Origin: Bifidobacterium polysaccharolyticum
Lineage (GTDB): Bacteria; Actinomycetota; Actinomycetes; Actinomycetales; Bifidobacteriaceae
Assembly: GCF_016101585.1 (NCBI RefSeq)
Contig: NZ_JACFQG010000003.1
Span: 249,826 to 313,825, forward strand
Length of the DNA: 64,000 nucleotides
Direction of reading: 5' to 3'
Shown: one piece after another, positions 1 to 64,000 of the stretch
Layout of the letters: every line of letters starts with the position of its first letter
Numbering within the stretch: position 1 is the stretch's first letter
The notes under the pieces: model-generated
Told to the model about the DNA's origin: nothing
Database searches by the model: none
Seen by the model: only the letters and a program-made list of their open reading frames with translations
Made by a program: the position numbers and the translations under genes

Positions 1-289
1 GCAGCAGAGTGGTCAGGGAGACCCCCTCGTGTCGGATGACGATGACCGTGTTGGCCAGCAGGAAGCAAATCACCAGCAGGGGAGCGGCGATGAGCAGGAT
101 GACCAGGGGCAGGATTAGCCAGCGCATGCCGAATTGCAGAAGAAGCGCTCCGCCCAGGGTCAGCAACAGGAGCAGCAACCAGATGGCATTGCGGAACTGC
201 CGTGGCTCCTTGTGCAGGTCCCAGAGGAAGAGCAGGCCGAAGATGATGGCGGGTGCATAGAGCAGGAGGAGTTGCAGGTGGTTGGACAT
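1..289 (-). CDS. Membrane protein, N-terminal part only (gene runs off the window)
   Basis: An open frame starts with ATG at 289 and runs without a stop to base 1, giving 96 residues of a larger protein. It begins MSNHLQLLLLYAP and contains about three hydrophobic segments (roughly residues 4-20, 36-55 and 57-80), followed by a turn VIRHEGVSLTTLL. An AAAGGGG-like ribosome site lies about 10 bases upstream. Helical N-termini of this kind, ending in a basic turn, resemble the membrane part of YdcF/DUF218 proteins, but the diagnostic domain lies outside the window, so this is only a guess. It is divergent from lutABC. Confidence 0.6.
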   Translation of the reverse strand, partial: MSNHLQLLLLYAPAIIFGLLFLWDLHKEPRQFRNAIWLLLLLLTLGGALLLQFGMRWLILPLVILLIAAPLLVICFLLANTVIVIRHEGVSLTTLL

Positions 290-647
290 GCGCCGATTGC
301 CCCTTTCACGAGAATGGCCGCGCAGGGTCTGAATCCACTGTAGCGAATCGACCAGTCACCTCCATCCTTGACATGCCAAAGACTCCTAGACCGCCGTGGT
401 AAGGTATATGTGGTAAATCTCACACGTTCAAAAGCTGAGGGTGGGCGATTTTCGACGGCGCGAATTCCAGGTCGAGACCATGATAATGATGGGTCCTTTT
501 CAAGGATTGCGCATCGATGACCGCATGAGCGTGGTGGTCGCAAGGCAGCGATGTGTTGGAAGGATTAGGGGTTCAGGTGATGTTGGGTTTCTCCGCAATC
601 CAGAGATGGTTCGGACCTGGCGTGCAAGGTTGTAGAGAGGTGCGGTA
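290..647. other. Divergent intergenic region upstream of lutA
   Basis: This stretch of about 360 bases separates the divergent membrane protein and lutA. It must hold both promoters. A TTGACA hexamer sits at 368-373 but has no convincing -10 at the right distance. The stretch TGTGGTAAATCTCACA around 409-424 is a loose inverted repeat (TGTG, 8 bases, CACA) of the sort bound by GntR-type regulators; this is weak. No small gene with a good ribosome site was seen. Confidence 0.4.
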
Positions 648-1466
648 ATGAAAGTAGTTATATTCTCCACCTGCGTGGTGGACCTCATGTTTCCGAACGT
701 GGGGAAGGCCATGGTGGAGGTGCTCGAGCGGTTCGGCTGCGACACCTATCTTCCCAAGGAGCAGATCTGCTGCGCCCAGCCCACTTTCAACAGCGGGTAT
801 GTCAAGGAGAGCATGCAGGTCATGCGCAACGAGGTCGATGCCCTGCTGAGCGTGGATGCCGACTATATCGTGGGTCCGGCAGGTTCCTGCGTGAATATGC
901 TCAAGGAGCTGCCCTTCCATTTGCGGGCCGACCCGGTCTATGCAGCCAAGGCCCAGACCATGGCCGATAAGACTTATGAGTTCTCGCAGTTCCTCTACCG
1001 GGTGCTGGGTGTGCTGGATGCGGGTGCCGAACTCGATGCTGTGGCCACCTACCATCGCTCCTGCCACATGACCCGGCTGCTGGGGGAACGGACCAGCCCC
1101 TTCGTCCTGCTGGACCATGTCAAGGGCCTGACCATGGTCCCCCTGCCCCACATCGAGAACTGCTGCGGGTTCGGCGGCATGTTCTCCATGAAGGAGCCCG
1201 AGATCTCCAAGCAGATGGTCGATGAGAAGGTAAACGACGTGCTCAGCACCAAGGCCAGCGTCCTCATCTCCTGCGATCCGGGCTGCCTGATGAACATCGG
1301 CGGTCGTTTCAACCGGCGTGGCGAGAAGATCACCATCATGCACCTGGCTGAGGTGCTCAATCACAACGTGGATATGAGTCGCGTCAAGTATGTGGAAGGC
1401 CGCTCTGCTGGTGATGGGGCCGCGGGCTCCGTCAGGGCTGCCGAGGAGGAGGGGGCTCTGGTATGA
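648..1466 (+). CDS. lutA: Lactate utilisation protein A, (Fe-S)-binding CCG-domain protein
   Basis: LutA is one of three proteins of the LutABC L-lactate oxidation complex, which converts lactate to pyruvate in the cytoplasm. The protein has the two cysteine-rich CCG modules of the family: QICCAQPTFNSG with a following GPAGSC, then ENCCGFGGMF with SCDPGCLMN. The family is usually about 240 residues; this one has 272 because of an extra Ala/Glu/Gly-rich tail. ATG at 648 follows a GAGAGGTG ribosome site. Its stop overlaps lutB by four bases, which indicates translational coupling. Confidence 0.93.
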   Translation: MKVVIFSTCVVDLMFPNVGKAMVEVLERFGCDTYLPKEQICCAQPTFNSGYVKESMQVMRNEVDALLSVDADYIVGPAGSCVNMLKELPFHLRADPVYAAKAQTMADKTYEFSQFLYRVLGVLDAGAELDAVATYHRSCHMTRLLGERTSPFVLLDHVKGLTMVPLPHIENCCGFGGMFSMKEPEISKQMVDEKVNDVLSTKASVLISCDPGCLMNIGGRFNRRGEKITIMHLAEVLNHNVDMSRVKYVEGRSAGDGAAGSVRAAEEEGALV

Positions 1467-2968
1467 GCAGCATGGTCAATGGCAAGAAGGCCGCGCAATA
1501 TCTGCGGACCAGCAAGGCTCCCTTCCTGACCAGGGTCAAAGAATCCGAGCAGGACAAATTCGCCCAACAGGCCGTGGCCAAGGCCCAGGATGCGCAGTGG
1601 GTCAAGCGGGAGGCCGCCCGTCAGGAACTGGGCAACTGGGAACAGTGGCGCGACCTTGGCGAGCAGATTCGTCAGCATGTCATCCGCTACCTGCCTGACT
1701 ACCTGGAGGAGTTCGCCGACAACGTGGAGAAGCGCGGCGGCCATGTCTTCTTCGCCCAGACCGACGATGAGGCTGCCCAGTACATCAAGCAGATCGCCAT
1801 AGAAAAGAAGGCCAAGCACGTCGTCAAGAGCAAGTCCATGGTGACCAGCGAGATCAACCTGGATCCCACGCTGATGACTGTGCCCGGCCTGGAAGTGCTG
1901 GAAACCGATCTGGCCGAGTTCATCCTGGAGGAGGATGATTGGGACCAGCCCACGCATCTGGTCTTCCCCGCCCTGCACAAGAACCGCGAACAGGTTCGGC
2001 AGGTTTTCGAGAAGAAGCTGGGTTACAAGGGCGACAACGACCCTCAGCACATGGCCCGGTTCTCGCGCAAGGTTCTGCGCAAGCACTTCCTCGAGGCGGA
2101 CATGGGCATCACCGGTTGCAACTTCGCCGTAGCCGACACGGGCATGATCAACCTGGTGACCAACGAGGGCAACGCCGACCTGGCCATGTGCATCCCCAAG
2201 ACCCAGGTGGTGGTCATGGGCATGGAGCGCTTGGTGCCGACCATGAAGGAGGCCGAGACCATGGACAACATGCTGGCCCGGTCCGCTGTCGGCCAGAAGC
2301 TGACCTCCTACCTGACCTACACCGCGCCACGCACTGGTCAGGAGTCGGACGGACCGGACGATTTCTATGTGGTCATTCTGGACAACGGCCGCTCAAACGC
2401 TCTGGGAACGGTCTTCGAGCCCATCCTCCAGTGCATCCGCTGCGCCTCCTGCCTGAACGTCTGCCCCATTTACCGGCACATCGGCGGTCACGGCTACGGA
2501 TCCATCTATCCGGGCCCTGTGGGCTCGGTGCTTTCGCCGGTGCTGGACGGCGGCTATGACGACTTCGGAGACCTGCCCTACGCCTGCAGCCTGTGCGCGG
2601 CATGCACGGCCACCTGTCCGGTCAAGATCCCCCTGCATCAGCTCATGATTGAGCACCGGCGGATCATGATGGATGACCAGTCCCAGGCCAATCTGATCGA
2701 CGACACGGTCATGAGGGTCATGGGCCTGGGAACCGGCCACTCCTCGCTCTTCCGCACTGCACTGGGTGTGGATCACACCATGCTGACCCCCATATCCAAG
2801 AAGCAGCCGGAGACGGCCAAGAACCTCTTCGCCAGTGATCGGCATGTGGAATGGATGCCCTTCGTCTTCGGCGGATGGACCAAGGTACGTGATCTGCCGG
2901 ATCCGCCCAAGCACGGGGAGAACTTCCGCAGTTGGTTCGCTCATCACAAGAAGGAGCAGCAGGCATGA
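1463..2968 (+). CDS. lutB: Lactate utilisation iron-sulfur protein B (LutB/LldF)
   Basis: LutB is the iron-sulfur electron-transfer subunit of the LutABC lactate-oxidising system. At 501 residues it is somewhat longer than the usual ~470. Two ferredoxin-type 4Fe-4S motifs are present: CIRCASCLNVCP starting at Cys324 and CSLCAACTATCP starting at Cys375. The N-terminal two thirds match the LUD domain, including KSKSMVTSEI and GITGCNFAVADTG. It overlaps lutA at its start and lutC at its end by ATGA junctions, so the three genes form one tight operon. Confidence 0.95.
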   Translation: MSSMVNGKKAAQYLRTSKAPFLTRVKESEQDKFAQQAVAKAQDAQWVKREAARQELGNWEQWRDLGEQIRQHVIRYLPDYLEEFADNVEKRGGHVFFAQTDDEAAQYIKQIAIEKKAKHVVKSKSMVTSEINLDPTLMTVPGLEVLETDLAEFILEEDDWDQPTHLVFPALHKNREQVRQVFEKKLGYKGDNDPQHMARFSRKVLRKHFLEADMGITGCNFAVADTGMINLVTNEGNADLAMCIPKTQVVVMGMERLVPTMKEAETMDNMLARSAVGQKLTSYLTYTAPRTGQESDGPDDFYVVILDNGRSNALGTVFEPILQCIRCASCLNVCPIYRHIGGHGYGSIYPGPVGSVLSPVLDGGYDDFGDLPYACSLCAACTATCPVKIPLHQLMIEHRRIMMDDQSQANLIDDTVMRVMGLGTGHSSLFRTALGVDHTMLTPISKKQPETAKNLFASDRHVEWMPFVFGGWTKVRDLPDPPKHGENFRSWFAHHKKEQQA

Positions 2969-3669
2969 CCGATCGTGAGGTATTCCTGGACTATCTGGCC
3001 AAGAAGAGCGGACGGCCCCGTCACCAGCTCAAGGACCACCCTCTGGTGCCGGTCAACGATCTGCCGGAGACCACCCTGTCGGGTCATACCCAGGATGAGC
3101 TGCTGGAAATCGCCCGGAAGAGCAGCGAGGCTGTCCATGTGGACTTCCGCACATGCACCAAGGCTGAGCTTCCCACTGCATTGGACGAGTTCATCGATTC
3201 ACGCAAGGACGACAGCGACCATGTGATGCTGCCCACCTCCGACCTGTTCGCAGACTTCGGGCTGGAGGAGTGGAGGGACAGCCTGAATCCGCCCGCCACT
3301 TTCTGGAAGCCGGGGGCCAGCCGTGAGGAGAACATCAAGACCGCCGACGAGTCAGGAACGGCCATCGCCTTTGCGGACTTCCTCCTGGCCGAGTCGGGCA
3401 CCATTACCGTGGCTACCACTCCTGGTCAGGGTCGTGCCTTCCACTTCCTGCCGGTTCACTATCTGAGCATCATTCGCAAGTCGAAGATTCTGCCCCGAAC
3501 CCGGCAGGCCATGGACTACTATGATCCCGCCCTGGTCTCAGGTGAGCTCAAGACCTCCAACATCAACTTCATCACTGGCCCCTCCAACACGGGCGACATC
3601 GAGATGGTGATTGTGGTGGGCGTGCATGGTCCCCTGGATATGACATATCTGGTGGTTGAAGACATGTAG
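2965..3669 (+). CDS. lutC: Lactate utilisation protein C (LUD domain)
   Basis: LutC is the third subunit of the LutABC system, 234 residues with the LUD fold. The start is ATG at 2965, inside the lutB stop (ATGA) and nine bases after an AAGGAG ribosome site; an earlier in-frame start at 2932 would overlap lutB needlessly. Family features include ADFLLAESGTITVATTPGQGR and the C-terminal TGPSNTGDIEMVIVVGVHGP. It is followed by a strong terminator that closes the operon. Confidence 0.93.
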   Translation: MTDREVFLDYLAKKSGRPRHQLKDHPLVPVNDLPETTLSGHTQDELLEIARKSSEAVHVDFRTCTKAELPTALDEFIDSRKDDSDHVMLPTSDLFADFGLEEWRDSLNPPATFWKPGASREENIKTADESGTAIAFADFLLAESGTITVATTPGQGRAFHFLPVHYLSIIRKSKILPRTRQAMDYYDPALVSGELKTSNINFITGPSNTGDIEMVIVVGVHGPLDMTYLVVEDM

Positions 3670-3704
3670 CTCGATAAAATTTCCTGCTTATGCAGGCGCA
3701 TTTC

Positions 3705-3763
3705 CCGCAAGTGGGGAGTCAGTGGCTTGAAGAAAGATGCTGACTCCCCACTTGCGGTTTTTG
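3705..3763 (+). terminator. Rho-independent terminator of lutABC
   Basis: A perfect 18-base-pair stem (CCGCAAGTGGGGAGTCAG at 3705-3722 with its complement at 3740-3757) closes a 17-base loop and is followed by TTTTTGTT. It lies between convergent lutC and rimM. Because the T-run is only on the + side, it mainly serves lutC. Confidence 0.92.
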
Positions 3764-3776
3764 TTAAAAGACGGAT

Positions 3777-4382
3777 TCAGCCCAGGCCAGGCAGAAGCCC
3801 TCCAGGTGGATCGATGGCCACATACCCGTTTTCAATGTCAACCTGGGGTACCAAGGCTTCGACGAAGGGTATCAGCCCCTCCGTTTCCTCGTCGTTTTCT
3901 GCGGTGGTCATGTGGACCTGCAGCTGCTGCTGGGCCACACCGTCCAGTACGTCGCTGACTTGGCCGACCACTCGTCCGGACGGTTCACCCAGTGAGTTAC
4001 CCGGAGCCATGCGAACCTCGAGTCCAATCAGATCCTCGGGATACCAGGCATCCTCCTGCGCCAGCTCCTCGGCTGGATCAGCCTGGACATACAGTTCGAT
4101 GCCGTTCAGTGCCTCAGAGGCGTTCCTGTCCTCCACCCCTTTGAAGAGGACGATCCAACGCTGTTTGAAGCGGCGGGAGGAGACCACCGTGAAAAACTGG
4201 CCGTCCTTGGTTTGCAACCGGGAGCCGGGAGCGAAGCGCCGCTCAGGCTCGTCGGTGTAGGCATAGACGTTGACCTCGCCCTTGAGTCCCTGGGCGCGGC
4301 CGATACGGCAGACCCTCAGCAACCTTCGCTGCTGAGGGTCCGGACCCTGCAGGTCGTGATTGGTGGACCGGCTGGGGCTCAC
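3777..4382 (-). CDS. rimM: 16S rRNA processing protein RimM
   Basis: RimM assists maturation of the 30S head and binds ribosomal protein S19. The 201-residue protein starts with a short polar extension, then the RimM N-terminal barrel (LRVCRIGRAQGLKGEVNVYAYTD), and ends with a PRC-barrel domain (EDLIGLEVRM to VPQVDIENGYVAIDPPGGLL), the usual two-domain layout. It is the last gene of the rpsP-khpA-rimM operon; its start overlaps the khpA stop by four bases. Confidence 0.93.
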   Translation of the reverse strand: MSPSRSTNHDLQGPDPQQRRLLRVCRIGRAQGLKGEVNVYAYTDEPERRFAPGSRLQTKDGQFFTVVSSRRFKQRWIVLFKGVEDRNASEALNGIELYVQADPAEELAQEDAWYPEDLIGLEVRMAPGNSLGEPSGRVVGQVSDVLDGVAQQQLQVHMTTAENDEETEGLIPFVEALVPQVDIENGYVAIDPPGGLLPGLG

Positions 4383-4630
4383 CGGCGCACGTCCATGATG
4401 TCGACGCGCACCTTGTGGTCGGCCAGAGCCTGGATCACGGTGCGGATGGCGTTGGCGGTCCTGCCGCCCCTGCCGATCACGCGGCCGATGTCCTCGGGGT
4501 TGACCCGCACCCGCAACAACTCTCCGCGAGAGTTCTCGTGGGACTTGACCGACACGTCATCGGGAAAGTCCACGATGTTCCTGATCAGGTGCTCAACGGC
4601 CTGTGCAAGCATGATAGCCGGTCCTTCCAA
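4379..4630 (-). CDS. khpA: KH-domain RNA-binding protein KhpA
   Basis: This is a small single-KH-domain RNA-binding protein of 83 residues, the normal family length. The GxxG loop is visible in GRVIGRGGRTANAIRTVI. KhpA proteins act with KhpB (Jag/EloR) in post-transcriptional and cell-elongation control in Gram-positive bacteria. The position between rpsP and rimM is the standard one in actinobacteria and firmicutes. Confidence 0.93.
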   Translation of the reverse strand: MEGPAIMLAQAVEHLIRNIVDFPDDVSVKSHENSRGELLRVRVNPEDIGRVIGRGGRTANAIRTVIQALADHKVRVDIMDVRR

Positions 4631-4648
4631 TCCTTAAGTGAATGTGCC

Positions 4649-5107
4649 TTACTCAGCTGCCTGCTCGGCCTGGGCTGCATCTGCCGACTCATCGGCCTTG
4701 GGGGCTTCCTTCTCTGCCTGAGCCTTGGCCTTGGCATCAGCTTCAGACTTGGCGGCCTTGAGCTTCTGAGCTTCGTTCTGTGCCTGCTCGATGCGGGCCT
4801 GGGCGTCGACCTCGGCCTGCGGCACCTTAAGGGTGCCTTCCTTGCCGGGCAGATCCTTGAACTTCTGCCAGTCGCCGGTGATCTTCAGGAGGTTGAAGAC
4901 AGGGTCGCTGGGCTGAGCGCCCACACCCAGCCAGTACTGGGCGCGCTCGGAGTCGATCTTGATTGAAGAGGGCTGGGTGTTGGGATCGTAGGTGCCGATC
5001 TCCTCAATGACCTTGCCATCGCGCTTCTTGCGGGAATCGACCACGACCACGCGGTAGAAGGGATAGAACTTCTTGCCCATTCTCTTCAGACGAATTCTGG
5101 TTGCCAA
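4649..5107 (-). CDS. rpsP: 30S ribosomal protein bS16 (TTG start)
   Basis: bS16 of the small ribosomal subunit, 152 residues. The conserved start [18 protein letters not shown] is immediately preceded by TTG (5107-5105), with AGGAG eight bases upstream, so TTG is the start; there is no ATG nearby and the longer frame to 5242 has no family similarity. The core ends near residue 90 and is followed by a long Ala/Lys/Glu-rich, predicted helical tail, as in bifidobacterial S16. First gene of the rpsP-khpA-rimM operon. Confidence 0.93.
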
Positions 5108-5278
5108 AACGGCTCTCCTTGGTACTTGGTATGCCCGGCGGCGTCTCCATGTGGGGCATGGTGGCGCTCCTGGCGTGTTCCTCACGGCCGTCGGAATGAG
5201 AGGGCTCCTCCGGACATGAATAACAGCAAAAGTATACCTCAACCTTGGGATATGGCGGGTGGCGAGGCTGCATGGTGT

Positions 5279-6241
5279 TCAGAGCTGACGCGGCAGAGTC
5301 AGACGGGCCACTAGAGCTCGATGGTCGCTGCCTGGAATTCGGAGGGCACGCATGGATTGTGTGATCAGGTTGCCGTCCGTCAGAATATGGTCGATTTCGA
5401 TTAACGAGGGCAGCGCGCTTGCGGAGGGGAAAGTCAGGTGGCTGCCGGCTTTCAGGTGCAAAGAAGCGTCATGCAGCCCGGATTCGGCCAGCATGGCCCG
5501 GAAGGTCGGATGCTGCAGGGTGGCGTTACAATCGCCCATGACTATGGTGGGCACGGTCGGATGAGTCAGCCTGGCCAGGGCAGCGATGCCCATGCCCCAC
5601 TGTCTGGCGCCTCGCTGGGGTGATTTGGGATGGACGCTGGCCACTCGGATCGGTCCAGAGCTGGTCTTGAGCTCGACTAGGGGTACTGCCGCCGCCGGAA
5701 GGTTCACGGCCGATGGCGAAGCTTTAACGGGTTGGTGAGCCGAGAAGATAGCGTTGTAGCCGCCGTTGTCGCTAGGGCTGGCAGTCCCCTCTGTCAGATA
5801 GGGCAGGAGCTGATTCAAGCCCGCAGCCTGAAGTGATTCCAGCAGCTTCCCCTTTACTTCTTGCAGGGCCAGAACCTCTACTCCGTAGGCGCGCACGCAA
5901 CGTACGATTTCCTCAGGATCGGCCCTGCCGAAGCGGCAGTTCAGAGTCATGACGCTCAGCCCATGGCCAGAAGATGATTGACGGGTCCGGTCTGCTGGAG
6001 GTAGTCGGTAGCGCAGGCGCTGGCAGCTGACCAGAGTAAGTTCAATCAGCGCCAGCAGGCATTGGGGCCATGCGCCTGCGACGACCGTCCATATCAGTAT
6101 GGCCAACAGAGGAGCGGTCAGCAGGTCAATCAGGGCGATTAGCTCTACCAAGGGGCGGTGCCAGTCAGCCCCGGCGGGCAGGAAGCGCAGGGTAATCCAT
6201 AAGGCGATGAGCCCCAGGAGAATCCAGAGAAGGGTGTTCAC
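5279..6241 (-). CDS. Endonuclease/exonuclease/phosphatase family membrane protein
   Basis: A 320-residue protein with two or three N-terminal membrane helices (about residues 1-75), then an EEP (DNase I-like) catalytic domain that should lie outside the membrane. Visible EEP motifs are LQEVKGK (metal-binding Glu), ASVHPKS, VMGDCNATLQHP and the C-terminal IDHILTDG...PGSDHRALVA with the catalytic His. Substrate is not known; relatives cleave nucleic acids or phosphoesters. It sits between ffh and rpsP on the same strand. Confidence 0.85.
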   Translation of the reverse strand: MNTLLWILLGLIALWITLRFLPAGADWHRPLVELIALIDLLTAPLLAILIWTVVAGAWPQCLLALIELTLVSCQRLRYRLPPADRTRQSSSGHGLSVMTLNCRFGRADPEEIVRCVRAYGVEVLALQEVKGKLLESLQAAGLNQLLPYLTEGTASPSDNGGYNAIFSAHQPVKASPSAVNLPAAAVPLVELKTSSGPIRVASVHPKSPQRGARQWGMGIAALARLTHPTVPTIVMGDCNATLQHPTFRAMLAESGLHDASLHLKAGSHLTFPSASALPSLIEIDHILTDGNLITQSMRALRIPGSDHRALVARLTLPRQL

Positions 6242-6271
6242 GTGCCATTGTCTCCTGCAGGAGGGAGGGGT

Positions 6272-7888
6272 TTAGCGACCGCCGAAGAGACCGCCCAATC
6301 CACCGCCCAGGTTGGGGGGCAGGTCAGGCAGACCCTCGGGCATCTGCGGGGCCTCAGGGTGCTTGGCGAAGGCGGAGCCGCCGGAGGACTTGCCCTTGCC
6401 GGAGAGGCGCTCGCGTAAAGCCTTCTCTTCGGCCTCCCGCTTCATGGGATTGCCTGAGCGAGAACCCTTGCGGCCTTTCTTGCCTTTTTTGCCCTTCTTG
6501 CCGCTGCCAGCGCCCATGCCGCCCATGCCGGGGATCGAGCGGCTGCCATTGGTCATACGCTTCATCATCTTGGCAGCCTGCTCGAACCGCTGCAGCAGGC
6601 CGTTGACAGCTGAGACCGTAGTGCCGGCGCCATAGGCGATCCGGGCCCGTCGTGAGCCGTCGATGATGCTGGGGTCGCGTCGTTCCTGGGGGGTCATCGA
6701 TTGGATGATGGCCTGGGTCCGGTCCACCTCTTTTTCGTCGAACTGCTCCAGCTCTTTGCGGTGCTGGGCCATGCCCGGGATCATCCCCAGGATGCTCTTG
6801 AAGGAACCCAGCTTGCGGACCTGCTGGAGCTGCTCCAAAAAGTCATCCAGGCCGAAGCTGCCCTCGGACATCTTCCCGGCGGCCTTGCGGGCCTCCTCCT
6901 CGTCGAACTGGCGCTGGGCCTGCTCGATCAGGGTCAGGATGTCGCCCATGTCCAGAATGCGGGAGGCCATACGATCGGGGTGGAAGACCTCGAAGTCCTT
7001 GAGACCCTCGCCGTTGGAGTCGAAGAGGATGGGCTTGCCGGTCACCGAGGCCACCGACAGGGCCGCGCCGCCGCGGGCATCGCCGTCCAGCTTGGACAGC
7101 ACCACACCGGTGAAGTCCACGCCCTGGTCGAAGGCCTTGGCTGTGGTGACCGCGTCCTGGCCGATCATGGCATCGATGACGAAGAGGATCTCATCGGGGT
7201 GGACGGCATCGCGGATATTACGGGCCTGCTCCATCAGCTCCTGATCCACGCCCAGCCGACCGGCCGTATCAATGATGACCACGTCGTAGAGCTTGTCCTT
7301 GGCCACCCTGATCGAGTCGGCCGCGACCTTGACGGGATCGCCCGTGACCTGTCCGGGGGCGGCCAGCTCGGATCCGCTGGTCTGTACGCCTGGCTCGGGT
7401 GCGTATACCGGCACTTCGGCGCGCTCGCCGACCACCTGGAGCTGGGTGACCGCGTTGGGCCGCTGCAGGTCGGCCGCCACAAGCAGGGGGGTGTGGCCGG
7501 CGTCCTTGAGCCAGTAGCCCAGCTTGCCGGCCAGTGTGGTCTTGCCTGCACCCTGCAGGCCGGCCAGCATGATGACTGTGGGTGGATTCTTGGCGAAATT
7601 GAGCGGTCGATCCACTCCCGCGCCCAGGATACTGGTCAGTTCGTCGTAGACGATGGAGACCACCTGCTGGGCCGGGTTCAGAGCCTTGGAGACCTCCTCG
7701 CCCAAGGCGCGTTCCCGGATGCGTCCGGTGAAGGAGCGCACCACATCCAGGGAGACATCGGCATCCAGAAGGGCGCGGCGGATCTCGCGGATTGTGCCGT
7801 CGATGTCGGCCTCGGTCAGCTTCCCCTTGGAGCGCAGATGGGTGAAGGCCTGGGAGAGCCGATCGGTCAAAGATGAAAATGCTGCCAT
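6272..7888 (-). CDS. ffh: Signal recognition particle GTPase Ffh
   Basis: Ffh binds signal peptides and 4.5S RNA and targets proteins to the SecYEG translocon. The 538-residue protein has the N domain, the G domain with P-loop GLQGAGKTT (about residues 110-118), DTAGRLGVD and SKLDGDARGG, and a C-terminal M domain containing RIAYGAGTTVSAVNGLLQRFEQAAKMMKRM-type helices with a Gly/Lys-rich tail. A short insert (PEPGVQTSGSELAAPGQVTG) lies between the P-loop region and the DTAG motif, seen also in other actinobacteria. Confidence 0.97.
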   Translation of the reverse strand: MAAFSSLTDRLSQAFTHLRSKGKLTEADIDGTIREIRRALLDADVSLDVVRSFTGRIRERALGEEVSKALNPAQQVVSIVYDELTSILGAGVDRPLNFAKNPPTVIMLAGLQGAGKTTLAGKLGYWLKDAGHTPLLVAADLQRPNAVTQLQVVGERAEVPVYAPEPGVQTSGSELAAPGQVTGDPVKVAADSIRVAKDKLYDVVIIDTAGRLGVDQELMEQARNIRDAVHPDEILFVIDAMIGQDAVTTAKAFDQGVDFTGVVLSKLDGDARGGAALSVASVTGKPILFDSNGEGLKDFEVFHPDRMASRILDMGDILTLIEQAQRQFDEEEARKAAGKMSEGSFGLDDFLEQLQQVRKLGSFKSILGMIPGMAQHRKELEQFDEKEVDRTQAIIQSMTPQERRDPSIIDGSRRARIAYGAGTTVSAVNGLLQRFEQAAKMMKRMTNGSRSIPGMGGMGAGSGKKGKKGKKGRKGSRSGNPMKREAEEKALRERLSGKGKSSGGSAFAKHPEAPQMPEGLPDLPPNLGGGLGGLFGGR

Positions 7889-8212
7889 AATGTCCCAAGT
7901 CTACCTGTCAGCCGGGAGATTGGCTCTGGTTTCAGCAATGCCTGTGCCCAAGACCTGCCTGGCTGGTTCTGATATGGAACGACGATTTTGTTCAATAGCA
8001 GAAGGCGTGTTACCCTGAATTTGCAACGTTGCAAATCAACATGAACCGGTCGGTCCGGCTCGCAGGGTGTTGATGTTTGATGCCCGGGGGCCGACGGGTT
8101 CTGAAAAACGATGCAGGGTTGCCGGCATACGGGTGTGCCGGTCCCATCGAGAGGAGCAAGAGGGATAGTGAGTGTCTTCAATGAAGAAAGACACGGGGGA
8201 GGTGGAACCCAC
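7889..8212. other. Intergenic region between ffh and the first sugar ABC operon
   Basis: About 320 bases between divergent ffh and the solute-binding protein gene. It holds the ffh promoter, the perfect palindromic operator at 8020-8035, and a weak promoter candidate for the ABC operon (TTGTTC at 7988-7993, 17 bases, TACCCT at 8011-8016) whose -10 abuts the operator. The transcript leader from there to the ATG at 8213 is about 180 bases and has no clear riboswitch-like fold. Confidence 0.5.
8020..8035. promoter_or_regulatory. LacI-family type operator (perfect palindrome)
   Basis: TTTGCAACGTTGCAAA is a perfect 16-base palindrome with the central CG typical of LacI-family operators. It lies just after a candidate -10, where a bound repressor would block transcription of the 8.2-11.8 kb ABC importer operon. 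It differs in sequence from the operators at 11.97-12.05 kb, so a different regulator may bind it. Confidence 0.75.
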
Positions 8213-9472
8213 ATGCCCTTATTTGCGCGACGTTGGCTCAGGCTGTTGCTGAGCCTGGCGGCCATATGCGGCATGGTGGTCTCGACCGCAGGCTGTGGCG
8301 GCGGCGATCAATCCGCCAAGGAGATCTACTTCTGGAATGGTTTGACCGGCGATGACGGTCCGGCCATGCAGAAAATCATCAAGGCCTTCAATGCACAGAG
8401 CCCCGAGTATAAGGTGGTCTTCCAGCCCATGAACGGCGGAGATCTGACCACCAAGATCTACAGCGTCATGCAGACCGGGAAGAACATCCCCGATCTGGTC
8501 ATCAACGATTCGTTCTCCACTTCGGTTCTGCAGAGCCAGGGGCTGCTCAACCCCTCCTCGGTGTGGACCAAATACCACCCGGAGCTGAAGGAGTCGAGCT
8601 TCCTGCCGCAGGCCTGGCAGAACACCGTCGTCAAGGGGAAGTCCTACGGCATCCCCCTGTACATGTTCCAGATGGCCATCTATTACAACAAGGATCTGAT
8701 CCACAAGTACGGCCTGGACTATATCCTGGACGACCGGCTGGTCACCACCGATGAGATCGCCTCCATGAAGGGCAAGCTGCCCAAGGACGTCTATGGGCTC
8801 TGCCTGGGCAACCTGCCCTGGGCCATGATGTCCCTGTTATACAGCACCGGCACCAACATCGAGGATGGCGTCAAGGACATGACCGGTCCGGGCTGGCGCA
8901 AGCCGCTCAAGGCACTGCGCGACCTCAACGACCAGGGCATGCTCTCGCCCATCGACAGCGACGGTGAGCAGGTCTTCGCCTCTGGGCATGCGGTCTTCGG
9001 CATGCTGGGCACCTGGGCGCAGGGCAACATGTCCTCCACCCTGGGCAAGGACAAGGTTGGCGAGATCAACACCCTCCAGTACGGTACCGAGCATCCTTCC
9101 AACTTCCTGTACCAGCAGAACTGGCTCCAGCTCAAGGACAAGAACCGGCCCGAGGCCAAGGTCAAAGCGGCCGCCGACTTTGTGGACTTCGTCTACAGGA
9201 ATTGGATGATGTGGTCGGACGTGGGATCCATCTCTCCGGCCTACCGTGACCTGAACAACCCGGAATACCAGAAGCTCATCCAGGCCTCCTTCACCAATGA
9301 CAAGCGTGAACGGCAGTGGATCAAGACATCCAACTACATCTATGGCGGCTATGCAACTGCCGGGTGGGGATCCTTCATGGACATCGTCTATCGGAACATC
9401 TCCCTGGAGGAAGGTCTGAAGACGCTTGATCTGATGACCCAGGGCCAGATCCAGATTCAGGAGCAATCATGA
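8213..9472 (+). CDS. Sugar ABC transporter solute-binding lipoprotein (first importer)
   Basis: A family 1 extracellular sugar-binding protein, 419 residues. It has a signal peptide with lipobox STAGC, the lipid-modified Cys at residue 28, and the type fold typical of oligosaccharide binders (KEIYFWNGLTGDDGPAMQKIIKAFNAQSPEYKV). ATG at 8213 follows a GGGGAGG ribosome site; the frame extends further upstream but without a signal peptide-like start. The stop overlaps the permease gene by four bases. The ligand cannot be read from sequence; the neighbouring GH172-type enzyme suggests a furanoside or fructo-oligosaccharide. Confidence 0.9.
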   Translation: MPLFARRWLRLLLSLAAICGMVVSTAGCGGGDQSAKEIYFWNGLTGDDGPAMQKIIKAFNAQSPEYKVVFQPMNGGDLTTKIYSVMQTGKNIPDLVINDSFSTSVLQSQGLLNPSSVWTKYHPELKESSFLPQAWQNTVVKGKSYGIPLYMFQMAIYYNKDLIHKYGLDYILDDRLVTTDEIASMKGKLPKDVYGLCLGNLPWAMMSLLYSTGTNIEDGVKDMTGPGWRKPLKALRDLNDQGMLSPIDSDGEQVFASGHAVFGMLGTWAQGNMSSTLGKDKVGEINTLQYGTEHPSNFLYQQNWLQLKDKNRPEAKVKAAADFVDFVYRNWMMWSDVGSISPAYRDLNNPEYQKLIQASFTNDKRERQWIKTSNYIYGGYATAGWGSFMDIVYRNISLEEGLKTLDLMTQGQIQIQEQS

Positions 9473-10395
9473 GCGCACACGGCACAACCGCAGTCATGGA
9501 TGGACGGGGCAAGCGCCGTCCGCTGGGACAGAAGTCCTTCTGGCATGCCTTCCCCTACATCGCCCCGCACATGGTGGTCTTCGCCATCTTCGGCGTCATC
9601 CCGATCTTCTTCGGCATCTACCTGGCCTTCACCAGGTGGAACCTGGTTGGTTCCCCCACCTGGGTCGGGCTGGACAACTTCAAGCTGATCTTTGACAAGT
9701 CCACCTACTTCTATTCCATTTTCTGGAGGGACATGTGGCACACGATCATCTTCGTGCTGATCAGCGTGCCCCTGACCATCATCGTCCCCCTGTTGCTGGC
9801 CTGCGCCCTGCAGACCAAGCACCTGAAGGGAGTGGGGCTCTTCCAGGCCATCTTCTATGTGCCCGGTCTGATCTCCGTGGCCGCAGGAGCCCTGGTCTGG
9901 CGGCTGGTCTTCAACTCCCAGTTCGGCCTGCTCAACACCACTTTCCGGTGGGACATCAACTGGCTGGGCAAGCAGCCCTGGGCCTGGATCGCCATCTTCG
10001 TCCTCAGTCTCTGGGGAGGCATCGGTGGCAACCTGATCATTTATCGGTCGGCCCTGTCCGGGGTAAGCCAGGATCTGTACGAGGCGGCCTCGGTGGATGG
10101 CGCCGGACCCATCCGGCAGTTCTTCAGCATCACCCTGCCGGCCATCAAGCTGCCACTCTTCTATACGACCATCATGACCACCGGCGGCGCCTTCAACGTC
10201 TGGGGCCAGCCACAAATGCTGACCGGCGGCGGTCCTGCCTACACTTCGCAGGTGCTGCTGATGGACATCAGGAACCTGGCCTTCCCGCAAGGGCCTTCGG
10301 CCGCTGGCATGGCCTCCGCAATGGCCCTGCTGCTGGGGATCATCCTCATGCTGATCTCCCTGGTCCAGATATTCTTCATGAACAAGGAGGACTGA
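9469..10395 (+). CDS. Sugar ABC transporter permease, MalF type (first importer)
   Basis: First membrane subunit of a CUT1 carbohydrate importer, 308 residues with about six membrane helices. The EAA loop that docks the ATPase is visible as YEAASVDGAGPIRQFFSITLPAI. It overlaps the binding-protein gene upstream by four bases and is one base from the next permease. No ATPase gene is present in the island, so the importer must borrow a shared MsmK-type ATPase encoded elsewhere, as is usual in bifidobacteria. Confidence 0.93.
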   Translation: MSAHGTTAVMDGRGKRRPLGQKSFWHAFPYIAPHMVVFAIFGVIPIFFGIYLAFTRWNLVGSPTWVGLDNFKLIFDKSTYFYSIFWRDMWHTIIFVLISVPLTIIVPLLLACALQTKHLKGVGLFQAIFYVPGLISVAAGALVWRLVFNSQFGLLNTTFRWDINWLGKQPWAWIAIFVLSLWGGIGGNLIIYRSALSGVSQDLYEAASVDGAGPIRQFFSITLPAIKLPLFYTTIMTTGGAFNVWGQPQMLTGGGPAYTSQVLLMDIRNLAFPQGPSAAGMASAMALLLGIILMLISLVQIFFMNKED

Positions 10396-10396
10396 C

Positions 10397-11341
10397 ATGA
10401 GTTCGGCAACCCTTGATATGGCATCCCTGGGCAAGGGGCTCAAGGCTCCTGGCCCCAGCGCAACGGTTCCCGGAGGCGAGAACGTGCCCGAAAACCACCA
10501 CAAGGTGCTCAAGCCTTCACTGGTGGCCATCTATGCGGTGCTGATCGTCCTGGCTGTGGTCTGGATCATTCCTGTGGTCTATACCATCACGACATCGTTC
10601 AAGTCACCCCAGGAGTTCCTGAAGAACGCCTACAACTTCCTGCCTGCGCACTGGGTCACCGTCAACTATCTGACCCTGCTGCAGGCCTCGGCCTCCTACC
10701 CTGTCTTCAACTGGCTGGGCAACTCGCTGGTCATCTCGCTGTCCCATGGCATCCTGGCGGTCTGCGTGGTGGCTCTGGCCGGGTACGGCTACTCCCGAAT
10801 CAACTTCAAGGGCAGGGACACGCTCTTCTTCGTCCTCCTGCTCATCTCGATGTTCCCGGGTGTGGTCAACATGATTCCCTCATACCGCATCGTGGCCACT
10901 TTCGGCTGGATCAACTCATACTGGTCCTGCATCATCCCCGGCTTGGGGAACGTGGCGAATATCTTCCTGGTGCGCAACTTCATGAAGGGGATCCCCAAGG
11001 AGATCGACGAGGCCGCCGAGATTGACGGCGCCGGCGATTTCCGCATCTTCCGCAGCATCATGCTGCCCTCCATCCGCCCGATCCTGATTGTGATCTTCCT
11101 GTTCGCCTTCACTGGAGCATGGAACGACTTCCTCTGGCCCACTTTGGTCTTCAACGACATCAAGAAGACCCCGGTCACGGCCGGCCTGCAGCTGCTGGGC
11201 AACCAGATGATGCAGTACAACCAGATGGGCACGCTTTGCGCGGCCACCTGCCTGGCCATCATCCCCACCCTGCTGCTCTTCGTATTCGCCCAGCGCTACT
11301 TCCTGCAGTCGCTGAACATCACCTCGGGCCTCAAGGGCTGA
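10397..11341 (+). CDS. Sugar ABC transporter permease, MalG type (first importer)
   Basis: Second CUT1 permease subunit, 314 residues. A cytosolic N-terminal stretch of about 40 residues precedes six predicted membrane helices. The EAA motif is DEAAEIDGAGDFRIFRSIMLPSI, and the C-terminus LQSLNITSGLKG is typical of MalG-like partners. It forms the pore with the preceding MalF-type subunit. Confidence 0.93.
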   Translation: MSSATLDMASLGKGLKAPGPSATVPGGENVPENHHKVLKPSLVAIYAVLIVLAVVWIIPVVYTITTSFKSPQEFLKNAYNFLPAHWVTVNYLTLLQASASYPVFNWLGNSLVISLSHGILAVCVVALAGYGYSRINFKGRDTLFFVLLLISMFPGVVNMIPSYRIVATFGWINSYWSCIIPGLGNVANIFLVRNFMKGIPKEIDEAAEIDGAGDFRIFRSIMLPSIRPILIVIFLFAFTGAWNDFLWPTLVFNDIKKTPVTAGLQLLGNQMMQYNQMGTLCAATCLAIIPTLLLFVFAQRYFLQSLNITSGLKG

Positions 11342-11360
11342 ATCAGGAAAGGCGGCAACA

Positions 11361-11816
11361 ATGGCAAAGGAAAACCGCAGTGATCATGCGGCGGGTAAGG
11401 ACGTAGCGAGCAGAAAGACCGAGAAGATCATTCTCCTGGTGGCGGCAGCCATCAACGTGATCATGGCCTCGGTCACCATGTTCATCTACTCGCCCTGGTT
11501 CAAGGACGAGGGCTATGCCATCCTCGGCCGGGCCGGACGTCTGGCCGACGATATGGCCACAGTCAACGGCGCGGCCACCGTGGCCCAATCCTACGGTTTT
11601 CTGCTGCTTATTCTTGGGGCGGTCTCCTTCATCGTGGCTCTGCGGGCCATGCGGCCCTCGACGATTATTCGGGGGGTGCAGTACTGGATGATCTTCTGCA
11701 TGGTCTTTTCCTTGGCCACGGCAGATTGGCTTTCGCTGATCGTCTACGGCCTGGCCTTCGTCACCTATGTGGCCAGGAACAAGACCATCCGCCGGATCTC
11801 GTCGAGTCGAAGGTGA
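11361..11816 (+). CDS. Four-helix membrane protein of unknown function in the sugar operon
   Basis: A 151-residue protein I do not recognise. A charged N-terminus (about 20 residues, Lys/Asp/Arg-rich) is followed by four hydrophobic segments: about residues 24-45, 72-92, 108-125 and 127-140, ending in a basic tail. There is an extracytoplasmic loop of roughly 25 residues between helices 1 and 2. ATG at 11361 follows AGGAAAGG. It is 19 bases after the permease and directly before the operon terminator, so it is co-transcribed with the importer. A transport accessory or permease-assembly role is possible but unproven. Confidence 0.8.
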   Translation: MAKENRSDHAAGKDVASRKTEKIILLVAAAINVIMASVTMFIYSPWFKDEGYAILGRAGRLADDMATVNGAATVAQSYGFLLLILGAVSFIVALRAMRPSTIIRGVQYWMIFCMVFSLATADWLSLIVYGLAFVTYVARNKTIRRISSSRR

Positions 11817-11862
11817 CCAGTCCCGGGGGTACGCGGCGCCCCTGACCGCTGCACTTCCAATC

Positions 11863-11907
11863 CACTCCCCCTTGTCCGAAACCATCGGGCAAGGGGGAGT
11901 GTTTTTG
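11863..11907 (+). terminator. Terminator of the first sugar importer operon
   Basis: Perfect 12-base-pair stem, CACTCCCCCTTG at 11863-11874 pairing with 11890-11901, followed by TTTTTGATTTT. It ends the operon 8.2-11.8 kb before the second importer's promoter. Confidence 0.93.
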
Positions 11908-11938
11908 ATTTTGGGGTAGTCTTCTTCAGCGCGCCTTG

Positions 11939-11968
11939 TTGACATGTCCTATGACAGACTCCTATAAT
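11939..11968 (+). promoter_or_regulatory. Sigma-70-type promoter of the second importer operon
   Basis: TTGACA (11939-11944), an 18-base spacer and TATAAT (11963-11968) make a consensus promoter. Transcription would start near 11975, inside the first operator, about 130 bases before the binding-protein gene. Confidence 0.82.
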
Positions 11969-11970
11969 GA

Positions 11971-11986
11971 GTCGAAACGATTCGAT
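11971..11986. promoter_or_regulatory. LacI-family type operator O1 over the transcription start
   Basis: GTCGAAACGATTCGAT is a near-perfect palindrome (half-site TCGAA) placed two bases after the -10. A repressor here would block initiation. The same half-site recurs in the operator at 12035-12050. Confidence 0.72.
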
Positions 11987-12034
11987 ATTTCGGTTGCATC
12001 GACGAAGATGGTCAGCGCCTGCAGTACACCCGAA

Positions 12035-12050
12035 GTCGAAACCTTTCGAC
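12035..12050. promoter_or_regulatory. LacI-family type operator O2
   Basis: GTCGAAACCTTTCGAC has arms GTCGAAA and TTTCGAC that pair exactly around a CC centre. It sits 64 bases (about six helical turns) downstream of O1, a spacing that would suit two dimers on one face of the DNA. The LacI gene at 16.5-17.5 kb is the likely binder. Confidence 0.72.
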
Positions 12051-12102
12051 ACATTGAATCGCAGTAGATGGATGCAAGGATGCAAGGAAGTTAGGAGCCA
12101 TC

Positions 12103-13413
12103 ATGAAGATCAGAAGAGGGATCGGGGCGGCCTTGGCCTTGGCCATGTCGATCCTGCCGCTGGCGGCCTGTGGATCGGGGGGCGATGCTCCCCAGGAAGC
12201 CCATCCGTCCAGCATCAAAATCTGGTACTACGAGGAGCCCAGCAGCGGTCAGGCCCGGGGCTGGCTGAAGGCTGCTGATATCTTTACCCGACAGACCGGC
12301 ATCAAGGTGGATTTCGAGGTCAAGTCTTTCACTCAGATTGCCCAGAATGGCAGCCAGTTCCTTAATTCGGACGACGCCCCGGACGTCATGGAGTCCAATC
12401 GCGGCAACGGCTCGGCCGGGGTTCTGTCCACCCTGCAGCTGCTGACCGACCTGAAACCCTATGTACAGAAGTACGGCTGGGACAAAAAGGTACGCGGCCA
12501 GGCAGCAGCAGTGGGCAAGTATGACAAGCGCGGAGTCATGGACGGGAACACCTGGTACGGGGTTTCCTCCTATGCGGAGATGCAGCGCGTCTACTACAAC
12601 AAGGACCTCTTTGCCAAGTACAAGATCCCCATCCCGCAGACCTTTGACCAGTTCGTGGCAGCCCTCAAGGCCTTCAAGAGCCACGGGGTCACGCCCATAG
12701 CGGCCGATGCCCAGGAATACGGTGTGCTGTGGCTCTGGTGGCAGCTGGCCATGACCAAGGCCGATGCCCGATTCGTCGATGATTGGCAGCTCTACAAGCA
12801 TCCGGTCAACTGGCGCAGCAAGCCGCTGACCTTCGCCACCAATACCATCCGTGACTGGATCGACAAGGGATACATCTCCAAGAACGCCACCGGTATGAAG
12901 GCCGAGGACACGACCACGGCATTCATCAAGGGGACCTATCCCATCTACCAGACCGGCACCTGGAACCAGACCCGCTTCATGGAGCAGGTGAAGGCCTTCG
13001 ACTGGACGGCATCCATCTTCCCAGGGGCCAAGATGGTCGAGGGCTGCGCGGGCAACCTGCTGGTCATCCCGCAGAAGTCACGGCGCAAGGATGCCGCAGC
13101 CCGCTATATCAATGTGGTCCTGTCCAAAGAGGTTCAGAACTACATCGGCAACAAGGGCGGCGTGCCGGTGGCGGCCGATACGGACGCCATCACCAACCCC
13201 AAGAGCCGTGACCTGGTCAACGAATACACCAAAGCCTCGGACGCCAGCCGGATGAGCTACTATCCCGACTACCCCGCGCCCAACCTGACCGACGCCATGC
13301 CGGCCGCCTTCCAGGAGCTGGTCAACGGCACCAAGAGCCCCGACCAGGTTCTGGACACCCTGCATAAGAACTACGACGACGGCGTCGCCCAGCTCGATCT
13401 GGATGACGACTGA
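12103..13413 (+). CDS. Sugar ABC transporter solute-binding lipoprotein (second importer)
   Basis: Another family 1 sugar-binding lipoprotein, 436 residues, with signal peptide and lipobox PLAAC (lipid Cys at residue 23). SIKIWYYEEPSSGQARGWLKAADIFTRQTGIKVDFEV is the usual N-lobe start. It shows little direct similarity to the binding protein at 8.2 kb, so the two importers probably have different ligands or are not a recent duplication. It is the first gene of the operon under the 11939-11968 promoter. Confidence 0.92.
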   Translation: MKIRRGIGAALALAMSILPLAACGSGGDAPQEAHPSSIKIWYYEEPSSGQARGWLKAADIFTRQTGIKVDFEVKSFTQIAQNGSQFLNSDDAPDVMESNRGNGSAGVLSTLQLLTDLKPYVQKYGWDKKVRGQAAAVGKYDKRGVMDGNTWYGVSSYAEMQRVYYNKDLFAKYKIPIPQTFDQFVAALKAFKSHGVTPIAADAQEYGVLWLWWQLAMTKADARFVDDWQLYKHPVNWRSKPLTFATNTIRDWIDKGYISKNATGMKAEDTTTAFIKGTYPIYQTGTWNQTRFMEQVKAFDWTASIFPGAKMVEGCAGNLLVIPQKSRRKDAAARYINVVLSKEVQNYIGNKGGVPVAADTDAITNPKSRDLVNEYTKASDASRMSYYPDYPAPNLTDAMPAAFQELVNGTKSPDQVLDTLHKNYDDGVAQLDLDDD

Positions 13414-13444
13414 GCTGCGTCAATCCGCCAAGGAGAGTACAAGC

Positions 13445-14380
13445 ATGTCTGACACACATAGCAGGAAAAAGGCGCAGTCCCGAATCCCGGGCAGTGCGCC
13501 CTCGCGGTTCGTCCCTTATCTGATTCCCGGTCTGATAGGCATTGTGGCCATCGTCATCGTGCCCATCTTCTGGAACATCTACCTGAGCTTCACCCGCTGG
13601 AGAGGGGTGGGGCCAACCAAATGGGTGGGTCTGCGCAACTGGCGACGGCTCATGGGCGACTCGACCTTCTGGGTCTCCTTCGGGCACACCCTCTGGATCA
13701 TTGTGGCCATCGTCATCATTCCCACGGTTCTGGGCCTGCTGATCTCCTCGGCCCTGACTGATGTGATCCAGAAGAAGTTCGGCCCTCATACCTCCTCGAC
13801 CCTGCGGGCCCTCTACTACCTGCCCCAGGTTCTGCCTGTGGCCGTGGCCACCATCATCATGGGCTGGATCTTCCGGCCTGAAGACGGTGCGGTCAACGAC
13901 CTGCTGACCAAGATCGGCCTGGGCGGATTGGCCCACAACTGGCTGGGTTCGACCACCACGGCCCTGCCCATCCTCATGGTCATCCTGATCTGGATCCAGC
14001 TGGGCTATCCCATCGTCATCTTCATGTCCGGACTGCAGCGGGTGGATCCCGAGCTCTACGAGGCGGCCAGCCTGGACGGGGCCAACTGGTGGCAGAAGTT
14101 CCGCGTCATCACCCTGCCCTCCATCATTCCCGAGCTGCTGGTGGTCATCCTCACCTCCACCATCGGCGCTCTGAAGACCTTCGCTCCGGTCTATCTGCTG
14201 ACCAAGGGCGGGCCCGGCACCTCCACCATGGTTCCCTCCTACTACTCCTACAACCAGTTCTTCCAGGTGCAGCAGGTAGGCTACGGCGCCGCAATCTCAA
14301 CATCCCTGACCGTGGTCATCGTCATCTTCTCCATTGTCTTCACCATCGTGCAGAAGCGCGTGCAAAAGAGCATCGCCTGA
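13445..14380 (+). CDS. Sugar ABC transporter permease, MalF type (second importer)
   Basis: CUT1 permease of 311 residues with six predicted helices. The EAA loop reads YEAASLDGANWWQKFRVITLPSI. I chose ATG 13445 because an AAGGAGAG ribosome site lies just upstream (about 13430); the frame's earlier start at 13403 overlaps the preceding gene. It pairs with the permease at 14401. Confidence 0.92.
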   Translation: MSDTHSRKKAQSRIPGSAPSRFVPYLIPGLIGIVAIVIVPIFWNIYLSFTRWRGVGPTKWVGLRNWRRLMGDSTFWVSFGHTLWIIVAIVIIPTVLGLLISSALTDVIQKKFGPHTSSTLRALYYLPQVLPVAVATIIMGWIFRPEDGAVNDLLTKIGLGGLAHNWLGSTTTALPILMVILIWIQLGYPIVIFMSGLQRVDPELYEAASLDGANWWQKFRVITLPSIIPELLVVILTSTIGALKTFAPVYLLTKGGPGTSTMVPSYYSYNQFFQVQQVGYGAAISTSLTVVIVIFSIVFTIVQKRVQKSIA

Positions 14381-14400
14381 GGAAGGCTAGGAAGCACATC

Positions 14401-15282
14401 ATGAATAATCAAGCCACACTGCAAGCCGACGCCCGGGTGTCCTCCCGGCACGCCCGTAGAATCCGCACCTGGGGGAACTGGGCCGGTCTGATCCTGCTCA
14501 TCGCGGGAGCTGTGATCATGCTCTTCCCCCTGCTGATCCTGGTCCTGAACGCATTCAAGACCACGGCTGACTACAACGCCACGGGCCCCCTGTCCGTGCC
14601 CGCCCACTTCAGCATGGACGGCATCATCTCCTTCTGGAACAAGAGCAATTTCCCGCTCAAACTGGGCAACTCCCTGCTGATTTCCCTGGTGGTTGCCGTG
14701 GTCGGGGTCCTGCTTTCGGTCCTCAACTCCTTCGCCCTGGGCATCGGCAGGGTCAAGGGCAACACGGTCATCCTCCTGTTCATCATGCTGGCCAACATGG
14801 TTCCCCAGGAGGCCTTGCTCTACCCGCTCTACGTCATGTTCAAGTGGATGGGCTTCTATAACTCCCAGTGGTCCATCATCATCATCTTCACCATTATTCA
14901 GAGCGCCTACGGTACTTATCTGCTTTCCTCGGTCTACGGGACCTTCCCCCAGGCCATACTGGAGGCGGCCACCGTCGACGGGGCCTCGCGCTGGCAGATT
15001 CTTCGCAAGATCGTACTGCCGGTGTCCTGGTCGACCATCAGCGTCCTCTTCGTCTTCTTCTTCATCTGGACCTGGAACGAGTACATGATTCCCATGGCCT
15101 TCCTGATGAGCGAGAAGACGCAGACCATTCCGCTGGCCTTGGCCACCATGCAAGGGCAGCACACCATGGCCGCCACCGACCTGGCCTCCGCCTCCCTGCT
15201 CAGCATCATCCCCACCATCATCTTCTTCATCTTCTTCCAGAGGAAGCTCTCGCAGGGGATAGTGGCTGGCGCTGTCAAGTAA
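14401..15282 (+). CDS. Sugar ABC transporter permease, MalG type (second importer)
   Basis: CUT1 permease of 293 residues. EAATVDGASRWQILRKIVLPVSW is the ATPase-docking EAA loop, and the tail RKLSQGIVAGAVK is the standard MalG-like C-terminus. ATG 14401 is preceded by GAGGAAGG; the frame continues upstream within the previous gene without a membrane start. Again no ATPase gene is adjacent. Confidence 0.92.
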   Translation: MNNQATLQADARVSSRHARRIRTWGNWAGLILLIAGAVIMLFPLLILVLNAFKTTADYNATGPLSVPAHFSMDGIISFWNKSNFPLKLGNSLLISLVVAVVGVLLSVLNSFALGIGRVKGNTVILLFIMLANMVPQEALLYPLYVMFKWMGFYNSQWSIIIIFTIIQSAYGTYLLSSVYGTFPQAILEAATVDGASRWQILRKIVLPVSWSTISVLFVFFFIWTWNEYMIPMAFLMSEKTQTIPLALATMQGQHTMAATDLASASLLSIIPTIIFFIFFQRKLSQGIVAGAVK

Positions 15283-15374
15283 TCGCCGCCGTACACGTAC
15301 ACTGAAATGGCCGCCTGCCGCAAGAAGGCAGAGGAGGGGAGCGGGCGGCCCGAATATGAAAGGCAATCACAACC

Positions 15375-16505
15375 ATGGGTATGACCATGCCGAACATCAC
15401 CAACGGTCTTGAGGCGCTGACCCGCCCATCCACAGACCGCACCCGCTGCATCAACGCCGAGAACCCCCGAGGTGGCAAGGGCAGAGCGGCTATGACGGCC
15501 AGTAATCTGGGCCCCTCAAGGAAGGGGACTCCTTGCCTGAAGAACATCCCTCCCGGGAAGGACATGGTTCTGGCTGACCTGTCCGGCGCGGGCGAGATCC
15601 GTCATATCTGGATGACGGTGACCGATGCCACCTCGCCCACCGGGCCCAACGTTCTGCGCAATCTGATTCTGGAATGCTACTGGGATGGCGAACAAACGCC
15701 GTCCGTCTGCGTGCCCCTGGGTGACTTCTTCTGCTGTGGTCACGCCCAAGCCTGCCGGGTTGAGTCCGTGCCTGTGGCCGTCTATCCGCGCCGGGGCTTC
15801 AACTGCTACTGGCCCATGCCCTTCCATGACGGGGCCCGGATCGTCCTGCGCAACCGGCATAACGAGCCCATTGAGGCCTTTTTCTACCAGATCGACTACG
15901 TGGAGAAGGACGAGCTGCCCGAGGAGGTCATGACTTTCCATGCCCAGTGGCGCCGTCAGCGGGTCACCGAACTGGGTCAGGACTACGTGATCCTGGACGG
16001 GGTGCATGGCCGGGGCTCCTACGTGGGCACCTATTTGGCTCTGACCGCTCTGGAGAGCCGCTGGTGGGGGGAGGGCGAGGTCAAGGTCTACCTGGACGGA
16101 GACAAGGACTATCCCACCTGGTGTTCCACGGGCAGCGAGGACTACTTCGGCGGCGCCTGGAGCTTTGCCGGGCAGGGCGCGGATGGCCGTATGCGCGAGG
16201 CCACCTACAGCGGGGCCTACATGGGATTTCCCTTCCACTCCAGGCAGTTGGACAACCGCGAATCCCAGTACTGGGATGCCGACACCCCGGTAACCAGGGG
16301 GTTCTACCGTTGGCACATCCCCGACCCGATTATTTTCTCCAGCGATATCAAGGTGACCTTGCAGCAGATAGGTGTGGACGAACAAGGCTACTTCGAACGT
16401 CAGGATGATCTGGCCAGCGTGGCCTATTGGTACCAGCAGGAGCCCCATAAGCCCTTCCCGCAGAACGTGCTGGAGACGGGGGAGCGGGACCGCCGACCCC
16501 GTTGA
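15375..16505 (+). CDS. DUF2961 / GH172-type glycoside hydrolase
   Basis: A 376-residue cytoplasmic protein with no signal peptide. It matches the DUF2961 family, now glycoside hydrolase family 172, whose studied members act on alpha-D-fructofuranosides (including a difructose dianhydride I synthase/hydrolase from Bifidobacterium dentium) or D-arabinofuranosides. Visible motifs: GEIRHIWMTV, GDFFCCGHA, RGFNCYWPMPF, CSTGSEDYFGGAW and YMGFPFHSR. Glu255 in GSEDYF and Glu275 in REATYSG are the likely catalytic pair by spacing to the known enzyme; that is inference. It is 92 bases after the permease, in the same operon, so its substrate should be what the importer brings in. ATG 15381 is an alternative start. 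Confidence 0.88.
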   Translation: MGMTMPNITNGLEALTRPSTDRTRCINAENPRGGKGRAAMTASNLGPSRKGTPCLKNIPPGKDMVLADLSGAGEIRHIWMTVTDATSPTGPNVLRNLILECYWDGEQTPSVCVPLGDFFCCGHAQACRVESVPVAVYPRRGFNCYWPMPFHDGARIVLRNRHNEPIEAFFYQIDYVEKDELPEEVMTFHAQWRRQRVTELGQDYVILDGVHGRGSYVGTYLALTALESRWWGEGEVKVYLDGDKDYPTWCSTGSEDYFGGAWSFAGQGADGRMREATYSGAYMGFPFHSRQLDNRESQYWDADTPVTRGFYRWHIPDPIIFSSDIKVTLQQIGVDEQGYFERQDDLASVAYWYQQEPHKPFPQNVLETGERDRRPR

Positions 16506-16510
16506 TTGGC

Positions 16511-17539
16511 TCAGGCGGCCTCCTGCTTCTGTCTGCTGATGGAGGCGCGATCGATCAGCCTGGGGCGCTCCAGTAGGACTCGTCCAGCCAGAGAAGCCCC
16601 CTCCTCCACAGCCTGTGTCAGCAGATCCGCAGCCTTGGCGCACAGTGAGCGGGGGGTAAGTGGCATCTCAGAGATACCCTGAAGCTCAAGAGTATGGCTG
16701 ACCTTGCCTGCAGCGCAGGACAGAACAGCCACGTCATCGGGAATGCTCATGCCGTCTGAGTGCATGCGGACCACCACAGTGTCCAGTAGGGAGGGGCGGA
16801 TCTGGCCGATCAGACCATCAATGTGGCCGTGATGGATGATGTCCAGCACTCGCTGGGTGTAGGCCAGATCGCTGCCGGTAGGGCCCGGTTCAAGCTGCAG
16901 ATCCATCCCCAGACGGCAGGCCCAGGTTTTAAGACTGCGTAGCAGGATGAGGCGGAAGCCGGACCCGCGCCGGTATTCGCCCTCCAGATCCTCCAGAAAG
17001 AGCAGGCGTTTGCGTCCCGCTCTGGCCATGGCTTCCACCGCCATACGACCCATCAGGTCAAAGTCCAGATCCACACAGGCGCATGCTGTGTGCTGCCGAG
17101 GCAACCCCAGTGCCACGCAGGGGCGTCCATACGAGGCGGCCTGGGCGGCGCGGATGTCATCGTCCACCAGATCCATCAGCACCACGCCGTCGGCCAGATT
17201 GCTACGGGTGACCCGCCGGATATCTTCAACGCCATTCTCGGCAGTCAGCAACAGGGAGTCATAGCCCCGGGCATGCTCGCAACTGGCCATCTCGATGAAG
17301 TAGTCCGCGTATGAGGCCCGGTTCTGACCGGGTCGGAGCGGGGCGCTCAGAGCGACGATCTGATTGCGCTTGGCCCGCAGCATCCTGGCGCCGGCATCCG
17401 GGGCGTAGTCCAGTTCGTCGGCGGCCTGCATGATCCGCTGGTAGGTTCCGGGAGAGACGGGACGTTTGCCGGAGAAGGCATAGGAGACTGTGCTGACCGA
17501 GACCCCGGCCCTTCTGGCGACGTCGCGTATGTCGGACAT
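16511..17539 (-). CDS. LacI-family transcriptional regulator of the sugar island
   Basis: A 342-residue repressor. The N-terminal helix-turn-helix reads IRDVARRAGVSVSTVSYAFS and is followed by the hinge helix region (AGARMLRAKRNQ) and a periplasmic-binding-protein-like effector domain. It faces the GH172 gene tail to tail, 5 bases apart, and so very probably controls the adjacent importer operons through TCGAA-type operators. It starts 4 bases after the cysS stop on the same strand, so some of its transcription may come from the cysS promoter. Confidence 0.92.
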   Translation of the reverse strand: MSDIRDVARRAGVSVSTVSYAFSGKRPVSPGTYQRIMQAADELDYAPDAGARMLRAKRNQIVALSAPLRPGQNRASYADYFIEMASCEHARGYDSLLLTAENGVEDIRRVTRSNLADGVVLMDLVDDDIRAAQAASYGRPCVALGLPRQHTACACVDLDFDLMGRMAVEAMARAGRKRLLFLEDLEGEYRRGSGFRLILLRSLKTWACRLGMDLQLEPGPTGSDLAYTQRVLDIIHHGHIDGLIGQIRPSLLDTVVVRMHSDGMSIPDDVAVLSCAAGKVSHTLELQGISEMPLTPRSLCAKAADLLTQAVEEGASLAGRVLLERPRLIDRASISRQKQEAA

Positions 17540-17543
17540 GGGT

Positions 17544-19121
17544 TCAGCGGCTCAGGTCCCAGGTGCTGCCAGCGGGTGTGTCAGCCACGGTCACGCCGGC
17601 CGCCGTCAGCTGGTCCCGGATGGCATCGGCACGGGCGAAGTCATGATCTTTTCGTGCTTGATTGCGTTCCTGCAACTGCTGGCCTACCAAGGCATCCAGG
17701 GTGTTCATGGCTCGATCGTCATGGTTGTCTGCAGCTCCTGCCCAGTGCGGATCGAGGGGATCAAGTCCAAATACGTCCAGCATGGCTCTGACCTGGAGCA
17801 GGGCATTGGCCAGCCACTTCCGGTCCGGGGTCTCAGAATCGGCATCCATAGCCGCGTTGGCTTGACGAATCAGTGCGTAAAGGGCAGCCAGGCCGCCAGA
17901 GACGTTGATGTCGTCATTCATGGCCTGCACAAAGTCTTCCGGCAGATCGTCCGCGTCCAGTCCAGTCACGCGGTCACGCTCGGGCTGTGCTCCCAGGATC
18001 CGACCGACCCGGTCCACGAAGTTGCTGATGCGCTCGTAGGCGCCTTCGGCCTCCTGCAAGGATTGGTCTGACCATTCCAGCATGGACCGGTACTGCACCG
18101 AGACCAGAGCGTAGCGCACCACCCAGGCAGGATGCTGCGACAGTACCTGGTCCACGGACAGCCCGTTGCCCAGGGACTTGCTCATCTTCTCGCCCTTCTG
18201 GGTCACCCATGCGGTGTGCATCCATCGATGGGCGAATCCCCAACCAGCCGCGTGCGACTGGGCCATCTCGTTCTCGTGATGGGGGAATCGGAGATCAAGA
18301 CCGCCTCCGTGGATGTCGAAATCCGCACCCAGATAGCGGTGGCTCATGGCCGAGCATTCCAGATGCCAGCCTGGCCGACCTGTGCCGAAGGGGGTTTGCC
18401 AGCGGGCCGTGGGCGGATCGGTGGGCTTGGGTGCCTTCCAAAGTGCGAAGTCACGGGGGTCACGCTTGCCTGGCTCCTCCTCGGTGTCGTTATTCTGCCC
18501 ATCGGTGTCGATACTGGGTCCCAGCCGGTCGTTGGCGGCGGCCTGCTCGTCAGCGGGCTGGGTGCCGGTCTGCTGGTGGGTCAGGGCGCCATACTCAGGC
18601 CAGGAGGCCACGTCGAAGTAGACGTTGCCTGATGGGCGGCCCTGTTCGTCGGGCACCACATAGGCGTGGCCGCGGTCGATGATGCGCTGGATCAGGTCGA
18701 TCATCTCGGGGATGTGCCCGGTGGCTCTGGGTTCATAAGTGGGTGGCAGGACTCCCATGGTTTCATAGGCGTGGGTGAATTCGCGCTCGTAGATGTAAGC
18801 CCGCTCCCACCAGCGCTGGCCGTTGGCCGCCGCCTTGGTCAGGATCTTGTCGTCAATGTCGGTCACGTTCCGGATCAGGGTCACCTGGTATCCCAGTCTG
18901 AGCAGCCAGCGTCGGATCACGTCGAAGGCCAGGGTGGTCCTGATGTGGCCAATGTGTGGCGAGCTCTGCACCGTGGCTCCGCACACATAGATGCCGACCT
19001 TGCCCGGTTCAATGGGTCTGAAGGGGGTCACCTGGTGATCGGCAGTGTCATACAGACGTAGACCAGCTGCGGCCAGACTGACTGAAGCCTTGGAATCATG
19101 CGGTTGCGAACTCGTGTCCAT
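17544..19121 (-). CDS. cysS: Cysteinyl-tRNA synthetase
   Basis: Charges tRNA-Cys with cysteine. The 525-residue class I synthetase shows the HIGH signature at about residues 56-59 (CGATVQSSPHIGH), the zinc-binding LECSAMSH and HHENEMAQS segments, and KMSKS in GEKMSKSLGN. ATG 19121 was chosen because the longer frame to 19280 has no family similarity and would overlap the divergent amidotransferase-like gene; AAGGA immediately before ATG is closer than ideal. An acidic low-complexity insert lies near residues 190-235. Confidence 0.92.
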   Translation of the reverse strand: MDTSSQPHDSKASVSLAAAGLRLYDTADHQVTPFRPIEPGKVGIYVCGATVQSSPHIGHIRTTLAFDVIRRWLLRLGYQVTLIRNVTDIDDKILTKAAANGQRWWERAYIYEREFTHAYETMGVLPPTYEPRATGHIPEMIDLIQRIIDRGHAYVVPDEQGRPSGNVYFDVASWPEYGALTHQQTGTQPADEQAAANDRLGPSIDTDGQNNDTEEEPGKRDPRDFALWKAPKPTDPPTARWQTPFGTGRPGWHLECSAMSHRYLGADFDIHGGGLDLRFPHHENEMAQSHAAGWGFAHRWMHTAWVTQKGEKMSKSLGNGLSVDQVLSQHPAWVVRYALVSVQYRSMLEWSDQSLQEAEGAYERISNFVDRVGRILGAQPERDRVTGLDADDLPEDFVQAMNDDINVSGGLAALYALIRQANAAMDADSETPDRKWLANALLQVRAMLDVFGLDPLDPHWAGAADNHDDRAMNTLDALVGQQLQERNQARKDHDFARADAIRDQLTAAGVTVADTPAGSTWDLSR

Positions 19122-19212
19122 ATCCTTGAGCCTACCAAGGCTTGCTGACTGTCCAGGGGGAAATGCCGAGCCCGCAGACTCGGTCCGACGGCATGTGTGC
19201 AAGAATGGAATC

Positions 19213-19938
19213 ATGGCGAAACCTAGGGTGCTGGTACTCCAGCATGTGGATTGGGAAAAGCCGGGTCGCATTCTCGACAATCTTCAGGAGTGCGGGCTGG
19301 ACACCGAGATCACCAATATCGTGGATGAGAAGAAGCCCGAGCTGCCGCACTCGCGTGAATTGGCGGGGCTGGTCATCATGGGCGGGCCTATGTCGGCCGA
19401 TGACTACGCGCAACACCCCGGACTCAAGGCGGAGACCAAGCTGGCCAAGGCGGCGATGGCTGCCAACAAGCCCATTCTGGGAATCTGCCTGGGACATCAG
19501 ATTCTGGCGCGGGCCCTGGGAGGCACCCTGATGAAGGACCAGGAGCCCGAATACGGCATGGGGCCCATCCGCTGGGTGGGGCAGGACGACGATGTGGCCA
19601 TGTGGAGCAAAAACACGGATGTGCTGCACTGGCATGCCGAACAGGTCACTCTGCCGCCGGGGGCCAAGCTGCTGGCCCGCTCCCAGGCTACCAAGGTTCA
19701 GGCTTTTCGGCTGGGATCGGCCCTGGGTCTGCAGTTCCATTTGGAGGTGACGGTGCCCATCTTCGAGGAGTGGATGCAGGTGCCGAGCATGGTCGGCACG
19801 ATGAAGAAGTCCAAGATCGCTAAAATGCGCGACGAATTTATCAAAGGGATGCCGCAGATGCAGCCGTTGGCCGACGCAATCTTCTCTGCTTTTGCGGCAC
19901 GATGCTCGACCCAGGCCGCCCAGCTGGCCGCCGCCTGA
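19213..19938 (+). CDS. Class I glutamine amidotransferase-like protein
   Basis: A stand-alone class I amidotransferase-like protein of 241 residues resembling the GMP synthase glutaminase domain. The nucleophile elbow GICLGHQ contains Cys92, and HWHAEQ and GLQFHLEV carry the His/Glu partners, so the triad looks intact. Proteins like this are often labelled GMP synthase but lack the ATP-pyrophosphatase domain; several are gamma-glutamyl or other amide hydrolases. The exact substrate is unknown. It is divergent from cysS and convergent with the ABC-F gene. Confidence 0.82.
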   Translation: MAKPRVLVLQHVDWEKPGRILDNLQECGLDTEITNIVDEKKPELPHSRELAGLVIMGGPMSADDYAQHPGLKAETKLAKAAMAANKPILGICLGHQILARALGGTLMKDQEPEYGMGPIRWVGQDDDVAMWSKNTDVLHWHAEQVTLPPGAKLLARSQATKVQAFRLGSALGLQFHLEVTVPIFEEWMQVPSMVGTMKKSKIAKMRDEFIKGMPQMQPLADAIFSAFAARCSTQAAQLAAA

Positions 19939-19940
19939 GA

Positions 19941-21905
19941 TTACTCCAGTTCCTCCCCGATGGTCAGCCACTCCTCCTCCAGCTGGTCCGATTGCCCGGT
20001 CAGATCTTTGAGCTTGCTGTTGAGCTCGTTGAGACCCTGGTAGTCGCCGGGGTCGTGCTCGGCCATCTGTCGCTCAAGATCCTTGCGCTGATCGGCCAGC
20101 TTGGCCAGCTTGCGTTCGATGGCGGAGGCCTGCTTGTTCAGATTTCGTCTGGCAACACGTTCGGCCTTGGCCTGATTGGGATTCCCGGCCTCCTTGGCTG
20201 ATGTCTGACTTGGAGCATCCGCAGCCTCCTGGTCGGCAGACTCAACCATATCCAGGTAGTCCTGAACACCGCCGGGCAGATGAACCACCTTGCCGTTGAT
20301 CAGGGCGAACTGCTGGTCGGTCACCCGCTCCAGCAGGTAGCGGTCGTGGGAGACCACGATCAGGGTGCCCGGCCATGAATCCAGCATGTCTTCCATGACG
20401 GCCAGCATGTCGGTATCCAGATCGTTGCCAGGCTCGTCCATGATCAGCACGTTGGGCTCGTCCAGTAGGATGAGCAGGAGCTGCATACGGCGCTTCTGCC
20501 CGCCAGACAGGTCGCTGATCCTGGTCATCAGCTGGGAGCTTTCAAAGCCCAGGCGCTCCATCAATTGGCTCGGGGACACCTCCTTGCCTTCGACCAGATA
20601 GGTGGGCTTGTAGCGGCTGAGGACCTCTTTGATTCGATAGCGGCCGAGCTTTTCAAGCTCATCCAGACGTTGGGTCAGCACCGCAAAGCGGACCGTCTTG
20701 CCGACCTTGACGTGTCCTGCCGTGGGAGACACACTGCCGTCAATCAGACCCAGCAGAGTGGACTTGCCTGCCCCGTTGGCGCCTACGATGCCGAATCGGT
20801 CGCCAGGGCCGATTAGCCAGGTCACGTCGTCCAGGACCTTGTGTCCGCTGATGGTAAGGGTGTCGGCCGCTGCAGTGCCCGGACGGTCCTGGCCATCTTC
20901 GCCATCCTTGTCGGGATCAGCAGCCACTGTTACTGAGCCCATCAGAGGGCGTTCGGCATGAGGGGAGGGGACCCGGTTGTCATTGCCTTCGGCGGCATCG
21001 GAGTCGGTCCCCGGATAGATTTTGGTCACGTCGACCAGGTCCACCACCTGTTTGCCCAGGCGAGAGGTGGCCATCCGCTTGAGTTCCAGGCTGTTGCGCA
21101 TGGGTGGTACATCGGCGATCAGCTCCTGCGCGGCCTTGACATGGAACTTCTGCTTGGTCGATCGGGCCCGGGCGCCTCGGGTCAGCCAGGCCAGTTCCTT
21201 GCGGGCCAGGTTCCGGCGCTTGGTCTCGGCCAGATCCGCCTGACGCTCGCGCTCCACCCGCTGGAGCATATAGGCGCTGTAGCCGCCCTCGAAGGGGTCG
21301 ATGGTTCCGTCATGCACCTCCCACATGGAGGTGCAGACCTCGTCCAGGAACCAGCGGTCGTGGGTGACCAGCAGTAGGGCTCCGGAATTCTTGGCCCAGC
21401 GGTTCTTCAGGTGCTCGGCCAGCCAGTGGATAGTGAGCAGGTCCAGATGATTGGTTGGCTCATCCAGGGCCAGGATGTCCCAATCCTGGAGCAGCAGCCG
21501 TGCCAAATCCACCCTGCGGCGCTGACCGCCGGACAGGGTGCCCACCTTGGCCTCCAGCTCCATGCCACCCAGAAGGGACTCGACGATTTCGCGGGATCTG
21601 GGGTCGGCGGCCCACTCGTAATCTTGTCGGTTCTCCAAGGCCGCCTTGCGGACCGTGTCCTCGTCTTTCAGGGGGTCACGCTGGTCCAGCATGCCGAAGG
21701 TGAGTCCATTGCGCATGGTCACCCGGCCCTGATCGGGTTCCTGGGTGCCTTTCAGCAGGTGCAGCAGGGTGGACTTGCCGTCGCCGTTTCGGCCCACGAT
21801 GCCAATCCGGTCACCCTCGAAGATGCCCTGCGTCACATCCGTGAAGATGGTTTTGGTGGCAAAGGATAGAGCGACGTGTTCCAGACCGAGATCATAGATG
21901 GGCAT
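19941..21905 (-). CDS. ABC-F family ATPase (Uup-like)
   Basis: A soluble twin-ATPase ABC-F protein of 654 residues, a class that acts on the ribosome as translation factor or resistance factor. First domain: GRNGDGKSTLL, LSGGQRRRVDLARLL, LALDEPTNHLD. Second domain: GANGAGKSTLL, LSGGQKRRMQLLLILL and LIMDEPGNDLD, the last a variant of the usual EPTNHLD. The inter-domain linker is followed by a poorly conserved insert (about residues 300-350), and the C-terminus is a coiled coil like that of Uup. Confidence 0.9.
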   Translation of the reverse strand: MPIYDLGLEHVALSFATKTIFTDVTQGIFEGDRIGIVGRNGDGKSTLLHLLKGTQEPDQGRVTMRNGLTFGMLDQRDPLKDEDTVRKAALENRQDYEWAADPRSREIVESLLGGMELEAKVGTLSGGQRRRVDLARLLLQDWDILALDEPTNHLDLLTIHWLAEHLKNRWAKNSGALLLVTHDRWFLDEVCTSMWEVHDGTIDPFEGGYSAYMLQRVERERQADLAETKRRNLARKELAWLTRGARARSTKQKFHVKAAQELIADVPPMRNSLELKRMATSRLGKQVVDLVDVTKIYPGTDSDAAEGNDNRVPSPHAERPLMGSVTVAADPDKDGEDGQDRPGTAAADTLTISGHKVLDDVTWLIGPGDRFGIVGANGAGKSTLLGLIDGSVSPTAGHVKVGKTVRFAVLTQRLDELEKLGRYRIKEVLSRYKPTYLVEGKEVSPSQLMERLGFESSQLMTRISDLSGGQKRRMQLLLILLDEPNVLIMDEPGNDLDTDMLAVMEDMLDSWPGTLIVVSHDRYLLERVTDQQFALINGKVVHLPGGVQDYLDMVESADQEAADAPSQTSAKEAGNPNQAKAERVARRNLNKQASAIERKLAKLADQRKDLERQMAEHDPGDYQGLNELNSKLKDLTGQSDQLEEEWLTIGEELE

Positions 21906-21967
21906 GATTCCTCAATCTACCGCCAGCCTTGGATGGAATGAGCTGTGGGCTTTTCAGGGAAGGGGGA

Positions 21968-22627
21968 TTATTGGTCCTGGTCGTTCTCCTGGTCCCGCTG
22001 ACGAATTCTGTCCAGATAACCGGTTCTGTCCGCATCGGTGATAGGCCGAAGGACAGTGCAGGGGTTGCCGACCGCAACTACCTGTTCCGGTATGTCATGA
22101 GTCACGACAGACCCCGCTCCGATGACGGCTCCACGGCCAATCCGCACTCCTCCCAGGACGACCACGTGACCACCCAGCCAGGCACCCTGGCATATCTCGA
22201 TGGGTCGGGCCTGGCAGGCACCAGCCTTCCGCTCCTCATAGTCCAGGGCATGGTTGGTGCAGAAGAGCCCTGCACCGGGGCCTATCCATACGTTCCTGCC
22301 TATGGTGATCGGGGCGTTGTCCAGCATGACGGCGCCGTAATTGATTAGAGTCTGACTGCCGATCCGTATGTTGCAGCCTACCTCGCATCTGAAGTCCGGG
22401 TTGATGACGACATCCTGCCCCACTTGGCCGAGCAGGTCTTCCAGAATCCTTCGGCGTTCCTGCTTCTGTCCGGGGCCGGTCCTGTTGTATTCCATGAAGA
22501 GGCTTTCGGCCCGTTCCCTTTGGCGATCGATGTCGGGGTGGGTGTCCTGATAGACCTGGCCGGATACCATCCGCTCCCATTCGATTCGGCCCGTCCTGCT
22601 CATTCCCTTCATTGCATCGTCAGTCAT
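21968..22627 (-). CDS. Sugar O-acetyltransferase (maltose/galactoside acetyltransferase family)
   Basis: A left-handed beta-helix acetyltransferase of 219 residues. It has the N-terminal Mac domain (RIEWERMVSGQVYQDTHPDI) and hexapeptide repeats such as IRIGSQTLINYGAVMLD and GGVRIGRGAVIGAGSVVTHD. Family members move acetyl from acetyl-CoA to non-metabolisable sugars for detoxification. Start ATG 22627 is chosen for the AGAAGGTGG ribosome site just upstream; GTG at 22636 is less likely. Confidence 0.88.
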   Translation of the reverse strand: MTDDAMKGMSRTGRIEWERMVSGQVYQDTHPDIDRQRERAESLFMEYNRTGPGQKQERRRILEDLLGQVGQDVVINPDFRCEVGCNIRIGSQTLINYGAVMLDNAPITIGRNVWIGPGAGLFCTNHALDYEERKAGACQARPIEICQGAWLGGHVVVLGGVRIGRGAVIGAGSVVTHDIPEQVVAVGNPCTVLRPITDADRTGYLDRIRQRDQENDQDQ

Positions 22628-22657
22628 GGGCACCACCTTCTAGGATTTCAGAATGAG

Positions 22658-23212
22658 TCAGCGGCCGGTGATCTGCGAGCCCAGTACCTTCTCGCTCAGG
22701 GCCCGGGGTCCCCGAGTGACGGCCACGGCGCCCGACCGGACCAGTTCGATGATGCCGAAGGGCCGCAGCAGCCGCAGCAGGGCTTCCAACTTGCCCTCGG
22801 CCCCGGTGGCCTCAATGGTCAGGGACTCGGGGTGGACGTCGACCACGCGCACGCGGAAGAGTTTGACGATCTCCAGCACGTCGGAGCGGTTGCGTTCGTT
22901 GGCCTTGACCTTGATCATGACCAGCTCGCGCTCCACGGCCTCGTCGCCCTTGAGTTCGACGATCTTGAGCACATGCAGGAGCTTGTTGAGCTGCTTGATG
23001 ATCTGCTCCAGCGGGACGGCCTCCACGTCTGCCGTGACCGTAATCCGGGAGATATCGTCCCGCTCAGTGGACGATACAGACAGGGAGTTGATATTGAAGG
23101 CGCGCCGGGCGAACAGGCCGGCCACCCTGGCCAGGACGCCAGGACGGTTCTCGACCAGAACGGAAAGGGTGTGCCGTTCGGAACCGGGCTTGGATGCTGG
23201 ATAATTGGCCAT
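22658..23212 (-). CDS. ilvN: Acetolactate synthase small (regulatory) subunit
   Basis: Regulatory ACT-domain subunit that gives valine feedback control to acetolactate synthase in branched-chain amino acid synthesis. At 184 residues it is the long, two-ACT-domain actinobacterial type. N-terminal HTLSVLVENRPGVLARVAGLFARRAFNI is the valine-binding ACT signature. It follows ilvB by 14 bases. Confidence 0.96.
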   Translation of the reverse strand: MANYPASKPGSERHTLSVLVENRPGVLARVAGLFARRAFNINSLSVSSTERDDISRITVTADVEAVPLEQIIKQLNKLLHVLKIVELKGDEAVERELVMIKVKANERNRSDVLEIVKLFRVRVVDVHPESLTIEATGAEGKLEALLRLLRPFGIIELVRSGAVAVTRGPRALSEKVLGSQITGR

Positions 23213-23226
23213 GTGGTGCCCCTTTC

Positions 23227-25167
23227 CTACTTGTTCATGCGACCGGCGGCGTCGCTGGCCATGGCTGCTCGATCGGCTCCGGTCTGCTCATGCGGCTCGG
23301 GCTGCTCCTGCTCCGGACGGATGCCGGCCAGGGGTTGCACGCCAGGCTTATAGATGATGGTGTCATTGGAGGCGCCTGCCGGGACCATGGGCCATACCAT
23401 GGCATCCTTCCAGACGCGGAAGTCGATCAGGACCGGTCGGTCGGTCACTGCGTTGGCCTTGTCGATGGCCTCAAGGGCCTGCTCCTGGGTAAAGGCCCGC
23501 AGTCCCAGGCAGCCATAGGCCTCGGCCAGTTTGACGAAGTCGGGGATGCCGTTGCCGTCCGTGGGCTTTGCGCCGCCGTCCTCCAGGTTGGTCTGGGAAT
23601 AGTGGCTGCCATAGAAGAGGGTCTGCCACTGACGGACCATGCCGTAGACCGAGTTGTTGAGTATGGCGATGCGGATGGGCAGTCCCGCCTGCCCGGCCGT
23701 GGCCAGCTCCTCGGAGGTCATCTGGAAGGAGCCGTCTCCGTCAATCAGCCAGACGGGCCGCGGGTCTTCCTCTTCCCTGGTGCCGATTGCTGTTCCTATT
23801 GCAGCGGGCAGGCCGTAACCCATGGTCCCCAGTCCGCAGGAGGAGACCCAGGAGCGGGTGCGTTCGAAGTCGATGAACTGGCTGGCCCACATCTGGTGCT
23901 GGCCCACGCCGGATACCCAGATGGTATCCGGATCGGCCTTGTTGCTCAAGGTCTGAACCACCCACTGGGGGGCCAGGGTGCCGTCTGGGCTGGGTTCAAA
24001 GGTGGTGGGGTAGTCGTGCCGCCAGCCGTCGATCAGCCGCCACCAGGGCTTGAGGTCGGGCTTGCCCCAGGTGCGTTGGGCCGCCTTGAGCGCCGGAATC
24101 AGGTCGTCCAGCACCTGGCCCACGTCCCCGACGATGGGTACGTCTGCCTGCCGGTTCTTGCCGATCTCGGCCGGGTCGATGTCGATGTGGATGACCCGGG
24201 CCACCGGAGCGAAGTCCTCCAGGCTGCCGGTCACCCGGTCGTCGAAGCGTGTGCCCACGGCCACCAGCAGGTCGGAGTGTTGGATGGCCCCGTTGGCGGC
24301 CACCGTGCCGTGCATGCCGGGCATTCCCAGAACTGCAGGATCGGAGTCGGGCACGATGCCTCGCGCAGGCAGGGTGGTGACCATGGGGGCACCGGTGGCT
24401 CGAACGAGCTCCTGGACCTGTCGACGGGCATCTGACCGGACTGCTCCGCCGCCCACATACAGGACCGGCCTGTGTGACTGGACCAGGAGCCGGGCGGCAT
24501 CATCCAGGACGTGTCCATGGGCCCGCGTCACCGGGTTGTAGCCGGGCAGGATCATCTCCTGGGGCCAGGAGTAGAGCATTTTGCCGTTCTGAGCCGTCTT
24601 GCTCAGGTCTACCACTACCGGGCCCGGCCTTCCCGAGCGGGCGATGTGGTAGGCCTCAGTCATGACCCGGGGGATGTCCTGGGCCTTGGTCACCAGATAG
24701 GAGTGCTTGGCCACCGGGTAGGTGATGCCCACGATGTCGGCCTCCTGGAAGGCGTCGGTGCCGATGGAGTCCACGCCCACCTGGCCGGTCACCACCACCA
24801 GGGGAACCGAGTCCATCATGGCATCGGCTATGGGGGTGACCATATTGGTGGCTCCAGGTCCGGAGGTCACCAGGCAGACCCCCACCTTGCCCGTGGAGAC
24901 GGCGTAGCCCTCGGCAGCATGCCCTGCGGCCTGCTCGTGGCGGGTCAGTGTGAAGTTGAAGCGCACCTGTTCATCAATGGCGTCATAGGCGGGCAGAATG
25001 GCCCCTCCTGGAACGCCGAAGACCTGGGTGACCCCCAGGTCCTCCAGGGACCGAATAAGCGCCTGGGCTCCCGTCATGGGCTCGCCCTGGGCGGGGACAT
25101 CCTTGTCGTCGTGGTCCCAGTTCCTGGGTACCGAGCTGAACGCTTGCAGAGGTGTCGGCAGACTCAT
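23227..25167 (-). CDS. ilvB: Acetolactate synthase large (catalytic) subunit
   Basis: ThDP-, FAD- and Mg-dependent enzyme that condenses two pyruvates to acetolactate (or pyruvate with 2-oxobutyrate), the first step to valine, leucine and isoleucine. The 646-residue frame has GVTQVFGVPGGAILPAYDA with the catalytic Glu region (RHEQAAGHAAEGYA), and the ThDP motif GDGSFQMTSEELATAGQAGLPIRIAILNN. ATG 25167 has GAGAGGAAAG directly upstream; the frame extends to 25416 but without family similarity. Operon with ilvN. Confidence 0.95.
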   Translation of the reverse strand: MSLPTPLQAFSSVPRNWDHDDKDVPAQGEPMTGAQALIRSLEDLGVTQVFGVPGGAILPAYDAIDEQVRFNFTLTRHEQAAGHAAEGYAVSTGKVGVCLVTSGPGATNMVTPIADAMMDSVPLVVVTGQVGVDSIGTDAFQEADIVGITYPVAKHSYLVTKAQDIPRVMTEAYHIARSGRPGPVVVDLSKTAQNGKMLYSWPQEMILPGYNPVTRAHGHVLDDAARLLVQSHRPVLYVGGGAVRSDARRQVQELVRATGAPMVTTLPARGIVPDSDPAVLGMPGMHGTVAANGAIQHSDLLVAVGTRFDDRVTGSLEDFAPVARVIHIDIDPAEIGKNRQADVPIVGDVGQVLDDLIPALKAAQRTWGKPDLKPWWRLIDGWRHDYPTTFEPSPDGTLAPQWVVQTLSNKADPDTIWVSGVGQHQMWASQFIDFERTRSWVSSCGLGTMGYGLPAAIGTAIGTREEEDPRPVWLIDGDGSFQMTSEELATAGQAGLPIRIAILNNSVYGMVRQWQTLFYGSHYSQTNLEDGGAKPTDGNGIPDFVKLAEAYGCLGLRAFTQEQALEAIDKANAVTDRPVLIDFRVWKDAMVWPMVPAGASNDTIIYKPGVQPLAGIRPEQEQPEPHEQTGADRAAMASDAAGRMNK

Positions 25168-25384
25168 CTTTCCTCTCGACCTCCAGACTGCGCGCCGACC
25201 TGCGGCCGTGCATGTCGAAATACGAACCTGTCGGAGCGTCGGCGGGGTGGGCGGACGATTCCCGATCAGGAGGAGGCACCTATGCCGTTCGTGACGGCGT
25301 ACCTCCGGGTTATGCCCATAGTCTAAACAGGGGTCTGGTCGGGGCGTGGCGGCAGTACCGCATGCCGGAATTCCGGCTCGAACT

Positions 25385-26146
25385 TCAGGCTGATTGCTCG
25401 GCGCGCAGGGCCGCAAGCAGATTCTGATCGTCCAGCCGCTTCCACCCCTGGGCGGCAGCAGCCAGCTGGGCCTTCCGCTTGCTGCTGGCCCGGCCTTTGC
25501 CGATCACGGTCCCGCCGTCCTCCAGTCGCAGTTCGGCGGTGAAGACCTGGGCGTATTCCGGCCCGGAGACCGCCATGGCGTACCGGGGCTCGCCCAAGCC
25601 CAGCTTGTGGGCCTTGACGGTGATCGAGGTCTTCCAATCCAGTGCTGGCCCCTCGGTGGCCACCTCGGCCAGGGTGTCGTCAAGAAGGGTATGGACGGTG
25701 GTCCTGGCCCCCTCGATGCCGTGCTCCACAAATACCGACCCGATCAGTGACTCGACGGTGTCGCAGAGTATGGAGTCCTTGTCGGCCCCGCCGTTTTCGC
25801 TCTCTCCCCGGCCCAGAAGAATATACTGCCCCAGATGCAGCTTCTCCCTGGCGATGGCCGACAGGGCTTCCTCGGAGACCGCCTTGGCCCGCATCTTGGC
25901 CAGTTGGCCCTCGGTCATGTCCGGATGGACCTTGTACAGGGTCTCGGTGGCCACCAGTTCCAGAACCGCGTCGCCCAGGAACTCCAGCCGTTCGTTGTTG
26001 GGCATGCCTGGGTGCTCATGGGCGAAGGAGCGATGGGTCAGGGCGTGCACCAGCAACTCCGGGCTGATCCTGCCACCTAGGGCCTGGAAGAGATCCTCAG
26101 CCGCCTGGTTGCCGGAATCCACTTGCTCCTGTTCCTCCTGCTGCAT
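25385..26146 (-). CDS. rnc: Ribonuclease III
   Basis: Double-strand-specific endoribonuclease for rRNA and mRNA processing, 253 residues. The catalytic signature NERLEFLGDAVLELV is present, with the downstream acidic residues in DTVESLIGSVFVEHG. A C-terminal double-stranded RNA-binding domain ends in GKGRASSKRKAQLAAAAQGWKRL. It lies just downstream of rpmF, separated by a terminator. Confidence 0.95.
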   Translation of the reverse strand: MQQEEQEQVDSGNQAAEDLFQALGGRISPELLVHALTHRSFAHEHPGMPNNERLEFLGDAVLELVATETLYKVHPDMTEGQLAKMRAKAVSEEALSAIAREKLHLGQYILLGRGESENGGADKDSILCDTVESLIGSVFVEHGIEGARTTVHTLLDDTLAEVATEGPALDWKTSITVKAHKLGLGEPRYAMAVSGPEYAQVFTAELRLEDGGTVIGKGRASSKRKAQLAAAAQGWKRLDDQNLLAALRAEQSA

Positions 26147-26190
26147 ATGGTCTTTCTCGCTTTCCCGGCCTTGCCGTCTGATGATATGGA

Positions 26191-26222
26191 AAAACCCCTG
26201 CCACCCGTCGATGGCCGGGGTT
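26191..26222 (-). terminator. Terminator between rpmF and rnc
   Basis: Read on the minus strand, AACCCCGGCCA pairs with TGGCAGGGGTT (one mismatch) across an 8-base loop, followed by TTTTCC. It may allow partial read-through from rpmF into rnc, since no strong rnc promoter is obvious. Confidence 0.72.
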
Positions 26223-26251
26223 CTCTCATTGCGTGTCGATCGCCGATCGGC

Positions 26252-26446
26252 TCACTTGCTGAACTGCGAGCGAATGGCGTCGCGGTAGACGCGCCCGCGG
26301 TACATGCCGCAGCTGGGGCATGCCATGTGCGGCAGCGCAGGAGCTCCGCAGTTGGGGCAGGTCACCGTAGCGGCGGCCTGGGTCTTCCAGTTGGCGCGCC
26401 GGGAATGGGTGTTGGCGCGCGAGGTCTTGTACTTTGGCAGTGCCAT
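26252..26446 (-). CDS. rpmF: 50S ribosomal protein bL32
   Basis: bL32 of the large ribosomal subunit, 64 residues. [21 protein letters not shown] is the normal start region, and the zinc-finger cysteines are intact ([18 protein letters not shown]), so this is the zinc-binding C+ form. Typically follows the yceD (DUF177) gene, as here. Confidence 0.97.
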
Positions 26447-26510
26447 ATTGTCCTCTGTTTCGATCGAATACTTCGAGCTTAAGCGTAGAGCAGTCTACCG
26501 CAACCTCCGG

Positions 26511-27131
26511 TCATTCGCCAGCCTGGCCGGCGCTGCCGGGGTTCTCCTCATGCTCCAGACGCTGCTTCAGGCCCTCCAGGGCCGCCCAGCGGTCGTCCAT
26601 TATCTCGTGGTGGTGATCGGGATGGTCATTCAGATCCATGCCGCACTGGGGGCACAGGCCCCGGCAGTCGGGTCGGCACAGGGGCTGCAGGGGAAGGGCC
26701 TCCACCAGGGTGTCACGCAGGAGGGCCTCCAAATCCATAAAGGCGCCTCCGCTGACCAGAGGATAGGTCTGGCCGCTGGCCTCGTCCTGTTCGGCCAGAA
26801 TCTCCTCCTTGCCATGGGTCGGCTCTGGTTCGGGCTCCTTGTAGGGGAAGAAGACCACCGGATCGTCCTGGATGCTGGTATTGACGGGCCTCAGGCAGCG
26901 GGTGCATTCGGTGTTCAAAGGCACGCTGATGTGGGCCTGCAACAAAAGGCCGTCCACCAGGGAGTCGATGTCACCCTCCACATGCACGGGCGTTCCTGCA
27001 GGGATGCCCACCACCTGGTCGCCGATGCCTTCCGGGGCTGGAAAATCACGGTCCACCCGGGTGCTCTGCCCTGCTCGCGTCGACACCTGAGCCACTGAAA
27101 CCGCCCAGGGGGAATCCTCCGGTCTGCTCAT
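26511..27131 (-). CDS. yceD: YceD family (DUF177) protein
   Basis: A 206-residue DUF177 protein. The family is linked to 23S rRNA maturation and is almost always encoded with rpmF, as it is here. The metal-binding-like Cys pairs are visible: CTRC in TECTRCLRPV, and CRPDCRGLCPQCGMDL near the C-terminus. The start overlaps the stop of the upstream DivIVA-like gene by four bases. Confidence 0.9.
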   Translation of the reverse strand: MSRPEDSPWAVSVAQVSTRAGQSTRVDRDFPAPEGIGDQVVGIPAGTPVHVEGDIDSLVDGLLLQAHISVPLNTECTRCLRPVNTSIQDDPVVFFPYKEPEPEPTHGKEEILAEQDEASGQTYPLVSGGAFMDLEALLRDTLVEALPLQPLCRPDCRGLCPQCGMDLNDHPDHHHEIMDDRWAALEGLKQRLEHEENPGSAGQAGE

Positions 27132-27820
27132 CCCTGCGTCTCCTCTCCTTGGTCCGGAGCTGACGCGTTCATGCTACGCGCCGCCTCTTGCTCACGCTGG
27201 TGGAGAACCTCCAGGCCGGCACGCACATCCTGACCCATCTTGTCCAACTGGGTATCAAGCTCGCCCATGACCTGGGCGGCGTAGCCATTGGCTCCCTGGA
27301 CCAGACGGTCTGCCTGGGCCTGGGCCGTGTCAATGATGGTCTGGGCATTCTGCCGGGCTATGGCCACCACATTCTCCTGGCCGGCCAGGAAGCGTGCCTG
27401 CTCGCCGGCCTCCTTGACGATGCCCGCAGCTCGACTCTGGGCATCGGATATGGTGGCGTTGGCCTGGGTCTGTGCCGTGTTCAGCCGACGCTCCGCCTCC
27501 CTCATAAGCGCCGAGGCCCGCTCCAGTTGCACCGGCAGCATTTTCTTGAGCTCGTTGAGGTCGTCGGACAGCTCGTCCCGGTCCACCTTGACCAGTCCCG
27601 GGCTGAAAATAGGGGCCTTGGCCTCATCCAGCATGGCCTGGATCCGGTCGATGATGTCATAGACGGTGGTGAATTCCGATCGAGGATTCCCGCTCTCGCT
27701 TCTATCCTCCTGCAGGTCGGGCAGGTCCTTCATGTCGACTGCGTGCCTGGGAGCGCTTGCTCTGGTCGAGTCATCGATAGGCTCGTTATCGTCCCTTTCC
27801 TGGGTCTGCTCGTTCATCAT
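27128..27820 (-). CDS. DivIVA-like coiled-coil protein
   Basis: A 230-residue acidic protein, mostly helical. [46 protein letters not shown] is an N-terminal region with weak resemblance to DivIVA, followed by a long Ala/Gln-rich coiled coil ([31 protein letters not shown]). Its position between coaD and yceD is conserved in actinobacteria, where such proteins are annotated as cell-division or DivIVA-like; a direct role is not shown. It overlaps both neighbours by four bases. Confidence 0.82.
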
Positions 27821-28326
27821 TGGCTCTTTTCCGTGTGCGGTGTGTCCCTGTGCAATGTGCCTATCAGTGCGTTCACGACGCTGTCGGGGACCATACCGGT
27901 GATGTCCCCTCCGTGTCTGGCCACGTCCTTGACGATGGTGCTGGAGATGTGCTCCCGCACCGGATCGGCTGGCAGAAAGAGCGTTTCAACCCCGGACAGC
28001 TTGCGATTGACCAAGGCCATACCCAGCTCGGCCTCATAGTCCCCGTTCTGCCTCAGGCCCTTGACGATGACCGAGGCGCCCACCTTACGGCAGTAGTCGG
28101 TGATAAGACCATCTGTAGAGGCTACGGTGATGTTCGGATACCCGTCCTCGTCCAGGGCCCGGCGGATCATGGCCACCCGCTCCTGTTCGCTGAACATGGG
28201 GGTCTTGGCGGCGTTGACGGCCACAACCACGTGGACCGTCTCGAAGAAGCAGGCGCAACGTTCGATCACATCCATGTGGCCGGAAGTGACCGGATCGTAT
28301 GAGCCAGGGCATACAGCGATAGTCAT
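27817..28326 (-). CDS. coaD: Phosphopantetheine adenylyltransferase
   Basis: Catalyses the fourth step of coenzyme A synthesis, joining 4'-phosphopantetheine and ATP to dephospho-CoA. The 169-residue protein has the nucleotidyltransferase (H/T)xGH motif in [11 protein letters not shown] and the ISSTIVKD motif near the C-terminus ([19 protein letters not shown]). Head gene of the coaD-divIVA-like-yceD-rpmF run. Confidence 0.96.
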
Positions 28327-28388
28327 GATTCTCAGCGTAGCGCGTCATAGGGAGCGAACGTGCAGCTCGCCGCCGTACCATAGATGTC

Positions 28389-28700
28389 ATGACTGCAAGC
28401 AAGAGCATTCGCATGGAGGATCCAGAGCGGGAGCAGAACCCCGACCAGGGCACCGGTACGGCCGTTCTGGACCGTCCGGACACCGAGACCGCCGAGAAAA
28501 CCCGGCTGAACGACCAGGGCGATGCCGACCGGTTCGCCCACTACGTCTCCCGTGAGCGCATCGCCGAGTCCAAGCTGACCGGCCGGCCTGTCGTGGCTCT
28601 CTGCGGCAAGGTCTGGGTGCCCAAGCATGACCCCTCCCAGTATCCGGTTTGCCCGGACTGCAAGCGCATCTACGAACAGATGACCGGCGGCAGCCACTGA
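28389..28700 (+). CDS. DUF3039 domain protein
   Basis: A 103-residue protein of the actinobacterial DUF3039 family, function unknown. The C-terminal half contains the conserved block HYVSRERI, then ALCGKVWVPKHDPSQYPVCPDCKRIYEQM with three cysteines (Cys, then CPDC) suggesting metal binding. The N-terminal half is polar and probably disordered. Divergent from coaD and convergent with the aldo/keto reductase gene. Confidence 0.85.
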   Translation: MTASKSIRMEDPEREQNPDQGTGTAVLDRPDTETAEKTRLNDQGDADRFAHYVSRERIAESKLTGRPVVALCGKVWVPKHDPSQYPVCPDCKRIYEQMTGGSH

Positions 28701-28725
28701 TCGCTACCGAGCGGTCCAGGCTCCT

Positions 28726-29745
28726 TCAGGACTGTTTGCCCAGGGCGATCCGATCAATCGTCTCCAGCTCTTCCTGGCTGAAATCGGCCGACTGCACAGC
28801 CTTGAGATTGTCCAGAATCTGCTCGGGCTTGGAGGCGCCAATGAGCACCGAGGTGACAGCGGGGTCCCTGAGCAGCCATGCCAGAGCCATCTCTGCCAGA
28901 CTCTGGCCGCGTTGACGGGCCAGGTCGTTCAGCGCCTGGATCTGCTTCAGCCGCTGTGGGGTCAGGGCGGACTCCTTGAGGAAGCGACCGTCGGCACGAA
29001 TTCGGCTGTCCTCGGGAATCCCATGCAGGTAGCGGTCGGTCAGTAGTCCCTGGGCCAGCGGGCTGAAGGTGATCAGTCCCTTTCTTTCTTTCAACACCGC
29101 CTGTTTGAGACCGTTGTCCTCGATGGTTCTGTCGAAGATGGAATAGCGGTTCTGGTTGATGACGAAGGGAACGTGCATCTCGGTCAGGATGGCTGAGGCC
29201 CGCTTCATGGTCGGCCCATCGTAGTTGGACAGTCCCACGTAGAGGGCCTTGCCGCTGGTGATCGCCTGGGCCAAGGCACCCATGGTCTCTTCCAGAGGCG
29301 TGTCCGGGTCGGGGCGGTGGTGGTAGAAGATATCCACATAGTCGAGTCCCAGCCGTTTCAGACTCTGGTCCAGTCCGGACAGCAGATGCTTGCGTGAGCC
29401 GAGGTCCCCATAAGGGCCGGGCCACATTTCATAACCGGCCTTGGTGGAAATGACCAGCTCCTGGCGGTGGTGGCTGAAGCATCTGTGCAGGATGATTCCC
29501 ATGTTGCGCTCGGCGGCGCCTGGTCCGGGACCGTAATTGTCGGCCAGGTCGAAGTGGGTGATGCCATGGTCGAAGGCCGTCGTGCACAGCTCCTGCATAC
29601 GTTCCAGGGGCGTGGTGTCACCGAAGTTGTGCCAGCAGCCCAGGCAGATGGGCGGCAGTTTCAGGCCGCTGTCGCCGCAGCGCCGGTAGGTTGTGGAATC
29701 GTATCGGCTCGGGTCGGGCTGGTAGGTTTCGGATTGCACGCTCAT
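28726..29745 (-). CDS. Aldo/keto reductase (YghZ/L-glyceraldehyde-3-phosphate reductase type)
   Basis: NADPH-dependent reductase of 339 residues. The catalytic set is visible: Asp and Tyr in FDLADNYG, Lys in VISTKAGY, and His in DIFYHHRPD. The AAERNMGIIL and GYEMWPGPYG segments are characteristic of the YghZ group, which reduces aldehydes including methylglyoxal and L-glyceraldehyde 3-phosphate. It overlaps the pncB stop by one base (TGATG), so it is translationally coupled to NAD salvage. Confidence 0.9.
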   Translation of the reverse strand: MSVQSETYQPDPSRYDSTTYRRCGDSGLKLPPICLGCWHNFGDTTPLERMQELCTTAFDHGITHFDLADNYGPGPGAAERNMGIILHRCFSHHRQELVISTKAGYEMWPGPYGDLGSRKHLLSGLDQSLKRLGLDYVDIFYHHRPDPDTPLEETMGALAQAITSGKALYVGLSNYDGPTMKRASAILTEMHVPFVINQNRYSIFDRTIEDNGLKQAVLKERKGLITFSPLAQGLLTDRYLHGIPEDSRIRADGRFLKESALTPQRLKQIQALNDLARQRGQSLAEMALAWLLRDPAVTSVLIGASKPEQILDNLKAVQSADFSQEELETIDRIALGKQS

Positions 29746-31091
29746 CAGATGCTCCTCACTAGGGTGGGCAGGACCGGTTCGCCTTTCATCAGGCTCAGGG
29801 CGTTGATGGGCATTTCCTCAAGGGCCTTGGCCCGATGCTCCCGGGCATCCAGAACGGCCTGCCCACCCTGGTACTCTGGCATGCTCTGGCCATGGTCCAC
29901 ATAGGTGACCAGCAGATCCCGCCAGTCCTGCTCAGGCTTATAGGCTGCCAGAGCCTCCTCGGCACCCGAAATGACGTGCTCGGCGTCGGCCACTCCGTTG
30001 TGGTAGGAGCGGTAGGCCAGCTTGCGCCCCGGCACCGAAGCCTTGCCCACCGACTTCTTGGCGACGGCCTGCATAACCCCGTCGGAGTTCTCCCGCTCGG
30101 TCAGTTTGTAGACCATGGCGCAGGTGGGGGCTCCCGAACCGGTGACCAGCATGGTGCCCACCCCGTAGGAATCAACCGGAGCGTCCTGCAGGGAGGCGAT
30201 GGCGTACTCGTCCAGATCGTTGGTGACGGTGATGGTGGCCTTGGTGGCTCCCAGTGAGTCCAGCTGGGCGCGGACCTGCTGGGCCAGCGAGCCCAGGTCT
30301 CCGGAGTCGATGCGGACCCCTCCCAGCTCTGGTCCGGCTACCTCGACAGCCGTCCTTACGGCCTCCTCGATGGAGTAGGTGTCTGTCAGCAGGGTGGTTC
30401 CCTTGCCTAGAGCCTGAATCTGCCCTTGGAAGGCCTCGCGCTCGCTGTCATGCAGGAGGGTGAATGAATGGGCTGCGGTTCCGATGGCCTTGAAACCGTA
30501 TTCTTTGGCTGCCAGCAGGTTTGAGGTTCCTTGGAATCCGCCGACTATGGCCGCTCTGGCCGCCGCCACGGCCGCATACTCGTTGGCCCGGCGCGCGCCC
30601 ATGTCCATGCAGGGCCGGCCCTTTGCCGCGGTGACCATGCGGGAGGCAGCCGATGCCACAGCCGAGTCGTAGTTGAGTATGGACAGAATCAGGGTCTCCA
30701 GCAGGGTGCACTCGCCGAAACTGCCTTCGACCTGCAGAATGGGGGAGTCGGGGAAGAATATCTCGCCCTCCCGATAGCCGCGTATGGTACCGGTGAAGCG
30801 GAAGTGCTCCAACCAGTCGATGGTGGTCTGGCTGACGATGTGACGGTCGGACAAAAAGCGGAGCTCATCCTCGCTGGGGTGGAAATTCGCCAGCGCATCC
30901 AGAATCCGCCCAGTGCCTGCTACCACCCCGTAGCGGCGTCCTGCCGGCAGATGTCGGGTGTAGACCTCGAAGACGGATTGGCGTCCGGCCGTGCCGTCCT
31001 GCAAGGCGGCGTCCAGCATGGTGTATTCGTACATATCGGTCATCAGAGCCGTGGAGGTTCCGGTGTCCCTACTGTTGTTTTCGGCGTTCAT
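29745..31091 (-). CDS. pncB: Nicotinate phosphoribosyltransferase
   Basis: Converts nicotinate, PRPP and ATP to nicotinate mononucleotide in NAD salvage. The 448-residue protein has TDMYEYTMLDAALQDG at the N-terminus, the phosphorylated-His region AAHSFTLLHDSEREAF and GVRIDSGDLGSLAQQVRAQLD for PRPP binding. ATG 31091 is preceded by GGGGAAG; the longer frame to 31214 lacks homology. Followed directly by the aldo/keto reductase gene. Confidence 0.95.
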   Translation of the reverse strand: MNAENNSRDTGTSTALMTDMYEYTMLDAALQDGTAGRQSVFEVYTRHLPAGRRYGVVAGTGRILDALANFHPSEDELRFLSDRHIVSQTTIDWLEHFRFTGTIRGYREGEIFFPDSPILQVEGSFGECTLLETLILSILNYDSAVASAASRMVTAAKGRPCMDMGARRANEYAAVAAARAAIVGGFQGTSNLLAAKEYGFKAIGTAAHSFTLLHDSEREAFQGQIQALGKGTTLLTDTYSIEEAVRTAVEVAGPELGGVRIDSGDLGSLAQQVRAQLDSLGATKATITVTNDLDEYAIASLQDAPVDSYGVGTMLVTGSGAPTCAMVYKLTERENSDGVMQAVAKKSVGKASVPGRKLAYRSYHNGVADAEHVISGAEEALAAYKPEQDWRDLLVTYVDHGQSMPEYQGGQAVLDAREHRAKALEEMPINALSLMKGEPVLPTLVRSI

Positions 31092-31194
31092 ATCTTCCCC
31101 TTTGTGGGTGGAAAAGCCCTTGGTTGGCACCCAGTCTAATCCTCTGACCACCTGGCTCGCCCTGCCCTCCCAAGGTCGGGATAAGCTGGTCCGC

Positions 31195-31833
31195 ATGAGA
31201 TTCGTTGTGGGCATCTACCGATTGCTGATCGCCTTTTTCTGCCTGGGCGGCACCTACGAGGCCTGGCTGCTGGGGATCGGCAATAAGTGGGTCTACTTTA
31301 CCTTCCAGACCAATATCGCCTTAGGCCTGGTCATGCTCTGGGCCGGAGCGGCCACCCTGCTCAAGGGCATCCAGCCGCCAGCTTGGCTCAAAGGCTGCCT
31401 GACACTCTACATCGTCATCACCGGGTTGGTGGCCATTCTGGTTCTGGGGCTGAACAGCACGGATTACAAGCTGGTCCTGGGCATCCGGACCACATGGATG
31501 ATTCACGTCATCAGCCCCATCCTGGCATCGTTGGATTTCCTCTTGTTCGACCCTCATCGTCGTTTCCACTGGCACAACGTACTTACCTGGCTGATCTATT
31601 TCCCCTTCTACGTAGCTTTTGTGCTGATCAGGGCCGCCATTTGGCCTCATTCAGGACCGGAGCCGGGCGGAAACCCCTACCCCTATGCCTTCTTGGACCT
31701 CAGACACCTGGGCTGGGCCCAGTTGATGGTTAACCTGGCTGAGTACCTGGTCGTCTTCTTCGCCCTATCGCTGGTCATCTTCCTGATTGATCGCATCCTG
31801 CCGGCCAAGACACCGCTGACCATTGATCGGTAG
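31195..31833 (+). CDS. Pr6Pr family membrane protein
   Basis: A six-helix integral membrane protein of 212 residues resembling the Pr6Pr/FAR-17a-AIG1 family. Conserved features are FQTNIALGLVMLWAG, the HVISPILASLDFLLFDPHRRF segment and WLIYFPFYVAFVLIRA. The cellular role is not established. Start ATG 31195 is the first Met before the first helix; it is divergent from pncB and followed by rph. Confidence 0.82.
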   Translation: MRFVVGIYRLLIAFFCLGGTYEAWLLGIGNKWVYFTFQTNIALGLVMLWAGAATLLKGIQPPAWLKGCLTLYIVITGLVAILVLGLNSTDYKLVLGIRTTWMIHVISPILASLDFLLFDPHRRFHWHNVLTWLIYFPFYVAFVLIRAAIWPHSGPEPGGNPYPYAFLDLRHLGWAQLMVNLAEYLVVFFALSLVIFLIDRILPAKTPLTIDR

Positions 31834-31898
31834 ACGGCTGACGGAATAATGGGGACCAGACCAGGGGAGCCTGGGCGGAACGGAAAGGATCATCACTG

Positions 31899-32663
31899 AT
31901 GGTTGCTATCAAGGACATGCTCCAGGAGGGTGCCGTGCTGCGGCCTGACGGCAGGGCGGCTGATGAGTTACGACCGGTCGTCATCACCAGGCATTGGACG
32001 GAGGCTCCTGAGGGTTCGGTGCTGATCGAGTGTGGCAAGACCCGGGTTATGTGCACCGCCTCCTTTACCCCGACGCTGCCCCGTTGGCGCAAGGACTCCG
32101 GCCTGGGTTGGGTTACGGCCGAGTATGCCATGCTTCCCAGGGCCACCAGCGACCGGACTGCACGAGAATCGGTCCGGGGAAAGGTCGGCGGGCGCACCCA
32201 GGAGATCAGCCGGCTGATAGGCCGTTGCCTGCGCGGTGTGGTGGATATGAAGGCTCTGGGCGAGAATCAGATTCAGCTTGACTGCGACGTGCTTCAGGCC
32301 GACGGCGGCACTCGTACCGCCTCAGTCACCGGCGCCTATGTAGCCATGGTCGATGCCCTCAGATGGGCCCAGGACCACCATCACATTCGTAGCGCCGACA
32401 AGGTGACCAAGGATTGCGTCTCGGCCGTCTCGGTGGGCATCATCGATGGCAAGCCCATGCTGGACCTTCCCTATTTGGAAGACAGCCGGGCCATGACCGA
32501 TATGAACGTGTCAATGACAGGCTCCGGCGATTTCATAGAGATACAGGGAACGGCGGAGCATCGCCCCTTCAGCCGTCAAGAGCTCGGCCTTTTGCTGGAC
32601 CTTGCATCCAAGGGGAACAAGGAGCTTCAGGCCGCTCAGCGCAAGGCTCTCGCAGCTGACTGA
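31899..32663 (+). CDS. rph: Ribonuclease PH
   Basis: Phosphorolytic 3'-5' exonuclease that trims tRNA 3' ends. The 254-residue protein has [13 protein letters not shown] at the N-terminus, the RSRQE-like [20 protein letters not shown] segment and [33 protein letters not shown], all standard. It is followed 35 bases later by rdgB, the common pairing in actinobacteria and firmicutes. Confidence 0.97.
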
Positions 32664-32698
32664 CGCCCGGGGCGGGCATTTTAGCGAAAAGGATCGGT

Positions 32699-33385
32699 AT
32701 GGGGCAGGTCAAAACAGTGGTTGTGGCCACACACAACGAGGGCAAACTAGGTGAGCTTCGTTGCATACTTGACGGTTTCCTGGCCGATGAGGGTCAGAGG
32801 ATTGAGTTGGTTTCGGCCGGCCAGTTGGGCCTGCCCGATCCGGTGGAGACCGGCACTACTTTTCAGGAGAACGCCCTTCTCAAGGCTGGGCAGGCTGCCC
32901 ATGAGTCCGGTCTGCCCGCGCTGGCGGACGACTCGGGGCTGGTCGTTGATGTGATGGGCGCCGCCCCGGGGATCCTTTCGGCAAGATGGAGCGGCCGCCA
33001 CGGCGACGACCAGGCCAACTTGGAGCTCTTGCTGAACCAGCTGAACGACATTCCTGACGACCACAGGGGAGGGCGGTTTGTCTGTGCTGCCGCCCTGGTC
33101 GTTCCGGATGTGCCAGGATATGCCGTCCGTGGGTGCCAGGTGACTAGGCTTGGCGAGATGCCTGGAACCATCATCCACCAGGCACGTGGGGAAAACGGGT
33201 TCGGCTACGACCCGATCTTCGTACCGAGGGATCAGCCGCAGGGCACCGGCAAACAGCGACTGCTAACCTCGGCGGAAATGACCTCGGACCAGAAGAATGC
33301 CATATCGCACAGGGGCAAAGCATTGGCAGCCATCATGCCGATTCTCGTCAGCTGGGTGCTGGGGGACGGCCATATAAAAGGCTGA
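32699..33385 (+). CDS. rdgB: XTP/dITP diphosphatase (RdgB/HAM1)
   Basis: Removes non-canonical purine nucleotides by hydrolysing ITP, dITP and XTP to monophosphates. The 228-residue protein has VVATHNEGKLGEL, TGTTFQENALLKA, PALADDSGLVVD and GENGFGYDPIFVP, all family motifs. It sits after rph in the same transcription direction. Confidence 0.96.
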   Translation: MGQVKTVVVATHNEGKLGELRCILDGFLADEGQRIELVSAGQLGLPDPVETGTTFQENALLKAGQAAHESGLPALADDSGLVVDVMGAAPGILSARWSGRHGDDQANLELLLNQLNDIPDDHRGGRFVCAAALVVPDVPGYAVRGCQVTRLGEMPGTIIHQARGENGFGYDPIFVPRDQPQGTGKQRLLTSAEMTSDQKNAISHRGKALAAIMPILVSWVLGDGHIKG

Positions 33386-33625
33386 TAGGCCTGGCGGAGT
33401 CAACACCGTGAAAGGCCGTGGAATACCGGCTGTGAAAACACCCTATTTGAATCCCAGATTACGCCTTCAATTTCGGTACCCTTAAAGCAAGTAAGGGGGA
33501 TAGAAGACACCGTAAATGAAGATGCGGCACTTGTGATCTAAGGTTTCGTGGCCTGCACTGGGGACATATCAAGCGTGCAGTCCATCTGATCCTGGAGATG
33601 GTCTCATCGTGGTGTGGGGGGTAGC

Positions 33626-36550
33626 GTGTTGAAGCATTTGCAAGAACGGGGCACTAAGGGTCCACAGCATGTGGATCGCCCTATCATCGCTGTTTTGATA
33701 ACTCTTTTGGCGACGCTGGCCATGGTCGTTCCCCTTGGGTTGAGCGCTCTGTCGGCAAACCAGGCCAATGCCACCGATGCGCAAGGCGCAACAGCAAGCG
33801 CAAAGCCGTTGCTCTATAAACTTCTGGCTTATAATGACAAAATCGATTCCTACGAGGATGAGCTGCGCATGGACTTCATCCTGCGTGTGAAGCATGGCGC
33901 ATTCGATCCACAATGCCAAAACGGGGATGATTCCTCTGCGGCTGGAACGCAAACTTGTGCATTGTCTTTCTTCTACGAATTCGAGGGAGAGACCAACAAA
34001 ACGCACTATCGGCGACTGCGTTATATGCAGACCATACCGTCAGACAGCAGTGATCCCAACAATCCAACTTCTATTGCCAACCCTGGCGCTGGTGCAGTGA
34101 AATGGGCATATAACCAGGGCGAATACTTCACGGTCCATAAGGTGATCAACTCCGGCCTTTATGATTTTCTGGTAATCTCCATTGAAGGCGATTTGTCTTA
34201 TGGAGACAAAAACGATAATCCGCAATATTATCAGGCGGGAGGCTATCCTCAGCCGCTCAACCTCTATGCGGTTGTTGGTCCGCAGAATACTTTGACCTGC
34301 GGCTCTTCCCCGTGGGATTATAATGGTGATGATTGCTATGACTTCCATCCTGAATCTTTGGTCGGTTTAGGCGATACGGTCTCCAACATCACTGCAGATG
34401 AGGGGAAAAACATAAAGCTGTACATGGGCGATTGCTACGCCAACGATCCGAACCGCTGTAGCGGGCCTGCATCCTTTGTCGGCTGGGACAATTATCCGGT
34501 GCTGTGGAGCGGGCATCAGGCCAACTGGGGCCTGGTAACCGATTATGGGCTTTCAGTTGATCTGGGAAACAATCAGAGCAAACCCTATAACCCAGGGGTG
34601 GCACCACCAAACTCCTTCTTTGTCTATTGGTTCAATGTCCGAGGCGGGAGCAATATATGCTCCAAGACCGATTCTTACTACTACCAGTGGGTTGGTCTTA
34701 AAAACAGCCAGTGGATGCCTGTCGATTCCTTGACCCCCAAACCCGTACTGTTAGGCAATAAACAACAAATCAGTAAGAACAATGCAAAGACAACCTCCTG
34801 GGGCATTCAATACGATGTGGGAACCAACAACGCTAATAATTCCGGCGTTCAAGCCTCGAATATGGCGCAGCCGGCGACAGGTCCAGCAAACGAGCTGAAC
34901 GTGAACGCAGCGAATCCGACTGGTCCGCAGGCAAAAGACGGGTCAATCGATTTCAAACGCATTACGGAACAAGAGGGCTTCGACGGGTACTTCAAGCTGG
35001 TCACCTGGCCTGTGACCAGGAATATGGATGACACCGGCACCAGCAACAACTGCACGGTCAACCCAGAAGTATACAACCCAATGCGAGTGGGTCTTGCCGG
35101 CATAACGGACGATATGGATGCTACGCAAAAGGATAAGAATCTGGACACGGGATGGACCATTGACACTGCCTTCTATAAGTATGATGTGCCACGTCCCAAC
35201 GATCCGACCATAACCAACATCCAGAATGATGCCGACGGCTCCTTGAATGCCTCGGGGAGCGTCTATACCGGCACGCTTGATCCGGTGGTCAGCGGTGAGT
35301 GCACTCCCTCCAAAGACGACACGCATCCCAACACGGTTACCCTTTATGGCGAGGATCCCAGCAAACCCTTCAAGGAAGGGCAGAGTAAGAGCAGTGACGA
35401 CTTGGTGAAAAGCTCGGACAACTGGGGGTTCAAACTGGGAGAGACCGTATGTAAGGTCGATCCCAAGAGCAAGCAGGGAGGGTCCTGGCAGATACAGGAC
35501 ACCAACAAGCAGTATCCGTCGCCTGATCCCGGCAATAAGTATAACGGCTACAGGCGCTATCACGCCTGGGTAACTGAGTCAGCCTCCGGGTTTGGTTTGA
35601 CCTCGCTCTTCTCGAACATAGGAACAGCCTATTTCGTCTCCAACGAGAAGGCTCCCGACGGCAAGCTCTCTGTAACGGTGCCCCATACAAAAAACGGGAA
35701 TCTGCCGGCAAACTCGGTCGTCACCTTCAAGGGCACGGTTTCACCCATATATACAGCCTGGTCTTCGGGAGGTCTGGGGATGACCGATTCCAAGATGGCC
35801 ATTTCCATGAAACAGAACACTGCCTCGGACTGGACCAGTCTGGTGACCACACCGGCCAACACCTTCCAGAGGGACTCGGCGGTCAATACTACTGTGCCTT
35901 CCTTCACGGACCCCGCGTCAGGATCTGTGCTGAATGTCGTCAAGACGACGGCTTCCACATGGTCCTGGAGCTTGAACATACCAGCTGACAAATTCAAGGC
36001 CTACAACGGTGACGACGAGACAGAAAAGTATACCTTCCAGGTCAAGATGATCAACCCGCTGAATGCCCCTTCGGATCCGGTTTCCATCAATCAAAAGGTC
36101 GACATCACGCCAACCACTCTGACCTTGGAACGGTATGACGTCTTCCAAGTAGGAGGGAAAGCATACAAGTATGTCAACGGTAATACAAGGATTCCTGAGA
36201 CCAAAGGCACTCTGGTCCATATAACCTGGCTCGGCAATACAAGCACCGATGTCGCTGTGGGAGACCAGGGTTCATGGCAGGCGAGTACCCCTGAGGGGAT
36301 AAACAAGGGGGTAATCACTGCCCAGGTTTCTTCCGATGATGCTGAAAGCGCTGATCCTCAAAGCGGCAACTTCAAGGGAGGAAACGAGTCAGCCACAGTG
36401 TCGCACGAGCTGGAATTCCGGCCCTCCAATGCCTCCCTGCCCCTTACTGGAGGATGGCCGCTTTCCGTGCTCAAGATACTGTCGATGCTGGCACTGGGTC
36501 TGGTCGGCTTTGTCGCCTGTCTAAGGAACAGGCAAGAGAGCCGATACTGA
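33626..36550 (+). CDS. Large LPLTG-anchored surface protein, function unknown
   Basis: A 974-residue secreted wall protein. GTG 33626 has GGGGGG just upstream; GTG 33614 is an alternative. An N-terminal hydrophobic export signal (about residues 18-45) is followed by an Asn/Asp/Tyr-rich extracellular region, with a few Cys (CGSSPWDYNGDDCYDF, CYANDPNRCSG), then beta-rich, Ig-like stretches towards the C-terminus. The sorting signal is LPLTG at 938-942, a hydrophobic segment and a basic tail. I do not recognise the adhesin domains. Codon and base use are visibly less GC-rich than in adjacent genes, suggesting an acquired or fast-evolving surface gene. No sortase is adjacent; the class C sortase at 51 kb or a housekeeping one could anchor it. 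Confidence 0.88.
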   Translation: MLKHLQERGTKGPQHVDRPIIAVLITLLATLAMVVPLGLSALSANQANATDAQGATASAKPLLYKLLAYNDKIDSYEDELRMDFILRVKHGAFDPQCQNGDDSSAAGTQTCALSFFYEFEGETNKTHYRRLRYMQTIPSDSSDPNNPTSIANPGAGAVKWAYNQGEYFTVHKVINSGLYDFLVISIEGDLSYGDKNDNPQYYQAGGYPQPLNLYAVVGPQNTLTCGSSPWDYNGDDCYDFHPESLVGLGDTVSNITADEGKNIKLYMGDCYANDPNRCSGPASFVGWDNYPVLWSGHQANWGLVTDYGLSVDLGNNQSKPYNPGVAPPNSFFVYWFNVRGGSNICSKTDSYYYQWVGLKNSQWMPVDSLTPKPVLLGNKQQISKNNAKTTSWGIQYDVGTNNANNSGVQASNMAQPATGPANELNVNAANPTGPQAKDGSIDFKRITEQEGFDGYFKLVTWPVTRNMDDTGTSNNCTVNPEVYNPMRVGLAGITDDMDATQKDKNLDTGWTIDTAFYKYDVPRPNDPTITNIQNDADGSLNASGSVYTGTLDPVVSGECTPSKDDTHPNTVTLYGEDPSKPFKEGQSKSSDDLVKSSDNWGFKLGETVCKVDPKSKQGGSWQIQDTNKQYPSPDPGNKYNGYRRYHAWVTESASGFGLTSLFSNIGTAYFVSNEKAPDGKLSVTVPHTKNGNLPANSVVTFKGTVSPIYTAWSSGGLGMTDSKMAISMKQNTASDWTSLVTTPANTFQRDSAVNTTVPSFTDPASGSVLNVVKTTASTWSWSLNIPADKFKAYNGDDETEKYTFQVKMINPLNAPSDPVSINQKVDITPTTLTLERYDVFQVGGKAYKYVNGNTRIPETKGTLVHITWLGNTSTDVAVGDQGSWQASTPEGINKGVITAQVSSDDAESADPQSGNFKGGNESATVSHELEFRPSNASLPLTGGWPLSVLKILSMLALGLVGFVACLRNRQESRY

Positions 36551-36563
36551 TTCCGCGGCATAA

Positions 36564-36619
36564 GGCAGGGTCTGCGCTCGTATCCATGGAATTTGGGGTA
36601 TGAGCGCAGGCCCTGCTTG
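36564..36619 (+). terminator. Terminator of the LPLTG surface protein gene
   Basis: A long hairpin: GCAGGGTCTGCGCTC (from 36565) pairs with GAGCGCAGGCCCTGC (36602-36616) with one mismatch and a loop of about 22 bases, followed by TTGTGTTTCC. The T-run is weak but the stem is strong. It also separates this gene from the convergent tRNA genes. Confidence 0.72.
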
Positions 36620-36628
36620 TGTTTCCTG

Positions 36629-36709
36629 TGCGCGAGATGGGACTCGAACCCACACGTCCGAAGACACAGGAACCTAAATCCTGCGCGGCTACCATTACGC
36701 CACTCGCGC
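36629..36709 (-). tRNA. tRNA-Leu (anticodon UAG)
   Basis: On the minus strand an acceptor stem GCGCGAG/CTCGCGC encloses a D arm, an anticodon arm with loop TTTAGGT (anticodon TAG), a variable arm closed by GTC-TTCG-GAC and a T arm with GTTCGAGTC. The long variable arm makes this a type II tRNA, consistent with leucine. CCA is not encoded. Confidence 0.93.
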
Positions 36710-36749
36710 GTACGACATACCTCGCCGTTTAAAAAGCAGCTGGTAGAAG

Positions 36750-36822
36750 AGCCACTTGACAGAATCGAACTGTCGACCTTCTCATTACGAGTGAGACGCT
36801 CTGCCAACTGAGCTAAAGTGGC
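36750..36822 (-). tRNA. tRNA-Thr (anticodon CGU)
   Basis: On the minus strand the acceptor stem GCCACTT/AAGTGGC closes a standard 73-base cloverleaf. The anticodon loop CTCGTAA carries CGT (threonine, ACG codons), and the T loop is TTCGATT. It lies 40 bases upstream of tRNA-Leu on the same strand, so the two are probably one transcript. CCA is not encoded. Confidence 0.94.
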
Positions 36823-36945
36823 CTTCGCCTCCCCTCCGGACATACCGGAAGAAGACAACATGCTACATCATACTGGATGCGCGCGATAAAAAACGCCTTG
36901 GGCCTTGGACCGAGGGTGTACAAGCTTCTTGACACAATGGAGGGC

Positions 36946-38070
36946 ATGGATCTCAATGATTTCTATGCCGTCATTCCGGCCGGTGGCGTGGGTACCCGGC
37001 TCTGGCCATTGAGCCGCCAGGACCGGCCCAAGTTCCTCTACGATCTGTTGGGTTCAGGCAGAACAATGATCCAGGGAACTTTTGACCGGCTGGCTGGCAT
37101 CTGCGGGGCCGATCATGTGGTCGTCTCCACTGGCCAGCGGCATGTGGACCAGGTGCGTCAGCAGCTTCCGGACCTGGCTGAGGACGCGCTCTTCGCCGAG
37201 CCTGTTCCTCGCGATTCCACGGCGGCTATAGCCTTGGCGACTGCTGTGCTGGCCCAGCGGCACGGAGGGAAAATCATCGTGGGCTCCTTTGCCGCCGACC
37301 ACGTCATCCGAGACGACAAAGCGTTCGCAGCTTCAGTGGGGCAGGCGGTGGCGGCGGCGCGAGCCGGTTATGTGACCACCATCGGTATCGCCGCCTCCCG
37401 TCCCTCCACCGCTTTCGGCTACATCCACCAAGGCCCCTCCCTGGCCGATCGCATTCCCGGGGCTCCGGATGCCCACCTGGTCAGCGAATTCGTAGAGAAG
37501 CCGGATGCCTCTACGGCCCAGGCCTACCTGTCCACAGGGGAGTACCGATGGAACGCCGGCATGTTCGTCATGCAAGCACAGGTGCTCCTTGACTGCCTGC
37601 GTCGTTACAAGCCGGAGCTCCACGCCGCAGTCATGGCGATTGCCCGGGTTTGGGACCAGGGCGAGCAGGCGCGCAGCCAGGCCATGGAGGAGCACTGGCC
37701 GGGCATCGAGAAGATCGCCTTCGACTATGCCGTAGCCGAGCCATTATCGGCGGCCGGCGGCGTGGCGGTTGTTCCAGGGGGCTTCGATTGGGATGACATT
37801 GGCGACTTCAATTCAGTGGCGGGTCTGCTTCCGTCGTCCAACAGGCGCAACATCAAGATTCTTGGTGATGCCGACCGGGTCATGTACTTGGATTCAGCCG
37901 GAGACATGGTCGTGCCTGGCTCCGAACGCACGGTCGCTCTTCTGGGCGTGGATGACATGATCGTCGTCGACACTCCCGATGCTCTCCTGGTGGCCCCTCG
38001 GGCCCGCAGCCAGGAAGTCAAGGACATGGTGGCCAAGCTGGCCCAGTACGGCTGTGACGACATACTCTGA
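36946..38070 (+). CDS. Mannose-1-phosphate guanylyltransferase
   Basis: Makes GDP-mannose from mannose 1-phosphate and GTP, for glycolipids and glycans. The 374-residue protein begins with the nucleotidyltransferase signature VIPAGGVGTRLWPLSRQDRPKFL and has FVEKPDASTAQAYLSTGEYRWNAGMFV and GGFDWDDIGDFNSV, as in ManC/RfbM without the isomerase domain. Start is uncertain: ATG 36946 has GGAGG only three bases away and ATG 36937 has no site. Confidence 0.9.
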   Translation: MDLNDFYAVIPAGGVGTRLWPLSRQDRPKFLYDLLGSGRTMIQGTFDRLAGICGADHVVVSTGQRHVDQVRQQLPDLAEDALFAEPVPRDSTAAIALATAVLAQRHGGKIIVGSFAADHVIRDDKAFAASVGQAVAAARAGYVTTIGIAASRPSTAFGYIHQGPSLADRIPGAPDAHLVSEFVEKPDASTAQAYLSTGEYRWNAGMFVMQAQVLLDCLRRYKPELHAAVMAIARVWDQGEQARSQAMEEHWPGIEKIAFDYAVAEPLSAAGGVAVVPGGFDWDDIGDFNSVAGLLPSSNRRNIKILGDADRVMYLDSAGDMVVPGSERTVALLGVDDMIVVDTPDALLVAPRARSQEVKDMVAKLAQYGCDDIL

Positions 38071-38199
38071 GAGCGATTTGGTCCAGCTAAGAAGGTTGGC
38101 CGATTTTGTTGTCTTCTGTCTGCTTTTGTGAGTAGTTTGGGATACAGAACCGGGTGCTCGGCAGACCGGGCATCACCTCATGAAAGGACCCGAACAACC

Positions 38200-39897
38200 A
38201 TGGCCATCAATCCTCCAGTGGACGCTACCAGCACCAAGGCCTGGGCGGCCTTGCACCAGCACTTCGACGACATGCAGCGCCAGGGGATCGATCTGCGCGC
38301 ATGGTTCGCCAAGGACCCGCAGCGCACCGAAAAGCTCAGCTTCGAGCTGGGCGATCTCTATATCGATCTGTCCAAGAATCTGATTCAGCCCGAGACCTTG
38401 TCCCTGCTGGCTCAGCTGGGCCGCGAGGTCGGCCTTGAGGAGCGGATCGAGGCCATGTTCAACGGCGAGCACATCAACAACACCGAGGACAGGGCCGTTT
38501 TGCACACAGCCCTGCGCCGTCCCGAGGAAGACCGCGGCAGGCTGATCGTGGACGGCCAGGATGTGGTGGGCGACGTCCGCGATACCCTCAAGCGCATCTA
38601 TGCCTTTGCCGACCAGGTCCGCTCGGGCAGCTGGACCGGTCTGACCGGCAAGCGGATCACCACGGTGGTCAACATCGGCATCGGCGGCTCCGACCTGGGC
38701 CCGGTCATGGCCTACGAGGCCCTGAAGCCTTATGCTGATGCCGGCATCAGCGCCCGCTACATCTCCAACATCGATCCCAACGATCTGGCCGAGAAGACGC
38801 GCGATCTGGATCCGGAAACCACGCTCTTCATCATCGTCTCCAAGACTTTCACCACCCTGGAGACCCTGACCAACGCCCGCCAGGCCCGCACTTGGCTCCT
38901 GAAGAGCCTTGGGGAACGTGGCCTGCTGTCCAAGGACGGCCAGGACCTCTCGGCCGAGGCCATCCGTCGGCACTTCATCGCCGTCTCGACGGCCCTGGAC
39001 AAGGTGCGCGACTTCGGCATCGATCCGGACAACGTCTTCGGCTTCTGGAACTGGGTCGGCGGCCGGTACTCAGTGGATTCCGCCGTGGGCACCTCCCTGG
39101 CCATCACTATCGGCCCCGAGCGCTTCGAGGAGTTCCTCAAGGGCTTCAACACCGTTGACCGCTACTTCCGCGCCACCCCTCTGGACCGGAATGTAGTGGC
39201 CCTGATGGGTCTGCTCAACGTTTGGTATGTCAACTTCTTCGGTGCACACTCGCACGCCGTTCTGCCCTATGACCAGTATCTACACCGCTTCCCGGCCTAC
39301 CTGCAGCAGCTGACCATGGAATCCAACGGCAAGTCCGTGCGCTGGGACGGCACACCGGTGACCAGTCTGACCGGAGAAATCTTCTGGGGGGAGCCCGGCA
39401 CCAACGGCCAGCATGCCTTCTACCAGCTGATCCATCAGGGCACCCGTCTGATTCCTGCTGATTTCATCGCCTTCGCCAACACCCCCAACCCGGCCAAGGA
39501 CGGCGACCAGGACGTGCACGAGCTCTTCCTGGCCAACTTCCTGGCCCAGACCAAGGCATTGGCCTTCGGCAAGACCGCTGATGAGGTCCGTGCCGAGGGC
39601 ACTCCCGAGGCCATCGTCCCGGCCAGGGTCTTCACCGGCAACAGGCCCACCACCTCCATTTTCGGCGATGCGCTGACCCCGGCAGCCCTGGGCGAGCTGA
39701 TCGCCCTCTACGAGCACATCACACTGACCGAGGGCACCGTCTGGGGCATTGATTCCTTCGACCAATGGGGAGTTGAGCTGGGCAAGAAGCTGGCCCGCGA
39801 GATCACCCCGGCCATCTCCCGGGATGACCAGGCGCTGGCCGAGCAGGATCAGTCCACCAGGTCTTTGATCGCCTTCTACAGGGCCCACCGCCGCTGA
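38200..39897 (+). CDS. pgi: Glucose-6-phosphate isomerase
   Basis: Interconverts glucose 6-phosphate and fructose 6-phosphate; in bifidobacteria this feeds the fructose-6-phosphate phosphoketolase shunt. The 565-residue protein is the long pgi type, with [30 protein letters not shown] and the signature [28 protein letters not shown] 38200 follows GAAAGGA. It stands alone between mannose-1-phosphate guanylyltransferase and rplS. Confidence 0.96.
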
Positions 39898-39997
39898 TGC
39901 CTAGCCGGGCCCTTGCAGGTCCGGCTCGTGATATATTATTGGACAGTTGTTTGCCGGAAGGGCAGCTGCCGCATGGGCTCCCTTCCTTTCAGGTCCA

Positions 39998-40043
39998 GCC
40001 GGATGTTCCGGCGGATCGGCACCCCCGACGGCAGACCGTCGGG
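39998..40043 (+). promoter_or_regulatory. Structured leader upstream of rplS
   Basis: Two hairpins lie in the roughly 220-base region before rplS: GCCGG-ATGTT-CCGGC (39998-40012) and a perfect 8-base-pair CCCGACGG-CAGA-CCGTCGGG (40024-40043). A possible -35 TTGCAG at 39913 and an AT-rich -10 near 39934 lie upstream, so both would be in the mRNA leader. Ribosomal protein autoregulation through this leader is a reasonable guess but is not shown. Confidence 0.45.
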
Positions 40044-40118
40044 TTCCGTTCAGGATCGCTTCCTTGTGGATTGCGGTCCATGGCATGGGTCGATGTGCGG
40101 CGGCCATGGAGGAACAGC

Positions 40119-40490
40119 ATGAACGCGATTCAGGAATTTGACGCCAGCCACATGAAGCCTGCGGAGCAGATCCCCGACTTCCGCCCCGGCGATACCGTCG
40201 AGGTCAACGTCAATATCACCGAGGGCAACAACTCCCGTATCCAGGCTTTCACGGGCGTGGTGATCGCCCGTCAGGGCTCCGGCGTGCGCGAGACCATTCT
40301 GGTGCGCAAGGTCAGCTTCGGCGTGGGCGTCGAGCGCCGCTTCCCTCTGCACTCCCCGCAGATTGACTCCATCAAGGTGCTGCGCCACGGCCGTGTCCGC
40401 CGTGCCAAGCTTTACTACCTGCGTGGGCTGCACGGCAAGGCCGCCCGTATTGTCGAGCGGCGCGACAACAAGGCTGAGTCCGACAAGTAG
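40119..40490 (+). CDS. rplS: 50S ribosomal protein bL19
   Basis: bL19 sits at the 30S-50S interface. The 123-residue protein has [33 protein letters not shown] and the signature [42 protein letters not shown] 40119 follows GGAGGAAC. It is monocistronic, with a terminator just after it and lepB starting downstream. Confidence 0.97.
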
Positions 40491-40531
40491 GATTTTGCCG
40501 GGGCGATTCAGCCCAGACCTTGGCCGTAAAC

Positions 40532-40560
40532 ACCCGGGATGCAGTTCTCCCGGGTTTTTT
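40532..40560 (+). terminator. Terminator of rplS
   Basis: ACCCGGGA pairs with TCCCGGGT around an 8-to-9-base loop and is followed by TTTTTTC. A classic rho-independent terminator between rplS and lepB. Confidence 0.92.
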
Positions 40561-40645
40561 CATGCTTGGGTGTGTACGCTATGAGGCATGCGGGACCTAT
40601 TCTGTTAGTTAGTGTGTGGTTTTCTGCGGATGACAAGGAGTGAAT

Positions 40646-41410
40646 ATGGCCTTTCGGGATGAGGAAACGACCCCGTCAGGACTCTGGTACCCGGACGGCA
40701 GGCAGGCCACATCAGCCCCGGTGCCACCCCGTCATGCCCACGGCCACCCTGGTGGACGCGGCTCTGCCAGGGGCAGCCACCCACGTCTTGGCGAGCGTGG
40801 CTTTCTGCCCGAGTTCTTGTTCGAGCTGGTTGTCCTGCTGGTAGTGGTCTCCATCCTGCGCATTTTTTTGATCTGCAACTACATCATCCCTTCCGGCTCC
40901 ATGGAGAACACCTTGGGTATCGGGGACAGAATCCTGACCACTCATAGGCTGACCAGATCCATGGTGGCTCCCCGCCGTGGGGATGTGGTGGTCTTTACTG
41001 ATCCAGCTGACTGGCTCGGTGATGAATCCTCGCCCAGCTTTCGTGGCAATCACCTGGTCAAACGCCTGATTGGCATGCCCGGCGACACGGTGGCCTGCAA
41101 GGGTCATGGCGCCCCGGTCACCGTCAACGGTGTAGCCCTTGACGAAAGCTCCTACCTGCGCCCAGGGGTAGAGCCCAGCTCCTTCCCCTTCAGCATCAAG
41201 GTCGACCCTGGACATGTCTTCGTCATGGGCGACAACCGTTCCAACTCTGCAGATTCCCGCCTGCACAAGGACGACGGCCATAATGGCCTGGTTCCCATAG
41301 ACAACATCAAAGGCACTGCATTGTTGACCTATTATCCGGTGGGCAGCTGGAAGCTGCTCAATAACCAGCACAAGGTCTTCGACGCCGTGCCCGACCCGAA
41401 GCAGGACTGA
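40646..41410 (+). CDS. lepB: Signal peptidase I
   Basis: Membrane-bound protease that removes signal peptides of secreted proteins. The 254-residue protein has a long polar N-terminus, one membrane helix (about residues 55-78), catalytic Ser85 in IIPSGSMENTL and Lys139 in NHLVKRLIGMPGD, plus the GDNRSNSADSR box. ATG 40646 is placed five bases after AAGGAG; GTG 40640 would overlap the site itself. It is followed by rnhB after seven bases. Confidence 0.95.
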   Translation: MAFRDEETTPSGLWYPDGRQATSAPVPPRHAHGHPGGRGSARGSHPRLGERGFLPEFLFELVVLLVVVSILRIFLICNYIIPSGSMENTLGIGDRILTTHRLTRSMVAPRRGDVVVFTDPADWLGDESSPSFRGNHLVKRLIGMPGDTVACKGHGAPVTVNGVALDESSYLRPGVEPSSFPFSIKVDPGHVFVMGDNRSNSADSRLHKDDGHNGLVPIDNIKGTALLTYYPVGSWKLLNNQHKVFDAVPDPKQD

Positions 41411-41417
41411 ACCGGCT

Positions 41418-42125
41418 GTGAGGCGGATTCTGCCAACCCTGGCCACCGAGGCTGCCTTGGCAGACCAGGGAGCTGAGTATGTGCTGGGCCTGGATGAGGT
41501 CGGTCGGGGAGCCCTGGCGGGCCCGGCCATGGTCGGCGTGGTGGCGGTCAGGTCCTCCGACCTGCCCCATTTGAAAGTCCCTGACGGGGTGGCGGATTCC
41601 AAGATGCTGACCCCTGCGCGTCGGCTGGCCATGTACCGTGATCTGGAGGACTGGGCTGCCGGCTGGGCGGTGGGGGCCTGCTCCAACCATGAGATCGACC
41701 AGTGGGGCATCGTTCACGCCCTAGGCATCGCCGCCCTGCGTGCGCTGGCCGAATTGGAGCATGGGATGGACCTGGGGCCTGACTGCCGCCTGGCTGCCAT
41801 CCTTGACGGCCCCCATGACTACATCACCCCGGCCGCCGACAGCTTTGACGCCCCCGACATCCCGGTTCTGCCCAAGGTGTCCACCCAGGTCAAGGGGGAC
41901 GCCCACTGTGCCAGTGTGGCCTGCGCAGCGATCATAGCCAAGGTCACCCGTGACCAGCTCATGGTCCGGCTGGCCGCCTCGGATCCCGCCCTGGCCCCAT
42001 ACCAGTGGGAGCACAACAAGGGCTATGGGTCGCCTGCACACCTGGATGCCATTCGCCGCCTGGGGCCCAGCCGTCTGCATCGGGTCAGCTGGCATTTGCC
42101 TTCATCCGGTCCCGGCAGGGGCTAA
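41418..42125 (+). CDS. rnhB: Ribonuclease HII
   Basis: Removes ribonucleotides from RNA/DNA hybrids during replication and repair. The 235-residue protein has the catalytic start GLDEVGRGALAGPAMVG and the later LDGPHDYI and KVTRDQLMVRLA regions with the remaining acidic residues. GTG 41418 is the start, seven bases after the lepB stop. Operon lepB-rnhB, possibly with the following regulator. Confidence 0.94.
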   Translation: MRRILPTLATEAALADQGAEYVLGLDEVGRGALAGPAMVGVVAVRSSDLPHLKVPDGVADSKMLTPARRLAMYRDLEDWAAGWAVGACSNHEIDQWGIVHALGIAALRALAELEHGMDLGPDCRLAAILDGPHDYITPAADSFDAPDIPVLPKVSTQVKGDAHCASVACAAIIAKVTRDQLMVRLAASDPALAPYQWEHNKGYGSPAHLDAIRRLGPSRLHRVSWHLPSSGPGRG

Positions 42126-42163
42126 TATCGGAACGGTCGAAACGGCTATCGGAAGAAGGTCAC

Positions 42164-43285
42164 ATGCCCGCAGGCAGCGGCGGCAGGTCACGGTCCAAGC
42201 GCCCCTCCATGTTCGAGGTTGCCCGGCTGGCCGGTGTCTCCCACCAGACTGTGTCCAGGGTCATCAACAATTCCAAGGACGTCTCGCCGGCAACCAGGGT
42301 CAAGGTGCAGCAGGCCATCAGAAAGCTGGGCTACCGACCCAGCAACTCTGCGCGGGCCTTGGCATCCAGTCGCAGCCGAACCATCGGACTGGTGGCGGGC
42401 GGTGTCAGTCTTTTTGGACCTGTCTCATCGATCACAGCCATTGAGACCGTGGCCCGTTCCCATGGCCTGTTCATGTCGGTCATGATGGTGGACGAGTCAA
42501 CCTGTACGCTTACTGGATTCCAGGAGCTCTGCGGCACCTTCCTGGAGCAGAATGTGGATGCCTTCATCTTTCTGACGCCCACCGACACCATGTTCAAGGC
42601 CGCCTGCCAGGTGGAGGTCAGCCAGCCCCGGGTCATCGTCACGTCCACGCATGGCATCACCAGCGTCGAAGAGGCCCTGAGCCGCCGGCGGGGCGATGGC
42701 CGGATAGCCCTGACCGGAATTGACCAGTGGGGTGCTGTGCAGCGCCTGGCCCGGCTGCTGGTCTCCCGGGGCCATCGACGGGTGCTGTATATGGCCGGCC
42801 CCTCTCAGTGGCGGGATGCCGCCACCCGGCTGGCCTCCTGGAAGGTGGCCTGCGCCCGCTGCCGCATACGAACGGCCGTGGTCCACGCCCGCAGCTGGGA
42901 GGCGGGGGAGTCCTACACGCTGATGAATCACCTGATCGATCAGCGGGGCATGAGCGGCACCTCCATGCCCTCAGCCGTGGTTACCGCCAACGACAACCAG
43001 GCCGTGGGCGTGGCCCGGTCCCTGCAGGAGCACGGTATCCGTATTCCCAGTGACATCAGTCTGGTGGGCTTTGACGACGTTCCCACGGTAGACAACATGT
43101 TTCCGCCGCTGGCCACGGTTCGCCCCCGCTTTGAGGATCTGGGCGTGGCCACCATGCGGCAGGTCCTGGCCCTGCTTCACCAGGGACAGCCGGTAGACTT
43201 CCCGGTCACCCACCATGGGGTGGGACTGATCCAGGCGGATGTGATTCAGCGTCGGTCCCTGGGCTACGCCGTCAAGCGCCTCTGA
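42164..43285 (+). CDS. LacI-family regulator next to the arabinose operon
   Basis: A 373-residue LacI-type regulator. The helix-turn-helix is MFEVARLAGVSHQTVSRVINNS and the hinge GYRPSNSARALASSRSRTIGLVAGG is canonical; the effector domain follows. It starts 38 bases after rnhB and ends about 100 bases before araB, on the same strand, so it is the obvious candidate to bind the palindromes at the araB promoter. Bifidobacterial AraQ is a LacI-type arabinose regulator, but I cannot tell from sequence alone whether this is AraQ. Confidence 0.9.
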   Translation: MPAGSGGRSRSKRPSMFEVARLAGVSHQTVSRVINNSKDVSPATRVKVQQAIRKLGYRPSNSARALASSRSRTIGLVAGGVSLFGPVSSITAIETVARSHGLFMSVMMVDESTCTLTGFQELCGTFLEQNVDAFIFLTPTDTMFKAACQVEVSQPRVIVTSTHGITSVEEALSRRRGDGRIALTGIDQWGAVQRLARLLVSRGHRRVLYMAGPSQWRDAATRLASWKVACARCRIRTAVVHARSWEAGESYTLMNHLIDQRGMSGTSMPSAVVTANDNQAVGVARSLQEHGIRIPSDISLVGFDDVPTVDNMFPPLATVRPRFEDLGVATMRQVLALLHQGQPVDFPVTHHGVGLIQADVIQRRSLGYAVKRL

Positions 43286-43311
43286 CTACCGTCGGCCTGC
43301 ATCCAGCGGGC

Positions 43312-43340
43312 TTGCCTGACGCTCTGGTCTCGGTTACAAT
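43312..43340 (+). promoter_or_regulatory. araB promoter
   Basis: TTGCCT at 43312-43317, a 17-base spacer and TACAAT at 43335-43340 make a good sigma-70 promoter. The -10 lies inside the palindrome at 43332-43347, so binding there would block RNA polymerase. Confidence 0.68.
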
Positions 43341-43347
43341 TGTAACC
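43332..43347. promoter_or_regulatory. Perfect palindromic operator over the araB -10
   Basis: GGTTACAATTGTAACC is a perfect 16-base palindrome covering the -10 element. Its AATT centre is unlike the CG-centred LacI-type site that follows 3 bases later, which suggests a second, non-LacI regulator. Confidence 0.72.
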
Positions 43348-43350
43348 AGA

Positions 43351-43370
43351 ATATGTGAGCGTTAACATAT
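43351..43370. promoter_or_regulatory. LacI-type operator upstream of araB
   Basis: ATATGTGAGCGTTAACATAT has arms matching at 8 of 10 positions, with the core TGTGAGCGTTAACA typical of CcpA/AraQ-like LacI sites. It lies at the expected transcription start, three bases from the preceding palindrome. Confidence 0.75.
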
Positions 43371-43387
43371 CAGGCAAAGGAGCGGAC

Positions 43388-45001
43388 ATGGTTCTTGGCG
43401 AACAAGGCGTCATCGTTAGTGAATTACAGGAGGGCGCGACAAGTCTGGGCATCGAATTCGGCTCCACCCGCATCAAGGCTGTGCTGATCGACCATGACTA
43501 CCGGACGCTGGCCACCGGGGACGTCGAGTGGGAGAACCGGCTGGAGGACGGCCTCTGGACCTATTCCATGGACCAGATCCATCAGGGTCTGCAGGCGGCC
43601 TATGCAGCCATGGCCGAGGACGTCCGCCGCCAGTACGGGGTGACGCTGACCAAGATAGGCGCCATGGGGATTTCAGCCATGATGCACGGCTACCTGGCCT
43701 TCGACAAGGATGGTCGGCTGCTGGTGCCCTTCCGCACCTGGCGCAACACCAACACCCGCCAGGCCCATGAGGAGCTTTCGCAGGCCTTCAAGATCAACAT
43801 CCCTGAGCGCTGGTCCATTGCCCACCTCTACCAGGCCATTTTGAACGGCGAAGAGCATGTGCCCAAGGTGGCCTACATCACCACCCTGGCCGGCTACATG
43901 CACTGGAGGCTCTCCGGCCGCAAGGTCATCGGCATTGGCGATGCCTCGGGCATGTTCCCCATCGACTCCTCCCGCAAGGAGTTCGACCAGGGCCTGCTGG
44001 ACATCTTTTCCCGACTGCCCCAGGTCCAGGCCCAGCCCTGGGACATCCATGACCTGCTGCCTGAGCCATTGACCGCCGGCAGCGATGCCGGCGCGCTGAC
44101 CGCAGAAGGCGCCGCCCTGCTCGATCCCAGCGGTCAGCTGCAGCCCGGCGTGCCTATGGCCCCGCCCGAGGGCGACGCGGGAACCGGCATGGTGGCGACC
44201 AACGCGGTTCGTCCCCGCACCGGCAACGTGTCTGCGGGCACGTCCATCTTCGCCATGGTGGTTCTGGAACATCCCCTGCGTGATTTCCATCCAGAGGTGG
44301 ATCCGGTCACCACACCGGCTGGGGATCCAGCCGGCATGAGCCATGCCAACAACTTCACCTCGGACCTGAACGCCTGGGTGGGGCTGTTCGGGGAATTCGC
44401 CAAGGCCGCCGGTCTGGATCTCAAGGGGGATGCGCTCTACGCCACCCTGTTCAACCAGGCCCTTCTGGGAGACAAGGATGCCGGCGGGCTGATCAACTAC
44501 TGCTTCTATTCCGGGGAGTTCCTGGCTGGTCTGGAGGAGGGCCGGCCCGTCTTTGCCCGCGGCCCCGAGGGACGGATGACCCTGGCCAACTTCATGCGTG
44601 CCCAGCTCTTCTCGGCCTTCTCGCCGGTCACCATCGGCATGGATGTGATGACCCGCCAGGAGCATGTCCAGGTGGACACCATGGTCGGGCACGGCGGCAT
44701 CTTCGCCACCCCCAAGGTGGCCCAGCGGATCCTGGCCGCCGCCTTCAACGCCCCCATCAAGGTCATGTCCACCGCTGTGGAGGGGGGCGCCTGGGGCATG
44801 GCCGTTCTGGCCGACTACCTGGGTCATGCCGACCAGACCCTGGCCGACTACCTGGATGCCAATGTCTTTGCAGGAGTCCAGTCCACAACAGAGCAGCCGG
44901 ACCCGGCTGATGTGAAGGGCTTCAGAGCCTTCTTCGACCGCTTCACCAAGGGCCTGCCCATCGAGCAGGCGGCCGTGAAGACCATCCCCCTGCAGGGATG
45001 A
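43388..45001 (+). CDS. araB: Ribulokinase, FGGY family
   Basis: Phosphorylates L-ribulose, the second step of L-arabinose breakdown. The 537-residue FGGY-type sugar kinase has SLGIEFGSTRIKAVLID (phosphate loop), GAMGISAMMHGYLAFD and the C-terminal GGIFATPKVAQRILAAAFNAPI. FGGY subfamilies are hard to tell apart, but the position in front of araD and araA fixes the role. ATG 43388 follows AAAGGAG. Confidence 0.92.
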   Translation: MVLGEQGVIVSELQEGATSLGIEFGSTRIKAVLIDHDYRTLATGDVEWENRLEDGLWTYSMDQIHQGLQAAYAAMAEDVRRQYGVTLTKIGAMGISAMMHGYLAFDKDGRLLVPFRTWRNTNTRQAHEELSQAFKINIPERWSIAHLYQAILNGEEHVPKVAYITTLAGYMHWRLSGRKVIGIGDASGMFPIDSSRKEFDQGLLDIFSRLPQVQAQPWDIHDLLPEPLTAGSDAGALTAEGAALLDPSGQLQPGVPMAPPEGDAGTGMVATNAVRPRTGNVSAGTSIFAMVVLEHPLRDFHPEVDPVTTPAGDPAGMSHANNFTSDLNAWVGLFGEFAKAAGLDLKGDALYATLFNQALLGDKDAGGLINYCFYSGEFLAGLEEGRPVFARGPEGRMTLANFMRAQLFSAFSPVTIGMDVMTRQEHVQVDTMVGHGGIFATPKVAQRILAAAFNAPIKVMSTAVEGGAWGMAVLADYLGHADQTLADYLDANVFAGVQSTTEQPDPADVKGFRAFFDRFTKGLPIEQAAVKTIPLQG

Positions 45002-45065
45002 GGCCGGGAGCTGAAAACGTCAAGCGGCCGGATCAGCGTGATCGGGCCGGGAAAAGGAGTTGCTG

Positions 45066-45758
45066 ATGGTGTCCTTGGCTGATTATTCGCCCGAGGTGCG
45101 CGACGAGGTGAAACTGGTGCGCGAGCAGGTGGCCACCCTGCATGCGCAGCTGACCAGGTGGAATCTGGTGGTCTGGACGGCGGGCAACGTCTCGCAGCGG
45201 CTGCGCTCTGCCGATTTGATGGTCATCAAACCCTCGGGGGTGCGCTATGAGCACCTGACCCCGGGCTCCATGGTGGTCACCGATCTGGATGGCAATGTGG
45301 TTGATGGCGCTGAGGCCCCCTCCTCGGACACGCTATCCCACGCTTATATCTACCGACATATGCCCGAGGTCTATGGCGTGGTCCACACCCATTCCACCTA
45401 TGCCACCGCCTGGGCGGCCACCGGCAGGGACATTCCCTGCGTGCTGACCATGATGGGTGACGAGTTCGGCGGTCCCGTGCCGGTCGGTCCCTTTGAGCTG
45501 ATCGGCTCCGAGGCCATCGGCAAGGGCGTGGTCGACACCCTCAAGGATCATCCGGGCTGCCCGGCTGTGCTCATGCGCAACCATGGGCCCTTCACCGTGG
45601 GAGCCGATGCCGAGGCTGCTGTCAAGGCGGCGGCCATGACCGAAGAGGTGGCCCACACGGTCTGGGCGGCTGAGCAGATCGGCACGCCCAAGCCCATCGA
45701 TCCGGCCGACATAGCCAAGCTCAACGACCGGTACCAGCACGTCTACGGCCAGCACTGA
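45066..45758 (+). CDS. araD: L-ribulose-5-phosphate 4-epimerase
   Basis: Converts L-ribulose 5-phosphate to D-xylulose 5-phosphate, which enters the phosphoketolase pathway. The 230-residue class II aldolase-like zinc enzyme has [20 protein letters not shown] and the metal-binding [17 protein letters not shown] 45066 is about 7 bases after AAAAGGAG; TTG 45060 and CTG 45063 are less likely. Lies between araB and araA. Confidence 0.96.
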
Positions 45759-45786
45759 GCCGGAAAACACAAGCAAAGGAGCAAGT

Positions 45787-47301
45787 ATGAGCATGAAAAA
45801 TCCCTTCGAGGGCAAGGAGCTTTGGTTCGCCGTTGGTTCGCAGGACCTCTATGGTGAGGAGACCCTGCGTCAAGTGGGCGTCCAGGCGGCGGACATCGCC
45901 AAGTCCCTCAACGACTCTGGGCGGATCCCGGTCAAGCTGGTTCTGAAGCCCACTCTGAAGGACTCGGATTCCATCCTGAACTTCATGGTCGATGCCTCGT
46001 CGAACCCGGCCTGCATCGGCGTGGTGGCCTGGATGCACACCTTCAGCCCGGCCAAGATGTGGATCAGAGGTCTGGAGAAGCTGCGCAAGCCGCTCCTGCA
46101 GCTGAACACCCAGCATCATGTGGAGATCCCCTGGGACACCATTGATATGGACTTCATGAATCTGAACCAATCGGCCCACGGCGACCGTGAGTTCGGCTAC
46201 ATTCTGACCAGGCTGGGAATCCCGCGCAAGATTGTGGTCGGCCACTACACCGATCCCGAGGTTGCCGACAAGATCGGCGTCTGGGCTCGCGCCTGCGCCG
46301 GCTGGGACGCCGCCAACAACATGAAGGTCTGCCGCTGGGGCGACAACATGCGTGACGTCGCCGTCACTGAGGGCGACAAGACCGAGGCCGAGCGGGTCTT
46401 CGGCGTCTCCGTCAACACCTGGCCGGTCAACGAGCTGGTGGACCATGTCAACGCCGTCACCGACGACCAGGTCAAGGATCTGATCGAGGACTACAAGCGC
46501 AGCTATGATGTGGCTCCCGAACTCCTGGACTCCCGGTACGACTCCCTGGTGGTGGCCGCCCGCGAAGAGCTCGGCATGCGTGCCATGATGGAAGAGGTGG
46601 GTGCCACCGCTGCCGTGGACAACTTCCAGGATCTGGGAGGCCTGCGTCAGCTTCCCGGCGTGGGGGCCCAGCGGCTGATGGCCGACGGGTACGGATTCTC
46701 GGCAGAGGGCGACTGGAAGACCTCGGTTCTGATCCGGATCGGCAACGTCATGGGCTACGGGCTCAAGGGTGGCTGCTCGCTCATGGAGGACTACTCATAC
46801 AACTTCGTGCCCGGCCATGAGGAGATCATGGGCGCCCACATGCTGGAGGTCTCGCCCACGCTGTTGACCGAGGGACGGCCCCGCCTGGAGATCCATCCCC
46901 TGTCTATCGGCGACAGGGAGGATCCCGTGCGCCTGGTCTTCACGGCTACGCCTTGCACCGATGCTGTGGTCGTCTCCCTGGCGGATGTGCGCGAACGCTT
47001 CCGCCTGGTCATGAATGTGGTGGATGTGGTCGAGCCCGGCGGGTCCCTGGCCAAGCTGCCTGTGGCACGTGCGCTCTGGAAGCCCCGGCCCTCGCTCAAG
47101 GTCTCGGCTGAGTGCTGGCTGCGTGCCGGCGCAGCCCACCATACCTGCATGACCACCACCGTGGGCCGTGAGGCCTGGGAGGACTTCGCGCGCATGGCTG
47201 GTGTGGAACTCGCCATCATCGACGAGAACACTGAACCTCGGCGTTTCGAGGCCGACCTGCGTGCAGCCGAGCTCTACCATCGGTTGGATAACCGGCACTG
47301 A
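45787..47301 (+). CDS. araA: L-arabinose isomerase
   Basis: Isomerises L-arabinose to L-ribulose, the first step of the pathway, with a Mn/Mg ion. The 504-residue protein has [24 protein letters not shown] at the N-terminus and conserved metal-ligand segments around [11 protein letters not shown] and [14 protein letters not shown]. Third gene of araBDA; ends 25 bases before a strong terminator. Confidence 0.97.
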
Positions 47302-47323
47302 GCGCCTGTTCCAGGAAGATAGC

Positions 47324-47358
47324 AAGGCCCCGCCACTGCACATGTGGCGGGGCCTTTA
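47324..47358 (+). terminator. Terminator of araBDA
   Basis: A perfect stem AAGGCCCCGCCAC pairs with GTGGCGGGGCCTT around a short loop (TGCACAT), followed by TACATATT. It closes the arabinose operon and insulates the pilus genes. Confidence 0.88.
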
Positions 47359-47497
47359 CATATTCGGCTTGTCGGTTTGCGTTGTCACAATTTTGTCGGT
47401 ACAGTGATGATTAGGCAATGGGAACAGTGGCATGTCCCAAAGTTGACATAAAGCCCACCCCCCTGAGTCGGGGAAGTGATCGGTTGGGGAGGCGAAG

Positions 47498-47575
47498 ATG
47501 TGCCTGGCCATCCTGTGCCTATTAATACAGAAGGGAAAGCGTGCATGCACATGCAACGAGATAATGAAGGGATAA
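47498..47575 (+). CDS. Possible short Cys-rich leader ORF overlapping the pilin start
   Basis: A 25-codon frame with a strong ribosome site (GGGGAGGCGAAG directly before ATG 47498) runs into the pilin gene and stops 31 bases inside it. The peptide starts MCLAILCLLIQKGK, is hydrophobic, then Cys-rich and basic. It overlaps the pilin's first ten codons in another frame. It could control pilin translation by coupling, or be chance; coding content cannot be judged at this length. Confidence 0.25.
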   Translation: MCLAILCLLIQKGKRACTCNEIMKG

Positions 47576-49569
47576 GGCTCCCTAAGCTTTTAGGCTTGGC
47601 GGTCGCCGGAGCGACGCTCCTGGCGGGCATGGTCGTTCTGCCAGCCACCCAAGCTTCAGCTGCTGACGACCAATATGGATTCAGCACAGATGATAACTTC
47701 AGACCTGGCGTTTTGGATGACAGCGTCCAGCCAACTCTGACAGTTACCAAGTACTTCTCACTGGTTGATGGGTACGCTTCAACTGGATCTGCTAATGATG
47801 CCAATAATTTTAAGGACGACAAAGATCTAGTCCCGGCTAAGGGTATTAGGTTCCGCGTCTATGAGGTTGTGCCAAAAGGCGAAAATAAGCAGATGGGCGA
47901 TATAGTTGCCTCTGACGAGGAGTCTTGGACGCAAAAACCTGACACCCCGTTATACGTCGCAGATACAGACGGACAAGGTGTCATCAACCAGTGGTACAAG
48001 GGGGATAATACCGGAGTTCCTACGACGACCAAGTTGCAGTTCCCCAAAGGTGCTGGCCACTACTTCGTTATGAAGGAAGACCAGGCGGGTTCACCTGCTT
48101 TCACTGAAGGCCCGAATAAGCTCGACATGACTAAGTATACTGTTTCAACAAACGCTTTCTTTAGCTTGCCCTACGCAACCACTGGAAGTGATGCTAACAG
48201 CACTACTGGATACATCTATAACCTCCACCTCTTCCCCAAGAACAGGCACAACACGGCTTTCGCCAAGACAGTTCAAGGAGTCACAGACTCGACGACTGGT
48301 AAGGCGAAGTCCACTCGTTATGCGAAAGCAGGAGATAAGATCTCGTACAAGCTGTCGCAGACGATTTACAATGAGCCTAATAAAGACAATCGGGGCACGC
48401 CGGATGGAAAGCTCGATACGCACGAGTTGAAGGGCGCGAATGGCGATCTTCGTATCGTCGATCGTATGTCCAGCTCATTGAGCGCCAATAACGATTTCAC
48501 TGTGAAGGTGAATTACAAAAATAATACTAAGAATAATACGCCTGGTTCAATAGACTTGACAAAGGATACGGATTATACTCTCTCCACTCCTACCGCGAAT
48601 CCAGAAAGAATCCTGAAGACCGAAGATTCCCCGAATATGTTCCCGGACAATCCAGATAACGTCAGCTACTACCAGTTTGACTTCTTTGGCGGGTCTGCAA
48701 CGAGCGGTATCATTCCTCAGCTGCAGAAAGTTCCGGCAACGGTTATGCAGCTTGATATCACCTACACTGCCACCGTTACTGGCAAGGGTGATTCGACCGG
48801 TACTGATGGTGTAGCAAACGATGCGTCTTCTGACTTTACAGAGAACACAACTTCAGACGGCAAAGCTACTGACCCGATTCATGAGCACACGAACGTCGTC
48901 AATGCGGTTCTTGTTTTTGGTTCAATTAAGAGCGAAAAGGACGGTTATGCCGCCCTTCCGGATACTCAGTATCGCCTGGTGGACGCCACTGATCAGGACA
49001 AGTACCTGGCAACTGATGGACAGTTCTATAGCGCGGGAGCTGATTTGCCAACAGGTGTCACGCTTTTTGAGGCTACGGCTAATAAGAAAGGTCTGGTAGT
49101 CTTTGCCGGTCTGCCTATCTTTGGTTCTGATACAACTACGCAGAACAAGGCTGCTACCGACACCGTCAAGGAAGGCATCAATTGGCGGGTAGTTGAGACT
49201 AAGACTCCTAAAGATTGGCGCAGTCCTGGTTTCCCGTTCAAGCAGGTTTCTTATGATAATCACAAAAATGAGACAGTAGACGATATTGTACAGAAGTATG
49301 GTCCTCACGCCACGATTGAACCTGACTATTCTCAGTTGAGCTTTGGAAACTTTGATGCACCAGCTTCAAAGGTCACTCAGAAGATTCAGTTCAACAATTC
49401 TGACATTCAAAAGTACCTGATGCATTATGCAACGGATTCTTCTGATTCGCCTCTGGCACTGCCTCTGACTGGTGGTCGCGGCATCCTGCTTCTGCTGGTT
49501 GTTGGCGCCCTGCTCATGGGTGGGGCTCTGTACGCTCGTAGTCGGCGCAACAACGCCGCCCGGGCCTGA
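47545..49569 (+). CDS. Major pilin, SpaH/EbpB family, LPLTG-anchored
   Basis: The shaft subunit of a sortase-assembled pilus, 674 residues. Signal peptide to about residue 38 (VVLPATQASAADD); pilin motif YNLHLFPKN with Lys232 as the likely acceptor of the inter-subunit bond; E-box WRVVETKTPKDW with Glu551, needed for internal isopeptide bonds; sorting signal LPLTG at 639-643 with hydrophobic tail and RSRR. Two or three Cna-type isopeptide domains are likely between. ATG 47545 (or 47551) follows AAGGGAAAG. The gene is clearly less GC-rich than the adjacent arabinose genes. Confidence 0.93.
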   Translation: MHMQRDNEGIRLPKLLGLAVAGATLLAGMVVLPATQASAADDQYGFSTDDNFRPGVLDDSVQPTLTVTKYFSLVDGYASTGSANDANNFKDDKDLVPAKGIRFRVYEVVPKGENKQMGDIVASDEESWTQKPDTPLYVADTDGQGVINQWYKGDNTGVPTTTKLQFPKGAGHYFVMKEDQAGSPAFTEGPNKLDMTKYTVSTNAFFSLPYATTGSDANSTTGYIYNLHLFPKNRHNTAFAKTVQGVTDSTTGKAKSTRYAKAGDKISYKLSQTIYNEPNKDNRGTPDGKLDTHELKGANGDLRIVDRMSSSLSANNDFTVKVNYKNNTKNNTPGSIDLTKDTDYTLSTPTANPERILKTEDSPNMFPDNPDNVSYYQFDFFGGSATSGIIPQLQKVPATVMQLDITYTATVTGKGDSTGTDGVANDASSDFTENTTSDGKATDPIHEHTNVVNAVLVFGSIKSEKDGYAALPDTQYRLVDATDQDKYLATDGQFYSAGADLPTGVTLFEATANKKGLVVFAGLPIFGSDTTTQNKAATDTVKEGINWRVVETKTPKDWRSPGFPFKQVSYDNHKNETVDDIVQKYGPHATIEPDYSQLSFGNFDAPASKVTQKIQFNNSDIQKYLMHYATDSSDSPLALPLTGGRGILLLLVVGALLMGGALYARSRRNNAARA

Positions 49570-49606
49570 TGATGCGGTCACATTAGAAGTTATGTGAGGT
49601 GACCTG

Positions 49607-49644
49607 ATGGCGGACGGTTCCTCCGAGAATCGTCCGCCATTTTC
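49607..49644 (+). terminator. Terminator/attenuator between the two pilin genes
   Basis: ATGGCGGACG (49607-49616) pairs exactly with 49631-49640 around a 14-base loop and is followed by TTTC. It lies between the major and minor pilin genes, so it should lower or end transcription into the minor pilin. Confidence 0.82.
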
Positions 49645-49761
49645 ATACGGACCGTCGGATTCTAGATGGTTCGTACATGTCGGGGCCGTTGGTCAGGTTT
49701 TTTAGGCCAGCGGATCTGACGCAACCACGTCGTCGAAAGGCGGCCTTGGAAGGGAAGGTTT

Positions 49762-50631
49762 ATGAAGGGAATTGCCTTGCCGAAATGCCTCACCCGCCGG
49801 GTCCTGCCCTGTCTGATTGTGGTCTTGGCCTGTTTAGGTCTGACTGCTTTCGATATGACGCCGGCGGCAGAGGCGGCGACGGTCAACCCGACACTGACGG
49901 TGCAACTCAAGAGAGGACATTCGGGTCAAGGCGGTCAGAACGACATCCTGCCGAGTGCTCCTGTATCGGCTGGAGCAGGGTATGTCTTTCGCGCCCTTAG
50001 GCTGGATGCCAGTACTCTGAAAAGCCGGGTGCAGGCACTTGACCATAACCCTGGGGCTGATAAGGCTCAAGCGGCTATCAGTAGCGAGGTGGCAGCCAAC
50101 CCAGATGCTTTCAAGGATAAGAAACAACCAGCCGAATACTACGGTGTTTCTGATCAAGACGGCACCATCACCAACGCATCAGAAGCAAAATCTCAGGGAG
50201 TCTGGCTCACTGGAGCCCATCTTGATCTAGAAGCGTCCACACTGACAGGAGGAAGCCCAGCTGTTTTTGACGGGGACTACTTCAATGCCTCATATTGGCT
50301 GGTTACTTTAGTAGCGCCACCAAAGAGCGAAAAAGTGAAGGTAGATCCTGTAGTTGTGCAGTTGCCGCTCTACCGGGAGCAAGGTGAAGTCCATCCGCTT
50401 TACGAGGTAACCATTAGTCCTAAGCTCGTTGACGTGCCTCAGAATGCGTTTCCGAATGGAGATCAAAGTGGGAATGGAGCCAAGACTGTTCCTGTCGTAA
50501 GATCAGGTCCACGAAAGCTGGCCGCTACTGGCGTATCTATGGTAGCGCCTGGTATTCTGCTCCTGGTTTTGGCCGCGATGGGCCTTTACTTGGCAGTCGT
50601 CGCGCGCTCCTGGAACAAGGATCAGCGCTAG
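49762..50631 (+). CDS. Minor pilin with non-canonical LAATG sorting signal
   Basis: A 289-residue secreted protein encoded between the major pilin and the sortase. N-terminal signal peptide (KCLTRRVLPCLIVVLACLGLTA to AEAAT, mature from about residue 36), then a mixed beta domain without recognised family. The C-terminus has LAATG at residues 253-257, a hydrophobic helix and a basic tail RSWNKDQR, that is a sorting signal in which Pro and Leu of LPLTG are replaced. By position it is a base or tip subunit. The codon use is less GC-rich than in neighbouring core genes. Confidence 0.85.
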   Translation: MKGIALPKCLTRRVLPCLIVVLACLGLTAFDMTPAAEAATVNPTLTVQLKRGHSGQGGQNDILPSAPVSAGAGYVFRALRLDASTLKSRVQALDHNPGADKAQAAISSEVAANPDAFKDKKQPAEYYGVSDQDGTITNASEAKSQGVWLTGAHLDLEASTLTGGSPAVFDGDYFNASYWLVTLVAPPKSEKVKVDPVVVQLPLYREQGEVHPLYEVTISPKLVDVPQNAFPNGDQSGNGAKTVPVVRSGPRKLAATGVSMVAPGILLLVLAAMGLYLAVVARSWNKDQR

Positions 50632-50697
50632 GTATTCTCACAGACATGTCGGTTTGATGTCATCACAGGATATCAGCGGCATCTGTGAGGGTGTATA

Positions 50698-50736
50698 AAA
50701 GACCGGCAGCATCATACAGGTGCCGCCGGTCTTTGT
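50698..50736 (+). terminator. Terminator between minor pilin and sortase genes
   Basis: AAAGACCGGC (50698-50707) pairs with GCCGGTCTTT (50725-50734) around a 17-base loop that can pair further, followed by GTATG. The A-run before and T-run after make it usable in either direction. Confidence 0.85.
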
Positions 50737-50800
50737 ATGTCAAAAGCTATATATAGCTATTAACCGGAATATGCGAAATGCAGCATGAGGAAGGCTGTAG

Positions 50801-52276
50801 ATGGATCATAATATTGACTCGGTTACTATGAGCCCAGCTCATGCCCCCGGCAACAGTGATGTTGCTTATGTGTCCATTCCTGCTGATCAAGCGGATATGC
50901 CGCCTACCTTTGCTCCTAGTTCTGAACTGCCGCCTTCCTATCCGCCCTTGAAAGCTCCCAAGGATCGCGGTGCTTCAGACCCGAATGGTTCAGATGCAAT
51001 AGCAGATCCGGTGCTCGTTTCGGGCCAAGCTAAATCATTGGCCCCGATAATCGTCGTTTCAGGAAATAATCGCAAAGCAGTAGATGAGCAAGTCAATGCT
51101 GGGCAGATTGCCGTAACAGCATCCAAACAGGCCAAGAAGGATCGAAGGACAGCCAAGTCCGGCCGAGGATTCGGGCTCCTGGAGACTTTGGCCTTTCTGA
51201 TTGGTCTGGGAATCTTCCTCTACCCGCTGTTGGCCGCCTATGTGAACTACTCCGAGGATGCCACTGCGGTGGATAACTACGATCAGATCGTGGATGCCCT
51301 CTCGCCAGCACAGCGCAGAGCCATGTGGCGCGATGCCAAGAAGTATGACGAGGAGTTGGGCAAGCCCACGCTGAGGGACCCCTTCAAGTACAAGGAAGTC
51401 AAGGAGCCACTGGGTCGTTACTACAAAACCCTCAATGTAGACGGCAAGGGCATGATGGCCTATGTGGAGATTCCCAAGATCAACGTCAAGCTGCCTGTGC
51501 GGCACGGCACCAGCGACCAGGTGCTTAAGGACGGCACAGGGCACATTGCTACAACCCATGTGCCTACCGACAACCGAACCATCCACTCCGTCATCACCGG
51601 GCACACGGGCGAAGTCGGCTACATGCTTTTCGATAACCTGACCCAGTTGCGCAAGGGAGACGTCTTCCAGATACGAGTGCTCAAACGGCATTTGAGCTAT
51701 AAGGTAGACCAGATAAAAGTCATTTCGCCTACCGATGTCAGCGCACTGCAGCCAGTCCAGAATTCCAACTATGTGACCCTTCTGACCTGCTACCCCTATG
51801 GCGTCAACTCGCATCGTCTGATTGTGCGAGGGCACTATATCGGCGATGACGTGCCTCCTACCCAACCTGAGGGTGCGCCCATTTACATGGTCTGGGTGTT
51901 CCTGGCTCTGTTTGCAGCCTGCCTGGTGGGCTGGTACCTGCTCTCACGCAGCCGGCGCAACTGCCGTCACGACCTGGAGCAGATGGAACATCTGGAATCT
52001 CGGGCGGCAGGACCTGGGACCATGGGCGAGCCGCTGGCCACAATCATGGTCAGCCATGAGCAGGAGACCCGATCCGAAGCCACCCGCCGTCGCCGGTTGA
52101 TTAAAACACGGCGAATCTGCAGCGTTCTCATGTGGTTGCTGGCTGTGCTCGGCCTCTTCTTCGCCTGGGGTTCGGTCGGGATGATGATGAGAATCGGCTT
52201 CCTGCCCGTATTCGACCTTGGCTACCACTGGTTCGATACCCATCTGATCTACTTCTTCGGTATCACCAAATTCTAG
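50801..52276 (+). CDS. Class C pilus-assembly sortase
   Basis: Joins pilin subunits by isopeptide bonds. The 491-residue protein has catalytic His268 (VITGHTGEVG), Cys330 (TLLTCYPYG) and Arg339 (VNSHRLIVRG). Unusual are the roughly 125-residue polar, Pro/Asp-rich cytoplasmic extension before the first membrane helix (about 126-146) and the C-terminal extension with further membrane helices (around 366-384 and 445-467). The long N-terminal region has no domain I recognise. A terminator precedes it, so it must have its own promoter; the palindrome AGCTATATATAGCT at 50745-50758 may mark it. ATG 50801 has AGGAAGG upstream. Confidence 0.92.
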   Translation: MDHNIDSVTMSPAHAPGNSDVAYVSIPADQADMPPTFAPSSELPPSYPPLKAPKDRGASDPNGSDAIADPVLVSGQAKSLAPIIVVSGNNRKAVDEQVNAGQIAVTASKQAKKDRRTAKSGRGFGLLETLAFLIGLGIFLYPLLAAYVNYSEDATAVDNYDQIVDALSPAQRRAMWRDAKKYDEELGKPTLRDPFKYKEVKEPLGRYYKTLNVDGKGMMAYVEIPKINVKLPVRHGTSDQVLKDGTGHIATTHVPTDNRTIHSVITGHTGEVGYMLFDNLTQLRKGDVFQIRVLKRHLSYKVDQIKVISPTDVSALQPVQNSNYVTLLTCYPYGVNSHRLIVRGHYIGDDVPPTQPEGAPIYMVWVFLALFAACLVGWYLLSRSRRNCRHDLEQMEHLESRAAGPGTMGEPLATIMVSHEQETRSEATRRRRLIKTRRICSVLMWLLAVLGLFFAWGSVGMMMRIGFLPVFDLGYHWFDTHLIYFFGITKF

Positions 52277-52403
52277 GCCTGTGCATGTGCGGACAGGTTT
52301 GACCACAGGGTCTGTTCTGTTGTAACCGGACTTTTGCCCGGCTCTAGAATGGAGCGAGCATGGCCCGGCAGACTGCTGGGCCGCGTCTGGGAAGGTTTGG
52401 ACC

Positions 52404-53252
52404 ATGACAGCAGTTCCTGACATCTTATTGTCTGACGGTAATCGCATTCCGCAGGTAGGCCTGGGCGTACTCAGGATCGACGATGATCAAACCGCTGGAG
52501 TAGTGCAATCTGCCTTGGAACTGGGGTATCATCACATCGATACGGCAGCGGGCTACCGCAACGAAGGAGGCGTGGGCCGTGGCCTCAAGGCCTTCGGTTG
52601 CCAGAGTGGTCCTGAGCGTGCCAATCTGTGGCTGACCACCAAGCTGCGTGACTCCGAACAGGGCTATGACAGCGCTCTGCGGGCCTTCGACCGCCAGCTG
52701 GCCCTGCTGGGCACTGACTATGTCGACATGTACATGATCCACTGGCCAACGCCGTTTAATTGGCGGGCTGATCAGGTTTGGCGCGCTTTCCATAGGCTGC
52801 GCGATGAAGGGCGGGTGCGGACCCTGGGCGTCTGCAACTTCCTCCCAGAGCATCTGGAACGGTTGCATGGGGAGACCGGGGAGTACCCAGCGGTGGATCA
52901 GATTGAGCTGCACCCCAGTTGGCAGCAGCGCACGGTGACGGCCTTCTGCAAGGAGCACGGCATCGCCGTCCAGGCATACTCGCCATTGGCACGCGGCGCA
53001 GACCTGACAGCCGGAGGCGGAAGGCTGGAGAAAATCGCACAGGCCCACGGGGTCACGCCGGCTCAGGTGGTACTGCGCTGGCATATTGAGAACGGGACCA
53101 TCATCATTCCCAAGTCTGTCCACCGGGAAAGGCAGGCGGAGAACCTGGACCTGTTCGGCTTCAGCCTGACCCGTGAAGAGCACGCCGCCATCGATGCCAT
53201 GGACTCCCCGGTGCGTGCAGGACACGACCCGATGACCTACGCCTACGCCTGA
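52404..53252 (+). CDS. Aldo/keto reductase (2,5-diketo-gluconate reductase type)
   Basis: NADPH-dependent aldehyde/ketone reductase of 282 residues. The catalytic set is present: Asp and Tyr in HIDTAAGYRNEGGVG, Lys in WLTTKLRD and His in MIHWPTPF. IPKSVHRERQAENLDLFGF is the cofactor-binding segment. Substrate is not predictable; related enzymes reduce diketo-gluconate or methylglyoxal. It belongs to a different subgroup from the reductase at 28.7 kb. Confidence 0.92.
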   Translation: MTAVPDILLSDGNRIPQVGLGVLRIDDDQTAGVVQSALELGYHHIDTAAGYRNEGGVGRGLKAFGCQSGPERANLWLTTKLRDSEQGYDSALRAFDRQLALLGTDYVDMYMIHWPTPFNWRADQVWRAFHRLRDEGRVRTLGVCNFLPEHLERLHGETGEYPAVDQIELHPSWQQRTVTAFCKEHGIAVQAYSPLARGADLTAGGGRLEKIAQAHGVTPAQVVLRWHIENGTIIIPKSVHRERQAENLDLFGFSLTREEHAAIDAMDSPVRAGHDPMTYAYA

Positions 53253-53306
53253 CCGCTATTATGGATGATTCATGCATACAGTCGACATAGGAGGTATCGG
53301 CGGTAG

Positions 53307-54104
53307 ATGACCGGTCCGAGACGCAGAAGATATCGGTATCGAGGCCGCAGCCGGTATGGTTCGGCACGGAGGAATCCCGCCCCGGCCCGCTTCCGTCGCG
53401 AATCGCTCACGGAACGGGTGCTGATCCTTCTGGTAGTGGCTGTGGTCCTGGGCATCACCATCGGCCTGATATTGCCAAGGGTCAATGGCGGGGTCGGACG
53501 GCTGACCGGCCGATATACGGCAACCGGCGATGCGGCCCAGACCCTGCAGGGCCTGATAGTGGACGATCACGCCCGCCCAGGCCGCCAGTATCGGCGTGAG
53601 GCTTTCGGCTTCAAGGAGACCGATGAGGACGGCAACGGCTGCAATGTGCGCGAGGATGTGCTGACCCGCGACCTGACTGACCTTCGTACCACCACTCCCG
53701 GTGGGTGCAAGGTGGCCAGCGGTCGTCTACAGGATCCCTATACCGGGCGGACCATCGAATTCGTCAGAGGCCCGAAGACCAGCTCGGCCGTACAGATCGA
53801 CCATGTGGTCGCCCTGGAGAATGCCTGGCGGTCAGGGGCCAGCAAGTGGGACACGGCCCGTCGCTACCGTTTTGGCAACGATCCCTACAATCTGCTTGCC
53901 GTGGACGGTCCGGCTAACCAGGCCAAGGGGAGTGCCTCGGCCGACTACTGGTTGCCCGAGAACAAGGGATATCAGTGCTCCTATGTGGCCCGTCAGATAG
54001 CGGTCAAGGACAAGTATTCACTGAGCGTCACCAGCTCGGAAAAGCAGGCCATGCTGGCCGTTCTGCATACCTGCCCAGGCCAGCCTATCCCGCCGGACCT
54101 CTGA
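53307..54104 (+). CDS. Exported HNH-type endonuclease, DUF1524
   Basis: A 265-residue protein: a basic N-terminus (RRRRYRYRGRSRYG), one membrane helix (about residues 40-60, ILLVVAVVLGITIGL), then an extracellular DUF1524 nuclease domain. The HNH-like active site is visible as VQIDHVVALENAW, with NDPYNLLAVDGPANQAKG and KGYQCSYV after it. It should be membrane-anchored or released and degrade DNA outside the cell. GGAGG lies about 12 bases before ATG 53307, slightly far. Its role (nutrient uptake, competition or defence) is unknown. Confidence 0.87.
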   Translation: MTGPRRRRYRYRGRSRYGSARRNPAPARFRRESLTERVLILLVVAVVLGITIGLILPRVNGGVGRLTGRYTATGDAAQTLQGLIVDDHARPGRQYRREAFGFKETDEDGNGCNVREDVLTRDLTDLRTTTPGGCKVASGRLQDPYTGRTIEFVRGPKTSSAVQIDHVVALENAWRSGASKWDTARRYRFGNDPYNLLAVDGPANQAKGSASADYWLPENKGYQCSYVARQIAVKDKYSLSVTSSEKQAMLAVLHTCPGQPIPPDL

Positions 54105-54236
54105 GCGCTGGCCTGTGGAAGGCTGACTGACAACTGGCATTTTCAATTGACATCTTGTATTACCAGCCCGTCTATCTCGCAGCTTGCGATGAATCCACCC
54201 AGATCCAGCAGGTGCCGGAGGAAGATTCTCCGGTAA

Positions 54237-55808
54237 TCAGTCCTGGGTTTTGGAGTCGGCGGCGGAGGCTGTGAGGGCAGGGGCGTCGGTGTGAATGATG
54301 TGCATGTGGCGCAGGAGCATGCGGGTCATTTGGCGGCCGGAGCCAGCACCGTTTCCACGAACGCCGAAGTAGACCAGCAGGACCATGCCCAGGCAGATCA
54401 GTGCTGAAATGCGCAGGGCCCACTGCACGCCGAAGATGTTGGCTGCGATCTGGGTGGAGTGGCCGCCGCCCAAGGCGTTGTGGCGCAGGGTGGTGATGGT
54501 CTCCATGAGGATGACCAGGATGGGGGCTCCGACAGCGCCGGCAATCTGCCGGGCCGTGTTGGTGACGGCCGAACCAGCCGAAACGTCCTTGGGAGCCAGG
54601 TTGTTCAGGGACCAGGTGGTCAAGGGCATCAGGGTGAAGCCCATGCCGATCTGGCGGATGAACTGGCAGATGGAGACCAGGCCGATCCAGGTATTGGCGC
54701 TGATCATGCTCATGGCGATGGTGCCCAGCAGCAGGACCGAGCAACCGGTCATAGCCACGGGTCGTGCACCCCAACGGTCCAGCAGCCGGCCGCCGAAGAA
54801 CTGGGCGATAGCGGTGCCGATGGCCCCTGGGAGCATGACCAGACCGCTCATGGTGGCTGAAAAGCCGCGATCCGTCTGGATATACATGGGCAGGATGACG
54901 GTGACCGAGCTGAAGGCGAAGAAGGACATGGATGCGATGATGGTGCCCACGGTGAAGTTCTTGATCCGCAGCACATGCAGATCCAGCAGGGGCTTGTCGT
55001 GGTGGAGCTGGCGAAGCACGAACCAGATGATCCCGATCAGGCCGACCAGCATGAAGGGCCAGGTCATGAAGGAGGTAATGGGGAAGTTCTCGATGTTGGT
55101 GAAGCCGAACATGAGCCCGCCGAACCCGAAGATGGACAGGGCCACCGAGAAGAAGTCAGCTTTGACGCTGGTGTCGCGCTGGCCGAAGTTGCGCAGGCCG
55201 AAGATGGACAGGAGCAGCGCCACAGCCCCGCAGATGCTCAGCGTCAGGAAGATGGAGCGCCAGCCGTTGGCGTCCGTCTGCCAGCCGCCCAAGGTCGGGC
55301 CGATGGCCGGAGCCACGCTCATGGCCAGGCCCACGGTGCCCATGGCCATGCCGCGCTTGGCCAGCGGATAGATGGAGAAGACGGTGATCTGCAGAACGGG
55401 CCACATGGTTCCCGTGCCTATGGCCTCAAGAATACGGCCCAGCAGGACCAGGGCGAAGGTCTGCGACTGCCAGCTCAGCAGCGACCCCAGGGTGAAGACG
55501 GCCATGGAGGTGATGACGATCTGCCTGGTGGAGAAGCGCTTGGTCAGGAAACCGGTCAACGGCACCATGACGCCCATGACCAGCTGGAATACCGAGGTCA
55601 GCCACTGGCCGGTGGTCAGGGTGATGTGGAACTCGTCCACAATGGTGGGCAGGGCCGAAGCCAGCTGCAGCTGGGTGAAGTTGCCCAGGAAGGTGATGAC
55701 GGTCAGGATGGCCAGTGAAAGGAAGGCTTCATGGGTGAGCCTTCCGTTGACGAAGGCTCCATCCTTGCTGAGGGTCCGCCCTTGCTCGGCGAGCTCCTGC
55801 TTCCTCAT
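54237..55808 (-). CDS. MFS transporter, DHA2 (EmrB-like) family
   Basis: A proton-driven drug exporter of the 14-helix DHA2 type, 523 residues. LTTGQWLTSVFQLVMGVMVPLTGFLTKRFSTRQI is motif A with its preceding helix, and AMSVAPAIGPTLGGWQ is the antiporter motif C. The substrate is unknown. It stands alone, divergent from pstS, with no adjacent TetR-type regulator in this window. Confidence 0.93.
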   Translation of the reverse strand: MRKQELAEQGRTLSKDGAFVNGRLTHEAFLSLAILTVITFLGNFTQLQLASALPTIVDEFHITLTTGQWLTSVFQLVMGVMVPLTGFLTKRFSTRQIVITSMAVFTLGSLLSWQSQTFALVLLGRILEAIGTGTMWPVLQITVFSIYPLAKRGMAMGTVGLAMSVAPAIGPTLGGWQTDANGWRSIFLTLSICGAVALLLSIFGLRNFGQRDTSVKADFFSVALSIFGFGGLMFGFTNIENFPITSFMTWPFMLVGLIGIIWFVLRQLHHDKPLLDLHVLRIKNFTVGTIIASMSFFAFSSVTVILPMYIQTDRGFSATMSGLVMLPGAIGTAIAQFFGGRLLDRWGARPVAMTGCSVLLLGTIAMSMISANTWIGLVSICQFIRQIGMGFTLMPLTTWSLNNLAPKDVSAGSAVTNTARQIAGAVGAPILVILMETITTLRHNALGGGHSTQIAANIFGVQWALRISALICLGMVLLVYFGVRGNGAGSGRQMTRMLLRHMHIIHTDAPALTASAADSKTQD

Positions 55809-56136
55809 GCACCACCACTTCCTTCGGGTTAGTCCTCACTGCGCATACCGCTCCCCGCGGTGCCGTCCTAGAAAGCAAATCAGGGCATACCGATACCGGT
55901 GACACTAAGAAAAGAACAAGAGAGCTAAGCGTCTGACAATGACCTTATAATATACCCGGCTGTGGATTGTGATTGGGTTTTTCCACATGGCTGACGCGGA
56001 TGTGGCGACCTTGTCCGGCGGTCAGCGTTTCCAGTATGCTGTGTGAGGCGAGCTTCGGTAATGTGAATACGGAAGGGTCCAACACGGGCTGATGAGGACG
56101 GACGTTTGAAATGAAACGGCGGTCAAGGTAGGTAGC
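55809..56136. other. Divergent intergenic region between MFS gene and pstS
   Basis: About 330 bases containing the promoters of both genes. A TATAAT is present at 55946-55951, but no good -35 is 16-18 bases before it. The region is AT-rich up to about 55960. I found no direct repeats that I could confidently call PhoB/PhoP boxes. Confidence 0.4.
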
Positions 56137-57285
56137 ATGCACGCACATGGTCATGGTCGTGGCAGATTCCCGGCCCTCCTCATGTCCCTGGCAATGATGA
56201 TTTCCCTGGCGGCCTGCGGCGACAATGTCCCCGTCGAAGGCAGCGGAACAGGCAATATGGCAGATCAGGCCCTCTTCCAGGGCGAGTTCGCCGGATCTGG
56301 CGCATCCTCCCAGCAGAGCGCTGATGAGGCCTGGATAGCCGGCTTCCGCAAGCAGCATCCTGGGGCGCGCATTTCTTACGATCCGGCAGGTTCCGGTGCT
56401 GGGGTCAACGCCTTCCTGTCGGGTTCGACCATCTGGGCCGGCACCGATGCGCCGCTGACCAGCGATCAGCTTGAGCGCTCGCGTAAGGTCTGCGGTTCCG
56501 GTACGGCCTTTGACCTGCCCGTTTACGCCACCCCGATAGCTGTGGCCTACAATCTGCCTGATTTGTGGCCCAAGGGTTCAGATGCCCATCTGCGGATGGA
56601 CCCGGCTCTGATCGCCATGATATTCTCCGGAAAGGTCACCAACTGGCGGGATCCGCGCATCGCAGCGCTCAATCCGGGAGCCAATCTGCCCGACCTGGAC
56701 ATCACCGTGATTCATCGTTCGGACAAGTCGGGCACCACGAAAAGCTTCCTGTCCTACCTGCACGACACGGCCGGGTCCGCCTGGCCTTACCCAGCGGGTG
56801 AGAATTGGCCCAACGACCTGGGGCAGGGCGCCAAGGGCACTGCCGGAGTGGTCATGACCATGAACCAGGCACAGGGTACCTTTGGCTATGCTGACGCGGC
56901 CCAGACCACCGGTTTAGGCACCGTGGCCGTCCAGGTGGGGAAGACCTGGCAGCCGCCTACAGCCAAGACCGTGGCCAATCTGCTGGATGCGGCCCAGCGG
57001 GATCCTCAGGCCAGTCAGCCTGGCAGGGTGGTCCTGACCGTGAACCACCGCACCACCCAGGAGCACACCTATCCGATCGTCCTGGTCTCCTACGACGTGG
57101 TATGCACCGCCTATCGAGATGATCGGGACGGATCCAAGGCCCGGTTCGCCAAGGCCTGGCTGACCTATCTACTGAGCGAGCAGGGTCAGCGCATGGCCGC
57201 GGCCAATGCGGGCAGCGCCGAGCTGGGGCAGGGGCTGCGCGCCCAGGCCATGGCCTCGGTAGAGACCATCGGGGGGAAGTCATGA
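56137..57285 (+). CDS. pstS: Phosphate-binding lipoprotein PstS
   Basis: The high-affinity phosphate-binding component of the Pst importer, 382 residues. Lipobox SLAAC with lipid-modified Cys27, then the PstS fold with GSTIWAGTDAPLTSDQL and IHRSDKSGTTKSFLSYL, the latter holding the phosphate-contacting Ser/Thr residues. Overlaps pstC by four bases. First gene of pstSCAB. Confidence 0.95.
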   Translation: MHAHGHGRGRFPALLMSLAMMISLAACGDNVPVEGSGTGNMADQALFQGEFAGSGASSQQSADEAWIAGFRKQHPGARISYDPAGSGAGVNAFLSGSTIWAGTDAPLTSDQLERSRKVCGSGTAFDLPVYATPIAVAYNLPDLWPKGSDAHLRMDPALIAMIFSGKVTNWRDPRIAALNPGANLPDLDITVIHRSDKSGTTKSFLSYLHDTAGSAWPYPAGENWPNDLGQGAKGTAGVVMTMNQAQGTFGYADAAQTTGLGTVAVQVGKTWQPPTAKTVANLLDAAQRDPQASQPGRVVLTVNHRTTQEHTYPIVLVSYDVVCTAYRDDRDGSKARFAKAWLTYLLSEQGQRMAAANAGSAELGQGLRAQAMASVETIGGKS

Positions 57286-58235
57286 GCGACAAGCCGGACG
57301 AGACCGCAACCCTGAACAAGGCCAAGCGGGTGGATCGGATCTTCAAGGCCTGCGCTACAGGGGCGGGCGTCCTGATCCTACTGGCCCTGGCTGCGGTCAC
57401 CCTCTTTCTGATTCTGCGCGCTTTTCCGGCCTTCACCGGAGATCCGGATTCCCGCACCCAGGCCATCCTCTCCCTGAGTGGTGGCCGGGCGAGCAGTTTC
57501 CTGGGCTATGTGGGCCCGCTGGTTTTCGGCACCATTCTGATTGCCGGCCTGGCCTTGCTCTTGGCTTTCCCTGTCTCCCTGGGCATTGCTCTCTTCATCG
57601 GCTACTACGCCCCCAACCGCCTGTCCACGCTGCTCAGCACGGTGATTGACCTGCTGGCCGCCGTGCCCTCAGTGATCTACGGGCTCTGGGGGGCTCTGGT
57701 CCTGGTTCCCAATATCACTGGTTTCTGGCGCTGGCTGTCTGTCCATTTGGGATGGATTCCGCTCTTTTCCGGACCCGTTGCTGCCCCGGCCCGGTCCGTG
57801 GCCACGGTGGCCCTGGTGCTGGCGGTCATGATCCTGCCCATCATCACCTCGGTCACCCGTGACATCCTGATCCAGGCCCCTCGACTGCAGCAGGAGGCCG
57901 CTTTGGCCTTAGGCGCCACCAAGTGGGAGATGATCCGGCTTGCGGTCCTGCCCTTCGGCCGCTCGGGCATCATTTCGGCCTCCATGCTGGGGCTGGGACG
58001 CGCCCTGGGCGAGACCATGGCGGTGCTGATGATCCTCTCACCAGGCTTCAGCTACTCCCTGCGGCTGCTGCAGGCTTCGAAAAGCCAGACCATCGCCGCC
58101 AACATCGCCGCCCAGTTCCCCGAGGCGGACTCCCAGGGCGTGGCCCTCCTGGTGGCCACCGGTCTGGTCCTCTTCATCATCACCTTCATCGTCAATTATC
58201 TGGCGCGCAGGATCACAGCAAAGGCGGGTGCATGA
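57282..58235 (+). CDS. pstC: Phosphate ABC transporter permease PstC
   Basis: Membrane subunit of the phosphate importer, 317 residues with about six helices. The EAA-type loop is LQQEAALALGATKWEMIRLAVLPFG; SVIYGLWGALVL is a conserved PstC segment. Overlaps pstS upstream and pstA downstream by four bases each. Confidence 0.96.
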   Translation: MSDKPDETATLNKAKRVDRIFKACATGAGVLILLALAAVTLFLILRAFPAFTGDPDSRTQAILSLSGGRASSFLGYVGPLVFGTILIAGLALLLAFPVSLGIALFIGYYAPNRLSTLLSTVIDLLAAVPSVIYGLWGALVLVPNITGFWRWLSVHLGWIPLFSGPVAAPARSVATVALVLAVMILPIITSVTRDILIQAPRLQQEAALALGATKWEMIRLAVLPFGRSGIISASMLGLGRALGETMAVLMILSPGFSYSLRLLQASKSQTIAANIAAQFPEADSQGVALLVATGLVLFIITFIVNYLARRITAKAGA

Positions 58236-59212
58236 TGGCAAGCCGAACTGATCGCGGGCCGGTCATCGATTTTGACCGCTTCAGACCAACCAGGTCCTCC
58301 ATCCGGGCACGCAAGCGCAAGGACCGGCTGATGACCGTTTTGATCGGGCTCTCCTTCCTAGTCGCCCTGATCCCGCTGGTCTCGGTGCTCTGGGTCAGCC
58401 TGTCCAGGGGGGTGCGACGGTTGACACCGGACTTCCTCACCCACAACATGAGCGGGGTGGTGGGCGGCAACCCCACGCCGTCCGGAGGCTACGGCGGTAT
58501 CCTGCATGCAGTAATCGGCACTCTGGAGATCACCTTTGGATCCATGGTCATATCCATTCCGGTGGGTGTCATGTGCGCGGTTTATCTGGTCGAATACGCC
58601 CATGGAGGTCGCCTGGCCAAGGCCATCGGTCTCATGGTGGATGTGATGAGCGGAATTCCTTCCATCGTGGCTGGTCTCTTCGCCTTCTCCATGTTCGCCC
58701 TTGTAGTTGGGCCAGGCACCGTAAACGGGCTGGCTGGTTCGGTGGCCCTCTCCCTGCTCATGCTGCCCACGGTGGTCAAGACCTCCGAGGATATGTTGGC
58801 CGTGGTTCCCAACGACCTGCGAGAGGCGGCCTATGCCCTGGGGGTTACCAAGCAGCGGACCATCACCAGTATCGTTCTGCGCACGGCCCTGCCTGGCATC
58901 GTCTCGGGCACCATCCTGGCTGTGGCACGGGTCATCGGGGAGACGGCGCCTCTGCTGATAGCCTCGGGTTTCATCGCCACTACCAACCCCAACCTCTTCT
59001 CCGGGAGGATGACCACCCTGCCGGTCTTCGTCTACAACGAGTATTCCCAGGGACTGGCCGTCTGCGGGCCGGGCGCTGACCCGGGATGCCTGACCGACAT
59101 TCACATGCAGCGGGCCTGGGCTGCGGCCTTGGTGCTTATCCTTATCGTCCTGCTGCTCAACCTGCTGGGGCGGCTGGTCTCGCGCATCTTTGCTGTTGGG
59201 CGGACGCGTTGA
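58232..59212 (+). CDS. pstA: Phosphate ABC transporter permease PstA
   Basis: Second membrane subunit of the phosphate importer, 326 residues. GIPSIVAGLFAFSMFAL and the EAA loop LREAAYALGVTKQRTITSIVLRTALPGIVSG are typical. The frame extends further upstream within pstC; ATG 58232 is chosen because it makes the normal ATGA overlap with the pstC stop. Confidence 0.95.
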   Translation: MMASRTDRGPVIDFDRFRPTRSSIRARKRKDRLMTVLIGLSFLVALIPLVSVLWVSLSRGVRRLTPDFLTHNMSGVVGGNPTPSGGYGGILHAVIGTLEITFGSMVISIPVGVMCAVYLVEYAHGGRLAKAIGLMVDVMSGIPSIVAGLFAFSMFALVVGPGTVNGLAGSVALSLLMLPTVVKTSEDMLAVVPNDLREAAYALGVTKQRTITSIVLRTALPGIVSGTILAVARVIGETAPLLIASGFIATTNPNLFSGRMTTLPVFVYNEYSQGLAVCGPGADPGCLTDIHMQRAWAAALVLILIVLLLNLLGRLVSRIFAVGRTR

Positions 59213-59243
59213 GCAGCGCCATTAGAGAAACGGAGGCCGGAAC

Positions 59244-60023
59244 ATGGGCCAACGCATAGACATCAACCACCTCAACGTCTACTACGGCGACTTCCTGGCC
59301 GTCCAAGACGTAAACATGCGCATCCAGGCCAACAAGGTCACCGCCTTCATCGGTCCCTCCGGCTGCGGCAAGTCTACGGTCCTGCGCACCCTGGACCGCA
59401 TGCACGAGATCACCCCGGGGGCGCATGTGAGCGGGCAGGTGCTGCTGGAAGGTCGCGACCTCTACGGGCCGGATGTGGATCCGGTCGAGGTGCGGAGGGA
59501 CGTGGGCATGGTCTTCCAGAGGGCCAATCCCTTCCCGACCATGTCCATCCGGGAGAACGTCCTGGCCGGCATACGGCTCAACAAGAAGCACATCGCCAAA
59601 TCCGACGCGGACGATCTGGTGGAGTGGGCCCTGCGCGGTGCCAATCTTTGGAACGAGGTCAAGGATCGCCTGGACAAGCCGGGCATCGGGCTCTCAGGCG
59701 GTCAACAGCAGAGGCTCTGCATTGCCCGTGCCGTGGCCGTGCACCCCCAGGTCCTGCTCATGGACGAACCCTGCTCGGCCCTGGATCCCATCTCCACCCT
59801 GGCTGTGGAGGATCTGATCAACGAGCTAAAACGGGACTACACCATCGTCATCGTCACCCATAACATGCAGCAGGCCGCCAGGGTCTCGGACTATACGGCC
59901 TTCTTCAACCTCAAGGCCGTAGGTCAGCCCGGCCACCTGGTGGAGATGGACGACACCACCACCATCTTCTCCAACCCGCACGAGCCGGACACCGAGCGTT
60001 ACATCTCCGGTCGCTTCGGCTGA
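59244..60023 (+). CDS. pstB: Phosphate ABC transporter ATPase PstB
   Basis: ATPase subunit of the phosphate importer, 259 residues. Walker [18 protein letters not shown], signature [17 protein letters not shown], Walker [13 protein letters not shown] and the switch His in [13 protein letters not shown] are all visible. Last gene of pstSCAB; no phoU follows within the window. Confidence 0.97.
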
Positions 60024-60091
60024 GACAGAACCGGTCTGCGCACCCGCCCGTCAGGTATCATGGTTCCGGCATCCATGGAAGGAGCGACGAC

Positions 60092-61078
60092 ATGGGAGTA
60101 TTGCTGGAACCGGCCACCCTCTTGGGCATTATCCTGGTGGGTTACCTGTTCAAGCGTTTTGGCCTCTTTCGTCCGCTGGACTACCGGGTGTTGCAGACCA
60201 TTGTGTTCGATCTGGTCCTGCCCGGTGCCATCATCTACTCCTTCGCCACCAACCCCCACAATCCGAGCCTGCTTCTGGTCTCGGTCTTCGCCTTCGTGGC
60301 CTCGCTGATTCCGCCACTGGCCATCTTTCTGACCAGCAGGCATCGTCCTACAGCTCAGCGGGCTTTTCTTATGCTCAACGGATCGGGTTTCAACATCGGA
60401 TGCTTCTGCTTCCCTATGCTTCAGTCGCTGCTTGGCACGGCGGCCCTGGTGCCCGCCGCCATGTTCGACATCGGCAACTCGGTCATGGTCTCTGCCGGGA
60501 CCAACGTCATGACCCAGGGGCTTCTGCATATTCGACCGGGCCAGTCCCTGGATCCCGAAGCAGGCGAGCCGGTCAAGCTGGATGACCCTGATGCCCGCAA
60601 ACTTCATCGCAAGGCCGCAGCCATCTCCATAGCCAAGGGTTTCCTGAGCTCGCCCTCCTTCGACACCTACATGGTCATGGTGGTCTTCATGCTGACCGGG
60701 ATCTCGTTGCCGGACTGGTCAGCCCAGATCACCCGTCCATTCTCGACGGCCAACGCCTTCTGCTCCATGCTTATGGTGGGCATGCTCATGGACTTGCCCG
60801 GCGGACGGGATGATGTCAAGTCAGTATTGCAGATTCTGGCCTGGCGACTGCCCTTCGGCATCCTGTTCGCGACGGCCGCATGGTATCTGCTGCCCTTCGA
60901 ACCGTTGATCCGTCAGGCAGTGGCCTTGTGCTGCCTGGCTCCGACAGCGGTTTTCGCCACCATGTTCACTGACAAGGTCCTTGGCAACGCCCGACTGGCG
61001 GGATTCACCCTGGCCCTGACTGCGGTGATCGGTGCGGTGCTCATGGTCTTGGCGCATCTGCTGATGGGCGCCCTCTGA
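60092..61078 (+). CDS. AEC family transporter (auxin efflux carrier-like)
   Basis: A ten-helix secondary transporter of 328 residues in the AEC family, which includes malate and other organic-acid carriers. LLEPATLLGIILVGYLFKR, GSGFNIGCFCFPMLQSLLG and the C-terminal CCLAPTAVFATMFTDKVLGN are family segments. ATG 60092 follows GGAAGGAGC. Substrate unknown; an organic acid is plausible. Confidence 0.9.
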   Translation: MGVLLEPATLLGIILVGYLFKRFGLFRPLDYRVLQTIVFDLVLPGAIIYSFATNPHNPSLLLVSVFAFVASLIPPLAIFLTSRHRPTAQRAFLMLNGSGFNIGCFCFPMLQSLLGTAALVPAAMFDIGNSVMVSAGTNVMTQGLLHIRPGQSLDPEAGEPVKLDDPDARKLHRKAAAISIAKGFLSSPSFDTYMVMVVFMLTGISLPDWSAQITRPFSTANAFCSMLMVGMLMDLPGGRDDVKSVLQILAWRLPFGILFATAAWYLLPFEPLIRQAVALCCLAPTAVFATMFTDKVLGNARLAGFTLALTAVIGAVLMVLAHLLMGAL

Positions 61079-61082
61079 GGAT

Positions 61083-61298
61083 TCAGTCCTTCTTGTTGTT
61101 TTTCTTATCGTCTTTGCCCTGGTCGCGGCGCTCCTGTTCCTGGCGCAGGGTGCGGCCTTCGCGGGTGCGTTGCTTGTTGACCGTGGCGGCTGCAATCCGT
61201 TCGGCGGCGCGCTCATCCTGTCCACGATCGACTTCGCTGTCGTGCACATGCTGATACTGCTTCTGATCGTCCTGGTCCCAATGATTGTTCCTGGCCAT
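61083..61298 (-). CDS. Small charged protein with ATVNK motif
   Basis: A 71-residue, highly charged soluble protein. The segment HVHDSEVDRGQDERAAERIAAATVNKQ resembles small proteins often annotated as plasmid-stabilisation or addiction-module proteins, which share a helix ending in ATVNK. The C-terminus is very Lys/Arg/Asp-rich, probably disordered. No toxin partner is adjacent, so the annotation as an addiction protein is not supported. Convergent with the AEC gene (4 bases apart). Confidence 0.65.
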   Translation of the reverse strand: MARNNHWDQDDQKQYQHVHDSEVDRGQDERAAERIAAATVNKQRTREGRTLRQEQERRDQGKDDKKNNKKD

Positions 61299-61341
61299 AT
61301 ACCCCTCCTTGAAAGTACTGCATCCGTCAGCCCATCCCCGT

Positions 61342-61384
61342 CTATAAGGTCGGCTTCAGGGCCGTGCAGGTATGCCGATTATAA
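61342..61384. repeat. Imperfect inverted repeat upstream of the NCS2 permease gene
   Basis: CTATAAGGTCGGC (61342-) can pair with GCCGATTATAAG (ending 61384), with a three-base bulge and about a 20-base loop that itself contains short complementary pieces. It lies between the divergent small gene and the NCS2 permease. It is not followed by a T-run, and it does not match the purine riboswitch consensus. Confidence 0.4.
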
Positions 61385-61517
61385 GTTAGAGAAAAGTGTT
61401 GAGGTGGTATTGGAGCCGATAGAAGGTTGGGAACAGGGGGCTTGTAACAGAAAAAGCCGAGTGCTCGTGATATTCTTCTCTTGTCTCATCGCCAAATAAG
61501 ACAATAAGGAATCGAAT

Positions 61518-62918
61518 ATGCATAAGCTATTTCGGCTTTCGGATAATAATACCACAGTCTCTACGGAAGTGGTAGCAGGCATCACCACCTTCTTTGCCAT
61601 GGCCTACATCATTGTGGTCAATCCTTCGGTGCTTTCCACGGCGGGCATGCCCTGGGGTGCCGTCTTTCTCGCCACTCTGATCGCTGCGATCATCGGCACC
61701 CTGATCATGGGACTGGTGGCCAACGTGCCCTACGGCGTGGCGCCAGGAGTCGGGCTGGATGCCTTCTTCACCTTCACCGTGGTCAAGGGGCTGGGCTTCA
61801 CCTGGCAGCAGACCATGTGCATGGTCTTCCTGTGCGGCCTGATCAACATCCTGGTCACGGCCACCAAGCTGCGCAAGATGATCATCCAGGCCATTCCGCC
61901 CCTGCTTCAGCACGCCATCGGCGGCGGCATCGGCGTCTTCATCGCCTATGTGGGTCTGCTCAATGTGGGCATCATCAAGTTCACACCCGACAAGACCTCG
62001 GCAGCAGGTGCCAACCCTGGACTGACCACCTTCAACACACCAGGAGTCATCCTCTTCGTCATTGGCTTGTTGCTGACCGTCTTCCTCCTGATCTTCAAGT
62101 TCAAGGGTCATTTGGGCTTCATCAACAAAGGTGCCTTTGTCATCGCCATCATCGCGGTCACGCTGCTGGGCATTCCCATGGGGGTCACCAGCATGGCCAA
62201 GTCGGTCGATCTGGGCCAGGCCTGGTCACAGCTGCCGCAGACCTTCCTGGCCATTTTCAGTCCGGAGGGCTTCCCTGCTCTCTTCTCTGACCCGGCCAAG
62301 CTGCCAGTGGTTCTGGTGACCATCTTCGCCTTCTCCCTGTCGGACACCTTCGACACCATCGGTACCTTTGTGGGCACCGGCCGGCGCTCAGGCATCTTCT
62401 CCGCCGAAGACGAGCAGGCTCTGGAAACCGGTCGTGGTTTCAGCTCCAAGATGGACAAGGCCCTGTTCGCCGATGCCACCGCAACCTCCATCGGCGCCCT
62501 CTTCGGCACCTCCAACACCACTACCTATGTGGAGTCTGCAGCGGGCATTGCAGCTGGTGGCCGAACCGGACTGACCTCGGTGGTCATCGCCGCCTGCTTT
62601 GCGCTCAGTGCCGTCTTCGCCCCCTTGATTTCGGCCGTGCCATCGGCGGCCACCGCACCCGTCCTGGTCATTGTGGGTTGCATGATGATGAGCTCCTTCG
62701 CTGAGATCGAGTGGGGCGAGCTGTCTGAGGCCATTCCGGCCTTCTTCACGGCCATCTTCATGGGCTTCGCCTACTCCATCTCCTATGGCGTGGCTGCCGG
62801 TTTCATCACCTACTGCCTGACCATGGTCTGCAAGCGCAAGGGCAAGGAGGTCCACCCCATCATCTGGGCGGTCTCGGCCCTCTTCATCCTGGACTTCGTT
62901 CTCCAGGCCGTGCTCTAG
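61518..62918 (+). CDS. NCS2 family purine permease (PbuG/AzgA type)
   Basis: Guanine/hypoxanthine/adenine:H+ symporter-type protein of 466 residues with about 12-14 helices. TEVVAGITTFFAMAYIIVVNPSVL, GVAPGVGLDAFFTFTV, LSDTFDTIGTFVGTGRRSG and ALFGTSNTTTYVESAAGIAAGGRTGLTS are AzgA/PbuG signatures, distinguishing it from uracil/xanthine NCS2 members. ATG 61518 follows AAGGAA. Confidence 0.93.
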   Translation: MHKLFRLSDNNTTVSTEVVAGITTFFAMAYIIVVNPSVLSTAGMPWGAVFLATLIAAIIGTLIMGLVANVPYGVAPGVGLDAFFTFTVVKGLGFTWQQTMCMVFLCGLINILVTATKLRKMIIQAIPPLLQHAIGGGIGVFIAYVGLLNVGIIKFTPDKTSAAGANPGLTTFNTPGVILFVIGLLLTVFLLIFKFKGHLGFINKGAFVIAIIAVTLLGIPMGVTSMAKSVDLGQAWSQLPQTFLAIFSPEGFPALFSDPAKLPVVLVTIFAFSLSDTFDTIGTFVGTGRRSGIFSAEDEQALETGRGFSSKMDKALFADATATSIGALFGTSNTTTYVESAAGIAAGGRTGLTSVVIAACFALSAVFAPLISAVPSAATAPVLVIVGCMMMSSFAEIEWGELSEAIPAFFTAIFMGFAYSISYGVAAGFITYCLTMVCKRKGKEVHPIIWAVSALFILDFVLQAVL

Positions 62919-63020
62919 AACAGAAATTCAGCCTATCGTATCTGTCCCGATTGTGTAGGTTGTGATCTTAGCGATCTGCAGACTGGGAAGGCTGATAGGG
63001 AAAGCTAGACATGAGACCGC

Positions 63021-63059
63021 AGTGAAGCTCCGCCACGTGTGTAGTGGCGGAGCCTCACT
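63021..63059. terminator. Strong hairpin downstream of the NCS2 permease gene
   Basis: GCTCCGCCAC (63027-63036) pairs perfectly with GTGGCGGAGC (63044-63053), extended by AGTGA/TCACT after one mismatch, giving a stem of about 16 base pairs around a 7-base loop. T-rich sequence after it is weak (TTGTTC). It probably terminates the permease transcript about 100 bases after its stop codon. Confidence 0.65.
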
Positions 63060-63557
63060 TGTTCATGCTCTGATGAGAAGTGATTTTCCAAGAAGGTGTC
63101 CCTGTATCTGCTTCTGTGGGTCAGCTCTCGTTTCGATCGACCATCTTTGCTTAGTGTTTCAACGTGCTGTCGACTGGCCATCAGACCGGTGGCTGCATGT
63201 GGCGATTCCGACATGAAAGATCAAGCGACGATGCTTAAGTGAATTATGAGTGCAATAGTCTCGTCGCTGGGTTCTAGAGCCTTATCATGCTTCCATGAGA
63301 TGTCTACAGTCGTGAGGTCCATGAAGTCGTTGTCTTGCTAGTAGAGAGACAGCTGGTTCCAATGGGTCATCGGGCACCGTGGAAAGATGAAATGCTTCGT
63401 TTAATCGGGGAGAGACACTGGGTCAGGGGAGCAAACCGTCAATGCACCATACGCTAATCCTTGGTCCTTGTCGACCATCCTCTTGGTCTTAGATTCAGTA
63501 AATCTGGAGAAGATGATCAAAACGGCCTGATTATTCTGGATCATTATTGGTTCGTGT

Positions 63558-63598
63558 AAAAAATCCCCGGCAGACTGGTGGAAGTCTGCCGGGGATTC
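63558..63598 (-). terminator. Terminator of the wall transglycosylase gene
   Basis: Read on the minus strand, ATCCCCGGCAGACT pairs perfectly with AGTCTGCCGGGGAT around a six-base loop and is followed by TTTTTTACAC. It ends transcription about 30 bases after the stop at 63624. Confidence 0.92.
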
Positions 63599-63623
63599 TT
63601 GGTTTAGGCCGTGTGAAAACGGA

Positions 63624-64000
63624 TCAGTACCAGTTGGATGCCTGGGATTGAGCCCAAGCACCACAAGGGGTCCCATAACGGCCCTGGATATAGCCCAGTC
63701 CCCAAACAATCTGGGTATGAGCATCAGTCTGCCAGTTGGGACCGGCCGAGGCCATCTTGCTGCCGGGCAATGCCTGAGGAATGCCATAAGCGCCTGATGG
63801 GTTGGATGCGTTGGTTCGCCAGCCGGACTCCTTATTCCACAGCTGCACCAGGCAGGTGAACTGGTCTTCTCCCCAGCCGCGGGAGGTGACCAGACCGTGG
63901 GCGATGCTTTGGGCTTCGCCCACAGGGACTGTAGTGGTGGTCGAGCCGGCCTGTGCGGGGGTGCCACCGCCGGTGCCCACAAGGACCACCTTGTCGACGG
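63624..64000 (-). CDS. Cell-wall transglycosylase with G5 domain (C-terminal part only)
   Basis: The gene enters from beyond base 64000; 125 C-terminal residues are visible. The visible part starts VDKVVLVGTGGGTP, the end of a G5 domain, followed by a Thr-rich linker and a lytic-transglycosylase-like domain: CLVQLWNKESGWRTNASNPSGAYGIPQALPGSKMASAGPNW, then GLGYIQGRYGTPCGAW. The catalytic Glu is in NKESGW. This is the C-terminal domain of aggregation-promoting-factor-like/Rpf-like wall proteins common in bifidobacteria, secreted and active on peptidoglycan. An internal GTG at 63989 should not be taken as the start. Confidence 0.88.
   Translation of the reverse strand, partial: VDKVVLVGTGGGTPAQAGSTTTTVPVGEAQSIAHGLVTSRGWGEDQFTCLVQLWNKESGWRTNASNPSGAYGIPQALPGSKMASAGPNWQTDAHTQIVWGLGYIQGRYGTPCGAWAQSQASNWY

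Follow-up and report, generated by a model that had tools for sequence, protein, structure and literature searches.

Taken together, the gene content, protein family, catalytic residues, conserved cassette, and operators read from a 64,000-nucleotide stretch of Bifidobacterium polysaccharolyticum DNA (the window) suggest that an ABC-type importer and a putatively retaining GH172 enzyme probably import an α-D-fructofuranoside, difructose-anhydride-like, and split it inside the cell. On our best reading, this pathway would parallel the αFFase1 locus of Bifidobacterium dentium, yet be distinct from it.

Organization and proposed control of the GH172 cassette

The cassette is encoded on the plus strand by genes for a solute-binding lipoprotein, SBP2 (12103..13413; SBP_bac_1, E 1e-29), permease A (13403..14380; BPD_transp_1, E 7.4e-22), permease B (14401..15282; BPD_transp_1), and a 376-residue GH172 enzyme (15375..16505; DUF2961, Pfam E 2.6e-90). 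A minus-strand gene for a LacI-family regulator, the presumed repressor of the cassette, faces it (16511..17539; E 1.5e-15). We picked the start of permease B by eye, the listed ORF start at 14089 giving an overlong frame and the ATG at 14401 being likelier. Upstream, also on the plus strand, operon 1 encodes SBP1, a second solute-binding lipoprotein (8111..9472; SBP_bac_1, E 1.5e-20), its own permease A (9469..10395; BPD_transp_1, E 4.7e-14) and permease B (10397..11341; BPD_transp_1, E 7e-20), and a predicted membrane protein of 151 residues without a Pfam match (11361..11816). By Pfam, each set has the binding protein and two BPD_transp_1 permeases of a CUT1-type importer. An earlier note on this DNA had described a tandem pair of such importers, a 376-residue GH172 enzyme as the last gene of the second operon, a facing LacI regulator, and no ATPase gene; the ORFs and Pfam matches bear this out, no ATPase was found locally, and inspection of the enzyme for an N-terminal hydrophobic segment revealed no evident signal peptide. 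Only a single DUF2961 gene was found in the 2.23-Mb genome.

Among 22 other actinobacterial loci, 19 repeat the order SBP2-permeases-GH172, with LacI, and an SBP2 homologue at least 59% identical occurs in all 17 genomes that carry GH172 and in none of 10 that lack it. Since the order recurs, an operator is kept in every orthologous cassette compared (8/8), and both halves of the cassette carry an operator where it is split in one relative, these comparisons indicate that SBP2, the permeases, GH172, and LacI are a real unit. Like the earlier note, we infer that an intact glycoside is imported and cleaved inside, which the conserved linkage and common operators of SBP2, permeases, and GH172 back. 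PDB searches with SBP1 and SBP2 returned distant sugar binders only, with no hint of substrate.

Ahead of SBP2 lie a promoter, TTGACA-18-TATAAT, with 12 of 12 consensus matches (11939..11968, plus strand) and two predicted plus-strand operators, GTCGAAACGATTCGAT (11971..11986) and GTCGAAACCTTTCGAC (12035..12050). Overall, promoter-like sites show no excess over shuffled sequence (2 versus a mean of 2.7), and terminator-like sites number 10 versus 6.2. The conserved operator 5′ of SBP2 in the eight bifidobacterial cassettes is of the TCGAAAC..TTCGA type; no such operator was found near the GH172 gene of G014, a genome that keeps GH172 and LacI. Relatives likewise have LacI homologues beside the cassette or GH172, and a LacI HTH protein linked to conserved promoter palindromes is the arrangement predicted for a LacI-regulated operon. 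The facing LacI protein would hold the operon repressed from two operators immediately 3′ of the consensus promoter and would be released by a sugar derived from the substrate, both its binding to the operators and the identity of the inducer being presumed. A third genome-wide operator match, inside a 592-residue reading frame that we take to be phosphate acetyltransferase, was regarded as chance. The promoter, both operators (at 11971 and 12035), and the terminator between the operons had been overlooked previously.

Catalytic residues and phylogeny of the enzyme

The enzyme scores 302.5 bits against DUF2961 (curated cut-off 27) over the full profile, and PDB sequence matches also place it in GH172. 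Its predicted model (pLDDT 84) has the double jelly-roll fold, with TM scores of 0.80 to 8ic8 and 0.72 to 7v1v; the top seven fold matches are chains of GH172 entries 8ic8, 4kq7, 7v1v, and 8ah3, followed by capsid proteins such as PRD1. Entry 8ic8 is ExoMA1 of Microbacterium arabinogalactanolyticum, described as an exo-α-D-arabinofuranosidase (PMC10509167). The window enzyme is 42% identical to ExoMA1 and 36% to αFFase1.

For residue mapping we kept 104 translations, dropping those with stops or short matches; the 100 homologue rows include several bee genes twice. In this alignment E270, E291, D292, W267, and W298 of αFFase1 correspond to E233, E255, D256, W230, and W262 of the window enzyme. 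All of 37 members aligned to one another keep the catalytic residues unchanged. Judged from the alignment, Glu233 is the acid/base and Glu255 the nucleophile of the catalytic pair. Of the pair Glu255/Glu275 proposed earlier, Glu255 stands as catalytic, and the acid/base aligns to Glu233 instead; Glu275 exists in the protein but aligns to no catalytic residue and was rejected. Tyr187 of αFFase1 is Phe170 here, and a Y187F mutant of αFFase1 is listed as still active (PMC8605356, Table 2). The gatekeeper position holds a small residue, Ser263; the equally small Gly299 in αFFase1 is reported to let in the C1 hydroxymethyl of fructofuranose, and Asn253 in ExoMA1 to block it (PMC10509167). Glu85 and Lys147 of the αFFase1 +1 subsite fall in gaps in the window protein and in all 100 homologue rows, so the acceptor side differs from that of αFFase1.

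Our tree retained 80 of 111 sequences after near-identical rows were removed and very divergent ones left out, and the characterized enzymes NocGH172, MycGH172, DgGH172a, and DgGH172b (PMC10115798) are absent from it. The window enzyme falls in a 60-tip clade (SH-aLRT 92.5, UFBoot 98) whose gatekeeper is Ser in 40 members, Ala in 19, Gly in one, and Asn in none. ExoMA1 sits apart, in a nine-tip Asn clade (87.7/100), and the window enzyme is outside both the ExoMA1 and αFFase1 clades. A FastTree run with nine further sequences did not separate this third (Ser/Ala) clade from the Asn clade (support 0.235), and the deeper order among GH172 clades is unsettled. The analysis defines a large GH172 branch for which we found no assayed member: in the parts of the GH172, DUF2961, and alpha-D-fructofuranosidase literature covered here, no characterized Ser/Ala-clade enzyme was recognized, NocGH172, MycGH172, DgGH172a, and DgGH172b being unplaced. 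We tentatively suggest that this clade, spread over many Actinobacteria and Firmicutes, might be a separate subfamily of intracellular α-ketofuranosidases, often with their own importer, which in bee symbionts would harvest an α-fructofuranoside closed to other bee-gut bacteria. Its substrate would be unlike DFA I because the +1 site differs.

Gene context and the candidate substrate

In the pathway we favor, SBP2 and the two permeases would take up an intact α-D-fructofuranoside, difructose-anhydride-like or another α-fructofuranosyl oligosaccharide, with energy from a shared ATPase of the MalK/MsmK type whose gene lies elsewhere. The cytoplasmic GH172 enzyme would break the α-furanosidic bond with retention, using Glu255 as nucleophile and Glu233 as acid/base, and the freed fructose or inulobiose-type product would pass to GH32 enzymes and hexose catabolism encoded elsewhere. 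Both the substrate class and the direction of flow are presumed. Among 91 ABC-ATPase matches genome-wide, one exceeds the UgpC cut-off and has an OB_MalK domain (G000:C7:535427), and a permease profile had no match in the surrounding 16 kb; this solitary candidate may serve the cassette. The genome also holds three GH32 genes, one of them 55.6% identical to a GH32 located 3 kb from a Ser/Ala-clade GH172.

B. dentium BBDE_2039-2043, the αFFase1/DFA I synthase-hydrolase locus, combines GH32, GH172, and an ABC importer (PMC8605356). It shares with the window cassette the GH172 fold, the catalytic Glu pair, a small gatekeeper, a cytoplasmic enzyme (predicted here), and a dedicated importer. The window enzyme differs in its identity (36%), its clade, and the lack of the Glu85/Lys147 segments; the cassette has no GH32, unlike the αFFase1 locus, and SBP2 is only 21% identical to the binding protein that a relative carries in its αFFase1-like locus. 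The earlier label of an undescribed pathway overreaches in kind, since ABC import with intracellular GH172 was already proposed for the B. dentium locus (PMC8605356), and is fair for the Ser/Ala clade, in which the literature covered offered no recognized characterized member. Blautia clusters of GH91, GH32, and an ABC importer for DFA III (PMC11538131) follow the same proposed logic, in which a fructose anhydride is imported and then opened inside the cell, although with a beta-helical GH91 enzyme of a different family.

Neighborhoods of related genes were counted from 44 GH172 match rows (24 of 25 sequences searched, L097 left out). Thirty-four rows were used; the other ten fall in nine stretches, of which two are Asn-type, one groups with L080, one is the Cys-type gene beside DUF4185, and five are far outliers. 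Of 26 third-clade genes, 10 have a GH32 no more than 10 kb away, far more than the 0.37 expected by chance (7 of 23 versus 0.29 after dropping three genomes chosen for a GH32 already seen) and is absent from that distance in 16 of 26; the 26 include the gene of L080, whose tree place is not settled, and the loci are related to each other, so the counts are not independent. In an 80-locus survey, several loci are short-flanked and the profiles for GH32 and PfkB derive from members of the same loci. Because its ORF caller overlooks genes where loci are GC-rich (for example GH32 beside the GH172 of L096's genome), its figure of 21 of 80 is a minimum. In this survey, GH32 neighbors GH172 in just 1 of 11 bifidobacterial loci, and a PfkB kinase occurs in 8 of 80; one such kinase compared with NCBIfam best matched fructokinase, below its cut-off.

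That the cassette instead imports α-D-arabinofuranosyl oligosaccharides for an exo-α-D-arabinofuranosidase like ExoMA1 seems unlikely to us, even though ExoMA1 is the best PDB match by sequence and fold and the characterized GH172 enzymes described are mostly D-Araf-active (PMC10115798, PMC10509167). Small-gatekeeper enzymes can also cleave D-Araf: αFFase1 is reported to cleave pNP-α-D-Araf (PMC8605356), DgGH172c, with Cys in the gatekeeper column of our alignment, acts on D-arabinan (PMC10115798), and a Cohnella Cys-type GH172 outside the window enzyme's clade (G048:C23:20218) starts 1.2 kb from DUF4185, so Ser263 is compatible with an arabinofuranoside. ExoMA1 shares with the window enzyme a predicted cytoplasmic location and an ABC importer in its cluster; however, its gatekeeper is Asn, it belongs to the Asn clade, and it sits in a D-arabinan cluster with GH183, GH116, an isomerase, and a kinase. 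A close Microbacterium relative of ExoMA1 has DUF4185 and an FGGY kinase nearby, whereas the D-arabinanase family DUF4185 lies near none of the 26 third-clade genes. The window's own genome has no match to the L-fucose/D-arabinose isomerase family (positive controls worked) and none to DUF4185 (GH183) in a search run without a positive control, the same model matching in 4 of 24 other genomes. A fucose-isomerase-family protein appeared once among 76 sampled GH172 neighbors; the neighbor family scans covered 142 of 268 listed neighbors, Firmicutes mostly on the plus strand, with tallies that name no matching member.

Somewhat less probable still is a mixed glycoside with an α-ketofuranosyl unit, such as a difructose anhydride carrying a glucosyl group or an anhydride of glucose with fructose, for which the partner of GH172 would be an α-glucosidase rather than a fructosidase. 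Sucrose caramel is reported to contain α-D-fructofuranose α-D-glucopyranose dianhydride (PMC6245366), and in other bee bifidobacteria GH172 paralogues are accompanied by importers and by an alpha-amylase-family enzyme, which belongs to the operon in L153 and lies close by in L155. These paralogues, however, share only 56-57% identity with the window enzyme, identity between the binding proteins is only 24-25% over aligned parts, and by Pfam the window cassette has no alpha-amylase-family enzyme. A 746-residue neighbor of one paralogue (L155:7063-9303) has no match in Pfam, NCBIfam, or the PDB. With the α-fructofuranoside reading, one specific sugar pathway of bee-gut Bifidobacterium becomes open to direct experimental testing, and such residue and gene-context predictions may tell fructofuranosidases from arabinofuranosidases in GH172.

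Operon 1 as a separate importer module

The earlier note had read both importers and the enzyme as a single pathway for two linked substrates, and the operons are indeed adjacent in 6 of 27 genomes of the genus group. We now consider this very improbable. SBP1 orthologues at least 79% identical occur in 7 of the 27 genomes, 6 of 17 with GH172 versus 1 of 10 without; in the latter, operon 1 stands alone, flanked by cysS and ffh, and in relatives the ffh-cysS interval holds either operon on its own. Terminator, promoter, and palindrome are also separate for each operon. Operon 1 ends in an intrinsic terminator with a 17-bp stem and T tail (11863..11901, plus strand) and is preceded by a palindrome, TTTGCAACGTTGCAAA (8020..8035, plus strand), a putative LacI-like operator unlike that of operon 2. 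This palindrome has one match in the window, a frequency reached in 9 of 100 shuffles at up to three mismatches; its core, TTGCAACGTTGCAA, is conserved in L028, L031, and L163, with a near-match by eye in L151. With a terminator between them, differing palindromes, and each operon alone in relatives, we rejected functional coupling of the two importers, and the comparisons indicate that operon 1 is a separate importer at the same insertion locus as the GH172 cassette.

The fourth gene of operon 1 (11361..11816) had been overlooked previously. It had no match in L026 and L027, loci without operon 1, and is present in all four operon 1 loci tested (L028, L031, L163, and L151) at 62-96% identity.

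Two modules between cysS and ffh

ORF and domain checks put the genes at the same places as the earlier note. The 2.23-Mb host genome, in which the window spans G000:C8:249826-313825, was found to contain one DUF2961 gene, the GH172 gene that ends the SBP2-PA2-PB2-GH172 cassette (operon 2, 12103-16505; facing LacI gene at 16511-17539, minus strand). Bifidobacterium asteroides strains, B. mizhiense and Bifidobacterium sp. 7101, members of a bee-dwelling group, carry genes with 95-97% identity to this GH172, which marks the host as a Bifidobacterium of the bee-gut type.

The proposal that the two importers are linked gave way to a picture of two modules, each found alone between cysS and ffh in relatives. 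A genome lacking GH172 (G022) has operon 1 by itself at this spot, and three loci (L026, L027 and L030) hold only the GH172 cassette and LacI there. Within the genus group, GH172 is present in 17 of 27 genomes, and SBP1 (at least 79% identity) occurs in 6/17 genomes with GH172 and 1/10 without. For SBP2, homologues sharing 59% identity or more were found in 17/17 and 0/10, respectively, while those at 48% identity occur in both groups. A terminator (11863-11901) separates the operons, followed, ahead of operon 2, by a TTGACA-18-TATAAT promoter with 12/12 consensus matches; promoter-like sequences in general show no enrichment in this region. The palindromes also differ: those between the operons lie at 11971 and 12035 (4 matches to the pattern vs a shuffle mean of 0.32), and operon 1 has a distinct one at 8020. 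Besides SBP1-PA1-PB1 (8111-11341), operon 1 includes a fourth gene that had been overlooked, encoding a 151-aa membrane-like protein (11361-11816), which is 62-96% identical in 4/4 other operon-1 loci tested and had no match in two loci without operon 1. The cysS-ffh locus looks like a site of module gain and loss.

Conservation and control of the cassette

Gene order, tallied by hand from the locus comparison table, is SBP2-PA2-PB2-GH172 in 8/11 bifidobacterial loci (absent in L029, L032 and L035) and 19/22 other actinobacterial loci (absent in L083, L085 and L090). The latter cassettes are 31-38% (SBP2), 44-54% (PA2), 46-53% (PB2) and 49-54% (GH172) identical to those of the window. In Firmicutes, GH172 loci mostly have different and only distantly similar importers, or none found. 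The SBP2 match in G007 (G007:C1:220346-221653) carries an in-frame TAG stop, and the GH172 of that genome has no stop.

TCGAAAC..TTCGA-type sites lie 5' of SBP2 in all eight bifidobacterial cassettes. The exact operator pattern occurs three times in the host genome, twice at the cassette, and a reversed control pattern occurs 0 times. Where the cassette is divided (G008), the lone GH172 retains an operator, and a LacI-SBP2'(60%)-permease set ~112 kb away retains TCGAAACGTTTCGA; the two LacI proteins compared in this context are 43% identical. The G004 GH172 locus is likewise a lone gene with an operator. G014, however, keeps GH172 and LacI with no recognisable operator, which counts against a shared-operator unit.

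Active site and phylogeny of the enzyme

Alignment to the B. dentium enzyme αFFase1 and the α-D-arabinofuranosidase ExoMA1 upheld Glu255, one of two catalytic residues previously assigned, as the nucleophile; the acid/base is Glu233 rather than Glu275. Asp256, Trp230 and Trp262 also align, and all five residues are unchanged in 37/37 aligned members. The predicted structure (pLDDT 84) matched ExoMA1 (TM 0.80), BACUNI_00161 (0.75), αFFase1 (0.72) and 8ah3 (0.72), the next fold matches being double-jelly-roll capsids. Because the segments holding the αFFase1 +1 residues Glu85 and Lys147 are missing from the window enzyme in the alignment, we refrain from classing it as a DFA I synthase/hydrolase.

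The choice between Fruf and Araf has been ascribed to Gly299 in αFFase1 vs Asn253 in ExoMA1 (PMC10509167, in excerpt); the window enzyme has Ser263 at this gatekeeper position. IQ-TREE placed it in a Ser/Ala clade whose 60 tips carry 40 Ser, 19 Ala and 1 Gly (SH-aLRT 92.5, UFBoot 98), with ExoMA1 in an Asn clade of nine tips (87.7/100) and αFFase1 elsewhere, the joining order of the three not being settled. A previous FastTree analysis agreed with this (clade of the window enzyme with 87 tips including L075 and L080, support 0.90); with nine added, partly very divergent sequences, FastTree did not separate that clade from the Asn clade (0.235).

Gene context and substrate

Across 24 genomes searched whole, GH32 genes starting within 10 kb of GH172 accompany 10/26 Ser/Ala-clade genes vs 0.37 expected (7/23 vs 0.29 without three genomes chosen for GH32), 0/6 Asn-clade genes and 2/2 αFFase1-group genes. 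DUF4185, the GH183-type D-arabinanase family, is close to 0/26, 1/6 and 0/2, respectively; a Microbacterium Asn-clade locus combines it with an FGGY kinase. Two Asn-type genes placed later had neither GH32 nor DUF4185 listed on their contigs. Among 80 named loci, GH32 occurs in 21 and PfkB in 8. Mannose/fructose/sorbose PTS families each occur in 2/76 sampled neighbours; in Trichococcus (L088:6469-8573) and Sporolactobacillus (L101:7425-9529), GH172 apparently lies downstream of such genes, the matches being assigned by input-frame size and order, as the match tally gives no member names. The host genome has three GH32 genes, one of the GH172-associated subtype (55.6% identical to the L085 GH32), and a search of it for a FucI-type isomerase found none.

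Taken together, the gatekeeper, tree, neighbours and own-genome content point to α-fructofuranosides as the probable substrate. This falls short of proof because αFFase1 (PMC8605356, in excerpt) and DgGH172c (PMC10115798, in excerpt), both with small gatekeepers, also cleave D-Araf. These limits of the gatekeeper argument are already allowed for in that judgement. A Cys-gatekeeper GH172 of Cohnella (G048:C23:18979-20997, partly in L170), outside the Ser/Ala and Asn clades, adjoins DUF4185; the two probably form a D-arabinan pair in which the gatekeeper is small.

Overall, the locus is genuine and of an ordinary type: an operon pairing ABC import with a cytoplasmic hydrolase. For B. dentium, BBDE_2041-2043 were proposed to act as the importer, with αFFase1 and GH32 cleaving inside the cell (PMC8605356), and the same logic was proposed for DFA III with GH91 in Blautia (PMC11538131, in excerpt). 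In the available portions of the GH172, DUF2961 and alpha-D-fructofuranosidase literature, we recognised no work describing the Ser/Ala clade; this branch appears uncharacterised and comes with a testable substrate prediction. Among the matches listed for Bifidobacterium, bee and difructose, none concerned this pathway in bees. DFAs are reported from caramels and have served to detect honey adulteration by syrup (PMC6245366, in excerpt), and syrup or caramel could possibly bring DFAs to bees.

Other sugar-gene spots were also seen. The dnaK-grpE-dnaJ neighbourhood is another variable one: it holds a LacI and GH32 pair in the host genome (L148, G000:C8:5000-20000, 5794-8465) and, in G021 (L155, G021:C7:44000-60000, 3141-15958; dnaK identified by eye), a GH172 paralogue with an importer, an alpha-amylase-family enzyme, a LacI-like frame and a 746-aa protein without a family match. 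In G007 (L153, G007:C1:1853000-1870000, 7101-13053), an SBP-permease-permease-alpha-amylase-family enzyme run ends in a 56% identical GH172 paralogue, which suggests a substrate containing glucose and furanose. Lastly, G025 carries an αFFase1-like GH172, GH32 and ABC importer (L154, G025:C14:32000-48000, 3904-10087) in the arrangement described for B. dentium, and two Ser-type GH172 genes elsewhere.
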